64,000 nt of DNA from Lachnospiraceae bacterium (lineage in GTDB: Bacteria > Bacillota > Clostridia > Lachnospirales > Lachnospiraceae), in assembly GCA_017395635.1 (NCBI GenBank), contig JAFQOE010000047.1:62001-126000 (forward strand), in the 5' to 3' direction. The stretch's first letter is position 1. Each line of letters starts with the position of its first letter. The position numbers and the translations under genes were made by a program. This document shows positions 1 to 64,000 of this stretch, in pieces. The notes beneath the pieces were generated by a model. That model did no database searches and was not told where the DNA came from. It saw nothing but the letters and a program-made list of their open reading frames with translations.

Positions 1-644
1 CTTAAGGAAGCAACTGCCTCTGTAAAACCATCTGTAGCAACTGATGATAAATTAGGTCGGTTCATATAGATTTTCTTATCATTGAAATAATAAACCACAT
101 AACCTGTACTCGCATCTTTCTTCTTATACTGCATATAGATATACTTAGGCTTCACATATAATGACTTATCTTCAGGATCTATATTATGCGTCAATTTACG
201 AAATGAAAAAACATTAGCCTGATAAGGATCCCCATCCGGTTTAACCAACGTATAATTCGTTTCATTAAGTATAATCTGATGATTTGTTCCATGATTTAAA
301 AAATTTGGATAATTGTCAACAACCAAGTCACCACCTACAGTACCTACTTCTGTTAATACTCTCTGCTTTCTATCATTTGCACCCATATTCGTATTAAGTT
401 CGTAGATTTTACCATCCTGTGTCTGAACACGAATATAGGTAGCCTGCATAAAAGCATCAGAAAACTGACTTCCAATCTCCATTGCTTCGGTCTGAATATT
501 CTGATTCTTTTTTGCCTTTGTTAATGCCCACGAAGTAGTGCCCATAAACTGTGTTACCATAAGCATAATAATCGACAATAAGGTTACAGCAATTAGTAAT
601 TCAATTAAAGAGAAACCTTTATTTTTATTCATTTGATGTTCCAA
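1..644 (-). CDS. PilW/PulJ-like minor prepilin, partial (C-terminus beyond left edge)
   Basis: This is a type IV prepilin, a membrane-inserted pilus subunit processed by prepilin peptidase. About 214 residues are visible. The class III motif is clear: K-G then F-S-L-I-E, with Glu at +5 of the mature protein, followed by a hydrophobic helix (LLIAVTLLSIIMLMV). The rest is a polar globular domain with no family signature that I recognise, so PilW/PulJ-like rests on its place as the last of several minor pilins and is inference. I chose a TTG start at 644 because AGGAGG at 654-659 is 9 nt away; the in-frame ATG at 632 is 21 nt away. The ribosome binding site overlaps the stop codon of the preceding pilin gene. 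The reading frame stays open to position 1. Confidence 0.8.
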   Translation of the reverse strand, partial: MEHQMNKNKGFSLIELLIAVTLLSIIMLMVTQFMGTTSWALTKAKKNQNIQTEAMEIGSQFSDAFMQATYIRVQTQDGKIYELNTNMGANDRKQRVLTEVGTVGGDLVVDNYPNFLNHGTNHQIILNETNYTLVKPDGDPYQANVFSFRKLTHNIDPEDKSLYVKPKYIYMQYKKKDASTGYVVYYFNDKKIYMNRPNLSSVATDGFTEAVASL

Positions 645-657
645 CTGCTTTCACCTC

Positions 658-1194
658 CTATTTGATGTAGTGTTTTCCTGATATAGGATCTACATAAATT
701 GATGCATAAATCCTTTCAGTTCCACTCATTTCCGTATACAAATCATATTGACCTGCTCCATAACAAACGGTACCGTCACTTTTAACAAATTGAAGAATTA
801 TCTGTTCATCTGTAGTAGCAGTATGTTTCTGAGTTGCAACTGTAGGTGTATATGTAATCTTAGTTATCTGTCTCGGCAATATTGCCTCACACTTCTCATC
901 CGCTGTATCGTCAACACCATTTACATTGGAACCATCAAGTGTTCCTTTCATAATTACATAAACATTATCCGTACTTCTCTTCTTAATCACTAAACACATT
1001 GGTTTATCAACAGCGGATATCGCCTTTGTTTGTATCAGACAATTACTCATCTGATTATTCAAAGTGTTAACTGCAGCAGAACATCTCGCTTCATCTACTA
1101 TCGCAAAGGTTGCAAATGAAAGTCCTGCCAAGATTCCCATGATAGCAATTACAATAATCATTTCCACTAATGTATATCCTTTATTATTTTTCAT
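658..1194 (-). CDS. Type IV prepilin-like protein (GspH/PulG-like)
   Basis: A 178-residue prepilin with a short basic leader ending KG (residues 5-6), then YTLVE with Glu at +5, and a hydrophobic helix (IIVIAIMGILAGLSF). This is the standard prepilin peptidase cleavage and N-methylation site. The mature part holds three or four cysteines that could form the disulfides usual in minor pilins. The gene begins 11 nt after the large PilX-like gene and its stop overlaps the ribosome binding site of the next prepilin gene, so the three are translationally packed. Minor-pilin status is inferred from position; it could also be a second structural pilin. Confidence 0.85.
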   Translation of the reverse strand: MKNNKGYTLVEMIIVIAIMGILAGLSFATFAIVDEARCSAAVNTLNNQMSNCLIQTKAISAVDKPMCLVIKKRSTDNVYVIMKGTLDGSNVNGVDDTADEKCEAILPRQITKITYTPTVATQKHTATTDEQIILQFVKSDGTVCYGAGQYDLYTEMSGTERIYASIYVDPISGKHYIK

Positions 1195-1205
1195 ACTATC
1201 ACCGC

Positions 1206-4103
1206 CTAATCTACATTCTTCTTCCAGTTTGCAAATGAAATCATATCCTCATAGACAACTGCCGACATACTCTTCATAGATTCAACATGCTCTGATGCCG
1301 GATTACCACTTGCATCCGCATAATTGGCAGCAAACTGTTTGAACAGACGACAAACCTTTGCTTCTATATCACTAGGCTCAAGTCTTTGAGATAACTCTTT
1401 TGTATTATTCTTATCATAGCATTCACGCAAAATAGATTTCACAACTTCTGCGTTAGCAACGAAATTAATGGACTTACCAACTTTAATCTTACCACCGGCA
1501 ACAATCAATCCTTCAAATTCTTTTACATCTGAGCCAAATGTTACATCACCCTTGCAGATAACAATTCCCTTAATTTTTTCAGAATTGCCATCTTCAACAA
1601 TAACATCTTCTTTACTCATAAATACCTTGTATCCAGAATTCATTGTCAATGTTCCATCAAATAATTCAGAAAAATCAAAATGATGGTTAATTGGTGTAAT
1701 TTCACTTTCCACTTCCCCACGGGCATCATCAACCGCATCAGCGTCTTTAGATGTATTGGTTAACAACATTTTCATCTCTTTGTATTCTGACTGTATACTT
1801 GTTGTAAGTATGGTTGACCTTATTGTTGTATCACCTGCCTGCTGAATCGTTGCCACATTATTAAGATTCTGTTGATCCATCTTTCCTAATTCGTTTGCAG
1901 CAGTTGTTAAAACAGCAACTGACTTACTATCAGCAATTATATTAATCTTATCACCAACCTTGTAGGAAATTGCAGAATTAGAATATATCTTGTTCTCAAT
2001 ATCATCCTTATCATTCTCGCCATCCGGGCCAGTATAATCATCATCTCCATCTATGATAAGATTATCAACTTTGAATAATTCATAATCCGTAATATCGTAG
2101 AAGTCAGCCATCGTACCAACTGCACGTTCCTGACCAGCCGGTATTTCAAATAGAGCTGCATAGGCTTCCATATAATCATTCATCTTAATTCCGGTATCAG
2201 CCTTAGAAAAATCATAGAAATAATTTACCTTACCAGACACTACCGTCTTAATAACCGGTACTTTACTTAAACTGGACCACATCTGCGAAAAATCAACACC
2301 AATATTCAAACCAGCAAAATTAGTATTTTCCAATATTGCCGGCCATGCAACATATATTTCACCCGTAGCCGGATCTTCTGTTACTCTGTACGGTGGAATA
2401 TATGCCAACTGATTACTTTTTACAGAAATTGCTTCACCTGTACGATAATCCTGAATGCTTGTACGAGAATTATCATCCTTTGCATCAGTTGTTGTATAAT
2501 CATCGTCTGACTTGCTATTATAAGAATAATTATCTACTGTAACTTTCTTATCTTCCGGTGTGGTATTGGATACATTATTCCAAGTTGAAGGATCTCCTGT
2601 GTCTTGTTCTTCAACATTCTTAGATTGTGCTGTCTTGGACAACTCAACATACGCCTGTCCGGCAATGTATATAGAATCCGTCTTTGACAAATCCAATACA
2701 GAATCCGCACCATTCACAACGATTGCACTACTGTTATAATGTGCCTGCCCTTTTAAAGCAGCACCAGTACCATCAACACCCAAATAATTACCATCATTAA
2801 TCTGAACGCCTGATATATACTTACGCTTAGTTGCTGCCGCAATAAACTCCGGACTATAAGTACGGTTGTCTGTTGATGCATAGTTATATCCGTAATATGC
2901 TCCATCCATAGAAAATTGGGATCCTGTTGCATTCACTTCCAAATCGTCATATACATAAGCATCTGCTTTCATATCAATTGTTGAACCGATATACTTCCCA
3001 GCACTACCACTTAGCTTTCTGGAATATCCACCTAGCACAATTCCATCTGCCCATACCTGAGTATAACCAGCTTTATTCTGATATCCGGTCACACTTGTAT
3101 CGATCCAATTCTTAGCATAATTAGAAGCATTTCCGGTAATATTACCAACAACAGATATCTTACCGCAATTCATTGCTGCAATCGTTCCAGGAACTACAAG
3201 CTTATCTGCTATCACAGATACCTCGGCACCACTCACGTAGAAACCGGAATACATACTCTTTTCAGAAATACCGTCACATTTACCTAACTGTGTTGTATTA
3301 TAGGAATTAACCTTTTTATCCGGATTCCCATTATACTCCTTATTATAGAAATCAGCAGCTGCATATACATTACCATTAATAACTGACTTTGTTCCAATTC
3401 CGGTAACTTCCACACCCATATCACTAATCATAACGAAATCATATAGGTCATCTACGTCCTTACCAACATTGGTAAAATCAACATCATATTCCGGTGGAGC
3501 AATCACCAAGTCTGTTGTAATCGATTGAACATACGTAGCAGGAGCTGCAGTCTTAGTTGCATTAACAGTACTATACTGTTCTTCACGCTTCAAGACTAGA
3601 TTCGTAATTTTCAAAACACCATTAGTCTGATCCATTGCAACATTAATGTTTGTATCATCAATAATAACAGTACCATCAGATGTAAAACCATCTAATGTAG
3701 TTCTAATATTACTTAATGAAAGTGATCCTGAAACCTGTTCCTGAGCCAGTTTATTGATAAAACTCTGTTTCATCATATCATTCGCATCTTCGTCCGACAT
3801 CGTAACATAAGACTGTTTCTCCGTATCATAATGAACCAAAACTTCCAAAGTTTCATTATACGAATCATTCAGATGCTTCATTGCAACCTTACCAACACCT
3901 TCATAAATCTCATCCATTGCTTTTTCAAGATAATAGAAATTATCTCTTGAATTAATTTCATATGCTTTCATACGATAACATAATGCAACCGCAACCAAAA
4001 GCGCTGTAACAAGAACTGCAAGAAAGGAAATTGTAGCAATTACAACTATGAAACTGTTTCCTTGATTTAACCGTTTTTTCTTTTTGGTTTTATTCAATTT
4101 CAT
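1206..4103 (-). CDS. Very large PilX/GspK-like pilus protein with bactofilin-like C-terminal segment
   Basis: About 965 residues from ATG 4103. A lysine-rich N-terminus and QGN lead into one transmembrane helix (FIVVIATISFLAVLVTALL), followed by an amphipathic stretch of the kind seen after pilin helices. The position normally held by Glu +5 is hydrophobic, as in GspK/PilX-type tip subunits. Most of the protein is Thr/Asn/Ser/Asp-rich and resembles a secreted passenger. Around residues 840-880 short repeats such as IVICKGDVTF and EGLIVAGGKIKV look like bactofilin or beta-helix strands. The frame continues upstream to 4211, inside the preceding gene. AGGAGG at 4106-4111 serves either ATG 4103 (2 nt) or TTG 4097 (8 nt), and the latter may be the true start. 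The role as tip or adhesive subunit is inference. Confidence 0.7.
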   Translation of the reverse strand: MKLNKTKKKKRLNQGNSFIVVIATISFLAVLVTALLVAVALCYRMKAYEINSRDNFYYLEKAMDEIYEGVGKVAMKHLNDSYNETLEVLVHYDTEKQSYVTMSDEDANDMMKQSFINKLAQEQVSGSLSLSNIRTTLDGFTSDGTVIIDDTNINVAMDQTNGVLKITNLVLKREEQYSTVNATKTAAPATYVQSITTDLVIAPPEYDVDFTNVGKDVDDLYDFVMISDMGVEVTGIGTKSVINGNVYAAADFYNKEYNGNPDKKVNSYNTTQLGKCDGISEKSMYSGFYVSGAEVSVIADKLVVPGTIAAMNCGKISVVGNITGNASNYAKNWIDTSVTGYQNKAGYTQVWADGIVLGGYSRKLSGSAGKYIGSTIDMKADAYVYDDLEVNATGSQFSMDGAYYGYNYASTDNRTYSPEFIAAATKRKYISGVQINDGNYLGVDGTGAALKGQAHYNSSAIVVNGADSVLDLSKTDSIYIAGQAYVELSKTAQSKNVEEQDTGDPSTWNNVSNTTPEDKKVTVDNYSYNSKSDDDYTTTDAKDDNSRTSIQDYRTGEAISVKSNQLAYIPPYRVTEDPATGEIYVAWPAILENTNFAGLNIGVDFSQMWSSLSKVPVIKTVVSGKVNYFYDFSKADTGIKMNDYMEAYAALFEIPAGQERAVGTMADFYDITDYELFKVDNLIIDGDDDYTGPDGENDKDDIENKIYSNSAISYKVGDKINIIADSKSVAVLTTAANELGKMDQQNLNNVATIQQAGDTTIRSTILTTSIQSEYKEMKMLLTNTSKDADAVDDARGEVESEITPINHHFDFSELFDGTLTMNSGYKVFMSKEDVIVEDGNSEKIKGIVICKGDVTFGSDVKEFEGLIVAGGKIKVGKSINFVANAEVVKSILRECYDKNNTKELSQRLEPSDIEAKVCRLFKQFAANYADASGNPASEHVESMKSMSAVVYEDMISFANWKKNVD

Positions 4104-5289
4104 CTCCTCCTCTTGTTCCCTGTAATATCGGATCAATACCTGTGTCAACAGAAGATCCCTTTTGCATTCGTATTCTAACCTCATATAAACTTCTTCCACC
4201 CATAGCATCATTCAAGTCTCCATACTGCCCCGACTTGAAATTCTTAAATATAGGAGTTATACCATTGTTATCATCAGTTGAAATTGTTGGATCATCCAAA
4301 CTGGCAAAATTATGATAAACGCATATATTCTTATCATTATCATTCTTTACAAAATTAACGTCAGGTCGTTTCGTACCAGCAATATTTCTATAATCCGTTT
4401 CAGATGGTGTTGCAATTACAAAAACATTCACAGGGTCTTGTACTCCACCATTCACATCTAAGTTGATAGTCTCCGCCAAATATTGAACACCACTTATTGT
4501 AACATTTGCTGCGTATCTATTATTATACACACAAGCATTATACATTAGATAAATATTCGGCAACTCATCAAATTCCTGACAATATGGTACATAGGTTGCT
4601 AATACATCTGTTACCTCTGTACAATTCGAACGATCTCTATACTCTAATATACATTTCACTTCATACTTATTACCACTCTTATTAACTGTAATATTAATCG
4701 TTCTAGAACATGTGTCATTATTGAATTTCACTATACCATCGGCTGAGTTATAATTAGTTGTTCCTTGCTGTAATTGTGCCATTTTCTTTGTCAAAAGAGC
4801 ATCATATGCAGAATAGTCATAATTTGAAAGAGGAGCACTAATTAATGCAACCTTGGTTTGATCCAAATCTTCCACAACACCATTTTTCAAATTACTAACA
4901 CTGGAATAATTAGCACCATCAACTTCAATCTGAAATGCATATTCTGTATTTTCAGTGCCAATATTGGTATTTCCTGTAATCAAATACTTACTACCGGTTT
5001 TGGAAACTTGAACATTTCTTGCACCCATGCTTTTGAAATAGTCTACAGCAGGTCCGATGCTCGGATCAGCCGCGCCAGCAGCAGTATCCAATACAGAAAG
5101 CGGAACCTCTTTTACATTCTCCATCAAATTACGTGCATATTCATTACGATACTGCAACTCTTTTGCAGATGTTGTTGTCTTCATACCAGTAATCAATGAG
5201 GATACAATAGGAACCAATAGTATCACAAATACCGCCAAAGCAATCAGTATTTCAACTATACTGACACCCTTATTCGATTTACGTGTCAT
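4090..5289 (-). CDS. PilV-like minor prepilin
   Basis: A 399-residue prepilin. The leader MTRKSNKG is followed by VSIVE, with Glu at +5 after the predicted cleavage at Gly8, then a helix (ILIALAVFVILLVPIVSSLI). This matches the PilV/GspI layout, though the globular part, at about 360 residues, is longer than usual for that family. The gene starts 16 nt after the PilO-like gene with GGAGTG upstream, and its end overlaps the start of the PilX-like gene, suggesting coupled translation. A minor pilin in a tip complex with the downstream PilX-like protein is the likely role by analogy with GspI-GspK; the exact family is uncertain. Confidence 0.8.
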   Translation of the reverse strand: MTRKSNKGVSIVEILIALAVFVILLVPIVSSLITGMKTTTSAKELQYRNEYARNLMENVKEVPLSVLDTAAGAADPSIGPAVDYFKSMGARNVQVSKTGSKYLITGNTNIGTENTEYAFQIEVDGANYSSVSNLKNGVVEDLDQTKVALISAPLSNYDYSAYDALLTKKMAQLQQGTTNYNSADGIVKFNNDTCSRTINITVNKSGNKYEVKCILEYRDRSNCTEVTDVLATYVPYCQEFDELPNIYLMYNACVYNNRYAANVTISGVQYLAETINLDVNGGVQDPVNVFVIATPSETDYRNIAGTKRPDVNFVKNDNDKNICVYHNFASLDDPTISTDDNNGITPIFKNFKSGQYGDLNDAMGGRSLYEVRIRMQKGSSVDTGIDPILQGTRGGDEIE

Positions 5290-5305
5290 AGACCATCACT
5301 CCGTT

Positions 5306-6502
5306 CTACTGATATACCTTCACAGATCCACTCTTTGCAACTGTTACTCTTGGTGATACCGTATCATCTCCACTTACTTTTACATAAATCGGCAATGAAG
5401 TTGAGTTGCGAATTACAACCTTAGCAGCAACCATATCTTCATCATTCTTTCTTTCAGAAGACTGAATTAATAACTTAACATCCTCTGCTGAAGTAACCTC
5501 TGCTTCATATGATAAGCTATTATCCAAGGTATATTTACAATAAATCTTTCCATCTTTCTCATAGAAATCATAAGTAATCGAAGAAATCGTATTATCACTA
5601 TTCCAAATAACAGTATCCTCTTTACCGGTTCCATTCTGTCCTACTACTTTAGCAGAAACATCACTTGTTGCAGCATTCAACATCACATAAAAATCATAAG
5701 AAGACTCAATTGCTGCACCATCTTTATCATCATATTTGTTCAAAGATGCATCCGAAGAAGTTGAATTTCCTATTCCTTCGAAAATATTATCTACTCCAAT
5801 TTCAACCTCATTCAAGTCTATACTTCTTTCCGGTCTTGACTCACCTTCAATAGAATAACAGGTAACTTGTAATTCACCCTGATATTCTCCATTACCTGCG
5901 AAAGCGATAGTTAAATTATCTACCGTCATTCTATCAGAATAATTATCCACATAAGTCACAACATCCTTCAAAGACTTATAACTTCCTATATAAGAAATCG
6001 GGAACTGTGCACCATAACAAGTCAAAGTATCATTCGTAACAGCTGTAGTCTCTGTAAGAGGTGCTGTGGTAGTCGCTTCTGTCGTTCCTGATGCAACATC
6101 AGTCTGTGCAGGTGTTGCTAATGACGCATCTGCAACAGGATTAGATGCCAATGTATAGAATGGAGTCTTTTCCCCTAATCCTAAGCTACCAATTGTAAAA
6201 TCATTGGAATCTTTGATACCTTCTAAGAACATAATTGTAATTTCCTGATTCAAATCAGCCGGAAAAGCATTCAAAACAGATTCAAACTTCTTTGTATATT
6301 CTTCAATTCCGGTTTCATATTTTTCTTTATCAGCCATCTTTGACTGTAGGTCAGTCAAACGTGCCTGTAGCTGTACAGCCTCTGTATCCAACGCTTTCTT
6401 TTTCTCCATGTTTGGCTTTGCCATATACATAACCGACAATACACAAACAGCTATACCTAATAAAATCAATAAAATCCCTTTATCTCTATTTGAAATACTC
6501 AT
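5306..6502 (-). CDS. pilO: PilO-like type IV pilus inner-membrane alignment protein
   Basis: A 398-residue bitopic protein: a short basic N-terminus, one transmembrane helix (residues about 9-28), a heptad-like stretch to about residue 75, then two alpha/beta regions joined by an Ala/Thr-rich linker near 130-155. The sequence NAFPADLNQEITIMFLEGI fits the PilO/GspM ferredoxin-like fold region. In PilMNO systems PilO pairs with PilN in the membrane and links cytoplasmic PilM and the motor to the outside. It directly follows the PilM-PilN fusion gene by 14 nt with GGAGG before the ATG, which supports the assignment. The C-terminal 100 residues or so exceed the usual PilO length. Confidence 0.78.
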   Translation of the reverse strand: MSISNRDKGILLILLGIAVCVLSVMYMAKPNMEKKKALDTEAVQLQARLTDLQSKMADKEKYETGIEEYTKKFESVLNAFPADLNQEITIMFLEGIKDSNDFTIGSLGLGEKTPFYTLASNPVADASLATPAQTDVASGTTEATTTAPLTETTAVTNDTLTCYGAQFPISYIGSYKSLKDVVTYVDNYSDRMTVDNLTIAFAGNGEYQGELQVTCYSIEGESRPERSIDLNEVEIGVDNIFEGIGNSTSSDASLNKYDDKDGAAIESSYDFYVMLNAATSDVSAKVVGQNGTGKEDTVIWNSDNTISSITYDFYEKDGKIYCKYTLDNSLSYEAEVTSAEDVKLLIQSSERKNDEDMVAAKVVIRNSTSLPIYVKVSGDDTVSPRVTVAKSGSVKVYQ

Positions 6503-6516
6503 GTGACATTCCCTCC

Positions 6517-8142
6517 TTACTCAGCCTGTAACACTGCATCAGCAGTACTATCTGCTGCATCATTTGTTACGTCTACCATAGAAACGTATTTACATCTTAA
6601 TGAAAATGTGTACGATACATTTGCAGAATCTTTAACACCTACCTGATCAATTGTATCTACAAACACATCATCAATACACTCAACCTTCTTTAGCTGAACA
6701 ATTAATTTCGCAATCGAATCATATGACTCAGCACTTCCTGTGAGTGAAACGCCAGCTTCTGTAGAACTAAAATCATTAATTATCATATCCTTAGGTTGAT
6801 TATCTTCCAAGGCTTCAATAAACATAATCACATTCTCATTCAAAGTACGTGTCTGGTCATACATCAACGCAATATCCTGGTACTTAGCCTCTGCAGCATT
6901 ATATTGATTAATAATCTGTTCAATTTCCTGAACCTGAAGTATCTGTGCATTCAGATTGTCTACTTTCTGTTGTGAATTATTCTTCATTACATTCGAACCA
7001 ACACCAACAGCCACACCAATCGCTACCAAGGCTACCATCGCAATTACCGAATTCTTCAAGAAATCAGCATCATTACCTACATTTCTGTCACGAACTTCAG
7101 ACGGATGGAATCCCATAGGAGCAAAAGATGCACCAATCGGAGCAAGTAAATATACCGGATTGTATATTTTCAAATCGATCTTATCATCGAATTTCACATT
7201 GTACAAACTATCCATAATAGAAGTCTGGACATTCAACTGAATCTTAAACAATCCTTCAATACCACGAATTAAAGCACCATCACCTGAAAGATATACATAA
7301 TCAATTGGCTTATCCGGATTCTTTGATACATAATAATCAATCACACGACCTATGTTATTAATCAAATAACGGAACGCACCTGTCGCAGCATTATCATCAA
7401 AATCAACTGTGATAATTCTTTCATTCTGCAAAAGTGACATTGCTGTTGTCGCATCTACGCCCTTTTCATCCATAACCTCTGTCACTACTACATTCGTACC
7501 ATAAGGAACGGTTCTCTGTAACAAAAGAGTATCACCTTTTACGATATTCAAAATTGTTGATTCACTACCTAACTGAATCAACATTGTTGTCATATTAGAA
7601 CTTGTTTGTGTCTTAATCATCTGTAACATTGAATTACCAACATAATCAATTGACTGAACATGCAAGCCTAACATATTACCCAACTCATAATAGCCCTTAA
7701 CCATATTAAGAGGTGCAGCAACTACCATAAGCTTCAATTGCTTTGTCTTATCCTCATTCACAATATGTTCTAATATAGAATGAGAAACAACATAATCCTC
7801 TATATTAACAGGGAAATATTCAGATGCATTCGCACTAACTATTTCTTTCACTTTATTTTCTTTTACATCAGGAATAAGAACTTCACGATTTACAACCTTA
7901 GTTGAAGTTAAAATAAAAATCACATTCTTATTCGTAATACCATTGGATTCAAGTTGTTCCTTAATTGTCGATGCAATCCGATCAACATCTCTTAATGTTC
8001 CATCTTCATAAGAATCCTCCGGTGTTTCAAAAATCAACGTATTATGTACATACGTTTGTTTCTTTGTTGAAGGTGTTACTTCAACAATTGTAATACTTTC
8101 ATTCGTAATCTCCACTGTTAAAACTTTATTACTTTTAGCCAT
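6517..8142 (-). CDS. PilM-PilN fusion, type IV pilus assembly platform
   Basis: 541 residues in two parts. Residues 1 to about 340 are an actin-like PilM domain with recognisable nucleotide-binding stretches (QLGSESTILNIV; YLSGDGALIRGIEGLFK). A transmembrane helix near 365-387 (SVIAMVALVAIGVAVGVG) begins a PilN domain with a coiled coil (LNAQILQVQEIEQIINQYN) and a ferredoxin-like C-terminus. In most bacteria PilM (about 350 aa) is a cytoplasmic protein that binds the N-terminal tail of a separate PilN (about 180 aa); here they are covalently joined. No stop or frameshift separates the halves. The start is well supported by AGGAGG 7 nt before ATG. PilO follows, and prepilin peptidase precedes it. 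Confidence 0.88.
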   Translation of the reverse strand: MAKSNKVLTVEITNESITIVEVTPSTKKQTYVHNTLIFETPEDSYEDGTLRDVDRIASTIKEQLESNGITNKNVIFILTSTKVVNREVLIPDVKENKVKEIVSANASEYFPVNIEDYVVSHSILEHIVNEDKTKQLKLMVVAAPLNMVKGYYELGNMLGLHVQSIDYVGNSMLQMIKTQTSSNMTTMLIQLGSESTILNIVKGDTLLLQRTVPYGTNVVVTEVMDEKGVDATTAMSLLQNERIITVDFDDNAATGAFRYLINNIGRVIDYYVSKNPDKPIDYVYLSGDGALIRGIEGLFKIQLNVQTSIMDSLYNVKFDDKIDLKIYNPVYLLAPIGASFAPMGFHPSEVRDRNVGNDADFLKNSVIAMVALVAIGVAVGVGSNVMKNNSQQKVDNLNAQILQVQEIEQIINQYNAAEAKYQDIALMYDQTRTLNENVIMFIEALEDNQPKDMIINDFSSTEAGVSLTGSAESYDSIAKLIVQLKKVECIDDVFVDTIDQVGVKDSANVSYTFSLRCKYVSMVDVTNDAADSTADAVLQAE

Positions 8143-8173
8143 GTTTTAGCCTCCTCACTAATCAGAAGTTGTT

Positions 8174-8995
8174 TTATAAAGGCATTACGCCTATCATACT
8201 TAGATACCAGCTTATAAGCTGTTCGCCGCACACCATTGAAATATATATTCCTACTGATAAATACGGACCAAGGGCAAATTGCCTTTCACCCTTCTTAATT
8301 GCCATTAAAACTATGTGTATAATCGACCCAATTATACACCCTAGCATCAATGCCAATAAATTAAGTTTCCAGCCTAATAATAAGCCAGTCGCTGCCATTA
8401 ATTTGATGTCACCGTCCCCCATTACGCTATCAATCTCTACATTCTCTTTTGCATACTTACGTTTCAAAAGAGGTGCGAAACAGGCATTAACAAGGAATAA
8501 AAACCCGCTGACCGTTAAAAGACCAATTACATATTCCAACCAATTAGAAAAATCTACAAATAATCGAATCAGTCCACATATAAATATTAGCACATCGCAC
8601 TCAAAAGGGATGTATTCTGTCTTCCAATCCACAACAGTTAACATCAAAAGTGCTCCAGTACAAACCACATATAATGCTGTGGTTAAATTATGTTCTCCCG
8701 ACCAAAAGAGAATCATCATTAAAAACAGACCAACAATAAAATAAGATAACATCTCTTTTTTCTTCCATCGTCGGTCAACTAAGCAATGAGAATGGATTTT
8801 CAGAAAAGTTATCAGCATAAATTCATCCAACCATGTATATTTCCCAAACAAAAAACATTTTTTTGCAAAACACGATTGCACACAATCGCATTGTTTGCAA
8901 CACTTCCCATCTTCAACCTTTTTAATAAAATCAGCAAGCGGAAATGCCACCAAACTAAGCGATGCCATTATTATTCCGATTATGACAATCCCCAA
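8174..8995 (-). CDS. pilD: Prepilin peptidase (A24 family) with divergent Cys-rich N-terminus
   Basis: An integral membrane aspartyl protease that cleaves prepilin leaders. The two catalytic aspartates are present: one in VVDWKTEYIPFE and one in the GxGD motif within VMGDGDIKLM. At least six hydrophobic segments follow residue 85. The N-terminal cytoplasmic domain, which normally contains SFLNV and a CxxC...CxxC pattern and does N-methylation, is hardly recognisable here; it has a cysteine cluster (CCKQCDCVQSC, FAKKC). Length (273 aa) is normal. The start is TTG 8995, with GGAGG at 9006-9010 and a 10 nt spacer; no better in-frame ATG exists. It lies 90 bp after the major pilin, its presumed substrate. 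Confidence 0.85.
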   Translation of the reverse strand: MGIVIIGIIMASLSLVAFPLADFIKKVEDGKCCKQCDCVQSCFAKKCFLFGKYTWLDEFMLITFLKIHSHCLVDRRWKKKEMLSYFIVGLFLMMILFWSGEHNLTTALYVVCTGALLMLTVVDWKTEYIPFECDVLIFICGLIRLFVDFSNWLEYVIGLLTVSGFLFLVNACFAPLLKRKYAKENVEIDSVMGDGDIKLMAATGLLLGWKLNLLALMLGCIIGSIIHIVLMAIKKGERQFALGPYLSVGIYISMVCGEQLISWYLSMIGVMPL

Positions 8996-9085
8996 TGCAA
9001 CTCATCCTCCATCTCACCATATTTCAATAGCACACCGACAAATTCATCGGTGTGCCATCGATTCCAAACAAAACCAATACTTTAA

Positions 9086-9544
9086 TTAGTTTGCCTCTTT
9101 CAATGAAGATGTAACAGTAGGATACACATAATACTGGCTATTATCAGACAAAGCTACAATTACAATATTCTTAACCGGATCAACTGTAATGTAAAAATTA
9201 CCATCCGCACTAAGAGAATTGCCATTCATATCCTTAGTAGACTTAACCTGAGTATCTGTGCTGATAATTGCCTCCAACTCCGTAGTAAACGCATCAGTTC
9301 CATTGCCAATTGCAGCAAGCGTTTTACTAGCAAAACCAGCACCCAACGCAGAATATGCCTTTTCATTCGACATTGCTGTCTGAATTGCAGTAGCTACTCT
9401 CTGACCATTTGAAATGTCAGTAGCCAATCTTGACTTGTTGATGTACTTGATAAGTGCTGGTGCTAAAGCACCTGCTAAGATAGCCATAATCGCGATAACG
9501 ATAATAAGCTCGACCAATGAGAAACCTTTGTTTGTTTTTTTCAT
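9086..9544 (-). CDS. pilA: Major type IV pilin
   Basis: 152 residues: a seven-residue leader MKKTNKG, then FSLVE (Glu +5) and a classic N-terminal helix (LIIVIAIMAILAGALAPAL). The mature region is small, Ala/Thr-rich and lacks cysteine, like many Gram-positive pilins. This is the most pilin-like of the prepilins in the window, it sits alone behind a structured spacer, and it directly precedes the prepilin peptidase gene, so I take it as the major subunit. I chose ATG 9544 with AGGAGAG upstream. The frame stays open to 9649, but that stretch is encoded by an intergenic repeat and is not part of the protein. Confidence 0.9.
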   Translation of the reverse strand: MKKTNKGFSLVELIIVIAIMAILAGALAPALIKYINKSRLATDISNGQRVATAIQTAMSNEKAYSALGAGFASKTLAAIGNGTDAFTTELEAIISTDTQVKSTKDMNGNSLSADGNFYITVDPVKNIVIVALSDNSQYYVYPTVTSSLKEAN

Positions 9545-9626
9545 AATTCTTCTCTCCTTTTCTTTTATAAATTTTTTATTAAATCTACCGTGGTCACCAG
9601 TAGTTTTAATCGTTAGAATAATTAAG

Positions 9627-9795
9627 GGCTTGTCGCCGTATACAAGCAAGCACTACTCACAACACAACTCAGTTTGTGCTTCGTTACAAACATCAAGCTA
9701 TGCCAGCTCGTCTATCGACTCGCTGCGGCTTGTCGCCGTATACAAGCAAACAAGAAAGTACTTGTTTGCAAACAAGCTTGCACAAGCACTTTCTG
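9627..9795 (-). repeat. Repeat-rich pilC-pilA spacer with nested hairpins
   Basis: A 23-bp sequence occurs identically at 9627-9649 and 9727-9749, exactly 100 bp apart. Each copy contains an inverted repeat GCTTGT/ACAAGC around an 8-nt loop. Next to the second copy are a perfect 16-bp palindrome at 9761-9776 (CTTGTTTG mirrored) and 13-bp arms at 9753-9765 and 9782-9794 that pair with one mismatch. The pieces look like dispersed intergenic repeat modules. In RNA the region would form several stems between the pilC stop and the pilA ribosome binding site, and could uncouple pilin expression from the upstream genes. Confidence 0.8.
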
Positions 9796-9820
9796 TTTAC
9801 TTGTGCATAGCTTGTTATAA

Positions 9821-11032
9821 TTACATATTATCAATGCCTTCGTACATACCTAGGATTGGTCCGTAGATAGCTGCAACAAGAACACCAACGATACACGCCA
9901 TTACTACCATCGTAATCGGCTCCATCGCCTGTGTCAAAGAGTCTGTAGCCAAATCCACTTCTCTATCATAGAGATCCGCCAACTTATTCATCATGTCTTC
10001 AATATTACCGGTCTCTTCACCAATCTTAACCATCTGCACTAACATGGTAGGGAATACTTCCATATCCTTCAACGGTTTCGACAAAGGAAGACCTTTGGCA
10101 ACCTGTGCTTTTGTATTCAGCAAACCATCACGGAATACCTTATTTCCCATCATCTTCGCACACTGTTCAATCGCATCCAACATCGGAATACCTACGCCCA
10201 TCAAAGTACTTAATGTTCTTGCAAAACGAGCCGAGTTTGACTTGATTACCATATCACTAAAAATCGGTGCACTAATTGTAATCTTCGAAAGAAGTAAATC
10301 TCCAGTCGGTGTAGCCTTAAACATCTTAAAACCAACCACTAAACCAACGACAAGCACTATTAATATGTACCACTTCTTTAATATAAAATCACTACCTGCC
10401 ATCATCATACGAGTCGCAAAAGGAAGTTCAGCTCCCATATCTGCAAACATTGATTCAAAATTAGGAATAACCACAATCATGACCACAATCACAACAATAA
10501 TAGCTACAACCATAACCATAATCGGATAAGTCATCGCACCCTTAATCTTACCCTTTAACGCATCATCTTTCTCAAAATGTGTAGATAAACGTTCAAAGGA
10601 TGTTTCCAAACTACCCGACAACTCACCTGCCGCCACCATGTTAATCATAATCGGCGGAAAAACCTCCGGATTCAATCGAAATGCATCTGCGAGACTACCA
10701 CCTTTTTCCACATACACCTTTGCCTCAACCAACGCAGAACGTAACTTCTTATTATCCATTTGCTCTGAGAGCATATCCAATGCAACGATTACCGTTACAC
10801 CTGCATTCAAGATACTTACCATCTGCTTACAAACAATCGACAAATCACGACTCTTTACTTTCTTAGAAAAAAGCGTAATTCCAGCCTTTGCCTCACCGGC
10901 ATCTCTTAAATCAGTAACAGAAAGACCTTCGCTCTTGAGTTTCTCCATCGCCTTTTCGCGATCCGCGGCATCAACTGTACCTTTCTTGGCTTTGTTATTC
11001 TTATCAATCGCTTTATAATTAAACTGTGCCAT
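9821..11032 (-). CDS. pilC: Type IV pilus inner-membrane platform protein PilC
   Basis: 403 residues with the T2SSF/GspF architecture: two homologous cytoplasmic helical domains (about 70-190 and 275-395) separated by a pair of membrane segments (GAMTYPIMVMVVAIIVVIVVMIVVIP and WYILIVLVVGLVVGFKMF, split by a short loop) plus a C-terminal helix (PITMVVMACIVGVLVAAIYGPI). Family hallmarks such as AGELSGSLE and KIGEETGNIEDMM are present. It forms the membrane base on which PilB and PilT act. I start it at ATG 11032 because GGAGG lies 7 nt upstream; the open frame further upstream has no ribosome binding site of its own. It has its own promoter. Confidence 0.93.
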   Translation of the reverse strand: MAQFNYKAIDKNNKAKKGTVDAADREKAMEKLKSEGLSVTDLRDAGEAKAGITLFSKKVKSRDLSIVCKQMVSILNAGVTVIVALDMLSEQMDNKKLRSALVEAKVYVEKGGSLADAFRLNPEVFPPIMINMVAAGELSGSLETSFERLSTHFEKDDALKGKIKGAMTYPIMVMVVAIIVVIVVMIVVIPNFESMFADMGAELPFATRMMMAGSDFILKKWYILIVLVVGLVVGFKMFKATPTGDLLLSKITISAPIFSDMVIKSNSARFARTLSTLMGVGIPMLDAIEQCAKMMGNKVFRDGLLNTKAQVAKGLPLSKPLKDMEVFPTMLVQMVKIGEETGNIEDMMNKLADLYDREVDLATDSLTQAMEPITMVVMACIVGVLVAAIYGPILGMYEGIDNM

Positions 11033-11138
11033 TCTTATTCCTCCACCACTCATCATCAAGCCAACATACACTCATCACTCTAAACTCATAAATAAGAACA
11101 ATTTGTGAACATTTTCTTAACAATTTTTATTAAATATG

Positions 11139-11167
11139 ATAATACACCACTTTTTATATTTTTGCAA
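11139..11167 (-). promoter_or_regulatory. Sigma-A-type promoter before pilC
   Basis: On the minus strand TTGCAA (11162-11167) and TATTAT (11139-11144) are separated by exactly 17 bp, in an AT-rich 182-bp gap between pilT and pilC. It would start a transcript about 100 nt ahead of pilC, allowing pilC, the pilin and the assembly genes to be expressed separately from pilB-pilT. Confidence 0.6.
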
Positions 11168-11214
11168 TATTTTTTTATAAAACCAACAAAATTATGTGAA
11201 TTATCAACAATAAA

Positions 11215-12267
11215 TTACATTTTTTTCTTCATGGAAACTGGATCTTGTGCATAAATCAGTGCATTTTCACGACTAATAGAGCCCTCTTTGTACAACGTAT
11301 ACAAATGATCATCCAACGTAATCATACCAAGCTGCCTACTAGTCTGAATTGTAGATTGAATCTGATGTGTCTTTGCATCTCGAATCAAACTTCGAATCGC
11401 AGGACTGCCAAACATAACCTCAAAGGCTGCAACTCGTCCCCTGCCATCTTCTGCAGGCACTAATGCTTGTGATATAACACCTTCCAAAATCATCGCCAAC
11501 TGTACACGGGTTTGTTGCTGTTGATGCGTAGGGAACACATCGATGATACGATCAATCGTATTAGCAGCTCCAATCGTATGCAAAGTAGAGAACACCAAGT
11601 GTCCGGTTTCAGCTGCGGTAATAGCTGTAGAAATCGTTTCCAGATCACGCATCTCTCCAAGAAGAATAATATCCGGGTCTTCACGAAGCGCAGCTCGAAG
11701 TGCATTTCCATAACTCAACGTATCCATACCAACTTCTCTTTGATTCACTACCGACTTTTTGTGATGATGCACATACTCAATCGGATCCTCCAAGGTAATA
11801 ATATGGTCTGTTAAATTCTCATTCGCTTTATTAATAATAGATGCAAGTGTTGTAGATTTACCGGAACCGGTTGGTCCGGTTACCAACACAAGTCCTCTTT
11901 TCTTCTTGTATAACTCCACCACTTCTTGTGGGATTCCCAACTGATCCGGTCTTGGAATTACCGTCTCTACTCGACGATAGGCAGCCGCCATATTACCACG
12001 ATCCATAAAAACATTCACACGGAAACGTCCCGTTTCATCCGAGTCAAAAGAAAAGTCAACCTCTCCTCTTTCTTTTAACACCTGTTTATGTCTCGGGTGC
12101 ATCGTCGCTCCAATCATTTCTGCCGCATCCATCGGCTCCAACGGTGGACACTCCACCTCAATCAATCTACCATTAATACGGAGTTTCGGTGGAATACCCA
12201 CCGCAATATGTACATCAGACGCTTTCTGTTCTACAGAAAACGCAAGAAGTTCTTTAATATCAATCAT
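11215..12267 (-). CDS. pilT: Type IV pilus retraction ATPase PilT
   Basis: 350 residues, the usual PilT length. The N-terminal PAS-like domain contains the family phrase ASDVHIAVGIPPKLRINGRL. Then come Walker A GPTGSGKST (about residue 131), an Asp box (ITLEDPIEYVH), Walker B (LREDPDIILLGEMRD) and a His box (ETGHLVFSTLHT). The C-terminal AIRSLIRDAKTHQI motif is diagnostic of PilT rather than PilB. It is a hexameric cytoplasmic motor that depolymerises pili and drives twitching or DNA pulling. It begins 29 nt after pilB with AAAGGGG upstream. Confidence 0.95.
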   Translation of the reverse strand: MIDIKELLAFSVEQKASDVHIAVGIPPKLRINGRLIEVECPPLEPMDAAEMIGATMHPRHKQVLKERGEVDFSFDSDETGRFRVNVFMDRGNMAAAYRRVETVIPRPDQLGIPQEVVELYKKKRGLVLVTGPTGSGKSTTLASIINKANENLTDHIITLEDPIEYVHHHKKSVVNQREVGMDTLSYGNALRAALREDPDIILLGEMRDLETISTAITAAETGHLVFSTLHTIGAANTIDRIIDVFPTHQQQQTRVQLAMILEGVISQALVPAEDGRGRVAAFEVMFGSPAIRSLIRDAKTHQIQSTIQTSRQLGMITLDDHLYTLYKEGSISRENALIYAQDPVSMKKKM

Positions 12268-12296
12268 GTGTCTTTCCCCTTTCAGTGTCTAATCTT

Positions 12297-14012
12297 CTAA
12301 TATTCATCTCCTGCTTCATATACAATCTTACGCATCTCTGATATAGAAGTAATACCATTCAATACATGTTTTGAACAACTAAGCTTTAAGGTAAGCATAC
12401 CTTCAGATAACGCCTGTCTTTCAATCTCATTAGCCGGAGCATTACGAGCAATAACCTCCTGCAAACTTCTTGTTATCGGCATCATCTCATATACACCAAT
12501 TCGTCCTGTATAACCCGTTTCATTACATATCGGACAACCTACCGGTTCATATACAACCACATCATCCTCATCAGGTACTCCTAACAAAATTCTCTCATGT
12601 TCTTCTGCGTATCTTGGTTGCTTACAAGCACACAAACGTCGAACCAGTCGCTGTGCAATAACCCCAACCAAAGCATCACCTGCCGTATATGGTTCAATAC
12701 CCATATCGATCAAACGTGTTACTGTAGATGCAGCCGAATTCGTATGCAACGTGGATACAACCAAGTGACCGGTAATAGCCGCCTTAACCGCGATATTAGC
12801 CGTTTCACCATCTCGAATCTCACCAATCATAATAATATCCGGGTCCTGACGCAAGATAGAACGAAGTGCTGCTGCAAACGTCATATCTGCTTTCTCATTA
12901 ACCTGACATTGATTAATACCATCAATATTCGCCTCCACCGGGTCCTCTACCGTGATAATATTAACTTCTTCTGTGTTCAACTCACTCAAAGAAGTGTATA
13001 AGGTGGTAGACTTACCAGAACCCGTAGGTCCTGTAACAAGAATAATACCATGTGGATTGCTTAAGATTCCATCAAATACTTTAAGTTCTTCATCACTAAA
13101 ACCGAGACCCGATTTTGGTTTCGTAAGACCATCCTTCGACGTAAGACGCATAACCGTCTTCTCACCATACACAGTAGGTAACATAGATACACGGATATCA
13201 AATTCTTTTCTATCAACCATGATAGAAATACGACCATCTTGAGGTTTACGTTTCTCCGAAATATCCATACCGCCCATAATTTTCAAACGGGCACAAATAC
13301 CGGATAGTAATGAATAGTCATATGACATTACCTGCTTCAAAACACCGTCAATACGATAACGAACACGAACCGATGTCTCGAGTGGTTCAATATGAATATC
13401 GGATGCTCTTTGTCTGACTCCACCCTCTAATATCTGCTTAACCAGCAATACAATCGGTGAATTCTCAATATCTGCATTGAATTCTTCTTCTTCTTTCTCA
13501 GACAACATAGTCTGCTCACGTTCCTTACGATATGCTTCCGCAGCCTCCATTGCCTGATGATTTCCATAATACTTACCAATTGCTTGCGCTAAATCGTCTT
13601 CCATACAAAGCACAGCTTCAATATGACAATTGGTAATAATCGAAAGATCATCAATTGCCATAATATCCATCGGATCCGATGTTGCAACACGTAGCACATT
13701 CGGGTTATGTTCATCATACCCTAACGGCATAACATTGTATTTCATTACAGCATCTTCCGGTACCAGAGATAACACCTCTTCATCAAACTTACATTCTTTT
13801 AATTCAATGTAATCTACCCCTAACTGTTGGGTAAGCACAGCAACAAACAAATCTTTACTAATGATACCCGAGTCCAAAAGAGTTTTACCTAACTTCTGCC
13901 CTTTTTCTTTCTGTAACGATAACGCTTCCTGTAATTGTTCTTCTGTGATTGCGCCTGCTGCAACAAGCAAATCACCCATTCTGATTTTCTTTCTTCCTAC
14001 TCCAATACGCAT
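12297..14012 (-). CDS. pilB: Type IV pilus assembly ATPase PilB
   Basis: 571 residues from ATG 14012. An N-terminal MshEN-type domain (RMGDLLVAAGAITEEQLQEAL), which in relatives can bind cyclic di-GMP, precedes the ATPase core: RASDIHIEP, Walker A GPTGSGKSTTLY, EDPVE, Walker B DPDIIMIGEIRD and the His box TGHLVVSTLHT. A tetracysteine zinc site (LCACK and CPIC) near residue 460-495 is typical of extension ATPases. It powers pilus polymerisation on PilC. GAGAGG lies 9 nt before ATG 14012; a TTG at 14018 is too close to it. The LRR-protein gene ends 36 nt upstream, so both may share a transcript. Confidence 0.94.
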   Translation of the reverse strand: MRIGVGRKKIRMGDLLVAAGAITEEQLQEALSLQKEKGQKLGKTLLDSGIISKDLFVAVLTQQLGVDYIELKECKFDEEVLSLVPEDAVMKYNVMPLGYDEHNPNVLRVATSDPMDIMAIDDLSIITNCHIEAVLCMEDDLAQAIGKYYGNHQAMEAAEAYRKEREQTMLSEKEEEEFNADIENSPIVLLVKQILEGGVRQRASDIHIEPLETSVRVRYRIDGVLKQVMSYDYSLLSGICARLKIMGGMDISEKRKPQDGRISIMVDRKEFDIRVSMLPTVYGEKTVMRLTSKDGLTKPKSGLGFSDEELKVFDGILSNPHGIILVTGPTGSGKSTTLYTSLSELNTEEVNIITVEDPVEANIDGINQCQVNEKADMTFAAALRSILRQDPDIIMIGEIRDGETANIAVKAAITGHLVVSTLHTNSAASTVTRLIDMGIEPYTAGDALVGVIAQRLVRRLCACKQPRYAEEHERILLGVPDEDDVVVYEPVGCPICNETGYTGRIGVYEMMPITRSLQEVIARNAPANEIERQALSEGMLTLKLSCSKHVLNGITSISEMRKIVYEAGDEY

Positions 14013-14048
14013 ATTCAAAAACCTCTCAATAGCATTAATAATTATTAT

Positions 14049-15683
14049 CTAATATCTTTTAATCTTTGCTTTCGTGCTCACACCTTTTTTCTTCAAAAGA
14101 CTCTTATATGCACTCAGCTTACTCTTCGGTACTTTGTAAGTTGCCTTAGAATACACACCCTTGAAAGCCTTACTACCCACATTGCTACTCATCAATTCTT
14201 TTGTCTTAATCGTAACAGTCTTCATAGACTTACAATTATAAAATGCCTGCTTGCCAATATAATTCACCTTAGAAGGTATTGTAATCTTTTTAAGGCTCTT
14301 ACAATTATAAAACGCTTTCGCTCCAATTGATGTAACATTCTTTCCAAGGCTGACTTTTGCCAACTTAGTACAACCATAGAACGCACTTGCACCGATTGTT
14401 GTTACCTTAGAAGGTATTGTAATCTTCTTAAGTTTGGTACACTTATAAAAGGCTTTCTCTCCAATCAATGTTACATTCTTTCCAAACTTGACCGTCTCTA
14501 AATTCTTACATCCATAAAATGCATTCTTTCCAATACTTGTTATATTGTCATTAATTACTATCTTCTTAAGTTTCTTGTTATTCTTAAATGCATTATCTGC
14601 AATAGAAGTAACCTTATAAGTAATTCCCGATATGGTAACTTCCGATGGAACCTCTACCTCTGTTGTCTCCTTATCCGGTGCAACAAACTCCACTGTTTCC
14701 TTCTTTTCTCCGGTGCTACCCTGTTCAGGTTCAGTAGGGGTATAAGTAGCACCTGTTTCCGGATCCTCAATTGTTGGTTCCGTACCATCTACTTTCGGAG
14801 GTTCTTCACCCGGTGTACTACTTCCATCACTACTCACTGTACCCGCATACGACCATAGATCAGACTTTGACAAATCCAGATACAACGCCGGACAAATCGC
14901 ATGCTTGCCCGTATTCACCTCTCTGCTGTCTATCACTCCATTCGTACCTACATAATATGCATTATTAGTGAATATTCCCGGGGTGCGCAACCACCACCAA
15001 TTCGCTTCACCAGCACCATTCGTATAAACATTATACTGATCAGAATAATCCATAGTACTACCACCGGCAGCAACATAAGCAGTATTCAAACGCACTCTTG
15101 TATTATCAGGCTCCATATTATTCGAAAAACCATAGTTCGGATTCGTTACATCGCTAAGAGACAACAGGAAAACTTTATCCACCGTCGAATTACCACCGTT
15201 CGATGCATCCGGTTTGACAGTTGTTGATTTGATTGCATTCTGTTCTTTCTCTGTAAAAGCACGGTTAATAAAGTTGCCCTTTGTATAGTTTCTTTTACTT
15301 GCATTCTTCGTATAATTATATCCATTCAACCAGCTTCTCAAAGTAGAGGTTTCCCATGTAATTCCATCAGATGCACCTTCACGAGGATCGTATTGCTGTA
15401 CATCCAAATTACAATCCGCCACCAAATAAGCCTCTTTCCCATCAGTAGACAACACTCTCCACTTGATAGCTTCCTTTGTTAATCCTTTTGCATCCGACTG
15501 TGGATATCTTCCAAAATATACACAATCCCATGTTGCAATTCCACTATCACTCTTTCTTGGATTACTAAGCACAGTCGCCGCCTGCACCTTCGACAATCCT
15601 TTCGCCGGCACACCTGCAAACAATGAAACCGTCATAATTGTCATCATTGCTACTGAAAAAATGCGATTACCAATTCTTCTCAT
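14049..15683 (-). CDS. Secreted DUF6273 / BspA-type leucine-rich-repeat protein
   Basis: 544 residues. A signal peptide (RRIGNRIFSVAMMTIMTVSLFAGVPAKG) is followed by a DUF6273-type domain (about 45-275; begins WDCVYFGRYPQSD), an acidic Pro/Glu/Thr linker and five to six BspA-type (LRR_5) repeats such as IGASAFYGCTKLKKITIPS with repeating IGxxAFYxC. It ends in a Lys-rich segment without LPXTG or an obvious wall anchor. Such proteins are usually extracellular and sometimes bind host or surface ligands. AGGAGG stands 8 nt before ATG 15683. Its position directly upstream of pilB is compatible with a pilus-linked adhesin, but nothing in the sequence proves it. Confidence 0.85.
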   Translation of the reverse strand: MRRIGNRIFSVAMMTIMTVSLFAGVPAKGLSKVQAATVLSNPRKSDSGIATWDCVYFGRYPQSDAKGLTKEAIKWRVLSTDGKEAYLVADCNLDVQQYDPREGASDGITWETSTLRSWLNGYNYTKNASKRNYTKGNFINRAFTEKEQNAIKSTTVKPDASNGGNSTVDKVFLLSLSDVTNPNYGFSNNMEPDNTRVRLNTAYVAAGGSTMDYSDQYNVYTNGAGEANWWWLRTPGIFTNNAYYVGTNGVIDSREVNTGKHAICPALYLDLSKSDLWSYAGTVSSDGSSTPGEEPPKVDGTEPTIEDPETGATYTPTEPEQGSTGEKKETVEFVAPDKETTEVEVPSEVTISGITYKVTSIADNAFKNNKKLKKIVINDNITSIGKNAFYGCKNLETVKFGKNVTLIGEKAFYKCTKLKKITIPSKVTTIGASAFYGCTKLAKVSLGKNVTSIGAKAFYNCKSLKKITIPSKVNYIGKQAFYNCKSMKTVTIKTKELMSSNVGSKAFKGVYSKATYKVPKSKLSAYKSLLKKKGVSTKAKIKRY

Positions 15684-15732
15684 TTCATAACCCTCCTCTA
15701 ATATATCTATATAATTTCAGAAAACTAATCTT

Positions 15733-15761
15733 ATTTTATCAAATTTTCCCATCTATCACAA
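15733..15761 (-). promoter_or_regulatory. Sigma-A-type promoter for the LRR-protein gene and possibly the pil genes
   Basis: On the minus strand TTGTGA (15756-15761) and TAAAAT (15733-15738) are 17 bp apart, about 50 bp ahead of the LRR-protein start. The -35 is weak and the -10 good. It lies back-to-back with the sigK promoter in a 183-bp divergent gap. Confidence 0.5.
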
Positions 15762-15813
15762 GGAATTTTTTTACCATTTTCGAAAAATTGCACAAAACAC
15801 GGATTGGAAAAGC

Positions 15814-15840
15814 ACTTTTTTCCCAAATTTTCATAGAATA
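15814..15840 (+). promoter_or_regulatory. Sigma-K-type promoter upstream of sigK
   Basis: AC (15814-15815), 16 bp, then CATAGAATA (15832-15840). This fits the mother-cell sigma-K consensus AC-N16/17-CATANNNTA and partly that of sigma-E. It lies 27 bp before the ATG, leaving room for a short leader with the ribosome binding site. The match is to a short consensus, so chance is possible. Confidence 0.5.
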
Positions 15841-15866
15841 ATCAAAAGCCCTTTAAGGTGACTCCT

Positions 15867-16487
15867 ATGCAAACATTCAAACAACCCCTTTCAAAGGAAT
15901 CCGAACTTTATTATCTAAAACGGAGCAAAAACGGAGACTTAGAGGCCAGAAATATATTAGTAGAATATAACTTGAGACTGGTGGCTCACATCGTCAAAAA
16001 ATACAACAATTTCGAAAGAGACACCGATGATTTGATATCCATCGGCACAATTGGTCTCATCAAGGCCATCAACACCTATGATATAGAAAAAGGTAACCGC
16101 TTGGTTACCTATGCTTCTCGTTGTATTGAAAATGAATTATTAATGATGTTGCGGCAAGAACGTAAATTTTCCAAAGAATTCTCTCTCTACGAACCAATCG
16201 GAACCGATAAGGAAGGGAATGAAATCAACCTTTTAGATATTGTTGAAAACAAAGAAAATGATATTGCAGGACATATTGTATTAGAGGATGATATTAAACA
16301 TTTGTATCACTCCATGCAAACAACTTTGGAGCCACGAGAATTACAAGTTCTCTCTCTTCGGTACGGTCTATTCGGAAAACAGCCTTTCACCCAAAGAGAA
16401 ATCGCTCAAAAACTAAAAATATCCCGTTCTTATGTTTCACGAATCGAAAAAAAAGCCCTGCAAAAACTCCGAAAATCATTCGACTGA
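15867..16487 (+). CDS. sigK: Sporulation mother-cell sigma factor sigma-K
   Basis: 206 residues. Region 2 (NLRLVAHIVKKY, DLISIGTIGLIKAI, YASRCIENELLMMLR) and region 4 (QREIAQKLKISRSYVSRIEKKALQKL) are close to SpoIVCB/SpoIIIC sigma-K, as is the linker phrase IGTDKEGNEI. The gene is uninterrupted, so there is no skin element here. It lacks the long pro-sequence of Bacillus sigma-K, as is common in Clostridia. I start it at ATG 15867 with AAGGTG 6 nt upstream; the in-frame GTG at 15858 overlaps that site. Its end overlaps the convergent U32-family gene by 12 bp. It directs late mother-cell transcription during sporulation. Confidence 0.88.
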   Translation: MQTFKQPLSKESELYYLKRSKNGDLEARNILVEYNLRLVAHIVKKYNNFERDTDDLISIGTIGLIKAINTYDIEKGNRLVTYASRCIENELLMMLRQERKFSKEFSLYEPIGTDKEGNEINLLDIVENKENDIAGHIVLEDDIKHLYHSMQTTLEPRELQVLSLRYGLFGKQPFTQREIAQKLKISRSYVSRIEKKALQKLRKSFD

Positions 16488-17705
16488 CTGCCTGCGTATA
16501 ATCGTTCCAACCGGTAAAGCCTCTCCTAAATCCACCACAAGATGTTCTTTTGGATGTGGGGCACTATCCACTTCTTCCATTCGTTCGTTGAATATTTTGT
16601 TCACAGTAAGCATTTGGTTGGTTCCATCAAAAAGCATAGCCTCTACCTTTTCACCTACACAAAACTTGTTACGCTGAACAAAGTGCACACATCCATCTTC
16701 ACTTACCGCTTCTACTTTACCAATATAGGTATAATCTTTAACATACTGATTATTGTCATAAACCTGGGAATCTGAATCTGTCTTCCCAAAGTAAAATCCT
16801 GTCGTAAACTGACGATAGGTACACTTTCCAATCTCTTCCTTGTAATAAGAAAGATTGCTCCGATACACTTCAGGCCCTTTCATAAAGTCATCAATCGCTT
16901 TACGATAGGTTCTCGCCACAGTCGCCACATACAACGCCGTTTTCATGCGTCCTTCAATTTTGAAACTGTCAATTCCCGCATCTATCAACTCAGGAATATG
17001 CTCTACCATACACAAATCCTTTGAGTTAAAGATGTATGTCCCTCTATCATCTTCTTCAACCGGAAAATACTCACCTGGTCTTTTTTCTTCCACAACACTA
17101 TACTTCCATCTACAAGGATGGGTACATGCCCCCTGATTCGCATCCCTTCCGGTCAGAAAATGACTAAGGAGACACCTTCCCGAATACGAAATACACATAG
17201 CACCGTGTACAAAACTTTCAATTTCCATATCCTCCGGTATATTTTCACGTATCTCCTTAATTTCTCTCAACGAAAGTTCTCTTGCAGATACGACCCTTTT
17301 TGCACCTAACGTATGCCAAAACTGATAAATTCCATAATTAGTGTTATTCGCCTGTGTACTAACATGCAATTCAACTTCCGGCAATATTTCTTTTGCCAGC
17401 ATAAAAATCGCAGGATCCGAAATAATCAACGCATCAATTCCAACAGACTTCAAACTTTCGAAATATGTTCTTACGCCATCCAAATCATCATTGTGCGCAA
17501 AGATATTCGCAGTAACATAAAGTTTTACATTTCGTTCATGACAATAAGCCACCGCTTCTCTCATGTCTTCAATTGTAAAATTATGAGCTTTTGCTCTTAA
17601 CCCAAAGTGTTCACCACCAATATAAACAGCATCCGCTCCATAGTCTACTGCTACTTTTAACACTTCCAAACTACCTGCCGGTATGAGTAATTCAACTTGT
17701 CTCAT
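16476..17705 (-). CDS. trhP: U32-family tRNA 5-hydroxyuridine synthesis protein TrhP
   Basis: 409 residues of the peptidase U32 family, now known to include prephenate-dependent tRNA U34 hydroxylases. The N-terminus (ELLIPAGSLEVLKVAVDYGA) and the signature FVHGAMCISYSGRCLLSH are present, with four cysteines (MCISYSGRC, GACTHPC) of the iron-sulfur type, and IEGRMKTALYVA downstream. The neighbouring upstream gene is TrmR-like, which methylates the ho5U product, matching the Bacillus yrrM-yrrN-yrrO order; here one U32 gene follows. ATG 17705 has GGAG 6 nt upstream; a TTG at 17717 precedes it. It may use tRNA rather than protein as substrate; the protease label is historical. Confidence 0.87.
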   Translation of the reverse strand: MRQVELLIPAGSLEVLKVAVDYGADAVYIGGEHFGLRAKAHNFTIEDMREAVAYCHERNVKLYVTANIFAHNDDLDGVRTYFESLKSVGIDALIISDPAIFMLAKEILPEVELHVSTQANNTNYGIYQFWHTLGAKRVVSARELSLREIKEIRENIPEDMEIESFVHGAMCISYSGRCLLSHFLTGRDANQGACTHPCRWKYSVVEEKRPGEYFPVEEDDRGTYIFNSKDLCMVEHIPELIDAGIDSFKIEGRMKTALYVATVARTYRKAIDDFMKGPEVYRSNLSYYKEEIGKCTYRQFTTGFYFGKTDSDSQVYDNNQYVKDYTYIGKVEAVSEDGCVHFVQRNKFCVGEKVEAMLFDGTNQMLTVNKIFNERMEEVDSAPHPKEHLVVDLGEALPVGTIIRRQSVE

Positions 17706-17723
17706 TTCATTCTCCAATCTCTA

Positions 17724-18365
17724 TTAACATCGAACCGACAAAGCAACTCCATCTCCTAACGGAATAATAGACGTTTCCAGTTCTTCATGATTTTTCAACG
17801 CATACAGATATTCTCGCATTCTGCTATGAATCGTGCGATTTCTTCGATTCACAATATATTTCGAATCGAGAACCTCTCCATCTTGCAATACATTGTCAGA
17901 AACCAACACACCATCTCTATCTAGCAACCGAATCACATCCGGCAAAAAATGAATATATTGCCCTTTTGCTGCATCCATAAAAATAAAATCAAAGTTACCC
18001 TGCATATCCTTTAATATATCTGCTGCATCTCCTTCTAACAAAGTGATTCTATCTTCTACTCCAGCTCTTGCAAAATTCTCTTTCGCCTTAATAATTCTCG
18101 GCTCCCATTTTTCAATCGTCGTAATGTGGGCACCTTCCGGCAAATATCCACTCATGTAAATAGAAGAAAATCCCACTGCCGTTCCAACCTCCAAAACACG
18201 CATCGGTTTCTTAATCAACAGCATGGTTTTCATCCACTCTTTCGTTTCTTTTCGAATAATTGGTACTTCATCCGCTATTGCCTCACGTTCTATCGTACCT
18301 ACAATCCCTTCATCATCCGAATTCATAGAATTGATAAATGAGGTAATCCTTTCTTCTACAATCAT
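17724..18365 (-). CDS. trmR: SAM-dependent O-methyltransferase, TrmR-like (tRNA 5-hydroxyuridine methyltransferase)
   Basis: 213 residues, class I methyltransferase of the COMT/YrrM type. The SAM motif VLEVGTAVGFSSIYM, then TTIEKWEPRI, FDFIFMDAAKGQY and LVSDNVLQDGEV follow the family order. In Bacillus, TrmR converts ho5U34 to mo5U34 in tRNA, and its gene lies beside the U32 hydroxylase genes as here. GAGG stands 7 nt before ATG 18365. The start overlaps the stop of the preceding gene by 4 nt (ATGA), and the TrhP gene begins 18 nt after its end. Function is inferred from family and neighbour together. Confidence 0.85.
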   Translation of the reverse strand: MIVEERITSFINSMNSDDEGIVGTIEREAIADEVPIIRKETKEWMKTMLLIKKPMRVLEVGTAVGFSSIYMSGYLPEGAHITTIEKWEPRIIKAKENFARAGVEDRITLLEGDAADILKDMQGNFDFIFMDAAKGQYIHFLPDVIRLLDRDGVLVSDNVLQDGEVLDSKYIVNRRNRTIHSRMREYLYALKNHEELETSIIPLGDGVALSVRC

Positions 18366-18748
18366 GACACATCCTCGCTTTGTATACCACAGATTCTTTT
18401 GCAAATTTCATCCGGCGACATTCCTGCATTCAGCATATGCGTACCCGCTTTGATATCGTCATCATAACCACCTATATACACTCTTGCACAAAAAATGTAT
18501 CGACTTTCCACAATTTTCTTTTCTTCCAAAAGGGTCGCAATATCAATCACACTGCTCCCCTCTTCAATCGTGATATCTTTCACATCTTCCGCCATTGTCT
18601 TATAAGGAATATCAATAAATAATTTGTATGAAAAATTATATGCTGTTGTAAACCCTTGTGTCAGTAGAAACACCAATGTTAAATTCAGCAAAACTCTAAT
18701 GCTAATCCACAAAATTGCATATGATACATTTTCTTTATCTCTCGCCAT
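18362..18748 (-). CDS. Truncated MltG-like membrane protein (LysM-like domain only)
   Basis: 128 residues: one transmembrane helix (ILWISIRVLLNLTLVFLLTQGF) and a domain resembling the LysM-like part of endolytic transglycosylase MltG (ITIEEGSSVIDIATLLEEKKIVES, then IKAGTHMLNAGMSPDEICKRI). The catalytic YceG domain of full MltG (about 330-380 aa) is absent, with no remnant before the next gene. In Bacillus mltG (yrrL) occupies this place before yrrM, so this looks like a reduced homologue kept in synteny. It cannot be expected to cleave glycan strands and may bind peptidoglycan or be a scaffold. ATG 18748 follows the YlbF-family stop by 10 nt; the frame is open to 18781. Confidence 0.75.
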   Translation of the reverse strand: MARDKENVSYAILWISIRVLLNLTLVFLLTQGFTTAYNFSYKLFIDIPYKTMAEDVKDITIEEGSSVIDIATLLEEKKIVESRYIFCARVYIGGYDDDIKAGTHMLNAGMSPDEICKRICGIQSEDVS

Positions 18749-18758
18749 ATCGTAAAAC

Positions 18759-19091
18759 CTATTCCATATAACTATAATCAAGCTCTAAGCCATCCACAAC
18801 CGTTTCATACACCTGTATCAGTTTTCTGGACAAAACCTGTTCCGCTACTAAAAACTCATTGACAATCGGATTGCGTAAGACCTTTTCATACTCTAACCCA
18901 AGATTGTTAATCTCTTGATAACGATTCACTCCATCATCATAACCTTGCAATTCACAATTACGTCTCCGAAAGACATTCACTGCCTGATATAATTCCTGAT
19001 GTTCCATTAATCGTACCATTGTAGTCTGATACTGACTATATTCTTCACTCTCTTTAATCACCTGATTCAGTTCCAGCGCTGCTTTTTCCAT
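18759..19091 (-). CDS. YlbF/YmcA-family protein
   Basis: 110 residues, all helical, with the Com_YlbF pattern: an N-terminal helix (AALELNQVIKESEEYSQYQ), a mid-section typical of the family (FRRRNCELQGY) and a C-terminal VAEQVLSRKLIQVYETVV helix. Members such as RicF and RicA form the Y-complex that modulates RNase Y, biofilm, competence and sporulation in Bacillus. The gene follows RNase J by 33 nt, which fits a part in RNA processing. ATG 19091 has AAAGGGTGAG upstream; an in-frame start at 19115 lacks one. Which paralogue it corresponds to cannot be decided by eye. Confidence 0.78.
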   Translation of the reverse strand: MEKAALELNQVIKESEEYSQYQTTMVRLMEHQELYQAVNVFRRRNCELQGYDDGVNRYQEINNLGLEYEKVLRNPIVNEFLVAEQVLSRKLIQVYETVVDGLELDYSYME

Positions 19092-19124
19092 CACAACAAT
19101 CTCACCCTTTCTCACCTCGGAGAA

Positions 19125-20834
19125 TTACACCTCTGTAATAATCGGAAGAATCATCGGATTACGTTTTGTGCGTTTCCACAAAAAGGAACCCAAATCATCT
19201 TTAATCGAAGTTTTAATTTTCCCCCAATCTGTAATATTGTTATTCAAACATCTCTCCAACGCATCCGTAACAATATCATGACATTCTTCCATCAAATTTT
19301 CAGACTCTCTTACATACACAAATCCTCTCGAAACAATGTCCGGTCCTGCTACCAACATATTGCTGTGTTTTTCTAAAGTAACTACTACAATAATCAGTCC
19401 ATTCTGGGATAAATGTTGTCTGTCACGCAAAACGATATTCCCAACATCTCCAACACCCAATCCATCTACCAAAATACCTTGTGAAGTCACCTTTCCTGTA
19501 ACCTTTGCACTTTCTGTTGATAATTCCAAAACATCACCATTCGAAAGAATCTCAACGTTATCTTTTTCAACGCCCATTTCCACTGCCAGTTCTGCATGGC
19601 ATTTCAAATGTCTGTATTCACCATGAACCGGTATCGCATATTGAGGTTTCGTTAATGCATAAATCAGTTTCAACTCTTCCTGACATGCATGACCGGACAC
19701 ATGTGTGTCCTGAAAAATAACCTTAGCACCCTTCATGGCCAATTCATTAATAATCTTATTAACAGCTTTTTCATTACCCGGAATCGGACTCGAACTCAAA
19801 ATAACCGTATCTCCCGGTTTGATACTGATTTTGTTATGAATATTAGTCGCAATACGAGATAATGCAGCCATATTCTCGCCTTGACTTCCCGTCGTAATCA
19901 AAACAATCTGTTCGTCAGGATAGCTTTTCATCTGTTCAATCCCAATCAATGTATTGTCCGGAATCTGAATAAAACCTAGTTCCGAAGCCGTGTTAATTAC
20001 ATTGACCATACTTCTTCCTTCAATTACTACCTTACGACCATACTTATCTGCACTGTTAATAATCTGTTGCACTCGATCCACATTCGACGCAAAGGTTGCA
20101 ATAATCAATCTGCTATTGCGATTCTCAGCAAACAAGCTATCAAACGTTCTTCCTACCTTTTTTTCACTCGGCGTAAACCCGGTTCTCTCTGCATTGGTAG
20201 AATCCGCCATGAGAGCCAAAACTCCCTTCTTTCCAAGCTCTGCATATCTTTGCAAATCAATTGTTTCTCCGAACACCGGTGTAAAATCCACCTTAAAATC
20301 ACCAGTGTGAACCAATATACCAGCCGGGGTATAAATCGCCAAACCTGATGAATCCGCTATCGAATGATTCGAACGAATAAATTCGATTCGAAAACACCCT
20401 AAATTGATAGTCTGCCCATGTTTTACAACCTTACGCTTTACGTTATTCAGCAAATTATGTTCGCGAAGCTTATTGTCAATCAATCCCATTGTAAGTTTCG
20501 TTGCATAAATTGACATATTCAATTCTTTTTCGATATACGGAATCGCACCTATATGATCCTCATGACCATGTGTCACAACCAAACCTTTCACCTTGTCTGC
20601 ATTCTCTTTCAAGTACGAAACATCCGGTATTACCAAGTCAATTCCCAACATATCTTCTTCCGGAAATGCTAAGCCACAGTCAATTACAACAATTGTATCC
20701 TCATACTCAATTGCTGTAATGTTCATACCTATCTGATCAAGACCTCCTAAAGGTATAATCTTTACACCGGGAGTTTTTTCATTCTTTCCTTTCTTCTTCC
20801 CCTGAGGCTCGCTCCTTCTCATATTCATTTTCAA
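19125..20834 (-). CDS. rnj: Ribonuclease J
   Basis: 569 residues, beta-CASP metallo-beta-lactamase family. Zinc ligands appear in THGHEDHIGAIPY and HTGDFKVDF, with beta-CASP features (MADSTNAERTGFTPSE; LITTGSQGENMAALSRIA; VSGHACQEELKL) and the C-terminal domain. RNase J has 5'-3' exonuclease and endonuclease activity in mRNA decay and rRNA maturation. TTG 20834 is the likely start since GGAGG is 7 nt upstream; the ATGs at 20828 and 20822 are too far. It overlaps the DUF1292 gene stop by 4 nt (TTGA), so translation is coupled. The basic N-terminal extension (RRSEPQGKKKGKNEK) is common in clostridial RNase J. Confidence 0.94.
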   Translation of the reverse strand: MKMNMRRSEPQGKKKGKNEKTPGVKIIPLGGLDQIGMNITAIEYEDTIVVIDCGLAFPEEDMLGIDLVIPDVSYLKENADKVKGLVVTHGHEDHIGAIPYIEKELNMSIYATKLTMGLIDNKLREHNLLNNVKRKVVKHGQTINLGCFRIEFIRSNHSIADSSGLAIYTPAGILVHTGDFKVDFTPVFGETIDLQRYAELGKKGVLALMADSTNAERTGFTPSEKKVGRTFDSLFAENRNSRLIIATFASNVDRVQQIINSADKYGRKVVIEGRSMVNVINTASELGFIQIPDNTLIGIEQMKSYPDEQIVLITTGSQGENMAALSRIATNIHNKISIKPGDTVILSSSPIPGNEKAVNKIINELAMKGAKVIFQDTHVSGHACQEELKLIYALTKPQYAIPVHGEYRHLKCHAELAVEMGVEKDNVEILSNGDVLELSTESAKVTGKVTSQGILVDGLGVGDVGNIVLRDRQHLSQNGLIIVVVTLEKHSNMLVAGPDIVSRGFVYVRESENLMEECHDIVTDALERCLNNNITDWGKIKTSIKDDLGSFLWKRTKRNPMILPIITEV

Positions 20835-21118
20835 AGCTCTACCTCCATATCACTATCATCCATCAACTCTTCAAAAATAGGGAAAAGAAGCTCTAACTCT
20901 TTCTCATCTTCAACAAATTCATACATCCCAAATTCTTCATCCTGTGCATCCGGATTCTCTCTTAACACATAACCCTCACATTCCTCGTCATCTTCCATTT
21001 CGTCACAAGGGACAACTAAGTAATAATGCTTTCCCATCAATTGTGTTTCCTCTAATACACAAAATTCTACTTCTTCACCATCATCAAAAGTAATCACGAT
21101 TGTTTCTAATTCTTCCAT
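20831..21118 (-). CDS. DUF1292 family protein (YrzB-like)
   Basis: 95 residues, extremely acidic, with the DUF1292 pattern: TIVITFDDGEEVEFCVLEE, a central hydrophobic strand (KHYYLVVPCDE) and a C-terminal EDEKELELLFPIFEELM. Function is not established. In Bacillus the gene is grouped with ruvX and ireB homologues, the same arrangement as here. The ribosome binding site is AAAGGAAAAG before ATG 21118. It ends inside the start region of RNase J. Confidence 0.85.
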   Translation of the reverse strand: MEELETIVITFDDGEEVEFCVLEETQLMGKHYYLVVPCDEMEDDEECEGYVLRENPDAQDEEFGMYEFVEDEKELELLFPIFEELMDDSDMEVEL

Positions 21119-21154
21119 ATTTCTTTTCCTTTCTGTTCCACATTCAAAATAAGG

Positions 21155-21583
21155 TTATACATTTCCTTCATATGTATCCAAAAAACTCTGTAAAATAATA
21201 GCCGCCGCCATCTTGTCCACATACTCTTTTCGATTTTCACGACGCACACCTGATTCAATCAAGATTCGCTCCGATTCCACCGTTGTTAATCTTTCATCCT
21301 GTAACACCACTTCCAAGCCTGTTCTTCGCTCAATATGTTCTTTGAACAATTCGGTCGCTTCTGCACGTGGTCCAATAGTATTATTCATATTCTTCGGATA
21401 TCCAAGCACAACAAAAGAAACCTTATACTCTTCAATGATTTCCTCAATCTTAGCTAAGGTCTTTCGTAACTTGTTCTCCGACTTTCTTTCTATGGTCATA
21501 ATAGGTTGTGCAGTAATTCCTAATTCATCACTTATGGCTACACCTACCGTCTTACTACCATAATCCAGTCCTAAAATTCGCAT
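21155..21583 (-). CDS. ruvX: Putative pre-16S rRNA nuclease / Holliday junction resolvase YqgF
   Basis: 142 residues with the RNase H-fold YqgF signature: [22 protein letters not shown] (first acidic residue in GLDYG), [31 protein letters not shown] and [14 protein letters not shown] with the last conserved Asp. E. coli YqgF finishes 16S rRNA 5' ends; other members act on Holliday junctions. Between ireB and DUF1292 genes, as in many Firmicutes. GGAGACGAAGG precedes the ATG. Confidence 0.92.
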
Positions 21584-21596
21584 CCTTCGTCTCCTA

Positions 21597-21863
21597 CTAT
21601 TTTAATCTTGTCTCAATATAGTTCTCTAACAAGATTTCAATAATCTCATCACGTTCCGCCTTCATAATCAAACTTCTTGCATTCTTATAACTGGTTATGT
21701 AGGTCGGATCACCACTCATAACATAACCAACAATCTGATTAACCGGATTGTATCCTTTTTCAGACAACGCAGTATACACCTGCGCAAGAATATCTGACAC
21801 TGGCAAATCGTTATCTTTCACCACTTCAATAAATTGTGTATTAAATGTACTTTGATTATTCAT
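21597..21863 (-). CDS. ireB: IreB family regulatory phosphoprotein
   Basis: 88 residues matching the IreB/UPF0297 (DUF965) family throughout: [37 protein letters not shown] and [12 protein letters not shown]. In Enterococcus IreB is phosphorylated on threonines by the PASTA kinase IreK and dampens cephalosporin resistance. The gene sits next to ruvX in many Firmicutes. A 114-bp gap separates it from mtaB; I see no strong promoter there. Confidence 0.92.
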
Positions 21864-21977
21864 ATTATCACGTCCTTATTTCGATATCTATATGATAATA
21901 TAATTTTCAAAAAGTTGCAAGTCGTACCTTCAATGTATATTCACATTTCATCAGATATTTTTATTTTATTCGACCTT

Positions 21978-23435
21978 TTAATTCATTTTAATCCGTACAA
22001 TCTGATTAACAACATCCTGATTTGATGCAATTTTCACTTTGACATATCTCTTTGTATATCCTGTGTAATAGCGTATTTCTTTAATATCCTTCGCAATCCG
22101 ACCTAAGCTCTTATCTACGCACGCATGTACTATATGCGCCTCACTTAAATCTTCTGATTTTTCCTGTGACAACTCTTCCTCCACAAGAACCTCATCATAT
22201 TCTCCGGACAATTCACTTTCATAAGCCTTTTTTTGCCTTGCTGTCAATTCCAACAAAATGTCGCTCCTCACACCTTTAATCTGTTCCGGAACCTGATTCG
22301 GCATTTTCTCCGCAACCGTTCCACTTCTCACAGAATATTTGAAAACATGAATTTCATATAAATTTATCTTTTTCAAATTGTCAATTGTAATCTGAAATTC
22401 CTCATCTGTTTCTCCCGGAAAGCCAACAATAACATCTGTCGTAATAGCCGGCTTATCAAAACACCGACGAATCATCTCACACTTATCAGCAAATTCTTCT
22501 ATTGTATATTTTCGATTCATTCGTTTCAATGTGTCATTACATGCACTTTGAAGAGACAGATGAAAGTGTGGACAAAACTTATGATTATCCTTTAATTCTC
22601 GCAAAAATTCCTCTGTAACAATACGTGGCTCCAACGAACCTAATCGAATTCGTTCTACTTCCGGTATTTTTGAAAGTGCTTTTATCAATTGTCCCAAATT
22701 AGATATTTCATTCTTTTCCAGGTTATTGTCATCCAAACCGGAAGTTGCTGCACCAATCACATCATCATATTGCGTATTATCTTTTCCAAAATCAACCCCA
22801 TAAGAAGAAATATGAATTCCTGTCAATACAAATTCCTTTATTCCTTCCTTTGCGAGATTCGTAACTTCCGCAATAATATTATTAGCCTTTCTGCTTCGTA
22901 CACGTCCTCGCGTGTAAGGAATAATACAATAAGAGCAAAATTGATTACAGCCATCCTGGATTTTAATATAAGCTCTCCGGTGGTCCATATTGGTCATCGC
23001 CAAACTTCCCATTTCCTCGTATTCTTTCGTTTGGTTAATATCAACATAATAATCTTTCTCACTTTGATTACTCATGTATTCTCTAATCGCAGTTACAATG
23101 TCTTTTTTACAATTATTACTAACAATAACATCCACAAAATTCTCTGTTTGCAAAACGTCATGTTCCGCATTCACATAACACCCTGCCGCAACAATAATCG
23201 CATTTGGATTCACTTTCTTTGCCCGACGTAACATCTGTCTTGATTTCTTTTGAGCCATATTCGTTACAGAGCATGTATTCACAATATATATATCTGCAAC
23301 ATCGTCTTCTTCCACAATTTGAAAACCGGCCTTTGACAACTTATCTTTCATCGCATCCGATTCATATTTATTTACTTTACAGCCCAAATTAATAATTGCA
23401 ACTTTCAGTATTTGGTTATTATTTTCACAATTCAT
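21978..23435 (-). CDS. mtaB: tRNA t6A37 methylthiotransferase MtaB
   Basis: 485 residues, MiaB/MtaB family radical-SAM enzyme that makes ms2t6A at tRNA position 37. The N-terminal UPF0004 domain holds conserved cysteines (NLGCKVNKYESD; NTCSVTNMAQKKSRQ; AAGCYV). The radical SAM motif is CNQFCSYCIIPYTRGRVRSR, followed by a C-terminal TRAM domain. An insertion of about 30 residues (roughly 235-265, Asn/Asp-rich) separates the radical SAM strands and is longer than in most relatives. In Bacillus mtaB follows rsmE; here thiI, a desulfurase gene and the HPr-like gene lie between. AAAGGATTAATAAA precedes ATG 23435. Confidence 0.92.
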   Translation of the reverse strand: MNCENNNQILKVAIINLGCKVNKYESDAMKDKLSKAGFQIVEEDDVADIYIVNTCSVTNMAQKKSRQMLRRAKKVNPNAIIVAAGCYVNAEHDVLQTENFVDVIVSNNCKKDIVTAIREYMSNQSEKDYYVDINQTKEYEEMGSLAMTNMDHRRAYIKIQDGCNQFCSYCIIPYTRGRVRSRKANNIIAEVTNLAKEGIKEFVLTGIHISSYGVDFGKDNTQYDDVIGAATSGLDDNNLEKNEISNLGQLIKALSKIPEVERIRLGSLEPRIVTEEFLRELKDNHKFCPHFHLSLQSACNDTLKRMNRKYTIEEFADKCEMIRRCFDKPAITTDVIVGFPGETDEEFQITIDNLKKINLYEIHVFKYSVRSGTVAEKMPNQVPEQIKGVRSDILLELTARQKKAYESELSGEYDEVLVEEELSQEKSEDLSEAHIVHACVDKSLGRIAKDIKEIRYYTGYTKRYVKVKIASNQDVVNQIVRIKMN

Positions 23436-23517
23436 TTTATTAATCCTTTACATAATACATATTATTATTCATAGTTGTTAAATCTTTCTGAATTCGTTTT
23501 TTCCGTCCTATTTTATA

Positions 23518-23546
23518 TTGACTTTTACCCACCAAAAAGTTATCAT
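23518..23546 (+). promoter_or_regulatory. Sigma-A promoter for the HPr-like gene
   Basis: TTGACT (23518-23523), a 17-bp spacer and TATCAT (23541-23546) give a near-consensus promoter 50 bp ahead of the HPr-like start codon. It lies in the divergent gap with mtaB. Confidence 0.7.
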
Positions 23547-23596
23547 AAATAACAGAAGTGCCATTGGGCATAATTATTTTTCAGGAGGATTCATAT

Positions 23597-23827
23597 ATGA
23601 AATCAGTTAAAATTTCCTTAAACTCCATCGATAAAGTTAAAAGCTTTGTAAACGATATTGCTAAGTTCGACGCAGAATTCGATTTGGTATCTGGCAGATA
23701 TGTTATCGACGCAAAGTCCATCATGGGAATCTTCAGTTTAGACATCTCTCAACCAATCGAGCTCAATATCCACACAGATGGTGATGACACTGAAATTTTG
23801 AAAACTTTAGAGCCGTATATCATCTAA
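23597..23827 (+). CDS. HPr-like phosphocarrier family protein lacking the His-15 site
   Basis: 76 residues. The second half follows HPr: VSGRYVIDAKSIMGIFSLDI contains the regulatory Ser-46 motif (KSIMG), and PIELNIHTDGDD follows as in HPr beta strands. The N-terminal active-site motif with His-15 is replaced by NSIDKVKSFVNDI, so phosphoenolpyruvate-dependent phosphotransfer is not expected. It thus resembles Crh, the catabolite-repression HPr that acts through Ser-46 phosphorylation; a purely structural role is also possible. AGGAGG is 8 nt before ATG 23597. It has its own promoter and terminator and is one of three plus-strand genes. Confidence 0.82.
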   Translation: MKSVKISLNSIDKVKSFVNDIAKFDAEFDLVSGRYVIDAKSIMGIFSLDISQPIELNIHTDGDDTEILKTLEPYII

Positions 23828-23849
23828 TTTATCAGGCTTTATCAATAGT

Positions 23850-23891
23850 AAACAACAAAAGGAACTGTATATACAGTTCCTTTTGTTGTTT
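23850..23891. terminator. Bidirectional intrinsic terminator between the HPr-like gene and thiI
   Basis: A perfect 21-bp inverted repeat (arms 23850-23870 and 23871-23891) with a GGAAC/GTTCC core flanked by A-rich and T-rich ends, so both strands give a stem ending in U-rich RNA. It separates two convergent genes. Confidence 0.85.
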
Positions 23892-23927
23892 TACAAAACA
23901 TTATCTCGTAAGACAACAACATTACTT

Positions 23928-25124
23928 TTATTTCGTCAAATCTTCTATCTTTGCTTCAACTACTTCAATGGAATCCATTGCTTTTTCCATTAACTCATCT
24001 ATTACATCTGCTAATTTTTCTTCTGAGCGTTTAATAATTTCAAGAATCGGTTTGGTAACAGGATGTTTTGCAACAAAAATAGTACAGCAATCCTCATATG
24101 GTAAAATTGAAGTTTCATAGGTATCAATCTGTTCCGAAATATCCACAATCTCCTGTTTGTCCATCCCAACACAAGGACGAAATACCGGTATTGTACACAC
24201 TTCATTCGTACAAGCAAGGCTTTGCATTGTCTGAGACGCTACCTGACCGATGCTCTCACCGGTTATTAATGCCTGACATTTATTTTGTTTTGCAAGCTCT
24301 TCTGCTATTTTCATCATATATCGTCTCATAATAATTGTTAATTCTTCATGCGGACATTTCTCATAAATAGCCAACTGGATATCTGTAAAATTAACAATAT
24401 GCAACCGTATTGTACCTGAATAGCCTGATACAATTCTTGCCAAATCAATCACTTTCTGTTTTGCTCTTTCCGATGTATATGGTGGCGCATTAAAATACAC
24501 TGCCTCTAATTCTACGCCTCGTTTTGAAATCATATAGCCAGCTACCGGAGAATCAATTCCTCCTGAAAGCAATAGCATTGCCTTTCCATTGGTTCCAACC
24601 GGTAATCCACCTGCTCCTTTAATAATCTGCGAATAAATATATACCTGATTACGCACTTCAATATTCAACATAATATCCGGATGATGTACATCAACCTTCA
24701 AATTCGGACATTCCTCTAATAAGTGATGACCGATTTCTCCGTTAATTTCCATAGACTGCATCGGAAACGCCTTATTGGTTCTGCGGGCATTAACCTTGAA
24801 TGTTAATTCCTTATTTCCGTAACATTCCTTCATGTAAGCAATGGCTTTATTCTTAATCGCTTCAAATTCTACTACTTCTTCCACTACAATCGGACAAATT
24901 CCTACAATACCAAAAACCTTCTGTAGCTCAGCAATCAAATCTTCATAATCATATGCAGACTCTGCTTCTAAGAATACTCTTCCATATTCTCTTCGAATCA
25001 CAAACTCACCCAAACGCGCTACATGCTCCTTGATCTGTTTACACAGCACATCTTCAAACATATAACGATTCTTTCCCTTTGTTCCAATCTCTGCATACTT
25101 AATCAAAAACGCCTTATATTCCAT
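23928..25124 (-). CDS. thiI: tRNA 4-thiouridine synthase / thiazole sulfur transferase ThiI
   Basis: 398 residues. An N-terminal ferredoxin-like and THUMP region (KYAEIGTKGKNRYMFED; FKVNARRTNKAFPMQS) precedes the PP-loop domain with LLSGGIDSPVAGYMISKRG. It lacks the C-terminal rhodanese domain of the E. coli enzyme, as in most Firmicutes, so the persulfide should come directly from the adjacent cysteine desulfurase. ATG 25124 has GAGG 8 nt upstream; the frame is open to 25181 within the desulfurase gene. Product: s4U8 in tRNA, possibly also thiazole sulfur. Confidence 0.93.
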   Translation of the reverse strand: MEYKAFLIKYAEIGTKGKNRYMFEDVLCKQIKEHVARLGEFVIRREYGRVFLEAESAYDYEDLIAELQKVFGIVGICPIVVEEVVEFEAIKNKAIAYMKECYGNKELTFKVNARRTNKAFPMQSMEINGEIGHHLLEECPNLKVDVHHPDIMLNIEVRNQVYIYSQIIKGAGGLPVGTNGKAMLLLSGGIDSPVAGYMISKRGVELEAVYFNAPPYTSERAKQKVIDLARIVSGYSGTIRLHIVNFTDIQLAIYEKCPHEELTIIMRRYMMKIAEELAKQNKCQALITGESIGQVASQTMQSLACTNEVCTIPVFRPCVGMDKQEIVDISEQIDTYETSILPYEDCCTIFVAKHPVTKPILEIIKRSEEKLADVIDELMEKAMDSIEVVEAKIEDLTK

Positions 25125-25140
25125 CAACTTATCCTCTCTC

Positions 25141-26283
25141 TTATTTTCTTGTAAATCTTCGTAACATCGGTAACAACTCATTCAATGCCTGCACCGTATA
25201 TTCTGCCTCTTCCACCGTATTATACTCACAAAAGCTAAATCGCAATGTAGACTCTAGCAATTCTTTTTCTAATCCAATCGCTTTTAATACACCACTAATT
25301 GCCGGGTGATTAGACGAACATGCCGAACCGGCAGATACATAAATTCCTTTTTCTTCCAGTGCATGTAACAAAACTTCACTTCGCACACCACGAAAACTCA
25401 AGCTTGCAATATGTGGTGCTTCACCGGAATTATCTGTCACTCCTTCTATCTGTGTCGCTCCATCAATCAACACTTGTTTCACCTGATTCATCTTATCTCG
25501 ATTTTCATCTAAATGCAGATACATCTCCTCACAGGCTTTTCCTATCCCGGCAATTGCTGCTGTATTCTCTGTACCCGATCGAAGTCCTTTTTCCTGTCCA
25601 CCACCGTAGAGAATTGGCTTAATTTTCACTCGGCTGTCTACAAACAAGGCACCACTTCCCTTTGGTCCATGAATTTTATGACCACTTATAGAAAGTGCGT
25701 CAATTCCTATTCTCTTTGGATAAATGATTTGCTTACCAAAAGCCTGTATGGCATCTACATGATAAAGAATATTTTTATTATACCCCTTAATAATCTTTGC
25801 CACCTCTTCAATCGGTTCAATTGTTCCAATCTCATTGTTAACAGCCATTGTAGATACAAGAATTGTATCCTCACATAAAGATTCTTTCAAATGCTCCAAA
25901 TCAACTTTTCCGTCTTCCCTCACATTCAAAAAAGTAATTCGAAAGCCCAATTCTTCCAAATACAAAACCGGATTATACACCGATGCATGTTCAATACTCG
26001 TTGTAATAATATGGTTCCCTGCTCGTTTGTTCGCCAATGCAATTCCAATCAAAGCAAGATTATTAGCTTCTGTTCCACCAGATGTAAATGTAATCTCCTT
26101 CGGTTCACATTTTAACTGTTTGCTAATTGCATTCTTAGCATACCGAATGTATTTTTCCGCACCAACACCCTTTAGATGCATAGAAGACGGATTGCCATAT
26201 TCCACGTCCATTGTCTTTAACATAATTTCCCGGACTTCCGGAATAATCTTTGTTGTTGCCGCATTATCAAAATATATTTCCAT
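25141..26283 (-). CDS. Cysteine desulfurase (NifS/IscS family, ThiI partner)
   Basis: 380 residues, class V PLP enzyme. Present are the N-terminal YFDNAATTK, VDAIQAFGK (PLP-binding Asp), the Schiff-base lysine in SISGHKIHGPKG, and the catalytic cysteine loop SAGSACSSNHPAISGV. It provides sulfane sulfur from cysteine. Because thiI follows after only 16 nt, as with Bacillus nifZ-thiI, it is probably the desulfurase dedicated to tRNA thiolation rather than the general iron-sulfur one. GGAGGAATC stands before ATG 26283. Confidence 0.92.
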   Translation of the reverse strand: MEIYFDNAATTKIIPEVREIMLKTMDVEYGNPSSMHLKGVGAEKYIRYAKNAISKQLKCEPKEITFTSGGTEANNLALIGIALANKRAGNHIITTSIEHASVYNPVLYLEELGFRITFLNVREDGKVDLEHLKESLCEDTILVSTMAVNNEIGTIEPIEEVAKIIKGYNKNILYHVDAIQAFGKQIIYPKRIGIDALSISGHKIHGPKGSGALFVDSRVKIKPILYGGGQEKGLRSGTENTAAIAGIGKACEEMYLHLDENRDKMNQVKQVLIDGATQIEGVTDNSGEAPHIASLSFRGVRSEVLLHALEEKGIYVSAGSACSSNHPAISGVLKAIGLEKELLESTLRFSFCEYNTVEEAEYTVQALNELLPMLRRFTRK

Positions 26284-26293
26284 GATTCCTCCA

Positions 26294-27040
26294 CTACTCT
26301 TCTTCTAACAAAAACATTAATAATGACAAAATTGTCATGCCCGCTGTTTCTGTCCGTAAAATGCGATGCCCTAATGATAACGTGTTTCCGCCAATTGCTT
26401 CAATCATCGATACTTCTGACGGTTCAAATCCACCTTCCGGTCCAATAAAAACAGCAATTGAATCCTTTCCTTTGGCCGCCTGTAATAACCCCCTGGAATA
26501 CTCCATTCCTTCCGCCTGTTCATACGGTAACAATACATATTCCATTTGTTCTGCATATGCTACCGCTTCCTGAAATGACATTACCTCTTTTACTTCCGGG
26601 ATAATTCCGCGTTTGGATTGTTTCGCTGCGCTTAACGCGATCCCGTTGAATCGATCCACTTTCTTTGCAGCTTTCTTGCTGTCCAATTTGACAATGCTTC
26701 GTTTCATCATAACCGGAACAATTTCATGCACACCAAGCTCTACTGCTTTTTGCACAATTGTCTCCATTTTATCCCCTTTGGGATAGCCTTGGAACAAAGT
26801 AATCCTCGTCGGCAATTCTCTCGCATTACCAAATATATCTGTAACCTTAAGTTCGACTATTTCTTCCTCAATATTATAAGCAATTATCTGACAAAGATAC
26901 TCTTTATCACTGCCATCACAAACCAAAACCTCTTCTCCTTGTTTCATGCGTAATACATTACGAATATGATTATAATCCTCGCCACATATAACAAGTATAT
27001 CTTTATTCATTTGTTCCGGTTTCACAAAAAAGCGTTGCAT
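26294..27040 (-). CDS. rsmE: 16S rRNA m3U1498 methyltransferase RsmE
   Basis: 248 residues, SPOUT family. The N-terminal PUA-like part (MQRFFV, DYNHIRNVLRMKQGEEVLVCDG) and the knot region (FIGPEGGFEPSEV; LGHRILRTETAGMTIL) are unmistakable. It methylates N3 of U1498 in 16S rRNA. It lies 57 nt after prmA and 10 nt before the desulfurase gene. Confidence 0.94.
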   Translation of the reverse strand: MQRFFVKPEQMNKDILVICGEDYNHIRNVLRMKQGEEVLVCDGSDKEYLCQIIAYNIEEEIVELKVTDIFGNARELPTRITLFQGYPKGDKMETIVQKAVELGVHEIVPVMMKRSIVKLDSKKAAKKVDRFNGIALSAAKQSKRGIIPEVKEVMSFQEAVAYAEQMEYVLLPYEQAEGMEYSRGLLQAAKGKDSIAVFIGPEGGFEPSEVSMIEAIGGNTLSLGHRILRTETAGMTILSLLMFLLEEE

Positions 27041-27097
27041 CTCTTTTCCTCTGATTATACTAATTGGTATAAAACTTTCATCTCATTTTTTGTTTCA

Positions 27098-28057
27098 TTA
27101 TTGTGCAACTATCGATACCCATTCACCCAAATAAATCGTCTCTACAATCTCAAATCCATTCGCCAACAAGGCTTCTTTTACAGATTCTTCTTTCGTATCG
27201 ATAATTCCCGAAGTAATAAATACTCCACTCTCTTTCATAAAAGGTCTAATTACCGCCGACAATGGAATAATTACATCTGCCAGAATATTAGCAACTACAA
27301 TATCATATTGTCCTATCTTTGCTACACTATCTGCAAAATCCTTATCACCTATCACATCACCCTTAACAATCTCATATCTATCGCCAGGGATATTATTCAA
27401 TTCCAGATTCTCACAACTCGCTTTAACTGCTAATTCATCTATATCAATTCCATATACACGTTTCGCACCCAGTTTCATCGCAATAATCGAAAGAATACCA
27501 CTACCACATCCGGCATCCAACACTTCAGAACTGCCATCTTTCTTGATATGCTTCTTCAAATTGGTAATACAAAGTCTTGTAGTCTCGTGAGAACCGGTTC
27601 CAAAAGCAGTTCCCGGATCAATATGAATCACTATATCCTCTTCGCTCACATCAGCCATCTCTGTCCAGGTTGGCTGGATTACAATATTTTCTTCCAAGCG
27701 GAACGGATGAAAGAAATCTTTCCACTTGTTCATCCAATCACTGTCATCTGTTTCGCCAATTGTAATCTTTCCTGTGCCTACATTCATATAAGTGGACATT
27801 TCTGTCATTTGTTCACCAATATAACAGCACAAATCCTTTACATCTATGTTGTCATCGATATAACAGGAAATATCTGCGCAACCATCATCCGGCGGCAATT
27901 CCGGTAAAATATCAATATACATTGCCTTCTTATCTGCTTCCGATAACGGAATCTTATCCTCTATCTCAATTCCTTCCACACCGTATTCACCTAACAAATA
28001 GCTTAACATATCCGTTGCTTCTGTCGTTGTTCCAATCGTAACTTTTGTCCATTTCAT
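27098..28057 (-). CDS. prmA: Ribosomal protein L11 methyltransferase PrmA
   Basis: 319 residues. The N-terminal substrate-recognition domain (MKWTKVTIGTTTEATDMLSYLLGEYGVEGIEIED) leads to the SAM domain with HIDPGTAFGTGSHETTRLC, LDAGCGSGILSIIAMKLGA and the NPPY-like VANILADVI. The typical length is about 310. It follows dnaJ as in Bacillus, but a terminator separates them, so it starts a new unit (prmA-rsmE-desulfurase-thiI). GGATAATCGAAGAAT precedes the ATG. Confidence 0.94.
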   Translation of the reverse strand: MKWTKVTIGTTTEATDMLSYLLGEYGVEGIEIEDKIPLSEADKKAMYIDILPELPPDDGCADISCYIDDNIDVKDLCCYIGEQMTEMSTYMNVGTGKITIGETDDSDWMNKWKDFFHPFRLEENIVIQPTWTEMADVSEEDIVIHIDPGTAFGTGSHETTRLCITNLKKHIKKDGSSEVLDAGCGSGILSIIAMKLGAKRVYGIDIDELAVKASCENLELNNIPGDRYEIVKGDVIGDKDFADSVAKIGQYDIVVANILADVIIPLSAVIRPFMKESGVFITSGIIDTKEESVKEALLANGFEIVETIYLGEWVSIVAQ

Positions 28058-28277
28058 ATTCTTCGATTATCCTTCCAGTTAAACTTTCAACCATTTATAA
28101 CCATTCTATACTTGTATAGTCATCCATAACTAATACATTATATCCATTCTTTTTCATTTTTACAAGAACAAACATCAGTTTCACAACCTACATTTCACTT
28201 ATATAAATCAACAAAAACTGTACCCTGCGTATTATTATATAATGCGTGACATTGTCATCCACAAAATCTTTTCTCAG

Positions 28278-28316
28278 AAAAAAATAACCTTCTACTCTAT
28301 AAGAATAAAAGGTTAT
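28278..28316 (-). terminator. Intrinsic terminator of the hrcA-grpE-dnaK-dnaJ operon
   Basis: On the minus strand ATAACCTT (28309-28316) pairs with AAGGTTAT (28284-28291); the inner TATTC/GAGTA extends the stem with one G-U pair. A run of seven T (28278-28284 complement) follows directly. It lies 30 bp after the dnaJ stop. The remaining 220 bp to prmA hold a TATAAT-like box at about 28235-28243 but no clear -35. Confidence 0.85.
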
Positions 28317-28345
28317 CTTCATCATTTCATACTGAATTGCATTAA

Positions 28346-29509
28346 TTACTTTTTCTTTCCAAAGCCCTTCTTTTTGTGACCACCAAAGCTAAAATCACCC
28401 GAAGAATCCGTTGAACGTCTTGCAGTTGAACCGGTTGCTTCATCAAAAGAATTCAAAATACTCTTTTGTTCCTCTGTCAACTTATCCGGAACCTGAACTA
28501 CCAATGTCACATAATGGTCACCACGCACACTCTTATTACGAAGCGTTGGCACACCTTTACCTTTCAACTTCACTTTGGTATCTGTTTGTGTTCCTGCTTT
28601 GATTTCGTAGTCCATAGGACCATCAATTGTATTAATTGTAATCGTTCCACCAAGCGCTGCCTGTGTAAATGTAATCGGTTCTGTTGAGAACAAATCATAT
28701 TCCTGACGTTGGAACTGTGGATGTCTGTCAACCAATACTGTAACCAACAAATCACCTCGGCCACCACCATTAACACCCGGTTCACCTTTTTCACGAATTC
28801 GGATACTCTGTCCGTTATCAATACCAGCCGGAACAACCACCTGAATTTTCTTCTTACTCTTCACATATCCAGTACCGGAACACTGATTACACTTAAACTT
28901 AATAACTTTACCAGTTCCGCTACACTCCGGACAGGTCTGCACATTACGTACCACACCAAATAAAGACTGCTGTGTAAATACCACCTGGCCTTTACCGTTA
29001 CACTTTAAACAAGTTTCCGGATTGTGTCCCGGTTGTGCACCGGTACCATGACAAATTACACATTCATCTTTAAGTGGTAATTCCATCTCTTTCTGACAGC
29101 CAAACACAGCTTCATCAAACTTCACACGAACACTCGTCTTAATATTCGCACCCTTCATCGGACCATTCGACTGACGACTTCTAGTTCCTCCGAACATATC
29201 TCCAAAAATATCTCCAAAGATATCTCCCATGTCACTGAAATCAAATCCGCCGAATCCACCGCCCATTCCACTATTTGGATCAAATGCAGCATGACCAAAC
29301 TGGTCATATTTTGCTCTTGAGTCTGAATCACTTAATACTTTATATGCTTCAGACGCTTCTTTAAACTTTGCTTCCGCTTCCGCATCACCCGGATTGGTAT
29401 CCGGATGGTACTTCTTGGCAACCTGTCTATATGCTTTTTTCAATTCAGCTTCTGTGGCATTTTTCGGAACACCAAGAACCTCATAATAATCTCTCTTTGT
29501 TTCTGCCAT
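28346..29509 (-). CDS. dnaJ: Chaperone DnaJ
   Basis: 387 residues: a J domain with HPD ([10 protein letters not shown]), a Gly/Phe-rich linker ([17 protein letters not shown]), four CxxCxGxG zinc motifs ([32 protein letters not shown]), then the substrate-binding C-terminal domains. It is the DnaK co-chaperone. ATG 29509 has AAGGTG 6 nt upstream; a GTG at 29518 overlaps that site. A 64-bp gap after dnaK contains a hairpin. Confidence 0.96.
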
Positions 29510-29533
29510 ATTCCTCACCTTTTAAACAGAACG

Positions 29534-29562
29534 ATTCAGAGCCAAAGAAATTGACTCTGAAT
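29534..29562 (-). promoter_or_regulatory. dnaK-dnaJ intercistronic hairpin
   Basis: ATTCAGAG (29534-29541) pairs perfectly with CTCTGAAT (29555-29562) around a 13-nt loop, between the dnaK stop and the dnaJ ribosome binding site. There is no T-run, so it is unlikely to be a terminator. It may stabilise or separate the messages. Confidence 0.5.
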
Positions 29563-29582
29563 AATTCTATAATAGCATTCTT

Positions 29583-31433
29583 TTATAATTCTGTATAATC
29601 TCCGTCTACAACATCACCTTCTGCGTAGTCTGCAGGACCTGTTGCACCAGTACCGGCATTTGCACCAGGACCATTCTGCTCATATAACTTAGCAAATAAG
29701 TTCTGTGCACTTGTCATTAATGTCTCTTTTGCATTCTTCAATTGCTCTACATCATAATCAGACATATTTTCCGGATCAGTACCTTCCACAAGACTCTTAA
29801 GAGCTGCAAGATCAGCCTCAACCTTAGTCTTATCTTCTCCGGATAACTTGTCACCTACATCCTGTAATGCCTTTTCTGTCTGGAATACCATTGCATCTGC
29901 ATCATTTCTAGCTTCGATTGCTTCTTTTCTCTTCTTATCCTGAGCTTCGTACTCAGCAGCTTCCTTAACTGCCTTTTCGATATCCTCATCAGACATGTTA
30001 GAACCGGCTGTAATTGTAATATGCTGCTCCCTTCCTGTTCCCAAATCCTTAGCAGATACATTAACAATACCATTCGCATCGATATCAAATGTAACTTCAA
30101 TCTGAGGTACACCACGTCTTGCAGGAGCAATACCATCCAAACGGAAACGTCCTAAAGACTTGTTATCTCTTGCAAACTGTCTCTCACCCTGACAGATATT
30201 GATATCTACCGCATCCTGATTATCCTGTGCTGTAGAGAAAATCTGACTCTTCTTTGTAGGAATTGTTGTATTTCTCTCAATCAATCTTGTAGCTACACCA
30301 CCCATTGTCTCGATAGAAAGAGAAAGTGGGGTAACATCAAGAAGTAAGATTTCACCTGCACCTGCATCACCGGCTAACTTACCACCCTGGATAGAAGCAC
30401 CTACTGCAACACACTCATCCGGGTTAATACCCTTGAACGGCTCCTTACCTGTTAATTGCTTAACCTTTTCCTGAACTGCGATGATACGTGTAGAACCACC
30501 TACTAACAATACCTTATCAAGATCAGATGCTGTTAAACCTGCATCCTTTAATGCTGTCTGAACCGGAGTAGCTGTTCTCTCTACCAAATGAGAAGTAAGC
30601 TCATCAAACTTTGCTCTTGTTAAATTCATATCAAAATGCTTTGGTCCTTCTGCTGTTGCTGTGATAAACGGAAGGTTAACGTTAGTCGTTGTTGATGAAG
30701 AAAGTTCCTTCTTTGCCTTCTCTGCTGCTTCTTTCAATCTCTGCATAGCCATCTTATCAGAAGATAAATCAACACCTTCCTGGTTCTTGAATTCTTTTAA
30801 CATATAATCTGTCAAGACATCATCAAAGTCATCACCACCAAGCTTATTATCACCGGCTGTTGCCAATACTTCAATAACACCGTCACCAATCTCAATGATA
30901 GATACATCAAATGTACCACCACCTAAGTCATATACCATAATCTTCTGCTCATTTTCATTATCAAGACCATATGATAATGCTGCAGCTGTTGGCTCATTGA
31001 TAATACGTTTAACATCTAATCCAGCAATACGACCAGCATCCTTAGTTGCCTGTCTCTGAGCATCTGAGAAGTAAGCAGGAACTGTAATAACAGCTTCTGA
31101 AACTTTCTCTCCTAAGTAAGCCTCTGCATCTGCCTTTAATTTCTGAAGTACCATTGCTGAAATCTCCTGCGGAGAATACTTCTTATCATCAATTGCCACC
31201 TTATAATCTGAACCCATATGTCTCTTAATTGACGCGATTGTCTTATCTGCGTTAGTTACAGCCTGACGCTTAGCAGGCTCACCAACCACACGCTCACCAG
31301 TCTTAGTAAATGCCACAACGGATGGAGTTGTTCTTGCACCTTCTGCATTGTTGATAACAACCGGCTTACCACCTTCCATAACAGCTACACATGAATTTGT
31401 TGTACCTAAGTCAATACCAATAATTTTTCCCAT
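29583..31433 (-). CDS. dnaK: Chaperone DnaK (Hsp70)
   Basis: 616 residues. The ATPase domain has [26 protein letters not shown] and LLVGGSTRI; the linker [14 protein letters not shown] and substrate-binding domain follow, and a Gly/Ala-rich C-terminal tail ends GDYTEL. The internal residues lack the insertion of Gram-negative DnaK, as expected of Firmicutes. AGGAGG stands 9 nt before ATG 31433. Third gene of the CIRCE-controlled operon. Confidence 0.97.
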
Positions 31434-31498
31434 GATTCATTTCCTCCTAAAATCTTTATAAAAAATTGTTAATTTGTTAACACTCCTATAATCAGCGA

Positions 31499-32155
31499 CT
31501 AATTTGCCACCTTAACCATGCTGTATCTTAACACATCTTCCTTGTACATATAACCTTTTTGAAGTTCTTCCACAACTACGTTCTCTCCATATTCCTCATC
31601 CTCAACATGCATTACTGCATTATGGAAATCCGGATTGAAATCTGCACCTGTTGCTTCCATCGGTTTCACACCTACATCATTCAAGGTTACCATTAACTGC
31701 TTGTAAATCTTATCCACGCCTTGCTCAAATGCTCTTTCTTTATCTTCTTCCGGAATCGCCTGCAATGCACGTTCAAAATTATCTACAACCGGAAGTAATT
31801 GCTCTAATACTTCCTTTGCTCCAACATCATACATACGTTTTGACTCTTTTTCATTACGATTCCTAGCATTTTCAAATTCAGCTAACAAACGCTTATATTT
31901 GTCATTCGCCTCTTCTAAAAGTTCTTTCTGCTTCTCCAATTCAAGTTCTAATGCTTTACTGTTACCACCACTTCTGCGACTATTCTTTTTACCTTTAACA
32001 GGCTTATTTTCTACATCCTCTGAAGTTTCTTTCACTTCAACTTCTGTCTCTTCTGTGGATTCTACCTTCACATCTTCTACTGTTTCCATAGTTGCTTTAT
32101 CAGTAGATTTTGCTTTCTTACTTGTTTTTGAACTGTTTTTTTTATTTTCTTCCAC
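31499..32155 (-). CDS. grpE: Nucleotide exchange factor GrpE
   Basis: 218 residues. A long charged N-terminal tail (Lys/Glu/Ser-rich, residues 1-75) precedes the coiled coil (LELELEKQKELLEEANDKYKR) and the GrpE signature (RNRNEKESKRMYDVGAKEVLEQLLPVVDNFERAL split over two lines; beta domain DFNPDFHNAVMHVE). The start is GTG 32155, with GAGGTG 5 nt upstream. It follows hrcA by 10 nt. Confidence 0.95.
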   Translation of the reverse strand: MEENKKNSSKTSKKAKSTDKATMETVEDVKVESTEETEVEVKETSEDVENKPVKGKKNSRRSGGNSKALELELEKQKELLEEANDKYKRLLAEFENARNRNEKESKRMYDVGAKEVLEQLLPVVDNFERALQAIPEEDKERAFEQGVDKIYKQLMVTLNDVGVKPMEATGADFNPDFHNAVMHVEDEEYGENVVVEELQKGYMYKEDVLRYSMVKVAN

Positions 32156-32165
32156 TCTGACACCT

Positions 32166-33197
32166 CTAATCTTTCTTCTTAAAAATTGTATCTAACTCAC
32201 CCGTAAGATTCTTAAGGGTGCTGACTACTTTCTGATAATCCATACGCTTAGGACCAATAATACCAATCGTTCCTCTTGCACCTTCCTGCAACTCATATGT
32301 TGCAGTTACAATACTACAATCCTTCATATTAGAAACAGGTGCTTCTTCACCAATATAGACTTGAATACCATTCGAATTCTCGCCATGCATGGACTCATCA
32401 ATCAGTTCATCCAGCCCTTGTCTTTCCTCTAATGCTTCTAATAACTTGGTAGTCTGCTCGATATTACCAAGTTCCGGATACTTTAACATATTCGTAGCAC
32501 CACTGGTGTATATCTCCACCTGATCTGCTTCATGGATTGCTTCCGTAATCCCCTGGAATATATTCTCCATAATGTCTGCAAACTCACCCGCCTGAGTCTT
32601 AATGGTCTGTATCATTTCCAAATTAATATCCTGTAACGATGCTCCTTGTAAAAATGTATTCAGTAATACATTCAATTTCAGTATCTCATCATTTTCCAGC
32701 ATACGCTCAACCTGCATTAATTTGTTCTTAATGACATTCCCATCTACCACAATAACTGCAAGCAACTGATTCTCATCCACCTGGGATAACTGAATGAACT
32801 TAAGCTTAGAATTCTGATACTGTGGTGCTGTAACTAATGTTGCATAATTCGTATTATATGCCAATACCTTTGCAACTTGTTTCAAAAGAGACTCCATCTT
32901 ATCCACTCTGTCTAAAAGCTGTGTCTTCATCTCTTCCATCTCAGTATCTTTCTCTATCATCATACGATCAACATACAAGCGATATCCTTTATCTGTCGGA
33001 ATACGACCTGCCGAAGTATGAGGTTGCATAATCAAACCAAGTTCTTCTAAGTCTGCCATCTCATTACGAATGGTTGCCGAACTTAGATTCAAATCCGTGT
33101 ATTTGGAAATGGTTCTTGAGCCTACCGGTTCACCGGTTTCCAAGTAATTAGAGATGATTGCTTTCAAAATCTTCAGTTTTCTATCATCTAATTCCAT
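32166..33197 (-). CDS. hrcA: Heat-inducible transcription repressor HrcA
   Basis: 343 residues. An N-terminal winged helix (KILKAIISNYLETGEPVGSRT; SSATIRNEMADLEELGLI) is followed by the GAF-like HrcA domain ending in VTATYELQEGARGTIGIIGPKRMDY. It binds the CIRCE element just upstream of its own start, 33223-33249, and is expected to repress the whole operon. AAGGGG lies 8 nt before ATG 33197. Confidence 0.96.
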   Translation of the reverse strand: MELDDRKLKILKAIISNYLETGEPVGSRTISKYTDLNLSSATIRNEMADLEELGLIMQPHTSAGRIPTDKGYRLYVDRMMIEKDTEMEEMKTQLLDRVDKMESLLKQVAKVLAYNTNYATLVTAPQYQNSKLKFIQLSQVDENQLLAVIVVDGNVIKNKLMQVERMLENDEILKLNVLLNTFLQGASLQDINLEMIQTIKTQAGEFADIMENIFQGITEAIHEADQVEIYTSGATNMLKYPELGNIEQTTKLLEALEERQGLDELIDESMHGENSNGIQVYIGEEAPVSNMKDCSIVTATYELQEGARGTIGIIGPKRMDYQKVVSTLKNLTGELDTIFKKKD

Positions 33198-33222
33198 GCA
33201 TCAAACCCCTTTCCTCTAGTTA

Positions 33223-33249
33223 TTAGCACTCAATCTACACGAGTGCTAA
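33223..33249 (-). promoter_or_regulatory. CIRCE operator
   Basis: TTAGCACTC, nine bases, then GAGTGCTAA: a perfect match to the CIRCE consensus, placed between the promoter and the hrcA start codon. HrcA binding here gives heat-shock control of hrcA-grpE-dnaK-dnaJ. Confidence 0.97.
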
Positions 33250-33260
33250 TACATGGATAT

Positions 33261-33289
33261 AGAGTAACACCATCATCTTTCTTTGTCAA
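33261..33289 (-). promoter_or_regulatory. Sigma-A promoter of the hrcA operon
   Basis: On the minus strand TTGACA (33284-33289), a 17-bp spacer and TACTCT (33261-33266). The CIRCE element begins 11 bp downstream of the -10, so the repressor would cover the transcription start. Confidence 0.85.
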
Positions 33290-33310
33290 GAAGAAAACAA
33301 TGAAAAAAAG

Positions 33311-33359
33311 AAAAAAATTGATGACTAAAAGTACACTTCTACTTAACAATCATCAATTT
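33311..33359 (-). terminator. Intrinsic terminator at the end of the polysaccharide cluster
   Basis: On the minus strand AAATTGATGA (33350-33359) pairs with TCATCAATTT (33315-33324), followed by further T residues to 33311. The 25-nt interior can form an additional short stem. It lies 60 bp after the zinc-ribbon protein stop. Confidence 0.75.
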
Positions 33360-33419
33360 AATAATTTTACAATATGCCCTGTATGTTTTTCATTTTTCAG
33401 CAACAACTATCCATAAATA

Positions 33420-33863
33420 TCAAGTCCTCTTAACAAATGTTTGACTACACTTAGGACAACGTACACTAATCTTATTCTTTCCTTTTGGCAATCGAATAAT
33501 CTGATGACAAGTGTTACATACAAAATAATAATACTCTGTATCCTGCATTGTTCTGAAACGCATTTTTATGCACAACTTATAATAATCAAAAAATGCAACC
33601 ACTCCACCCATATAACGCATGTAAATAGAGTTCTCTTTTTGACGTTTTTCTAATTTTTTTGAAAATACACGTACATAGCACAATACAATAAAGATTGCAC
33701 CGAACAAAGTACAAATCCAATTGCTTGTAAATAATGCGATTAATACGAATATAAATCCAATCAGCATAATAAAGTTATTCAGTTCATCCAAACCACAACG
33801 TCTTGTCATTGCTTCTTTCATATCTGCACGGAACATGGTTATGTATTTTTTTATTAAGTTCAT
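33420..33863 (-). CDS. Two-helix membrane protein with C-terminal zinc ribbon, unknown function
   Basis: 147 residues. Two adjacent transmembrane segments (FIMLIGFIFVLIALFTSNWIC and TLFGAIFIVLCYVRVF) are followed by a basic stretch and two CxxC pairs (CNTCHQII and CPKCSQTFV) that form a probable zinc ribbon. I recognise no named family. It starts 4 nt after the FdtA-like gene stop and is the last gene before the terminator, so it seems co-transcribed with the glycan genes, but similar small proteins are often unrelated to their neighbours. Topology suggests both termini in the cytoplasm. Confidence 0.7.
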   Translation of the reverse strand: MNLIKKYITMFRADMKEAMTRRCGLDELNNFIMLIGFIFVLIALFTSNWICTLFGAIFIVLCYVRVFSKKLEKRQKENSIYMRYMGGVVAFFDYYKLCIKMRFRTMQDTEYYYFVCNTCHQIIRLPKGKNKISVRCPKCSQTFVKRT

Positions 33864-33867
33864 TCTT

Positions 33868-34281
33868 TCACAAATCCTTTCCTTCCTTATTAACCATATC
33901 TAAAAACTCCTGATAGTCGCGAATATAATCTTCTTCTCTATAGTAATCGGAAGCAAATACCATAAGCACTGCATCTGACGAAAAATCATACATTTCTCTC
34001 CATATATTATTTGCTATATACAATCCCTCATAAGGTTTTTCTAATGGTACTATCTTCTTTTCCTTTCCATTATCCAACAGTACTTTGCACGTACCATGAA
34101 TACATACTAATATCTGTTTCAAAGATTTATGTGCATGAAATCCTCTCCGTACTCCCTCTAATGTATCATACATATAATATACTCTCTTAATTTCAAACGG
34201 TATATCTTTATATTCTTCTAATGCAATCAATTGTCCACGTTCATCTCCATGTGGCTGAAACACATATTTTACAACTTGCAT
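33868..34281 (-). CDS. FdtA/QdtA-like sugar 3,4-ketoisomerase (cupin)
   Basis: 137 residues, a single cupin domain with the WxcM/FdtA pattern: GDERGQLIALEEYKDIPFEIKRVYYM (in two parts), GVRRGFHAHKSLKQILVCIHG with the catalytic histidines, and a terminal YIRDYQEFL. Family members isomerise dTDP-4-keto-6-deoxyglucose at C3/C4. The usual partner aminotransferase is not in this window and no dTDP-sugar genes are here, so it may draw on a dTDP pool made elsewhere or act on the CDP-sugars of this cluster. AGGAGG stands 6 nt before the ATG. Confidence 0.85.
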   Translation of the reverse strand: MQVVKYVFQPHGDERGQLIALEEYKDIPFEIKRVYYMYDTLEGVRRGFHAHKSLKQILVCIHGTCKVLLDNGKEKKIVPLEKPYEGLYIANNIWREMYDFSSDAVLMVFASDYYREEDYIRDYQEFLDMVNKEGKDL

Positions 34282-34309
34282 ACAAATCCTCCTTAAATTT
34301 TACTATCTG

Positions 34310-35776
34310 CTAATTGAATCGCATCATTTTGTAGCTAATTTTCAATAATACTCCAAACATGAATTCAATAGGAAAATACTTACACACTTGAATTGCATCT
34401 TTTCTTGCTAATCCACAATATAAATTCTTAAATTTAAAACGAGATATATATTCTGCCTTTGTTGATGCAATATCTATTTCTTTTATTACAACCGGATAAG
34501 AAGTCTTTCCATTATCTAAAGCAGAAAATAATTCATTTTCAAATTCCACCTCACTAATCACAGCTTTTTTCATTTTCTCTTCTCTTGCAATTCGATATTC
34601 TTTATCCTTTATTAACCTCTTGATTTCTCTTTTCATTTCCTCAAAGCAAAGAAACTCAACATTTAGTTCTCCCTGATTAATCAATATATCATCTGATATA
34701 TTGTCAAACTTTAATGTAACCGGCACTTTTCCAGCCATTGCAGCATACTGAAACATCAATCCTCCACATACAGGATACGTGCTTAAATAAAATGTACAAC
34801 GTTTTAGTATCTCATTCAAATCTTCTCTTTCCTCGGTTATAAATATGCGATTCGAATACTTATTTTTAAGTTTATTCATTTCTGTACAGTCACCAGAACC
34901 TGCATACCAAAAAACAATTTCCGGATAACTGGATAATATATAATCAACGATTTTATAGTAACGGTTTTCTGCCCCAAGTGTTTTATATAGTGCACCACCA
35001 GAAAAAACAAGCAAATTTTCTTTGTCGTCAAATTGAAAAGGATATCCTTCAAACTCAATATCAGAATTAATAATAGGATAATATGGTAAAATCAGTAATT
35101 TTTCCAAACTAATATTTCTATAATAATTCGAAATAGACGCACCATAATTTCGAAATTCCAAACAATAATCAAAAGCTGTTGTTCCCAGCCAAAATGCATG
35201 ATCCGTTAAATTAATCTGAAACCGCTTTGTTTTTCCCTTATAATGATTAAAAACAACTGTACCAACCACATCATCCGGAACATCATACATAAACATTATC
35301 TCTGGCCGAACTTTTTCTACAATCACATTTAATCGTTCAATCATCTTCAAGCAATTACTCTGTGTTAAATAATATGCACTTCCATTGTTTTCTCGCAAAA
35401 TACGTAAAATATCAGGAATATTATTCTTTTGTCTATCATATGTAACATAAACCACATTATATCTTTTGCAAAGTGCTTTTATATATATCTGTGCAAGACC
35501 ACGACTATTTAATCCAAATGCATCGAAAAACAAAATGGTATTCTTACTAGATACATAATCATTTTCAGAATTCAACACCTTGTCAGAAATAATTTGAATA
35601 CATTTTTCAAAATGTTCATCGTAATAATACTGATTATATTCATATAAAATCCACGAAAACGCCTGAATCAATTCCAATGCATCCTCATATTTTTCTTTTT
35701 CTATACAAGTATCTATCTTCTTTTTTGCCTTTTTTATCTTTTGTTCTATCGTTATACAAATCTTATTATCTGTCAT
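34310..35776 (-). CDS. Putative glycosyltransferase (GT-B-like)
   Basis: 488 residues. After a charged helical N-terminus (residues 1-85) come Rossmann-like elements: TILFFDAFGLNSRGLAQIYI, VVYVTYD, and in the second half LVFSGGALYKTLGAENRYYK, IVFWYAGSGDCTEMNKL and CTFYLSTYPVCGGLMFQYAAMAGKVPV, the last resembling the nucleotide-sugar-binding turn of GT-B enzymes. I cannot assign a CAZy family or sugar. It lies in the glycan cluster between an acyltransferase and the FdtA-like gene. The ribosome binding site (GGGAAG) is weak. Confidence 0.7.
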   Translation of the reverse strand: MTDNKICITIEQKIKKAKKKIDTCIEKEKYEDALELIQAFSWILYEYNQYYYDEHFEKCIQIISDKVLNSENDYVSSKNTILFFDAFGLNSRGLAQIYIKALCKRYNVVYVTYDRQKNNIPDILRILRENNGSAYYLTQSNCLKMIERLNVIVEKVRPEIMFMYDVPDDVVGTVVFNHYKGKTKRFQINLTDHAFWLGTTAFDYCLEFRNYGASISNYYRNISLEKLLILPYYPIINSDIEFEGYPFQFDDKENLLVFSGGALYKTLGAENRYYKIVDYILSSYPEIVFWYAGSGDCTEMNKLKNKYSNRIFITEEREDLNEILKRCTFYLSTYPVCGGLMFQYAAMAGKVPVTLKFDNISDDILINQGELNVEFLCFEEMKREIKRLIKDKEYRIAREEKMKKAVISEVEFENELFSALDNGKTSYPVVIKEIDIASTKAEYISRFKFKNLYCGLARKDAIQVCKYFPIEFMFGVLLKISYKMMRFN

Positions 35777-35808
35777 TATTTCTTCCCATTCGTTTCATTA
35801 CTTCTATC

Positions 35809-36438
35809 TCAATCCAGTCTTTTTATTATTTTTGCCGGAACACCTACTGCCATACAATTATCCGGAATATCGTGTGTCACAACAGAATTAGCTCCTACAA
35901 TTACATTATCACCTATGGTTACGCCGGATAATATAGATGTACATCGACCTATCCATACATTCTTTCCAATCTTCACTGGTCCTTTCGATGATAATTTTCT
36001 TTGTACTGGTGAAATATTCATATTTTCAAGATTAAAATCCCCATGTCCATTATCAGCTATAAAAACATTTCTCCCTAGCAACACGTCATCTCCAATTTCA
36101 ACGCGATTAATACAAGAAATATAAATAAAATCCGTAAAAACTACATTATTACCAATTATCAAGGATGGATTATATATGCCTTTGTCTCCACCATAACTAT
36201 CCCATGCTTCCAACCTCAAATTGTTTCCAGCATCGAAATTGTCGCCAATCGATATATACTGAGATCCTCTTACAGAAAACTTATCCCCTACATGACAATT
36301 TTTACCTATTTTTCTAAATCCAAAAGCATATGCATTCCACAACAATTTATTACGCAACCTCACAAAAAAGTCAATTGATTTGGGATTCAATACTGGATAT
36401 ATTATAATCGAAATAAATCTAAATATATTATTTATCAT
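35809..36438 (-). CDS. Hexapeptide-repeat acyltransferase (WbbJ/maltose O-acetyltransferase type)
   Basis: 209 residues. Left-handed beta-helix repeats run from about residue 55: IGKNCHVGDKFSV, ISIGDNFDAG, IIGNNVVFTD, VEIGDDVLLGRNVFIADNGHG, then KIGKNVWIGRCTSILSGVTIGDNVIVGANSVVT and VGVPAKIIKR, the typical end of sugar O-acetyltransferases. The His in NGHG fits the catalytic position. It probably acetylates a residue of the surface glycan. I prefer ATG 36438 (GGAGAG 7 nt upstream) to 36453, which has no ribosome binding site. Confidence 0.85.
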   Translation of the reverse strand: MINNIFRFISIIIYPVLNPKSIDFFVRLRNKLLWNAYAFGFRKIGKNCHVGDKFSVRGSQYISIGDNFDAGNNLRLEAWDSYGGDKGIYNPSLIIGNNVVFTDFIYISCINRVEIGDDVLLGRNVFIADNGHGDFNLENMNISPVQRKLSSKGPVKIGKNVWIGRCTSILSGVTIGDNVIVGANSVVTHDIPDNCMAVGVPAKIIKRLD

Positions 36439-36475
36439 AACATTTCTCTCCATACTGTTCTATAATAAATGCAAC

Positions 36476-37546
36476 CTAAAGTTTTTCTTTCCATTCCTTA
36501 ATCCATTCCAAATACTTAAATTTTTCTTGCTTAGTTGGTTCCAACATCATTCCTTCTGCCCACTCATTCCACGCATTAACGATTATCATATTATCATTTC
36601 TAATCAAATTTAAATATTTCATCACATGTTCCTTATCTGGCGGAGTAATAATATATCCTTTCACACCATGTCTAGGTGTATTATCCCAACCAAAAAAAAG
36701 ATTATGAAGTACTTTTTTATTATTACGATATCTTTTAATCATTATATCAAATAGAGCATTACCATCATATATTGTAATATCCTGATTTTTGCCTTTTATC
36801 GGACATGTTGTTTTAGTATTCTCTTTATATAGATAATCACTATAAAATTTGGCATGGTTCGGTTCACGCAAGCAAAACTGTTGTGAAATAGGCATAAAAA
36901 AAGTCTTTCCCGGATATATCGTCATTGCTGATTCAATAAGATACAATCCTTCAAATCCACATTCTCTACACCAATCATCAAATTTTTTGAACATCTTTGT
37001 TTTTCCTTTGAATCTTGGTTGAAAAACAAGAAAAACCGGTTTATTGTCTATTTTTTCATATCTATCATCTTGAAAAAAAGGTAAGAGATATTCAAAATGT
37101 TCTCTCCAATCATTTTCATCTCCATATGTTTGTTCTTGTAATACATTTTTTTTACCATCAATACTCTTATACCACGTATGATTAGCCCAACAAAAATAAT
37201 ATTTATGTTGAATTTCTTTCCACTTCAAAAAATTTTCTGCAGGTTTTTCCAACAACTTCTTTCCTTTAAAATAGTAATGATAATATACAAATCCGTCCAC
37301 ACCATATTGCTTAGCCAAATCTGTCTGCCATTTTACCGTTGCATAATCCAACAAACAATAATAATTATTATTTAACGGCTCCTGCGGTTGATGATGTCCA
37401 TCAAACAAAGATTTCGCATTTTTTGAATTTGTCCATTCTGTAAAACCATTTTCCCACCATGTATCATTCTCAGGAATTTGATGAAATTGTGGTAAATAAT
37501 ACGCAAACACCTTCAAATCAGATACCTCACTTTTATTATAGTTCAT
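36476..37546 (-). CDS. WbsX-family glycan synthesis protein (GH99-like)
   Basis: 356 residues with the WbsX pattern: [56 protein letters not shown] and a terminal [10 protein letters not shown]. WbsX proteins occur in O-antigen and capsule clusters and are called glycosyltransferases, although the fold is close to GH99 endo-acting glycoside hydrolases; the true reaction is unsettled. The start overlaps the previous glycosyltransferase by 4 nt (ATGA). Confidence 0.85.
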
Positions 37547-38514
37547 CCAAAATTCTTATTTTGTTTGTACACCAACACAAACAACTTAAAACTAAAACAA
37601 ATAACCAATGCACTTCCCTTTAAATGCACTGCAACTCCTTTTGCCAAAAGATAATCTTTAATATTTCTTCTAAGAATCCCTTTAATCTCCGCCACCCGTT
37701 TGTAATCTATATTATTTCCTTTTATCATAGCGGTAAGAATCCCCATTAGCTCAAGTATATACTTAGCTTTCAACTCTCTTTTTTTATCAGGGTACATCTT
37801 AATATATCGCTCTACATACTGCTTAACAACTACCACACCATTTTCAAATTCTACAGTATAACCATTGTTTGAAACACTACTTTTTCTTTGGACATAATGA
37901 TACTTACACTCTGTGCCGCATATCATTCCATTACTATTACTAATTGCATCACATTCATAAACATAATCTTCACAAACTTTCAATTTTTCATCAAACATTA
38001 TGTTTTTTATACATTCTACTGCAAACAATTTGGTACATAGCCATGCGTTTGTATCTTTCCCAACATGAAATGCAGCTAACGAATCCGCAACACCTAAATA
38101 CTTATTATTCTTCATTGCAAATCCTACCGATGTCGATCCGGCTTCTGTTTCAAGCCATGCACCACATGAAACAATGAAGTACTGCGTTTGATTCAATAAT
38201 CCATGTAAATATTCATACATATCTGATTCAATCCAGTCATCCGCATCACAAAACGCCACATACTTACCCTTCACCAACGAAAGACCTATATTGCGTGCTT
38301 TCGACACACCTAAATTCCCCTGATGCACAACCTGAACTCTTTTATCTACTTTTGCATATTCATCACAAATCATCCCCGATTTATCGCTCGAACCATCATC
38401 AATCAGTATAATTTGTAAATTCTTATATGTCTGATTAATTATGCTATCTAAACATTTTACTAAATAATTTTCAACATTATATACTGGTATGATTATACTT
38501 ATTAAATCATTCAT
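37543..38514 (-). CDS. Glycosyltransferase family 2
   Basis: 323 residues, GT-A fold. [21 protein letters not shown] at the N-terminus, [20 protein letters not shown], and the metal-binding FCDADDWIE are all present, followed by [10 protein letters not shown] in the acceptor region. The typical length of capsule/O-antigen GT2 enzymes is about 300-340. Donor and acceptor cannot be told. It follows the RfbF-like gene by 27 nt. Confidence 0.9.
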
Positions 38515-38541
38515 TATCTTCCATCTCTTCCAAACAATTAT

Positions 38542-39312
38542 TCACCACAATTTCCAAGGTGCTTCCCCACTGGCCCATTCATCTTCTAAGTAATCCTTAT
38601 CTCTCATGGTATCCATCGGATACCAAAAACCATCATGCTGATATGCTGCCATCTGACCTGCTTCCGTCAACTTTTCATACGGAACAGTTTCCAACATATA
38701 TTGCTCGTCCAGATACGCTGCCACTTCCGGATTGAACACTGCATATCCCGCATTAACATAGGCCTGTTCTATTTTCGCTTTTTCCTTAAATGTTGTTACT
38801 AATTGCTTCTCCTCATCAATCTGAATCGTTCCCCATCTACCGGCCGGTTTCGCAGCGGTAATGGTAACAATTTTCCCCATCTTTTTATGAAATTCTAACA
38901 ATTCAGGTATATTCACATCTGACACACCATCGCCATAGGTCATCATAAAAGGCTCATCTTTTGTATATTTTAATATCTGCCTAATTCTTCCCGCAGTCGG
39001 TGTATGTAATCCTGTATTCACAAGGGTTACTTTCCATGGCTCCGATGTATTCTGATGAATCGTTGTGTCATTATTCTTTAAATCTACAGTAATATCCGAT
39101 TCATTCATATAATAATCCATAAAATATTCTTTTATCATATGTCCTTTGTATCCACAACAGATAATAAAATCATTAAAACCATAGGAAGAATATATTTTCA
39201 TAATATGCCATAAAATTGGTCTTCCTCCAATCTCTATCATCGGTTTCGGACGTAAATGCGATTCTTCACTAATACGAGAACCCATTCCGCCTGCTAAAAT
39301 TACAACCTTCAT
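38542..39312 (-). CDS. rfbF: Glucose-1-phosphate cytidylyltransferase
   Basis: 256 residues. VVILAGGMGSRISEESHLRPKPMIEIGG (nucleotide-binding loop) and IYSSYGFNDFIICCGYKG, MTYGDGVSDVNI and GFWYPMDTMRDKDYLE define RfbF rather than RmlA. It makes CDP-glucose from CTP and glucose 1-phosphate, the first step to CDP-3,6-dideoxyhexoses. The dehydratase and 3-dehydrase genes that follow biochemically lie upstream in the same cluster. GGAGG stands 7 nt before ATG 39312. Confidence 0.95.
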   Translation of the reverse strand: MKVVILAGGMGSRISEESHLRPKPMIEIGGRPILWHIMKIYSSYGFNDFIICCGYKGHMIKEYFMDYYMNESDITVDLKNNDTTIHQNTSEPWKVTLVNTGLHTPTAGRIRQILKYTKDEPFMMTYGDGVSDVNIPELLEFHKKMGKIVTITAAKPAGRWGTIQIDEEKQLVTTFKEKAKIEQAYVNAGYAVFNPEVAAYLDEQYMLETVPYEKLTEAGQMAAYQHDGFWYPMDTMRDKDYLEDEWASGEAPWKLW

Positions 39313-39370
39313 GCTGATACCTCCTAATCACATGTCCAACATTCTCACAAACCACTTAACAGCATTCATG

Positions 39371-40318
39371 TTAACAATCTTTTTCATCAAAATTAAGTCT
39401 CTCTGATTCAATTACCAATGGTCGTTTCATAATCCTCTGATTAATGGTAATAATATACTCACCTAGCATCCCTATGAAAATCAATTGTACTGCACCAATA
39501 AAAAACATTCCTATTGTGACCGGTGCCATACCTGCAATAAATGATTCCCAAAATATTAATTTATATATCAAGTACACAACACCAAGCACTCCACTAATTA
39601 ACCCAAACAAAAAACCAAATAATGTACACAAACGTAAACCAATTTTAGTATAGGATGTAATGCTCAACATAGCTGCATCATACAATGTATACCAATTATT
39701 TTTGGTTTTTCCTGCTTTTCTTTTCGGCTGTAGATAAGGGATTTCCTTTCTCTCATAGCCTAATTCCGCTACAATACCCCTTAAAAACGGTTTTGGATCA
39801 TCCAATTGTCGCAACACTTCTACGAAACTCCTATCATATAACCCCGAACCGGTAAAATGTTCAATCTGATCCACTTCCGAAAACTTCTTAATGAATTTGT
39901 AATACAAACTTCTAAGTGCGTACACTATTTTATTTTCTTCACTATTCGTTTTAATACCAATTACAATCTTATAACCATTTTCCCATTCCTTTACATACTG
40001 TGGTATCAATTCAACCGGATCCTGAAAATCGCAAACCATAGTAATCACACAATCTCCCGTTGCTTGTAACATACCATAAAAAGGCGAATTAAATTGTCCA
40101 AAATTCTTCGCATTCAAAATTGCTTTTACCCTTTTATTTCTTTCACACATACCTTTTAGTAGCTCTCTTGTTCTATCAGTAGAATAATTATCAATAAATA
40201 TAACCTCATAATCATATTGGCTACATTTTTTCTGCAACACATCTATCACTGCAACACAGATTGGTTCTACATTATCTTCTTCATTATAACATGGTATTAA
40301 TACACTAATTTTTTTCAT
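39371..40318 (-). CDS. GtrB/DPM1-like polyprenyl-phosphate glycosyltransferase
   Basis: 315 residues: a GT2 catalytic domain (ISVLIPCYNEEDNVEPI; FIDNYSTDRT; VCDFQDPVELIP) with a C-terminal pair of transmembrane helices (LFGFLFGLISGVLGVVYLIY and VTIGMFFIGAVQLIFIGMLGEY). This layout is that of GtrB and ArnC-type enzymes, which load a sugar on undecaprenyl phosphate. In such systems a GT-C membrane enzyme uses the lipid-linked sugar outside the cell; a candidate is at 46337-48130. Its start overlaps the SDR gene by 14 nt. Confidence 0.88.
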   Translation of the reverse strand: MKKISVLIPCYNEEDNVEPICVAVIDVLQKKCSQYDYEVIFIDNYSTDRTRELLKGMCERNKRVKAILNAKNFGQFNSPFYGMLQATGDCVITMVCDFQDPVELIPQYVKEWENGYKIVIGIKTNSEENKIVYALRSLYYKFIKKFSEVDQIEHFTGSGLYDRSFVEVLRQLDDPKPFLRGIVAELGYERKEIPYLQPKRKAGKTKNNWYTLYDAAMLSITSYTKIGLRLCTLFGFLFGLISGVLGVVYLIYKLIFWESFIAGMAPVTIGMFFIGAVQLIFIGMLGEYIITINQRIMKRPLVIESERLNFDEKDC

Positions 40319-41231
40319 ATGAATCCTTCTCTCTCACCCATTTGATTGTTTCTTTTATTCCATCAATAAAGTTTGTCTTCACAGTAAATCCCGTATCTTT
40401 ACACAAATCCGATATATCTGCACACAAGTGCATGACTTGATCTTTTGAATATGGTATTTTCCCTATATCAACTTGCAAATCAGAGGATATAACATTACGT
40501 ATATCAATAATATAATCTCTTAATAGTCGTGTTTGTCCACTTCCTAAGCAATACACCTTTCCATCTTTTCCTTTTTCTGCAATTAAACACAACGCTTCTG
40601 CAGCATCATCACAGTACAAATAGTCCCATTCTTGCTCCCCTTTTGTAAACTCAGGAACTTCACCATTTAGCAATTTGTGAATCTCTGTCATAATCATCGT
40701 ATTGTCTCCATCATATGGACCAAATATGCTAAATATTCGTGACCATATAAAACGCATATTCAATTCATTACACAACACTTTCCCCATCTGTCCTGCACAT
40801 AATTTAGCAAAGCCATAACCTATCATAGGAAATGTAGGAGAATTGGGCGACAGCGGAACATCCGATGGGCCATACTCCGCCTGAGAACCTGCGCCTATAA
40901 AAGTATGACAGCCAACTCTTTTCGCAGCATGTATTGCATCCAACAAATATGTAACATTACGATTCTGCATATACATATCATTCCTTCCGGAACCGGAAGC
41001 TCCACACCACGCCAAATGAAACCATATATCATAACTCTCTTCTAATACTAAGGAATTATACTCGCTAATATCTTTTTCTATAATTTCAAGTAAGGGATGC
41101 TTCGGCAACCATTCTTTTCGAACAGATTGTGGATTCACAATTGCCAACACAAAAATATTATTCTTTATACATCGTCTTATTAATGCCATTCCAATTGTGC
41201 CGGTTGCACCAGTAATAATTACTTTGTTCAT
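40305..41231 (-). CDS. Extended SDR: NAD-dependent epimerase/dehydratase or reductase
   Basis: 308 residues with a Rossmann nucleotide loop (VIITGATGTIGMALI), an active-site region GAGSQAEYG and YGFAKLCAG (Tyr-xxx-Lys), and FSIFGPYDGDN. It is of the sugar-nucleotide epimerase type. Next to the ThDP carboligase it could do the job of YerF, the reductase that completes CDP-yersiniose after YerE, or be a 4-ketoreductase like RfbJ. AGGAG stands 6 nt before ATG 41231; the frame opens at 41252. Confidence 0.82.
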   Translation of the reverse strand: MNKVIITGATGTIGMALIRRCIKNNIFVLAIVNPQSVRKEWLPKHPLLEIIEKDISEYNSLVLEESYDIWFHLAWCGASGSGRNDMYMQNRNVTYLLDAIHAAKRVGCHTFIGAGSQAEYGPSDVPLSPNSPTFPMIGYGFAKLCAGQMGKVLCNELNMRFIWSRIFSIFGPYDGDNTMIMTEIHKLLNGEVPEFTKGEQEWDYLYCDDAAEALCLIAEKGKDGKVYCLGSGQTRLLRDYIIDIRNVISSDLQVDIGKIPYSKDQVMHLCADISDLCKDTGFTVKTNFIDGIKETIKWVREKDSYEKN

Positions 41232-41251
41232 CCCATTCTCCTTAATTTTCA

Positions 41252-43051
41252 CTACTTCATTTCATATAGTGGAATAATCATGTTACTTCTAAATTCTTCT
41301 TCCGGCAACGGAGGATTCAAATACTCCAATGGTAATGACTCCATCTGTCCGTCGCTTCGTTTGTAACTTACCTGTTTCGGAAAAACCGCCTGATCAATCG
41401 AAACCATAACTTCACATATTACAGGACCACTTTCTTCCAACACCCATCTAACCTTTTCAGCCAATTCTTCATTATAATCAATTCGAATATGCTTTAATTT
41501 ATATGCACCTGCAATATCTGAAATATTAGGAATAGATAGATTAGAATCCTCGTTACAAGCCACATAATGTTCTGCAAAAATATTCTTCTGCGTTCCTTTT
41601 ATCTGGGCATATCCTCTATTACTAAGCACAAATATCTTAATTGGCAACTGTAATCTGCGAATGGTTTCTAATTCTTGTATATTCATCTGGAAACCACCAT
41701 CCCCCTGTACAGATACTGTTCTTTTTCCATCACTTGCCAAACAAGCTCCTATTGTAGAAGGAAGACCATAGCCCATAGACGCAAGACCTTTTGTTGTGAA
41801 TACTCTCTGCCCACATTTCACACGAAATGTCTGCATGGATACATCAATGCAGCTTCCTGAGCTTCCAATTACAAAAATATCATCTTTAGTTAACTGATCT
41901 GACAATGTATCTAATAATGCATATGTATTCACATAATCCTGCTGGTTCCACTTATCTTTTGTCATAATTGGATATTTCTTTTTCAAGTTAGTTGCATATT
42001 CTATCCATGAAGAATAATCTTTCTTCTGTATTTTATCTTTTTGTCGTAACAACTCATCAAGAAATTCTTTAGCATCTGCACATATCTTAATGTCTGGTCT
42101 TACATTTACTTTATTGAGTTCATTTTCATCAATATCTACCATTATTTTCGTTGCGCATCTTGCGAAACCATCAAAATTATATCCCGTCTGTAACAAATTC
42201 AATCTTGTACCAATTGACAAAAAGAAATCCGAATTCTGTTGTACAAAATTCGCATATCTTTGACCTAATCCACCCGGTCTTCCGAAATAAAGAGGATAAT
42301 CTTCTTCTATCAAATCAATACCATTCCATGTTGTGACAATCGGAATCTTAAGTTCCTCTATCAGTTGTCTAAACTCTTTTATTCCATCTGCCATTCTGAT
42401 ACCATTTCCAGCCATAATAACCGGTCGTTCTGCTTTATTAAATGCTTCTATTACCTCACTGACTTTTTGTTTCAAATCAGTTGAGGATGGTAAAATAGAA
42501 GGTGAAAAACCTACAAGGTTGTTTTCGTCAATCATACTAGCTTGAATATCTAACGGAATATCAATCCAAACCGGACCTTTTCGACCATTCATCGCTTCGT
42601 ATAGTGCTCGATCAAGATGGTATTTAATACTCATTGGATCCGTAACCATTACTGCATATTTTGTAATAGGTTTCACTACCGAAATAATATCTAATTCCTG
42701 CATTCCCATCTGTCTCAAATGTTGATCACCAATCTGATCCGCTATCTTCACTTGCCCTGATAGAATCAGTACAGGTGTCGATTCAATATAAGCACCAGCT
42801 ACACCGGTAATTGCATTGGTTCCACCCGGACCAGTCGTAACCATAACTAATCCCAACCTGTTATTTACCCTTGCATATGCTTCTGCTGCAATTGCACATG
42901 CCTGTTCATGCAGACAACACACATACTGAATCTTCTCACTTTTCCCAAGAGAATCATTCAAGTGCATCGCACCACCACCAGGTATCATAAACATATGTCT
43001 AATATCCAATTGTTCTAAATATTTGATTACATAATCCGATAATTTTATCAA
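41252..43051 (-). CDS. Thiamin-diphosphate-dependent carboligase (acetolactate synthase-like, YerE-like context)
   Basis: 599 residues with the three-domain ThDP enzyme plan. CCLHEQACAIAAEAYARV has the catalytic Glu; the central domain is of the acetolactate synthase type (VIMAGNGIRMADG); the ThDP motif GDGGFQMNIQELETIRRLQLP continues to a conserved Asn. Acetolactate synthase catalytic subunits are this long, but the position in a CDP-dideoxysugar cluster points to YerE-like transfer of a two-carbon unit from a 2-oxoacid to a 4-keto sugar. TTG 43051 is the start, with GAGG 8 nt upstream. It ends one codon before the open frame of the SDR. Confidence 0.85.
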   Translation of the reverse strand: MIKLSDYVIKYLEQLDIRHMFMIPGGGAMHLNDSLGKSEKIQYVCCLHEQACAIAAEAYARVNNRLGLVMVTTGPGGTNAITGVAGAYIESTPVLILSGQVKIADQIGDQHLRQMGMQELDIISVVKPITKYAVMVTDPMSIKYHLDRALYEAMNGRKGPVWIDIPLDIQASMIDENNLVGFSPSILPSSTDLKQKVSEVIEAFNKAERPVIMAGNGIRMADGIKEFRQLIEELKIPIVTTWNGIDLIEEDYPLYFGRPGGLGQRYANFVQQNSDFFLSIGTRLNLLQTGYNFDGFARCATKIMVDIDENELNKVNVRPDIKICADAKEFLDELLRQKDKIQKKDYSSWIEYATNLKKKYPIMTKDKWNQQDYVNTYALLDTLSDQLTKDDIFVIGSSGSCIDVSMQTFRVKCGQRVFTTKGLASMGYGLPSTIGACLASDGKRTVSVQGDGGFQMNIQELETIRRLQLPIKIFVLSNRGYAQIKGTQKNIFAEHYVACNEDSNLSIPNISDIAGAYKLKHIRIDYNEELAEKVRWVLEESGPVICEVMVSIDQAVFPKQVSYKRSDGQMESLPLEYLNPPLPEEEFRSNMIIPLYEMK

Positions 43052-43069
43052 TATTACTACCTCAATTCT

Positions 43070-43891
43070 CTATTCTGCCACTGAAAACTCATGATATTTT
43101 ATAAGTTCCTCAATCAAATCATTTTTAATTGTAGTACTCTCATATCCACCCTTTACATCCATTTTACGAAGCAGATATTCCATCGTCAAATTACCATCTC
43201 TCCATTTTCCGCCTAAGCCCAAATGAGTTACATCCATATAATCTGCTCCTTGTTCAAGTGCCAAATCTGCCAATTCCTCCGCTGTTCCATTTTTGTCATG
43301 GAGATGAACACCAACCTTAATATTTTCATCGTGACAAAGTGCTATTGTATTAATTATATAGTCTTTTGTCATCACACTTTCTGTATCTGCAAATTCCACC
43401 GATTCCACACCCATTTCCTTTGCAAATCGAACAAATTCTTTATTTTTTTCCATCGTATTGTATCCAGCACTAGTATAATTGATAAAGACCTCATAACCAA
43501 GTTTTTTAGATAATTCAACATGCTCAGCCAAAACCAAAAAATCGGTTTCGTGTGAACGTGTAAGAATACGAATCGTATCAATAATACTCTCTTCTTTAGG
43601 CAATAATTCTGATAATGGGCGTTGTATATCCCTCATAGCAGATAATTTTGTAATATTTTTCACATTTTTAAATGTATCTTTGATTTCCTGATTCCTAATA
43701 CTACAATATCTAAAATTCCCTTTTCCCGGATCTGCCTCTTCGCTATGAAAAAAACCCAACTCTACATAATCAATACCTTTTCCCAAGGCAAATTTATATA
43801 CTTTTTTTGCAAATTCATCACTATAGTACCAGCCAGTCTGATAACCCACTTCCCTCAGTGTGCAATCAAAAATTCTGACATTATTAATCAT
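43070..43891 (-). CDS. DRE-TIM metallolyase (HMG-CoA lyase/4-hydroxy-2-oxovalerate aldolase-like)
   Basis: 273 residues, a TIM-barrel of the HMGL family. FDCTLREVGYQTGW carries the Asp/Arg/Glu (DRE) residues, YVELGFFHSEE and VEFADTESVM lie on central strands, and VGVHLHDKNGTAEELA supplies the metal-binding His pair. It lacks the C-terminal domain of DmpG aldolase (about 340 aa) and of isopropylmalate synthase. A carbon-carbon lyase or aldol role on a 2-oxoacid is plausible; the substrate is unknown. AGGAGG lies before ATG 43891, and the ThDP enzyme follows after 18 nt, so the two are likely partners. Confidence 0.82.
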   Translation of the reverse strand: MINNVRIFDCTLREVGYQTGWYYSDEFAKKVYKFALGKGIDYVELGFFHSEEADPGKGNFRYCSIRNQEIKDTFKNVKNITKLSAMRDIQRPLSELLPKEESIIDTIRILTRSHETDFLVLAEHVELSKKLGYEVFINYTSAGYNTMEKNKEFVRFAKEMGVESVEFADTESVMTKDYIINTIALCHDENIKVGVHLHDKNGTAEELADLALEQGADYMDVTHLGLGGKWRDGNLTMEYLLRKMDVKGGYESTTIKNDLIEELIKYHEFSVAE

Positions 43892-43943
43892 CTGTATTTC
43901 CTCCTGTTATCTTAATCCGATACAAATCGCTACCAGACTTTAG

Positions 43944-45287
43944 TTAAATCAATTCCGTCACTGCACTCTTCAACGTAGCAATCATATAGTCAAGCATTGT
44001 ATGATTCATACCCGGGTATACCCCAATCCAAAAGCTATGCTTCATAATATGATTAGTCACTTCCAAAGAACCAACCTGTCTATATCCTTTTCCGGTTAAT
44101 CTCATTTCATCAAAGCAAGGGTGTTTAATGAGATTGCCTGCAAACAACATTCTGGTTTGAACTCCATGACTCTCCAAATAGTCAACAACCCGATTGCGTT
44201 CAACCCCATCTTTACATGTAATCAAATAACCAAACCAGCTTGGATTCGAATCCTCACATGCCTTCGGTAATATGAATTTATCCTGCACTCCACTTAAGTG
44301 ACTTGTTAAGTAAGCAAAATGTTCACGTCTCTTTTCCACAAATTCAGGAATCTTTTCTAACTGTGCGCACCCAATTGCGGCCTGCATATCGGTTGCTTTC
44401 AAATTATACCCAAAATGCGAATACACATACTTATGATCATATCCTCTTGGCAATTCTCCATATTGTCCTTCATATCGATGTCCACACTGATTGTCAACAC
44501 CGGATGGACAACTGCAATCTCTACCCCAATCTCGCATAGAACGAATAATTTTGTGAAGTAAAGGATTGTTTGTATATACTGCTCCTCCTTCACCCATAGT
44601 CATATGATGTGGTGGATAAAAACTCGAAGTTCCAATGTCCCCAATTGTGCCTGTTTTATAAGCGACACCATTCAGTATATACTCTGAACCTAACGCATCA
44701 CAATTATCTTCAATCAACCATAGTTTGTGTTTATCACAAAACTCTTTTACCGTCTTCAAATCAAAAGGATTGCCTAAAGTATGTGCCAACATAATTGCCT
44801 TCGTCTTTGAAGAATATGCTTCTTCTAACATATTCACATCAATATTATATTGAGGAATTGTCACATCCACAAACACCGGAACTGCACCATACTGTATAAT
44901 CGGTGCCACCGTGGTCGGAAAACCACAAGCTACTGTAATGACTTCGTCTCCCGGTCTGATTTGTCTCTCTTTTAGCAATGGTGATGTCAAGGTCATAAAG
45001 CCTAACAAATTGGCAGAAGATCCCGAATTAACCAAGGAACAATATCGAATTCCAAGATACTTTGCTAATTTCTCTTCAAACTCTTTTGTGTATCTTCCGG
45101 AGGTCAACCAAAACTCTAACGAAGAATCCACAAGTTTCATCATTTCTTCCCTGTCATAGACACGCTTGGCATAAGCAATACGTTCTCCCATCTGATACTC
45201 ACTTTGATTATGAAATTTATCGCAGTATTCACCAGCTAATTCAACCACATATCGTCTTGCTTCTTCTTCTGTCATTTGTTCAAACAT
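43944..45287 (-). CDS. rfbH: CDP-6-deoxy-4-ketoglucose 3-dehydrase (E1)
   Basis: 447 residues of the DegT/AryC1 aminotransferase fold. At the Schiff-base position the sequence is FYPPHHMTMGEGGAVYT: a His replaces Lys, as in E1/RfbH, which uses PMP with a [2Fe-2S] cluster. The cluster cysteines are seen in DWGRDCSCPSGVDNQCGH. It dehydrates C3 of CDP-4-keto-6-deoxyglucose and needs a flavin-iron-sulfur reductase (E3), which I do not find here. Its start overlaps the rfbG stop by 8 nt, with GGGGGA upstream. Confidence 0.95.
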   Translation of the reverse strand: MFEQMTEEEARRYVVELAGEYCDKFHNQSEYQMGERIAYAKRVYDREEMMKLVDSSLEFWLTSGRYTKEFEEKLAKYLGIRYCSLVNSGSSANLLGFMTLTSPLLKERQIRPGDEVITVACGFPTTVAPIIQYGAVPVFVDVTIPQYNIDVNMLEEAYSSKTKAIMLAHTLGNPFDLKTVKEFCDKHKLWLIEDNCDALGSEYILNGVAYKTGTIGDIGTSSFYPPHHMTMGEGGAVYTNNPLLHKIIRSMRDWGRDCSCPSGVDNQCGHRYEGQYGELPRGYDHKYVYSHFGYNLKATDMQAAIGCAQLEKIPEFVEKRREHFAYLTSHLSGVQDKFILPKACEDSNPSWFGYLITCKDGVERNRVVDYLESHGVQTRMLFAGNLIKHPCFDEMRLTGKGYRQVGSLEVTNHIMKHSFWIGVYPGMNHTMLDYMIATLKSAVTELI

Positions 45288-46350
45288 TCAATAGTCCCCC
45301 AATCTGTCTATCCGTAACTTCTATCATATTCATACCGGTATAATATGCTTTATACCATTCCACCGTCTTTTGAACCGCCTCTTCCACTGTCCAAAATGGT
45401 TTCCAATCAAATGTATTCTTTAACTTCGTACAATCCAACTTCAAAAATCCTGCCTCATGCGGTCCACCGTCATGCTGATTCACCCACTTCACATCATCAC
45501 CCCAGTATTGACAGAACAAATCAGCCAACTCCCCTGTTGTGATACAACTCTCATCATCCGGACCCACATTATAGCTCCCCTGTTTACTTCTGTCTTCATA
45601 CTGCTCCTTCGCAATCAGCAAATATGTATATAAAGGTTCCAAAACATGCTGAAACGGTCGAATGGAATACGGATTACGCAATACAATATCCTTTCCTGCA
45701 ATGACAGCTCTGTAACAATCCGGAACAATTCGATCCTTCGCAAAATCTCCACCACCAATAACATTACCGGCTCTTGCGGTAGATACTGCAACATCCATTT
45801 CGCCTAAAAAAGAACGAACATAACTGTGCGTCACCAACTCTGAGCAGGATTTGCTATTAGAGTAAGGATCATTCCCATTCAAATACATGTCTTCCGTAAA
45901 CGGAATCTCTGTCTCATCATTTTGATACACCTTATCTGTTGTTACATTGACAAAAGAACGTACACAAGCATTCTTTCTTATGCACTCACATACATGTACC
46001 GTACCCATTACATTCGTCTCATAGGTATATAACGGATTCTGATAGGATTCCCTTACAATTGGTTGTGCGGCAAGATGAAATACTATTTCCGGCTGAAACT
46101 TCTCAAAAACCATACTCAATTCCTGAAAATCGCGTATATCACCTATATACGTATTCACAGATGAATTCTGTCCCAAAATCGTATAAAGTGCCGGAGTTGT
46201 TGGTGCCTCTAAACTATACCCTTGTACAATCGCTCCGAAACGCTGTAGCATCTGACACAACATAGCACCTTTAAAACCGGTATTTCCGGTCACAAATACC
46301 TTTTTATCCTTATAAAATTCGATTAGTGATTTTGCTTTATGGATTGACAA
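45280..46350 (-). CDS. rfbG: CDP-glucose 4,6-dehydratase
   Basis: 356 residues, extended SDR. VFVTGNTGFKGAMLCQML is the RfbG-type nucleotide loop; NVTTDKVYQNDE, YSNSKSCSELVTHSY (Tyr-xxx-Lys) and RAGNVIGGGDFAKDRIVPD are characteristic. It converts CDP-glucose to CDP-4-keto-6-deoxyglucose. The start is TTG 46350 with GGAGG 6 nt upstream. It overlaps the membrane glycosyltransferase gene by 14 nt and rfbH by 8 nt, forming a tight block. Confidence 0.95.
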   Translation of the reverse strand: MSIHKAKSLIEFYKDKKVFVTGNTGFKGAMLCQMLQRFGAIVQGYSLEAPTTPALYTILGQNSSVNTYIGDIRDFQELSMVFEKFQPEIVFHLAAQPIVRESYQNPLYTYETNVMGTVHVCECIRKNACVRSFVNVTTDKVYQNDETEIPFTEDMYLNGNDPYSNSKSCSELVTHSYVRSFLGEMDVAVSTARAGNVIGGGDFAKDRIVPDCYRAVIAGKDIVLRNPYSIRPFQHVLEPLYTYLLIAKEQYEDRSKQGSYNVGPDDESCITTGELADLFCQYWGDDVKWVNQHDGGPHEAGFLKLDCTKLKNTFDWKPFWTVEEAVQKTVEWYKAYYTGMNMIEVTDRQIGGLLNV

Positions 46351-48130
46351 GATATACCTCCATCTGCATGTTTTGAATATATTGCGTATCCAAATGTTTC
46401 ATCTCTGTTTCCGGTTCCAAATCTTCTAAAAATGCTATTATTTCTTCATACTGTCGAATCACTTCTTCCGAATCAGCCTGCTGAAGAATAACCTTCCAGT
46501 CATCAACAGTATACTCTTGTTCCGCGGATTGTTTTAGTGAAGCATCCAATATTACTATCACACCTTCGTCTTTTTTCTCTTCATATAACGCCTTTACATT
46601 CTCATATTCCCGATAATCTACCAATGAAAACATATCAGCATACATTAGAGTCGGAACCATTGTAGTCAATACCCACGAAGAATTTGTTACATAAATACAA
46701 TTCTCATTCTTCACAATATCTTCAAATTTCGCATTTCCTTGCCTCTTGAATGCATATATCCCAGGCAAAGTACAATTGTAACAATTAACACCAACCAAAA
46801 CAATACAAGCTATTAAAAGTATAATTTGTGACCTTTTTTTCTTTTTGAATATAATCAATGACAACTGATATATCAACGCCATTCCAATAATTGCCAATAT
46901 CGGAAAAACATAAAATAAATACCTGTCTATCGCCGGTCCCATTGCATACACATATGAGGTTTCACCAACTACAAACATTTGTCCTATAATAGTTGCAAAT
47001 AACAGTATATAGACCCAATTTGTTCTCCGCATAAGATAGCGCCATGTCCTACATGGATGTAAAAAAACAATTTTATTATACTTTACAAACTTTTTCATTC
47101 CCACTGTATCTCTCAATAAATAAAACAGAGGAATACATACTATCAATAGAAAAACCAACACTCCCAATACAATCGGCACAGTAGCGGATGCATACATGGA
47201 TATTGAAATATTAAACATCTTTTTCATCATATAGTGAGATAAAATCAGAAAACGCATCGTGAAATTATAATCTGTATACGACGCCTCTGTACTAATCTTA
47301 TTTTCTGTAACCTGAAACATGGCAGGAAAAATACTAACAGATAATATAAAAATTGCTAGCATAAAAAAACCGAACCCGAATGTCAATTTGTACTCTCTCT
47401 TAAACAAGAAAAATGCACATATGCAAAATGTCAATATTCCCATAAAAGAAACAACATAATAATGAGTCAGAAAACCTATTAGTGAAGCAACACCAATTGC
47501 AATCAAATTAAACTGAAGCAACTTGTGGTTTTCTTTGTATTTCTGCAAATATCTTAATATATTATATAAGATTATCATAATCAATGCTGTACACATAGCA
47601 TACATTCTCAAATATACGTGTGTATCACGTGCACCCATACTAAATCCATACAATGCACAACAACAAAGTGCAAACACATCATTTTTTAACAATTTTGCCG
47701 TTTTGAACAGAAAAATCATGGTCACAAGAAATGATACAATATTAATGGAAAATGAAAACCATCTAGAATACTGTTCCGGAAAAAACGAACATATTGTATG
47801 TAATACCATACTGTGAAACGGAGGACTAAGATCTACAATCTGATTGTTGTATATAGACCCATACTGAAATCGTTCTCCATCGTTTACAACAATATAATCA
47901 TTCAGTACCTGCGCATTGCTCCATTCATTGATATACAGCAGATTCCCTTGGTTATCCTGATAGATATCTTTCAGATTATAACTATTGGCAAATCCATAAG
48001 ACCAGATTTCATCCGAATGATATCCTTCTTTCCAAAACTGAAAATAGCATATTATACTGATAAGTTGTATACAAATCATAATCGTTAATATAATATACAC
48101 TCTCTTCTTACTACATTCTTCTTTCTTCAT
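46337..48130 (-). CDS. GT-C-type membrane glycosyltransferase (GT39/ArnT-like)
   Basis: 597 residues with about ten to twelve transmembrane helices and a large extracytoplasmic C-terminal part after about residue 490. The first loop has HSDEIWSYG, resembling the acidic pair of GT39/GT83 enzymes, and RDTHVYLRMYAM lies where such enzymes have a conserved Arg-rich segment. It would move a sugar from a polyprenyl phosphate to an external acceptor, with the GtrB-like enzyme as supplier. ATG 48130 or GTG 48133 both fit the AAAGGAG site. It starts 25 nt after hemW. Confidence 0.8.
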   Translation of the reverse strand: MKKEECSKKRVYIILTIMICIQLISIICYFQFWKEGYHSDEIWSYGFANSYNLKDIYQDNQGNLLYINEWSNAQVLNDYIVVNDGERFQYGSIYNNQIVDLSPPFHSMVLHTICSFFPEQYSRWFSFSINIVSFLVTMIFLFKTAKLLKNDVFALCCCALYGFSMGARDTHVYLRMYAMCTALIMIILYNILRYLQKYKENHKLLQFNLIAIGVASLIGFLTHYYVVSFMGILTFCICAFFLFKREYKLTFGFGFFMLAIFILSVSIFPAMFQVTENKISTEASYTDYNFTMRFLILSHYMMKKMFNISISMYASATVPIVLGVLVFLLIVCIPLFYLLRDTVGMKKFVKYNKIVFLHPCRTWRYLMRRTNWVYILLFATIIGQMFVVGETSYVYAMGPAIDRYLFYVFPILAIIGMALIYQLSLIIFKKKKRSQIILLIACIVLVGVNCYNCTLPGIYAFKRQGNAKFEDIVKNENCIYVTNSSWVLTTMVPTLMYADMFSLVDYREYENVKALYEEKKDEGVIVILDASLKQSAEQEYTVDDWKVILQQADSEEVIRQYEEIIAFLEDLEPETEMKHLDTQYIQNMQMEVYLVNP

Positions 48131-48155
48131 CACTATGTACTCCTTTGTTTCATCT

Positions 48156-49511
48156 TTATAACATAAACTCTGCCATTATCACATTGCTGACATCAATTCC
48201 TGCATCACTCAAAAAAATGTTCTCTTCTTTCTCTATCAACAATTCCTGATTCACATATTTTTGAATTATTTTTCCATAAACACTTTCTATTCCTACACCA
48301 AAACGTTGTTTGAATTCTTCCTTTGATACACCACTTGTACAACGAAGTCCCAAAAACATAAACTCTTCCATCTCGTCTTTTCGTTTCAGAAATTGTAAAT
48401 CTTTATAATAATCTCTCACAAATTCCAAAAGTGCATTGTTCTCATATTGACGATATTTTTGTAAATTGGCATTATCTCCAGCATATGACAAGTCCATTCC
48501 TATACTCATTTCAAGCGTTTCTTCGAAACCCACATACACTTCATCTTCATAATAATGATAGGTATTAGTATAAGAATCTTCTCTCATTCCTTCGCAATTC
48601 GAAAATCTTCCGATATACTCATCCATATTCTCTACACCATGAAAACGAACTCGTTCACATTTCTCATCGTCAATCCTCACTTGAAGATAAGACGAGGCCC
48701 CCAAACCTATTCCCAAATACTCTCCACCAGTCCAGTAGACCAGATTATGCCGACATTCATATCCATGTTTAGCATAATTAGATATCTCATATCGATTATA
48801 TTTGCTATTCCTAAGCAACATTTTGGTCTTAGCATATAATTGCCGATCCAATTCTTCTGACGGCAAAACATCTAACAACGCATCATTATCGTATAAAGGT
48901 GTTCCTTCTTCTACAATTAAACTATAAGCGGAAATGTGTTCCGGTTGCAACGCAACCACTTTTGCCAACGTTCTAAGGTAAGACTCTGTTGACTCCCCCG
49001 GAAGACCCGACATCAAATCCACGTTAATATTACTATATCCTACCTGTCTTGCATTACTGTATGCTGCAATAAATTGATCATAATTATGAACTCTTCCTAA
49101 CAGCTTTAACAGTTCGTCATTGGCACTTTGCAATCCAATACTCAAGCGATTAATTCCTACTTTGCGATATACTGCCAATTTGTCCTTTGTAAGACTATCC
49201 GGATTTCCTTCTATGGTAATCTCCGCCTGTTCATCTACATAAAATACTCCTCGTATTGTTTCCATAACCAGCTCAATCAAAGATGCATCTATATAGGAAG
49301 GGGTTCCTCCACCAAAAAATATAGTTTTGATAACATACTCATTTGCAATCGACTTATAAGCCTTTATTTCCTTACAAAGTGCAGTTATATATTGCTTATG
49401 ACTACTGTAACTACAGCCTGCAAAAGATAGAAAATCACAGTAATTACATTTCGCCTTACAAAATGGAATATGCACGTATATACTTAATTCTCTCTTCTTA
49501 GGGTTCTTCAT
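48156..49511 (-). CDS. hemW: Radical SAM heme chaperone HemW
   Basis: 451 residues, longer than the usual 380. The radical SAM motif is CKAKCNYCDF in YVHIPFCKAKCNYCDFLSF; FFGGGTPSYI and ISAYSLIVEEGTPL are typical of HemW, as is the C-terminal domain FLGLRCTSGVSKEEF. It is often misnamed coproporphyrinogen oxidase; HemW relatives transfer heme. The start overlaps the lepA stop by one base (TAATG). In Bacillus hrcA follows directly, but here the glycan cluster intervenes. Confidence 0.93.
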   Translation of the reverse strand: MKNPKKRELSIYVHIPFCKAKCNYCDFLSFAGCSYSSHKQYITALCKEIKAYKSIANEYVIKTIFFGGGTPSYIDASLIELVMETIRGVFYVDEQAEITIEGNPDSLTKDKLAVYRKVGINRLSIGLQSANDELLKLLGRVHNYDQFIAAYSNARQVGYSNINVDLMSGLPGESTESYLRTLAKVVALQPEHISAYSLIVEEGTPLYDNDALLDVLPSEELDRQLYAKTKMLLRNSKYNRYEISNYAKHGYECRHNLVYWTGGEYLGIGLGASSYLQVRIDDEKCERVRFHGVENMDEYIGRFSNCEGMREDSYTNTYHYYEDEVYVGFEETLEMSIGMDLSYAGDNANLQKYRQYENNALLEFVRDYYKDLQFLKRKDEMEEFMFLGLRCTSGVSKEEFKQRFGVGIESVYGKIIQKYVNQELLIEKEENIFLSDAGIDVSNVIMAEFML

Positions 49512-51325
49512 TATTCCTCATCCAATTTCAACACACTCATAAATGCCTTTTGCGGAATTTCTACATTACCAATCTGACGCATACGCTTCTTACCTTCTTT
49601 TTGCTTTTCAAGAAGCTTTTTCTTACGGGTAATATCACCACCATAACATTTCGCCAGCACGTCTTTACGAAGAGCTTTCACTGTTTCTCTCGCAATAATC
49701 TTGCTTCCAATCGCAGCCTGAATCGGTATTTCAAACAAATGTCTCGGGATTTCTCCTTTTAATTTCTCGCACATTTTACGTCCGCGTTCGTATGCCGTAT
49801 CTGCATGTACAATAAATGAAAGTGCATCCACTTCTTCTTTATTAATCAATATATCAAGCTTCACCAGATTGGAACGAACATAACCGTTCATTTCATAATC
49901 AAAAGAGGCATAACCTCGCGAACGGGACTTTAAGGCATCAAAGAAATCATATATAATTTCATTCAATGGCAAATCATACTTTAACAACGCTCTTGTCTCT
50001 TCTATATATTCCATACTCTTATACACACCTCGTCGTTCCTGACAAAGCTGCATAATCGCACCTACATAATCCTTTGTTACCATGATTTCTGCGGAAACAA
50101 ATGGTTCTTCCATGTAATCAATCATGGATGGATCCGGTAAATTGGACGGATTCGTCAACTCAATCATTTCACCATCTGTTTTGTGCACTCGATAGATAAC
50201 CCCCGGTGCTGTAGTAACTAAATCTAAATTATACTCTCTTTCTAAACGTTCCTGAATAATCTCAAGATGCAATAATCCCAAGAAACCACAGCGATAACCA
50301 AAGCCTAAGGCAATAGAAGTTTCCGGTTCATAGCTCAAAGCTGCATCATTAAGCTGAAGTTTCTCTAAAGCATCACGCAAATCAGGATACTTCGCTCCAT
50401 CTGCAGGATACAACCCACAATAAACCATTGGATTTGCTTTCTTGTAACCCGGTAAAGCTTCTATACATGGATGATTGGCATCTGTTACCGTGTCACCTAC
50501 CTGTGTTTCTTTTACATCCTTAAGACTCGCCGTAATATATCCTACCATTCCTGCCGAAAGTTCATCTTGCGGAATAAACTGTCCTGCACCAAAAATACCA
50601 ACCTCTACGACCTCTACAGTTGCACCGGTTGCCATCATCTTAATCTGGGTTCCTTTGCGTACCGACCCATCAAACAAACGACAGAAAATGATAACACCCT
50701 TGTAAGCATCATACTTACTGTCAAAAATCAATGCTTTCAGGGATGCATCCGGATTTCCCAACGGTGCCGGAATCTTCTCTACAATCTGTTCCAACACATC
50801 TTCAATATTAAGACCTGTCTTAGCTGAGATGCGTGGTGCATCCATAGCCTCAATACCAATCACATCCTCAATCTCATTCGCCACACGGTCAGGATCTGCA
50901 CTTGGTAAGTCAATCTTATTGATAACAGGCATAACCTCTAAGTCATTATCAATCGCCAAATATACATTAGCCAAAGTCTGTGCTTCAATTCCCTGTGCCG
51001 CATCCACCACTAAAATTGCACCCTCGCAGGCCGCTAAACTTCTAGAAACCTCATAGTTAAAATCCACATGTCCCGGTGTATCAATCAAGTTGAAAATATA
51101 TTCTTCTCCATTCTTTGCCTTATAGACAATGCGGACAGCTTGCGCTTTAATGGTAATACCACGTTCGCGTTCCAATTCCATATTATCAAGAACCTGCGCT
51201 TGCATTTCACGATCTGTCAACAAACCGGTTTTCTCTATTATTCGGTCAGCCAAAGTCGACTTACCATGGTCAATATGTGCAATAATACTAAAATTACGAA
51301 TTTTATTCTGATCTAAATGTGCCAT
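49511..51325 (-). CDS. lepA: Elongation factor 4 (LepA)
   Basis: 604 residues. The GTPase motifs [32 protein letters not shown] and NKIDLPSAD are followed by the LepA-specific C-terminal domain ([22 protein letters not shown] split at YGGDI). It acts on stalled or back-translocated ribosomes. GGAGATAACA precedes the ATG, and a short hairpin lies in the leader. Confidence 0.97.
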
Positions 51326-51344
51326 TGTTATCTCCTATCCTTTC

Positions 51345-51366
51345 AAGATTCGCTCTTGCAAATCTT
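51345..51366 (-). promoter_or_regulatory. Hairpin in the lepA leader
   Basis: On the minus strand AAGATTTGC pairs with GCGAATCTT (one G-U) around a 4-nt loop, just ahead of the lepA ribosome binding site. No T-run follows, so it may affect translation or stability and is unlikely to be a terminator. Confidence 0.45.
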
Positions 51367-51393
51367 CCCACATGACCTAGTCATACAAAGTAG

Positions 51394-51422
51394 AGTATAA
51401 CACATTATTTCTTTTGACTCAA
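51394..51422 (-). promoter_or_regulatory. Sigma-A promoter for lepA-hemW, overlapping the end of spoIIP
   Basis: On the minus strand TTGAGT (51417-51422), a 17-bp spacer and TATACT (51394-51399). The -35 lies inside the last spoIIP codons. It gives lepA vegetative expression apart from sporulation, and the transcript could run through hemW into the glycan cluster, since no terminator is seen there. Confidence 0.7.
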
Positions 51423-52577
51423 CACTTTATCCAGTATTGCTGCCAATGGCTCCATAGCATTTTTTTCTTCCTCCAAAGTATTATTTTGTGCTCCCACTTC
51501 TATCAATGTAGCTTTTGGCATTATATGCAGATTATATCGAAGACTACGCACATATATCTTTCGCACATAATCGCCATAGTGTTCTTTTCCGGTCAAATAC
51601 ATTTGGAAACTAAAAGCAAGATTCGTAAGTTTGTTAGGATTTTCCAAATATGCAATTTCCCCATTCATGCTGGAACGACTCACTCCATTTAAGAACATAA
51701 TCTTTGCGGTTTTCTTCCCATTAATTTCTGTAACCAAGCGAGTGTCTTCATCCACGCCATCTCTATGTAAATCAATCACTACTTCTATCGAAGGATTTTC
51801 CTTTAGAATTTTTGATACTCCGTTATAGGAATTCTCATATGCTTTACTGCGATCTAGCACCCCATCTATCATATCATAGGTGGTCGTATCATGATAAACT
51901 GCTATTCCATATTGCTCTTCTAATAATTTTGTCAGATATGCTCCCACACCAACAATCGTATCTTCCTGATACCCTTCTCTGCTATCTACAAACGCCTCTG
52001 ATGCATGCGTATGATAAATTAATATTTTATATTCATTATTCTTTTTAGCTTCTGCTACTGACTCACTTTTCAAACCCTCCACTTCTAAATTTTGATCCAA
52101 CAAATTTGTAAGACTTAATTCTTCTTCTGTCATATGCGTATTGGCATCCACTACAAATATATGGCTTAATAAAAAATCAGGATTGTTTATCTGTTCCATT
52201 GTAAAAGTTGTCCCACCAACACCATCCGCCAATGTTGTAACATTATCTTTCAATTCATTCATTTTTATCTTCTCACTTTGTTCTTCTAATGTAACAATAT
52301 CACCATTAACCGGTAATTCTCCTTCATCCTCATAAAACCAATCCGGCACATCATAGGTGGTAGCATAATCTATCTCTTTTTTTCCATATTCCTGCTCATA
52401 TGTAAGTAGCGGTACCATCTGCGATGTTGCCTCAAAGAAAATGTCCTTTTCTTTTATTGGTTCCTTTACCATCAGCCATACTAACAGCAAGATACATACC
52501 ACTACGCGAGGTTTATTCAGTTTTCCTGTTTCCATATACATATTTTTTCTCATAGTATTATTGTATTCCGGAAACAA
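51405..52577 (-). CDS. spoIIP: Stage II sporulation protein P (SpoIIP)
   Basis: 390 residues: one N-terminal transmembrane helix (VVVCILLLVWLMV), then the amidase/endopeptidase domain with LIYHTHASEAFVDS, VYHDTTTYD, VVIDLHRDGVD and IEVGAQNNTLEEEKNAM, including the metal-binding His and Glu residues. It degrades septal peptidoglycan during engulfment. The likely start is TTG 52577 with AGGA 9 nt upstream; ATG 52553 is the alternative. It follows gpr by 16 nt, the Bacillus order. Confidence 0.94.
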   Translation of the reverse strand: MFPEYNNTMRKNMYMETGKLNKPRVVVCILLLVWLMVKEPIKEKDIFFEATSQMVPLLTYEQEYGKKEIDYATTYDVPDWFYEDEGELPVNGDIVTLEEQSEKIKMNELKDNVTTLADGVGGTTFTMEQINNPDFLLSHIFVVDANTHMTEEELSLTNLLDQNLEVEGLKSESVAEAKKNNEYKILIYHTHASEAFVDSREGYQEDTIVGVGAYLTKLLEEQYGIAVYHDTTTYDMIDGVLDRSKAYENSYNGVSKILKENPSIEVVIDLHRDGVDEDTRLVTEINGKKTAKIMFLNGVSRSSMNGEIAYLENPNKLTNLAFSFQMYLTGKEHYGDYVRKIYVRSLRYNLHIMPKATLIEVGAQNNTLEEEKNAMEPLAAILDKVLSQKK

Positions 52578-52593
52578 TTCATATATTCCTAAA

Positions 52594-53499
52594 TTAAGTT
52601 AATACAGCTTGATTAATCGCTTCAGAAATCGTATAACTAATCCTTTTTACTGCCTCATCAATATCCTTTGGAGTCACAAACATATTTTCCAAATAAGGGG
52701 TTACCATTTCACAAGCCAACTGATAACGTTCCTCATCATTAAATTTCTTTAACACATTCTTAGTTGACTGCTTACCAATTGCATTTACCATTAAGTCCAT
52801 TGCATCATTGACAATTGTCGGAACGGAAATCACCGTTGGCACACCAATCGCCAAAACCGGTACTCCCACACTGTCCTTATTGATTGCATTACGATGATTT
52901 CCTACACCTGACCCCGGTGTAATACCTGTATCCGCTAACTGAATCGTCTTATTTAATCGATCTGAATTTCTTGCTGCCAATGCATCAATTACAATAATTA
53001 GCTCTGGTTTAATTTCTCTCGCCAACGCCTTCAAAATCAAAGCAGCTTCCATCCCCGTCTGCGCCATAACCCCTGGGGCAATCGCACTCATCTCTACACT
53101 TTCTGAAATAATCCCTTCATTTAGTAAATGTCTTGTCACATAAAGATTATCAATCACATATGGACCTAACGCATCCGGTGTCACCTCACGATTCCCAAGA
53201 CCTGCCACCATAATTTTTTTCTTATTTCCTATAAACTGCTTTAAGTTTTTTACCAACACTTCCGTCATAGGTTTATGAAACCCCTCATCAAACTCTCTTA
53301 AATGTTCACTTTCCAATGTAATATATGTTCCGATAGGCTTTCCTAAGCACATTGCCCCTTCATCATTTTCCACTACAATTCGTACTTCTTTAATATCCGT
53401 ATCACCATTGTTTTTGGTCATTACATGCACACCCGTTATTGGTTCTTCACGCTGTATATCCTCTTTCATTTCTACCGCAAGGTCCGTTCTTCCACGCAT
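52594..53499 (-). CDS. gpr: Germination protease GPR
   Basis: 301 residues. RGRTDLAVEM at the N-terminus, LGNREVTPDALGP, SAIAPGVMAQTGMEA, IIVIDALAARNSDRLN and GITPGSGVGNHR are characteristic of the A25 spore protease, which degrades small acid-soluble proteins at germination and is made as a zymogen. ATG 53499 has AAAGGAG 7 nt upstream; longer starts at 53517 and 53562 lack good sites. Sigma-G control is expected, but I could not find a convincing sigma-G promoter. Confidence 0.94.
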   Translation of the reverse strand: MRGRTDLAVEMKEDIQREEPITGVHVMTKNNGDTDIKEVRIVVENDEGAMCLGKPIGTYITLESEHLREFDEGFHKPMTEVLVKNLKQFIGNKKKIMVAGLGNREVTPDALGPYVIDNLYVTRHLLNEGIISESVEMSAIAPGVMAQTGMEAALILKALAREIKPELIIVIDALAARNSDRLNKTIQLADTGITPGSGVGNHRNAINKDSVGVPVLAIGVPTVISVPTIVNDAMDLMVNAIGKQSTKNVLKKFNDEERYQLACEMVTPYLENMFVTPKDIDEAVKRISYTISEAINQAVLT

Positions 53500-53590
53500 C
53501 GTTGTACTCCTTTCCATATACTTCTCTCTAAATCTTAACCAATTTTTTCTTCTCCTATACACCTACACTCAGACTCAATTTATAGAAATT

Positions 53591-53678
53591 TCCCTGACTT
53601 TCAAAAACGAACGAAAATCCTGTTGGGATTGTGAAAGAACACATATAGTAGAATTTTTCGTTCTCTGAATATCAGGGA
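53591..53678. repeat. Imperfect inverted repeat in the gpr-rpsT divergent gap
   Basis: TCCCTGA at 53591-53597 mirrors TCAGGGA at 53672-53678, and GAACGAAAA at 53609-53617 mirrors TTTTCGTTC at 53655-53663, with similar but unequal spacing between the paired blocks. It lies upstream of the rpsT -35, so it would be outside that transcript but inside any long gpr leader. The rest of this 315-bp gap holds only the rpsT promoter and ribosome binding site. Confidence 0.7.
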
Positions 53679-53696
53679 GATTTTGAAAAAAAGGAA

Positions 53697-53725
53697 TTGA
53701 CAAAATGTGGTTTGTCGATTATTAT
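53697..53725 (+). promoter_or_regulatory. Strong sigma-A promoter of rpsT
   Basis: TTGACA (53697-53702), exactly 17 bp, TATTAT (53720-53725). Near consensus, as expected for a ribosomal protein gene. The leader is about 80 nt. Confidence 0.85.
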
Positions 53726-53814
53726 AGACGAGTATGTTTACATTAGATTGTCCGTGTCCGGTTTTAATGTAAAACCATAACATAAACATTTAACATTGAA
53801 TGGAGGTGTCCACG

Positions 53815-54078
53815 TTGGCAAATATCAAATCTGCAAAGAAGAGAATCAAGGTAATCGAGACTAAGACTATGAGAAACAAGATGGTAAAGTCTGAGTTAAA
53901 GACTGTTATCAAAAAGCTTGAGGCTACTATCGCTGCTGGTGATAAGGCTGCTGCTGAAGAGCAGTTAAAGCTTTGTACATCTAAGATTAGTAAGGCTGCT
54001 ACTAAAGGAATTGTACACAAGAACACAGCTGCTAGAAAAATCTCTCGTTTATCTGCTGCCGTTAACAAGATGGCATAA
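53815..54078 (+). CDS. rpsT: 30S ribosomal protein S20
   Basis: 87 residues, matching S20 from start to end: ANIKSAKKRIKVIETKTMRNK, then SELKTVIKKLEATIAAGDKAAAEE and KGIVHKNTAARKISRLSAAVNK. The true start is TTG 53815: GGAGGTG lies 6 nt upstream and the family begins (M)ANIKSAKKR; an ATG at 53800 overlaps the ribosome binding site. A TTG start for S20 is also known in E. coli. Codon use is unlike the neighbours, with many GCT and AAG codons, as in highly expressed genes. Confidence 0.95.
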   Translation: MANIKSAKKRIKVIETKTMRNKMVKSELKTVIKKLEATIAAGDKAAAEEQLKLCTSKISKAATKGIVHKNTAARKISRLSAAVNKMA

Positions 54079-54109
54079 TACATTCGTATTGATTTTAAGA
54101 TAGACATGA

Positions 54110-54138
54110 AAAAGGACCGCTTAACCCACGGTCCTTTT
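54110..54138. terminator. Bidirectional terminator between rpsT and holA
   Basis: AAAAGGACCG (54110-54119) and CGGTCCTTTT (54129-54138) form a GC-cored stem with T-rich ends on both strands. It serves the convergent rpsT and the comEA-holA operon. Confidence 0.88.
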
Positions 54139-54149
54139 ATTGTACCTTT

Positions 54150-55130
54150 CTATTTGCCACTAAATTCCACAATCAATAATTCCACCCCAACGATATCCCT
54201 AATGATTCCCATTTTGATTTCCTGATCTGTCTTAGAACATCTCTCCAACATTTCCTTTAATTCAGAATATTGGTAAACAGAAGCTTGATTCATATATTTT
54301 TTAACGGTAAACGGAGGTATTCCGCAAAGTGATGCAATGGATTTTCCATCTTTACCACTATCCCTCAATGCTGCAATCTGCATTAGAATATTATAATGTC
54401 TGGTTAATAAACTTAAAATCTGCATTGCCGGTTTGCGAAGTTCCAGTAAATCACGATACAATTTCAATGCTTTCTTTTGATTACGAGCACCGATAGCATC
54501 TAGCATATCAAACATTTTATCCTCTGCTTCATCCAGACAGACTGCATTAATATCTTCAATCGTTATATAATTCCTATCTGCACAATATGAAAACAGCTTC
54601 TCTAACTCATTTTTTAACAGGAACATCTCTGTACCCATATGTTCAATCATATAGAAAACAGCTGCATCTTCTATATTTTTATCTTCGTCTGTACAAAGCT
54701 TCTTAATCCATGAAATAAGCATTTTGTCACTAGGCATTGTTAGTTCTGTTACATAACCATTCTTTTTAAACCATTTGTATAAACTATTTCTTCCATCTAC
54801 TTCCTCTTCTACCATAATAACAACCGTAGAATCCGGAAACTTCTCAAAATGTTCACTTACACCTTCAGAAGACTTTTTCAACAAACCGGTATTTTCTAAT
54901 ACTAACACCCTATGTTCCGAAAAGAATGGCAAAGTCTCTCCTGTCTCATAGATATTGGATAAATTCGGATTATGACCTTCCACATAGTAATAATTCATAG
55001 TATCTTCTATATCTACCAAAGCCTTAGAAAGCTTCTCTTTATATTGTTTTTTTAAATATCCTTCACTTCCCATCAACAAATAAAACTGCTGAAATGCATT
55101 ATTCTTAATGTCCTGATTAATACGGTCCAT
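54150..55130 (-). CDS. holA: DNA polymerase III delta subunit (HolA)
   Basis: 326 residues of the YqeN/HolA type: NAFQQFYLLMGSEGYLKKQYKEKL at the N-terminus, the AAA-like clamp-loader core without a full Walker A, and a C-terminal helical collar (LLTRHYNILMQIAALRDSGKDGKSIASLCGIPPFTVKKY in part). It opens the sliding clamp. It is the last gene of the comEA operon, 21 nt after comEC, as in Bacillus. Confidence 0.92.
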   Translation of the reverse strand: MDRINQDIKNNAFQQFYLLMGSEGYLKKQYKEKLSKALVDIEDTMNYYYVEGHNPNLSNIYETGETLPFFSEHRVLVLENTGLLKKSSEGVSEHFEKFPDSTVVIMVEEEVDGRNSLYKWFKKNGYVTELTMPSDKMLISWIKKLCTDEDKNIEDAAVFYMIEHMGTEMFLLKNELEKLFSYCADRNYITIEDINAVCLDEAEDKMFDMLDAIGARNQKKALKLYRDLLELRKPAMQILSLLTRHYNILMQIAALRDSGKDGKSIASLCGIPPFTVKKYMNQASVYQYSELKEMLERCSKTDQEIKMGIIRDIVGVELLIVEFSGK

Positions 55131-55151
55131 TTCAAATCTCCTATTTATATA

Positions 55152-57419
55152 TCATTGCAAAAATACATCAACAAAATACTCTATTCCATCTGTTTCTATG
55201 GTAATTGCTCCACTATCTTTTGTCAAATATATCTTTCTTGTATATTGCCTTAATCTCTCCATTACTTCTTTGGAAGGATGACCATAACGATTTCGCTCCG
55301 CAACTGATATACACGCAATTGCAGGCCTTAGTTTTCTCAAAAAAGCATCCGATGTAGAGGTCGCCGAGCCATGATGTGCCACTTTAAGTACCTCCACAGT
55401 ATCTGTTATATCATTCAATATTGATTGTTCTGCTTCTACATTCAAATCCCCTGTCAGCAACATATCAAAATCACCATAATTCATCTGTAACACGATGCAC
55501 CCCTCATTCTTATCCTCATATATTTGTTGCAACGGATTCAAACACTGAAACAAAACTCCATCCAATTCAAGAAAATCACCTTTTTTCATATAATATACTG
55601 CACAACCTCGTTTTTTCGCTAAATCCACTAGCTCCAAATATGCTTTATCCGGATTGGAAATTGCAGGAAACACCATATTATCTACTTCAATCAGTTCATC
55701 TTCTAACAATTCCTTAACGCCACTATAGTGATCACTATCGCTATGAGTCACAAAGAGATAATCTATCGTCGCCGCACCATAATATTTCAATCCATTTTTC
55801 AACACATATTGACCAATACGATTTTTCGAGCTACTTCCACCATCTATCAACACATGTCTCTGATATTTGGTACGGATATAAATAGCATCACCTTGTCCCA
55901 CATCAAACATGCATATTTTTACCTGTGTCGGCAACAAAAACACACCAAATGATAACATTAATAATACAAGGAAAACCTTAGATACTCGCTTACAATTTCC
56001 GTACGAAAAATATACTCCTATCGCTAAAAAAACATAATACAATACGATCCACCAAACTTCCGGCTTTCCTGTACATAGAGTATGTCCCGGCAACCGTTCC
56101 ATAACACAACACAACATTTCATAAAATGCAAATATGCCATCTGCAATATACGCCGGTATCAAAGCTAAGCCTACTGAAAAAACACCTATCACACCACAAA
56201 AAATCAGCATCGCCAATAAAATATTCATAAGCGGAACTACAATCACATTTAAAAATATACTGTATAAAGGTATCTCATAAAAATGATATAGCATTATAGG
56301 TGTCAAAACTAACTGGACACTAATACTGACAAACAATCCGTCTAAACATTTAGGAATTTTGGTACTCCATTGCTTCCACATAGGGTGTATCAGCACAATT
56401 CCCAAAACTGCACCAAATGACAACAAAAAACCAACCTGTGTAATTTGATATGGATTATTCACCAACATAATGAGTAATGCAAGTGCAACAGCCGTCAAAC
56501 CATCATATTTCCGACCGAAAACATCCGCTCCAATAGACATTACTAACATAATTACTGCCCTATAGGTAGCACCGGAAAGCCCTGTCATTACGCCATAAGA
56601 AACAATAAATATTACTCCTATACTTGCCGCAATCGAAAAACTTCCCGTTAATCTTCTCAAACATTTATACAAGGTTCCTCCTATCATGGCGATATGCAAA
56701 CCGGATATTGCAATCAAATGTGCAATACCATTCCTTTGATATAACATCTTAATATCTGCATCTAAATTTTTCTTATCCCCCAAGACCATAGCAGTTGCCA
56801 GAGATGCTCGCTTATCATCAAACAAATCTGAAAACACCTTTGCCAAATTCCCCTGTACTTTATCCAAATAGTCTCGCCACAAAATCAAAGCTGTATCCAC
56901 TCGCACAAGCTTCGCTTTTTCTAACGACAACAGGATTCCATTTCCGTATTTATAAGACATCTCATCATAACCACCAGGGTTGCTTGATTCTGAAAACTTC
57001 CTTACAACCCCTTCTCCTTTAATAGAGCTACCTAATTTCAAATAATAATCTTCCTGGAAATATATCTGTGCTTTTACTGTTATGTTCTCTCCATTCAACC
57101 TCTTTAATTTCACGATATAAGAAGTATCATAGGTTGTTTCTTCTTTTTTCAACACTTTGCCTTCAAACAAAACATTGGTTCCTGATTGTATATCACACAC
57201 ATTTGCTATTCTATTCCAGGAATGCATACAAAAAACGCCCAAGAAGAAACAGACCGCTCCTACTATCTGTAGAACCCATCTCTTCTCACGGCGTCGATTA
57301 ATCACAACATATATCAAAAAAGCAACTCCCAGAAAACCGACCATATATATTGAACATCTCTTATATAAAACCTCTCCAAGTATGAACAAGATTACCCAAT
57401 ATAAGATTGGTCTTTTCAA
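55152..57419 (-). CDS. comEC: DNA internalization protein ComEC/Rec2
   Basis: 755 residues. Two N-terminal membrane helices frame an OB-like domain (DUF4131; residues about 65-165), then the Competence domain with many helices (IAHLIAISGLHIAMIGG; GLSGATYRAVIMLVMSIG; ALALLIMLVNNPYQITQVGFLLSFGAVLGI), and a C-terminal metallo-beta-lactamase domain (VGQGDAIYIRT, THSDSDHYSGV, LKVAHHGSATST). It forms the channel for single-stranded DNA in natural transformation. The start is TTG 57419 with GGAGG 11 nt upstream. Confidence 0.95.
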   Translation of the reverse strand: MKRPILYWVILFILGEVLYKRCSIYMVGFLGVAFLIYVVINRRREKRWVLQIVGAVCFFLGVFCMHSWNRIANVCDIQSGTNVLFEGKVLKKEETTYDTSYIVKLKRLNGENITVKAQIYFQEDYYLKLGSSIKGEGVVRKFSESSNPGGYDEMSYKYGNGILLSLEKAKLVRVDTALILWRDYLDKVQGNLAKVFSDLFDDKRASLATAMVLGDKKNLDADIKMLYQRNGIAHLIAISGLHIAMIGGTLYKCLRRLTGSFSIAASIGVIFIVSYGVMTGLSGATYRAVIMLVMSIGADVFGRKYDGLTAVALALLIMLVNNPYQITQVGFLLSFGAVLGIVLIHPMWKQWSTKIPKCLDGLFVSISVQLVLTPIMLYHFYEIPLYSIFLNVIVVPLMNILLAMLIFCGVIGVFSVGLALIPAYIADGIFAFYEMLCCVMERLPGHTLCTGKPEVWWIVLYYVFLAIGVYFSYGNCKRVSKVFLVLLMLSFGVFLLPTQVKICMFDVGQGDAIYIRTKYQRHVLIDGGSSSKNRIGQYVLKNGLKYYGAATIDYLFVTHSDSDHYSGVKELLEDELIEVDNMVFPAISNPDKAYLELVDLAKKRGCAVYYMKKGDFLELDGVLFQCLNPLQQIYEDKNEGCIVLQMNYGDFDMLLTGDLNVEAEQSILNDITDTVEVLKVAHHGSATSTSDAFLRKLRPAIACISVAERNRYGHPSKEVMERLRQYTRKIYLTKDSGAITIETDGIEYFVDVFLQ

Positions 57420-57434
57420 TTATTCATCTGCCTC

Positions 57435-58373
57435 CTATTCTACCAAGTCCAAATTGCGTTCAAAAATACCATCAAAAGGCATTGTTTCACGGAAAAACTG
57501 TAATTTCTCTCCATTTTTCAAAAACTGCACCTTTGATACATTCGGTAATTCTACCAGCGAATTAACCACAGAATACACAATAACATCATTTTTAAGTGGA
57601 TTGGCAGTATCATAAAATTCTTCACTTAAATCTACATAACAAATACCATTGTTTACAGAAATATTATTAATTTTAATTTCATCCGAAAGCGTTGCCATAT
57701 AGCCATCTTCTTCCGGCCCTTCAATCAATGATTCTACTACCAGTCTCGCAAGTGATGTGGTATTAGAAATTTCCACCGTCTGTTGATATTCTTTCAAAAG
57801 TTCACCAGTCTCATTTGCAAAATATAATACAATTGTTCCCGTCTGTTTATATCCACTTTTATCACCAAAATTCATCGTAAAAGAATCTCTGTCAAAGGAT
57901 TCCACAATTGTAGCTGTTTCCGGATCCTTATTGGCCAAATCTTTTAACGAAATGCTGACGGACTCCACTTCTTTCAACTGCAAAATCGTCCATGCCACAC
58001 AAGTCTTAAAAAACATCAAACTTTCCGCATTCACAGAATCATATAAGATATTAAACGAAATTCTAACACTGTCTTGAACATCATCATATTCCGCATGCAA
58101 ATATGTGATACCTGCAGGTATCGGCGTTTGATACTCCGCAGCAGCATTTTCATGGACCATATATTGCACAATACTACGCACTACATCAGCAGTTTCACCA
58201 CGTTGTAATGTATATGCTACCGGATATAAATCCGTTTTATCTGTATTGACAAAAAATACATATATCTGATTCTTTTTCAATGTAGGAAGTTCCTGTTCTT
58301 CTACTGTTTTCGCCGAACATGCAGTTAACACTATTGCAAATAAGAAGAACACTAGTCCTTTTATCTTTTTCAT
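57435..58373 (-). CDS. GerM-like lipoprotein with two GerMN domains
   Basis: 312 residues. A lipoprotein signal (GLVFFLFAIVLTAC, lipobox L-T-A-C) precedes two GerMN-type repeats at about 35-160 (QIYVFFVNTDKTDLYPV ... LQRGETADVVRSIVQYMV) and 175-300 (TIVLYFANETGELLKEY ... LARLVVESLIEGP, NNGICYVDLSEEF). In Bacillus GerM bridges spore membranes during engulfment. ATG 58373 follows AAGGTGATTAGG. Its place between a kinase gene and comEC is unusual. It may act in sporulation or in envelope sensing with the adjacent kinase. Confidence 0.85.
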   Translation of the reverse strand: MKKIKGLVFFLFAIVLTACSAKTVEEQELPTLKKNQIYVFFVNTDKTDLYPVAYTLQRGETADVVRSIVQYMVHENAAAEYQTPIPAGITYLHAEYDDVQDSVRISFNILYDSVNAESLMFFKTCVAWTILQLKEVESVSISLKDLANKDPETATIVESFDRDSFTMNFGDKSGYKQTGTIVLYFANETGELLKEYQQTVEISNTTSLARLVVESLIEGPEEDGYMATLSDEIKINNISVNNGICYVDLSEEFYDTANPLKNDVIVYSVVNSLVELPNVSKVQFLKNGEKLQFFRETMPFDGIFERNLDLVE

Positions 58374-58408
58374 CCTAATCACCTTCTGTCATTACACATT
58401 ATATCTTT

Positions 58409-59923
58409 CTAACTTATATACTTCAAAGGGATTCGCACAGTAAATGTTGTTCCTTCACCTGGTTGCGAATACAACTTAATCGCACCCTTATGCATCAAAA
58501 TCGCATTACGTGTAATCGCAAGACCCAATCCCGTTCCACCGGTTTCTCTGCTTCTGGCTTTATCTATACGATAAAAACGCTCAAATATCTGAGATTGACA
58601 ATCCTCAGGTATTCCAAGACCATTATCCTGTACCTTAACATAGAAAAACTTATGGTCAGCATTCAAGGATACATGTACATTACCACCTTCATTGTTATAC
58701 TTAACAGCATTTTCAATCAAATTTGAAAATGCCAAAGAAAGTTTCACTTCATCAATTTCTCCTACTACTTCACGAAAACTTTCAAATACTAATTCAATAT
58801 TACGCTTTGCCGCCAGTGGCTTAATACGCTTTAGCAACAACTCTAATAAGGCATTAATATTAACTTGTTCAATATTCAATTCCGCAGCTTTTTTATCCAT
58901 CTTAACCAAAGTCAACAAATCATTAATGATCTTTGTTTCACGGTCAATTTCTTCCACCATATCAGACATGAATTCACGATACATTTCATTTGGCACCTCT
59001 TCCTGCATCAACAGAGAATCCGCCAAAACCTTCATAGAAGTAATAGGTGTTTTTAATTCATGCGAGACATTTGATACAAATTCCTGTCTGGACTCCTCTA
59101 GCACACGCATTTTTTCAATCAATGCATTAAAAGAATCCGTAAGATCTGTCAATTCATGAAAACGAACCACTCCCTCAATCGTATCCAAATGCCCCTCTTT
59201 CAAGGCAGCCAACTGACGACTCAATCTCTTAATTCCCAAGACGCTAATGTACGCAATAAACCATGCTGCAATAATAGAAAGTAGCGAAAACAAAACATGC
59301 AACACGTGAACTTGTGTTGCAATATATTCATTGGTGTCTTCAATGTCCTGTAATGAAACAGTAGCAATCATAGCACCATTCACTACTTTGTTAGTATTCA
59401 CAATAGGAACAATTATCTCGGCATAATTATCAACCATACGAACGTTCCTATCCTTCTCACCACGCATCACACGGAACACTTCATCATAAACCATATAGTT
59501 ACCTTGATCAATTGTATATGTATCCTTCACAATCTGATACTTCGAATCAATTACTAGAATACGTCCTTCCCATACATTGGCAAGCTGATCAATTTCCACA
59601 TTCAAATTGTCTTGTGATGATTCAATTATAAATTGATTAATTAATATCTGGTTACCTAGAATGCTACACTGATTCTGTACCAATAGAAGTTTCTCTTCTA
59701 TCGTCTTATTGTTATAGGCACCCTGTAATAATTGACCAAACAAAATTATTATTATCTGCGATAACAATAGAAAAGAAACAAAAATCAACACCCTAAGACT
59801 TCGAAATGGATTGGTTTTCTTCTTACTTTTTAAAATAGTAACCCACTCCCCACTTTGTTTGAATATATTTTGGATCCCCTGGGGTCGTTTCAATCTTCTC
59901 ACGCAATCTACGAACATGTACAT
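58409..59923 (-). CDS. Sensor histidine kinase (PhoR/VicK-like)
   Basis: Transmembrane helix (VLIFVSFLLLSQIIIILFG), an extracytoplasmic domain of about 140 residues, a second helix (VLFSLLSIIAAWFIAYISVL), HAMP, then HisKA with SHELKTPITSMKVL and HATPase motifs (LIENAVKYN, DNGLGIPE, GGTGLGLAI). Partner of the regulator encoded just upstream. The start is unresolved: the first standard codon (59923) lies 101 nt inside the regulator gene and has no clear ribosome binding site. A GGGGAG site would best serve an ATT at 59836, which I cannot confirm. All domains are downstream of either. Confidence 0.88.
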   Translation of the reverse strand: MYMFVDCVRRLKRPQGIQNIFKQSGEWVTILKSKKKTNPFRSLRVLIFVSFLLLSQIIIILFGQLLQGAYNNKTIEEKLLLVQNQCSILGNQILINQFIIESSQDNLNVEIDQLANVWEGRILVIDSKYQIVKDTYTIDQGNYMVYDEVFRVMRGEKDRNVRMVDNYAEIIVPIVNTNKVVNGAMIATVSLQDIEDTNEYIATQVHVLHVLFSLLSIIAAWFIAYISVLGIKRLSRQLAALKEGHLDTIEGVVRFHELTDLTDSFNALIEKMRVLEESRQEFVSNVSHELKTPITSMKVLADSLLMQEEVPNEMYREFMSDMVEEIDRETKIINDLLTLVKMDKKAAELNIEQVNINALLELLLKRIKPLAAKRNIELVFESFREVVGEIDEVKLSLAFSNLIENAVKYNNEGGNVHVSLNADHKFFYVKVQDNGLGIPEDCQSQIFERFYRIDKARSRETGGTGLGLAITRNAILMHKGAIKLYSQPGEGTTFTVRIPLKYIS

Positions 59924-60509
59924 CTACTGTACGACCATCCCCAAGTGCATCACTTCCCCATACTTCTTTGAGTAAGTCATCTCTCGAATAAATCTTATTT
60001 GGATGAAATAACAGCAAGGTAAGAATATTAAACTCTTTGGCTGTCAAATTAATCTCTTTTCCTGCAATCGACACACGACGGCTATCTAATTCAATCGTCA
60101 TCTCACCTTCCACTAACCGTTTCGGAGCCGGGTTAGCAGGTGCTTTTTTCTGATTTCTACGAATGATTGCCTTGATACGCGCTTTTACTTCAAGAATATT
60201 AAAAGGTTTGGTAATATAATCATCCGCACCATATTCAAGACCTAAAATCTTGTCCATATCATCACCCTTTGCAGTCAACATGATAATTGGCACATCAGAA
60301 AACTCGCGAATAGACTGGCACACCTCAAATCCGGAAAGTCCCGGCAGCATAACATCTAACAGAATAATATCAAAATCATTATTCTTTGCTAATTCCAGTG
60401 CTTCTTCACCATCATAAGCTGCAGTAACTTCCATCTCATCCTGCTCTAAAGAAAACTTAATTCCTTTAACAATCAATTTTTCATCATCAACAACCAAAAC
60501 CTTTTTCAT
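59823..60509 (-). CDS. OmpR/PhoB-family response regulator
   Basis: 228 residues. Receiver domain with VLVVDDEKLIVKGI, phospho-acceptor in IILLDVMLPGLSG, MLTAKGDD and the Lys of YITKPFNILE; then a winged-helix DNA-binding domain (LTAKEFNILTLLLFHPNKIYSRDDLL; VDVHVRRLREKIE). Pairs with the kinase downstream. Located 29 nt after comEA in one operon, so it may regulate it or simply be co-transcribed. GGAGAGTAAGG precedes the ATG. Confidence 0.93.
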   Translation of the reverse strand: MKKVLVVDDEKLIVKGIKFSLEQDEMEVTAAYDGEEALELAKNNDFDIILLDVMLPGLSGFEVCQSIREFSDVPIIMLTAKGDDMDKILGLEYGADDYITKPFNILEVKARIKAIIRRNQKKAPANPAPKRLVEGEMTIELDSRRVSIAGKEINLTAKEFNILTLLLFHPNKIYSRDDLLKEVWGSDALGDGRTVDVHVRRLREKIETTPGDPKYIQTKWGVGYYFKK

Positions 60510-60538
60510 CCTTACTCTCCTCTATATGCAAAGATACT

Positions 60539-61105
60539 TTATACCTTTATTAAACTCTTGATTTTATTAAATACACCTTCTTTGATACCAGGAATATCCA
60601 TCAATTCCTCTATTGTTTCAAATGATCCATGTTCTTCCCGATATTGAATGATAATATCCGCCTTAGACTCACCAATTCCAGGTAATGTCATCAGCATATC
60701 TTTGTCTGCTTGATTAATATTCACTAATCCATCTTCTACTTCATCATTCGATGTAGCTTCATAAAGACTTGGAACATAGATTGTTTGACCATCTTTTACC
60801 TGCTCTGCCTGATTCAATGCTTCCGGTCTGGCATCATCGGTAACACCTCCTGCCATTTCCAAAGCCTCACAAACACGAGCCCCAACCTTTAATGAATAAA
60901 CACCTGGTTGTTCGACACAACCACATACATAAACATACACTAAAGAAGCCTCTTGTGTAGTTGTTGCTATCGCTTCTTGTTCTGTATTCACAGAATAATT
61001 AGCTGATGATGTATTCTTTTCTGCCGTCATCACTTCACCTTGCTTCGAACATCCAATCAAACAAGATACTCCTAGCACCAATAGTAAAATAATTATATTT
61101 TTCAA
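60539..61105 (-). CDS. comEA: Competence DNA receptor ComEA (lipoprotein form)
   Basis: 188 residues. The N-terminus is a lipoprotein signal (IIILLLVLGVSCLIGC) instead of the usual transmembrane anchor. A SLBB-like domain (VYVYVCGCVEQPGVYSLKVGARV) and a C-terminal double helix-hairpin-helix (LVNINQADKDMLMTLPGIGESKA; IEELMDIPGIKEGVFNKI) complete the ComEA plan. It binds double-stranded DNA at the surface for delivery to ComEC. TTG 61105 has AGGAG 9 nt upstream. Confidence 0.92.
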   Translation of the reverse strand: MKNIIILLLVLGVSCLIGCSKQGEVMTAEKNTSSANYSVNTEQEAIATTTQEASLVYVYVCGCVEQPGVYSLKVGARVCEALEMAGGVTDDARPEALNQAEQVKDGQTIYVPSLYEATSNDEVEDGLVNINQADKDMLMTLPGIGESKADIIIQYREEHGSFETIEELMDIPGIKEGVFNKIKSLIKV

Positions 61106-61182
61106 TTCGTCACACTCCTAACTATAGATATCTCCATAATAGTAGCGTGCCCCTTAATAAAATGAAATTTAGATACTGTTTC

Positions 61183-61211
61183 ATCATACCTAATTTTCAT
61201 TTAATTTACAA
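61183..61211 (-). promoter_or_regulatory. Sigma-A promoter of the comEA operon
   Basis: On the minus strand TTGTAA (61206-61211), a 17-bp spacer and TATGAT (61183-61188). It lies about 78 bp before the comEA start. The remaining gap to 61338 is AT-rich; I see nothing else in it. Confidence 0.65.
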
Positions 61212-61338
61212 CCATTTTGCGTATGTTTATCTTTTCTTAAGGTTTAAAACTTTTATAGTAAAAACACTCTATTTATTAACACTTTGCACAAAAAAATGTT
61301 TTTCATTCATATAAAAACACTATGGTATTAGACTCTAT

Positions 61339-61779
61339 TTACTTTTCCCATTTAAACAGAATAATTCCACAGATTGCAATAACAATCCCAAGTAACTTTG
61401 TCCATGAAAACTCTGTCTTTTCTATACCAAACAATCCAAACAATTCAACCAGATATCCAACCAACACTTGTGTAATCACTATTGCTAAAGTTGCTTGTGC
61501 CGGACCCAATGAGGACATACTCTGTATTACCGTAAATGTAATAAATGCTCCTATAATACCACCGCAAAGCATATATTTGTGCTCAATCTTAAACAAATCC
61601 CCCACTGAGACTTTACCCATTTCCGAAAACAGATAAAAACCCACACAAACTAAAAATCCTGTAAGCTGAACAAAACTATTGGTCAGCCATGGTCCTGTTT
61701 CCTTTGTAACTCCAGTGTTGAAAACACCTTGAATTGCCATCAACGCACCGGATAACATTGCAATCAAAAAGCCCCACAT
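61339..61779 (-). CDS. YdcZ-family (DMT superfamily) membrane protein
   Basis: 146 residues with four to five membrane helices: AMLSGALMAIQGVFNTGVTKETG, SFVQLTGFLVCVGFYLFSEMG, LCGGIIGAFITFTVIQSMSSLG, QATLAIVITQVLVGYLVELFG and LLGIVIAICGIILF. This matches the DUF606/YdcZ family of half-size drug/metabolite transporters, which probably dimerise. The substrate is unknown. GGAGG lies 8 nt before ATG 61779; a start at 61794 lacks one. Confidence 0.85.
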   Translation of the reverse strand: MWGFLIAMLSGALMAIQGVFNTGVTKETGPWLTNSFVQLTGFLVCVGFYLFSEMGKVSVGDLFKIEHKYMLCGGIIGAFITFTVIQSMSSLGPAQATLAIVITQVLVGYLVELFGLFGIEKTEFSWTKLLGIVIAICGIILFKWEK

Positions 61780-61820
61780 ACGACATTCCTCCATCTTCTA
61801 TAATTTGTAGGATTATATTT

Positions 61821-61848
61821 TGTAACTGTAAGCATCTTATCAGTTACA
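61821..61848 (-). promoter_or_regulatory. Stable hairpin between the solute-binding lipoprotein gene and the ydcZ-like gene
   Basis: TGTAACTG-TAAG pairs with CTTA-CAGTTACA with one bulged base and a 3-nt loop. No T-run follows on the minus strand, so termination would be weak. It lies in a 112-bp gap between two co-directional genes. Confidence 0.5.
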
Positions 61849-61891
61849 TTTTCTGTCATAGTATATGAGACTTTTCAACTATTTTATTCAA

Positions 61892-63235
61892 TTACTCTAT
61901 CTTTTCTTCCATTGTTTGTTGTAGCAGATCTAATTGTTCTTTTGCATTTTTACCCGACCATATTTCATCAAAAGCGATTCCACTTTCCGATAAATAATCT
62001 CCTAAAACCATAACCTTTGGCACCGACTTTGAATTCAAATACTGCGCATAAACCACAGCCTGCATCGAATCAAACTTATCTTTTTGATTCACAACCGGAA
62101 GTTTTCCATTTCCATCATACTGTGACTTGGCACAAGTAAGACTTAAATACATTCCAAACATATTACCCAAGGCTGTATTCTCGCCATATGGATTTACAAA
62201 CGCACTATAGGTAGTTGAAAATGTAGTAGATGACATATCTTGCGTCAAACTAGGCACATAAGACACTTGATAATTCGTAGTTACTGACTCTGTTACACTT
62301 TCCGATTCAGTTTCATCACCACTATTTTCGGTATTTTGTTCTACTTTATTTTCATTGACTGCCTGCATCTCATATAAAGTAGGTAAAATATCGGACTTGC
62401 AAAGCCCCAACACTAATGTACCATCTTTAATACGATTCGAAATAGTATCATGAGAAATATTATTTTTATTCATCCACAAGTATGCACTTAAAGATTGAAA
62501 GTATTCCATAGCCGCAATACAATTCTCATTATTTACCTTGAACTCTTTTGGAGCATCACCATTTTCTCCAAACAAATTGGCATAAGACGCAATAAACATA
62601 GAGTTTATATATGGATCTGCCACATCCCAACGGAATATCGCTTTTGTGGATCCTGTGTCCTCGTATTCGTCCAAGAAAGTCAATATATCATCAATTGAGG
62701 CTGGAGCTGTTTGTAACAAATTCGCATCATACACAAGACAATATGTATCAAAATATAACGGATAACCATATTGTTTCCCCTGATACGTAATTGCCCCTTT
62801 TGCCACTTCCGGATAATTCTCACTCCAAAATGCATCATCAAACCAATCATTTTCTTCTGCCATGCCACTTTCTGTAGCAAGCTGAAGTTGATCATTTCCC
62901 AATAAATATACATCCGGACCTTCACCTTTTTGATTTGCCTGATTCATGTCTTCAAACAAGTTAATCCCGTCATAATACAAAAGAGTAACCTTGACAGAAT
63001 ATTCTTTTTCAAATTGCTTTGCGGCACTTTCCAACCATGTTTGATCCGTTTTACTGGTATACCAACAAGTTAAAGTTTCTGCTTTCGCCTGTTCCTTCCA
63101 CTGCCCCATAAGCATTTCATAACTGATTGGTTGCTGTTTCGTAGCACCTTCCTTTGATTGCTTCATTTCACAACCAGACAACAAACCACATAACAACACA
63201 AATACAAGCATGAATACTATTCTCTTTCTATTCAT
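61892..63235 (-). CDS. ABC-type extracellular solute-binding lipoprotein (family 1)
   Basis: 447 residues. Lipoprotein signal (IVFMLVFVLLCGLLSGC, lipobox L-S-G-C), then a sugar-type binding protein: ETLTCWYTSKTDQTWLESAAKQFEKEYSVKV (in two parts), GPDVYLLGNDQL, WDVADPYINSMFIASYA and a mid-protein acidic Ser/Thr insert (about residues 300-325). No permease or ATPase gene is adjacent, so it is an orphan within the window. ATG 63235 has AGAGG 6 nt upstream. Ligand unknown; the family binds oligosaccharides among others. Confidence 0.85.
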   Translation of the reverse strand: MNRKRIVFMLVFVLLCGLLSGCEMKQSKEGATKQQPISYEMLMGQWKEQAKAETLTCWYTSKTDQTWLESAAKQFEKEYSVKVTLLYYDGINLFEDMNQANQKGEGPDVYLLGNDQLQLATESGMAEENDWFDDAFWSENYPEVAKGAITYQGKQYGYPLYFDTYCLVYDANLLQTAPASIDDILTFLDEYEDTGSTKAIFRWDVADPYINSMFIASYANLFGENGDAPKEFKVNNENCIAAMEYFQSLSAYLWMNKNNISHDTISNRIKDGTLVLGLCKSDILPTLYEMQAVNENKVEQNTENSGDETESESVTESVTTNYQVSYVPSLTQDMSSTTFSTTYSAFVNPYGENTALGNMFGMYLSLTCAKSQYDGNGKLPVVNQKDKFDSMQAVVYAQYLNSKSVPKVMVLGDYLSESGIAFDEIWSGKNAKEQLDLLQQTMEEKIE

Positions 63236-63309
63236 TGCATACCTCTGCTTTCTAAAGTAAATGCCATATCTTCTCTTCACAAATCAGAGAAACAAGAGCA
63301 AATAATTCG

Positions 63310-64000
63310 TTAGAATAATGGCTCATTAAGAATTGCTGTTCCAATACCCTTCTCAGTAAAGAACTCTAACAACAGACAATGCTTTACGCGACCATCTAAT
63401 ATATGCACTCTTGAAACTCCCTGTTCAATTGCTTCAATACAATTTGTAAGCTTAGGAAGCATTCCTCCACCAACAATACCTTTGTTGATAAATTCTTTTG
63501 CTTCCGAAATATGCATCTCAGAAATCAAGCTAGACTTATCATTTGGATCCATAAATACACCTTCAATATCAGTAAGGAATACTAACTTCTCCGCTGAAAT
63601 TGCTTTTGCTACTGCACAAGCCGCATCATCTGCATTAATGTTATAACTTTCAAATTCTTCTGATGAACCAATTGGTGCAATAACCGGAATAAAATCATTC
63701 TCTAATAAAGTATCCAATAATTTGGCATTAACCGACTGCACTTCTCCTACAAATCCAATATCCTTACCACCCGGAAACTTTTTGGTTACAGTCATAAGTC
63801 CGGCATCCTTTCCACTGATACCTACGGCATTCAAACCAAGTTTCTGCATCATCTGTACAAGACTTTTATTCACCTTAGAAAGTACCATTTCAGCAATTTC
63901 CATGGTTTCTGCATCTGTCACACGTAAACCATTGATAAACTCCGGCTCTTTACCAATCATCTCTACCCATTTACTGATTTCCTTACCGCCACCATGTACG
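63310..64000 (-). CDS. argB: Acetylglutamate kinase, partial (N-terminus beyond right edge)
   Basis: About 230 residues visible. The frame is open to the window end and begins within [11 protein letters not shown], the conserved HGGG substrate loop, followed by [57 protein letters not shown] and [15 protein letters not shown]. These are characteristic of ArgB in arginine biosynthesis. An internal ATG at 63960 is not the start, because the homology continues upstream of it. It ends 74 nt before the solute-binding lipoprotein gene. Confidence 0.94.

Follow-up and report, generated by a model that had tools for sequence, protein, structure and literature searches.

What does a DRE-TIM lyase contribute to an operon that combines genes for a CDP-3,6-dideoxysugar with a ThDP-dependent carboligase? 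The question is raised by the window, a stretch of 64,000 nucleotides from a Lachnospiraceae bacterium, in which rfbG and rfbH share one operon with the genes for a DRE-TIM lyase of 273 aa, a ThDP enzyme and an SDR, all on the minus strand. The first-pass annotation had named two possible roles for the lyase, as a source of an unusual 2-oxoacid donor or as an enzyme acting on the sugar chain. Our analysis favours the former: a custom side chain is probably built first by the aldolase and then grafted onto a rare sugar, and this layout seems to recur in related bacteria with interchangeable side-chain makers.

The cluster and its proposed sugar acceptor

The features of the cluster and its flanks are:
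46337..48133, minus strand: membrane protein (roughly 10 hydrophobic segments by hydropathy; no Pfam match)
45280..46350, minus strand: rfbG, CDP-glucose 4,6-dehydratase (NCBIfam TIGR02622, 415 bits, cut-off 278)
43944..45287, minus strand: rfbH, CDP-4-keto-6-deoxyglucose 3-dehydrase, which makes the 3-deoxy acceptor (NF011936, 707 bits, cut-off 423; SFYPPHHMTMGEGG motif)
43070..43891, minus strand: putative DRE-TIM metal aldolase of 273 aa, which would produce the donor, a 4-hydroxy-2-oxoacid
41252..43051, minus strand: ThDP-dependent carboligase, YerE/JanthE-like (three TPP_enzyme Pfam domains; PDB sequence match; tree; motifs)
40305..41252, minus strand: extended SDR, proposed branch-ketone reductase (Pfam Epimerase, 116 bits; GATGTIG and YGFAK motifs)
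39371..40318, minus strand: GT2 with two C-terminal hydrophobic segments (best NCBIfam scores PgfS, 178 bits, cut-off 500, then PRK10714, 118 bits, cut-off 529)
38542..39312, minus strand: rfbF, glucose-1-phosphate cytidylyltransferase (TIGR02623, 376 bits, cut-off 300)
37543..38514, minus strand: GT2 glycosyltransferase (Pfam Glycos_transf_2, 122 bits)
36476..37546, minus strand: WbsX-family glycosyltransferase (PF14307, 330 bits)

A supply of CDP-4-keto-3,6-dideoxyhexose in the neighbourhood of the ThDP gene is indicated by rfbF, rfbG and rfbH, all of which scored above curated NCBIfam cut-offs; rfbF lies about 1 kb downstream of the operon, beyond the segment marked by the first-pass annotation, with a GT2 gene in between. 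RfbH was identified as the 3-dehydrase by its equivalog score and by the His of the motif SFYPPHHMTMGEGG (HH), which stands where aminotransferases carry the PLP lysine. The SDR exceeded the cut-off of no NCBIfam model. The GT2 at 39371..40318 appears to be of the polyprenyl-phosphate sugar transferase type, and homologues with at least 40% identity were found anywhere in the fetched stretch at 37 of 81 ThDP loci (window included), against 1 of 20 rfbH loci without the ThDP gene. The membrane protein, a possible GT-C transferase, has homologues adjoining rfbG in three relatives (37–45% identity). Rfam searches of the window at gathering thresholds gave zero matches, and a tRNA search of the window found none.

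Identity of the ThDP enzyme and the lyase

The ThDP enzyme carries HEQ at 48 and GDG at 450, and its best PDB sequence was 8rph (409 bits; runner-up, 265 bits), which passages of PMC12188165 present as JanthE, a YerE-like enzyme. This closest PDB sequence shares 36% identity with the window protein and differs from it in having a CDG motif in place of the canonical GDG. The alternative that the protein is a diverged acetolactate synthase (AHAS), in an operon holding a misplaced amino-acid pathway, draws on its best NCBIfam scores, which came from AHAS models (TIGR00118, 381 bits), and is nevertheless extremely unlikely: the cut-off of TIGR00118 is 538 bits, and the protein fell below the cut-off of every AHAS model among the best 25 of 54 families. 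In the tree, five AHAS sequences formed a separate clade (support 100) that takes in a second ThDP protein of the same genome, and the window enzyme lay outside it, JanthE standing for the YerE-like side on a long branch. At the locus itself no small-subunit gene adjoins the ThDP gene and there is no room for one (the lyase gene lies 18 bp away on one side, and the SDR gene overlaps by 1 base on the other), whereas such a gene adjoined all four ilvB/ilvG genes examined with their flanks. A true acetolactate synthase with a small subunit, the outcome named by the first-pass annotation as contradicting its reading, was thus rejected on scores, gene content and tree, and the sequence, nearer to YerE-like enzymes (JanthE) than to AHAS, places the protein on the YerE-like side as a predicted carboligase. 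On plasmids, tblastn with this enzyme returned no record with at least 60% identity among 1666, the best among the matches listed being an ilvB (33.5% identity).

The lyase matched HMGL-like in Pfam, with ComA below its cut-off, and no NCBIfam model scored above its own cut-off, so that the name aldolase is one that we infer. Membership of the DRE-TIM metallolyase superfamily is indicated by a predicted TIM barrel with an R-D/E and an HxH metal motif. The predicted model was nearest to 3dxi of Bacteroides vulgatus, an uncharacterised protein catalogued only as a putative aldolase, followed by 4-hydroxy-2-oxovalerate aldolases, and the best 50 matches listed comprised aldolases, acyl-CoA synthases/lyases and carboxyltransferases of the same superfamily. 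It is quite improbable that the lyase is instead a Claisen-type synthase, similar to isopropylmalate, citramalate or homocitrate synthases, making a 2-oxoacid precursor from acyl-CoA. Such enzymes share its superfamily, 2-isopropylmalate synthase gave its top NCBIfam score (45 bits against a cut-off of 517), and a homocitrate synthase, its second PDB sequence match, has in common with it Glu14 at a metal position of the alignment. With DmpG, the aldolase that works with the acetaldehyde dehydrogenase DmpF, the lyase shares the DRE-TIM fold and metal site, but it differs in having no Pfam match to the communication domain (PF07836), in lacking the catalytic His and in scoring 38 bits against the 286-bit cut-off of TIGR03217 (4-hydroxy-2-oxovalerate aldolase). 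At the place after the RDxx motif, all 18 lyase sequences have Tyr17, which aligns with a His of the aldolases at loci L134 and L158; this His is the catalytic one of 4-hydroxy-2-oxovalerate aldolase, so the chemistry of the lyase may differ. Distant paralogues of the lyase were found on plasmids (25–27% identity; eight matches, five regions examined), with no ThDP neighbour listed in the incomplete gene tables of the four annotated regions, the fifth having no annotation. One of them, on a Leisingera plasmid, adjoins a Kdo cytidylyltransferase and a HAD hydrolase. In a search of open-licence literature for DRE-TIM ulosonate aldolases, the term "DRE-TIM" was absent among the matches listed.

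Lyase pairing and candidate donor makers across the order

A ThDP gene was also present in 17 of the 19 loci found for the 273-aa lyase, directly adjoining it in 14 of these, which argues against a chance array. The gene set from which the first-pass annotation had started (aldolase/lyase, ThDP enzyme and SDR with rfbG, rfbH and rfbF) is confirmed. At two loci (L035 and L060) the two genes lie six genes apart. Cultured strains that carry the pair include Clostridium beijerinckii HUN142 (L062) and Lachnospiraceae bacterium A2 (L050). In the two exceptions (L058 and L059) no ThDP gene occurs in the stretch read, and the gene immediately after the lyase encodes a CTP_transf_3 protein, a CMP-ulosonate-type synthetase by its family, that of the CMP-Kdo/CMP-sialate synthetases. 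These two genomes also gave no rfbH match at E 1e-80. In this setting the product of the lyase appears to behave like a 3-deoxy-2-ulosonate. The genomes of two lyase–ThDP loci (L055 and L056) likewise gave no rfbH match at E 1e-80, so the acceptor is not fixed.

The ThDP family occurred in 78 of 392 genomes sampled across the order, and rfbH in 70 of these 78, compared with 89 of the entire 392. When makers of 4-hydroxy-2-oxoacids were sought within 8 kb of the ThDP gene on the same strand, with a minimum of 480 aa for the long DRE-TIM type, 32 of 80 loci were found to have one: a long DRE-TIM protein (19), a NeuB type (8), the 273-aa lyase (3) or a 4-hydroxy-2-oxovalerate aldolase (2). Representatives of each kind were identified individually. 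The last kind (L134 and L158) consists of genuine pairs of the aldolase with acetaldehyde dehydrogenase beside the ThDP gene, and two of the eight NeuB-type proteins (L160 and L163), which exceeded the true sialate-synthase cut-off, may serve another sugar. In the control, 20 rfbH loci of genomes lacking this ThDP family yielded no maker, against one in 17 of 34 loci with both genes (p 5e-5, ignoring shared ancestry and with unequal windows of 8 genes around rfbH and 8 kb around the ThDP gene). Two loci scored as having none came close, one with a long DRE-TIM gene three genes away on the opposite strand (L148) and one with an adjoining 341-aa DRE-TIM protein, short of the length rule (L175). 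The control locus L184 holds a 243-aa protein 29% like a KdsC-GmhA fusion, which was not scored as a maker.

Because different 4-hydroxy-2-oxoacid makers stand beside one ThDP family, comparative genomics supports the lyase as supplier of an unusual 2-oxoacid donor. That the ThDP enzyme takes plain pyruvate, as YerE does for yersiniose, while the lyase product has some other use, such as entering a different sugar in the form of a free ulosonic acid, is rather unlikely. The 48 loci with no maker by the rule are consistent with pyruvate, as is the lyase beside a cytidylyltransferase at L058 and L059, but among the scanned neighbours in the window no CTP_transf_3-family cytidylyltransferase was found (Pfam, NCBIfam), the lyase–ThDP gap is short and usually conserved as adjacency, and makers of various kinds occupy the same place while being absent from the control loci. 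Aldolases are reversible enzymes, and gene order leaves room for a lyase that acts afterwards on the branched sugar chain, by retro-aldol trimming or chain extension; this is very improbable, since the NeuB-type enzymes and the aldolase–acetaldehyde dehydrogenase pairs in the same place build such acids from small precursors.

Proposed pathway and known systems

A route in which a 4-hydroxy-2-oxoacid formed by the lyase is joined by the ThDP enzyme to C4 of the CDP-sugar, before the SDR reduces the branch, is thus considered likely. We infer its individual steps from gene content, protein families, the predicted lyase fold, the conserved pairing and the variety of makers. RfbF, RfbG and RfbH would provide CDP-4-keto-3,6-dideoxyglucose, and the 273-aa enzyme, as a metal-dependent pyruvate aldolase, would join pyruvate to an aldehyde, giving a 3-deoxy-4-hydroxy-2-oxoacid; no gene for aldehyde supply was recognised in the window cluster. 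The ThDP enzyme would decarboxylate this acid, with loss of CO2, and direct the acyl anion to the C4 ketone, so that C4 becomes a tertiary alcohol bearing a 3'-hydroxyacyl side chain; reduction of the side-chain ketone by the SDR would then leave a 1',3'-diol, as in caryophyllose-type branches. In the yersiniose pathway a reductase acts after YerE, and that pathway is not known to include a lyase. The GT2 probably charges undecaprenyl phosphate with the sugar for transfer outside the membrane.

The gene layout, read from sequence, hints at surface sugars that may be undescribed, and such branched sugars may be common in this order, given the frequency of the ThDP family (78/392). More tentatively, it is possible that the 273-aa protein founds a new branch of DRE-TIM aldolases, making sugar-like 3-deoxy-2-ulosonates without PEP, and that the order runs a modular system, various ulosonate or hydroxy-oxoacid makers feeding one ThDP family, with a range of higher-carbon branched surface sugars not yet known as the outcome. 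Such enzyme pairs would be useful for the synthesis of chiral tertiary alcohols.

Among the matches listed in the open-licence literature, only PMC12247030 and PMC12188165 contain the term "YerE-like", their aldolase passages being general, and a link to a donor maker may be published elsewhere. According to passages of PMC12247030, YerE is a ThDP carboligase with CDP-3,6-dideoxy-4-ketoglucose as acceptor; its donor is pyruvate, in contrast to the 4-hydroxy-2-oxoacid proposed here. The same source describes ErwE, from the erwiniose pathway of Pectobacterium atrosepticum, as preferring hydroxylated 2-oxoacids such as 4-hydroxy-2-oxopentanoate and not using pyruvate. ErwE resembles the window enzyme as a YerE-like ThDP enzyme with the same proposed acceptor, its natural one being CDP-4-keto-3,6-dideoxyglucose, with in vitro work done on an acceptor analogue. 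MMAR_2332 of Mycobacterium marinum, from the caryophyllose pathway, is reported to share this donor preference, its activity on ketone acceptors being given there as still pending. Caryophyllose, a 3,6-dideoxy-4-C-(1,3,4,5-tetrahydroxyhexyl) hexose in passages of PMC5706390, has the branch expected of a 3-deoxy-2-ulosonate donor, although it belongs to a glycolipid of another phylum. The first-pass interpretation therefore holds in part: the lyase as donor supplier stands, while the principle of a long hydroxylated donor on a ThDP carboligase is not new, having precedents in ErwE and caryophyllose. Section 2.1 of PMC12247030 does not discuss the source of the donor for ErwE or the long-branch sugar. 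Erwiniose and caryophyllose being known, the clusters suggest a general origin for such donors, a dedicated and exchangeable maker beside the ThDP enzyme, so that the structure of the branch might be guessed from the gene adjoining the ThDP gene.

The glycan cluster and its ThDP enzyme

The whole cluster of the window lies on the minus strand, and its genes, in transcription order and with more glycosyltransferase genes after rfbF, are as follows.

46337-48133, minus strand: membrane protein
45280-46350, minus strand: rfbG, above the curated NCBIfam cut-off (415 against 278 bits)
43944-45287, minus strand: rfbH, above the curated NCBIfam cut-off (707 against 423 bits)
43070-43891, minus strand: lyase of 273 aa, Pfam HMGL-like (54 against 29 bits)
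41252-43051, minus strand: ThDP enzyme, best NCBIfam model acetolactate synthase, below cut-off
40305-41252, minus strand: SDR
39371-40318, minus strand: GT2, PgfS/ArnC-like, with two C-terminal hydrophobic segments
38542-39312, minus strand: rfbF, above the curated NCBIfam cut-off (376 against 300 bits)

Gene positions and family scores confirmed the set named in the first-pass annotation (rfbF, rfbG, rfbH, lyase, ThDP enzyme and SDR). For the lyase, the gene and its HMGL-like family stand, while the name "aldolase" is an interpretation; zero NCBIfam models matched it above cut-off. Among the genes of the window cluster, none was recognised as encoding a reductase partner of RfbH. The Cys-rich stretch of RfbH (43944-45287) reads CSCPSGVDNQC, with three Cys, and that of its counterpart in L060, one of the relatives' loci fetched for comparison (L-numbers), reads CFCNPGCDNSC, with four. 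The cluster is flanked by hemW-lepA (29583-33197) and hrcA-grpE-dnaK (48156-51325), gene names being assigned by eye. HemW or LepA homologues also adjoin the cluster in L033/L049 and L032/L047, and in L109 and L099 some 6-7 kb separate LepA from the ThDP gene, so this site may be a hotspot at which glycan genes insert.

The acetolactate synthase model, the top-scoring NCBIfam model for the ThDP enzyme, gave 381 bits, short of its 538-bit cut-off. In a PDB sequence search the nearest entry was 8rph (409 bits), followed by an acetolactate synthase (265 bits); 8rph is JanthE, termed a YerE-like enzyme in PMC12188165. Identity was 36% to JanthE and 29-33% to five AHAS. A quick phylogeny of 99 ThDP proteins, midpoint-rooted and with SH-aLRT support values, placed the five AHAS in a single clade with support of 100; the window enzyme and JanthE fell within a group of 86 rows on another side of the tree, the exact placement of JanthE being unsure because its branch is long. 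The proposed phylogenetic comparison with YerE and AHAS sets the enzyme apart from the five AHAS, with JanthE as the sole representative of the YerE-like side.

Pairing of lyase and ThDP enzyme in relatives

A member of this ThDP family was encoded at 17 of the 19 lyase loci, as the direct neighbour of the lyase in 14, at a distance of two genes in L057 and of six genes in L035 and L060. The lyase was the better conserved partner, with a median pairwise identity of 62% against 42% for the ThDP enzymes (16 of the 17 paired loci). rfbH was found within the fetched stretch at 13/19 lyase loci and elsewhere in the genome for two more (L050 and L107/G403); four lyase genomes (L055, L056, L058 and L059) gave no rfbH match at E 1e-80. 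L055 (10001-12663) and L056 (10001-12721) combine the lyase with a ThDP gene that has diverged (33-36% identity to that of the window), which, together with the missing rfbH match, implies a different ketone acceptor. The stretches read for L058 and L059 (15 kb and 9 kb) contained no ThDP gene, and the lyase is immediately followed by a protein of CTP_transf_3, the family activating Kdo and sialic acids. The lyase product therefore seems to have two uses, as a CMP-ulosonate precursor or with the ThDP enzyme. In L052, L053, L057 and L062, a UDP-glucose-dehydrogenase-like gene and an SDR (identified from one of each, L062:6293-8622) replace rfbG upstream of rfbH, which suggests a pentose-type acceptor, perhaps CDP-4-ketopentose. 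An HAD phosphatase follows the ThDP gene in L051 and L061.

Putative donor makers beside the ThDP family

Searching the ThDP alignment against 392 genomes of the order (E 1e-130) gave 81 places in 78 genomes. The 81 neighbourhoods read comprised 79 fetched loci, the window and L035; L147, with no ThDP ORF called, was left out (n = 80). A donor maker, that is, a gene for a predicted 4-hydroxy-2-oxoacid-forming enzyme on the same strand and at most 8 kb from the ThDP gene, occurred at 32/80 loci and was lacking at 48/80. These makers, called by similarity, were long DRE-TIM proteins of at least 480 aa (19), NeuB types (8), the 273-aa lyase (3) and 4-hydroxy-2-oxovalerate aldolases (2), with family-library scans covering both aldolases, seven NeuB types and the long DRE-TIM proteins of L100, L117 and L173; L148 and L175 were near-misses of the rules.

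Both aldolases (L134 and L158) exceeded the TIGR03217 cut-off (349 and 360 against 286 bits), and each has an acylating acetaldehyde dehydrogenase gene just before it (374 and 346 against 282 bits); the pair lies directly upstream of the ThDP gene, in clusters holding rfbF, rfbG and rfbH. An HAD phosphatase was nearby at 9/19 long DRE-TIM loci against 1/48 maker-less loci (p 2e-5), and the fusion of the two in a 766-aa protein (L117:6461-8761) suggests a phosphorylated aldol product there. Among the NeuB types, those of L104 and L161 are NeuB-cupin proteins and those of L131 and L150 lack an SAF domain, and a KdsC-GmhA-type gene occurs in L131, L150 and L152; the matches in L160 and L163 exceed the N-acetylneuraminate synthase cut-off and may instead serve to make sialic acid.

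Long DRE-TIM proteins (L100:6991-8616, L109:11213-12808) end in a C-terminal stretch of some 265 aa, which had no Pfam match in L100, the one scanned. Adjoining the ThDP gene in L173 is a 1066-aa protein (6466-9666) that has a DRE-TIM part and matches GT2 weakly. Between rfbH and the ThDP gene, L119 and L125 hold a set of three genes (10416-14323 and 4635-8505), in which a protein of about 405 aa stands between two of about 440 aa that look alike by eye, the one scanned (L119:10416-11735) resembling AMP-dependent CoA ligases.

rfbH was present in 89/392 genomes overall against 70/78 ThDP genomes. As a control, 20 rfbH loci were taken from 19 genomes with rfbH and without a ThDP match, several ending at contig ends and one of 3.2 kb; under the same similarity rules, none of the 20 had a donor maker within eight genes of rfbH. 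ThDP loci with rfbH had one in 17/34 cases (p 5e-5), in 15/32 once the window and L035 were left out (p 1e-4) and in 16/34 with L163 scored as maker-less (p 1e-4), p values that ignore shared ancestry and compare control and ThDP windows cut differently. Eight proteins of the ThDP set sit closer to AHAS in the tree and may be of a pyruvate-using type; genes found at most 8 kb away include rfbF, rfbG and rfbH for six of them and rfbF with rfbH for a seventh, and a donor maker accompanies one of the eight.

Proposed pathway and known systems

The window operon holds one gene or set for each proposed step: RfbF, RfbG and RfbH would make the ketosugar acceptor, the lyase would provide the donor, the ThDP enzyme would add it to the ketosugar and the SDR would perform the reduction. 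Of the two roles first envisaged for the lyase, supply of an unusual 2-oxoacid donor or action on the sugar chain, gene context makes the former the best reading. Undecaprenyl phosphate may be the carrier onto which the sugar is loaded, as a homologue of the window's GT2 gene occurs in 37/81 ThDP stretches against 1/20 control stretches.

Among known systems, ErwE is reported in PMC12247030 to favour hydroxylated 2-oxoacids, 4-hydroxy-2-oxopentanoate being one example, and to have CDP-4-keto-3,6-dideoxyglucose as its natural acceptor; the donor preference of MMAR_2332 is reported there to be similar. Caryophyllose is described in PMC5706390 as a 3,6-dideoxy-4-C-(1,3,4,5-tetrahydroxyhexyl)-hexopyranose. 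From its hydroxyls at 1, 3, 4 and 5, with none at 2, we infer that the branch is the remnant of a 3-deoxy-2-ulosonate after CO2 loss, addition at C4 and ketone reduction. Within the open-licence literature searched, no earlier description was found of the 273-aa lyase family, nor of a single ThDP family being accompanied by donor makers of different kinds. The window system itself is a variant of known YerE-like branched-sugar pathways.
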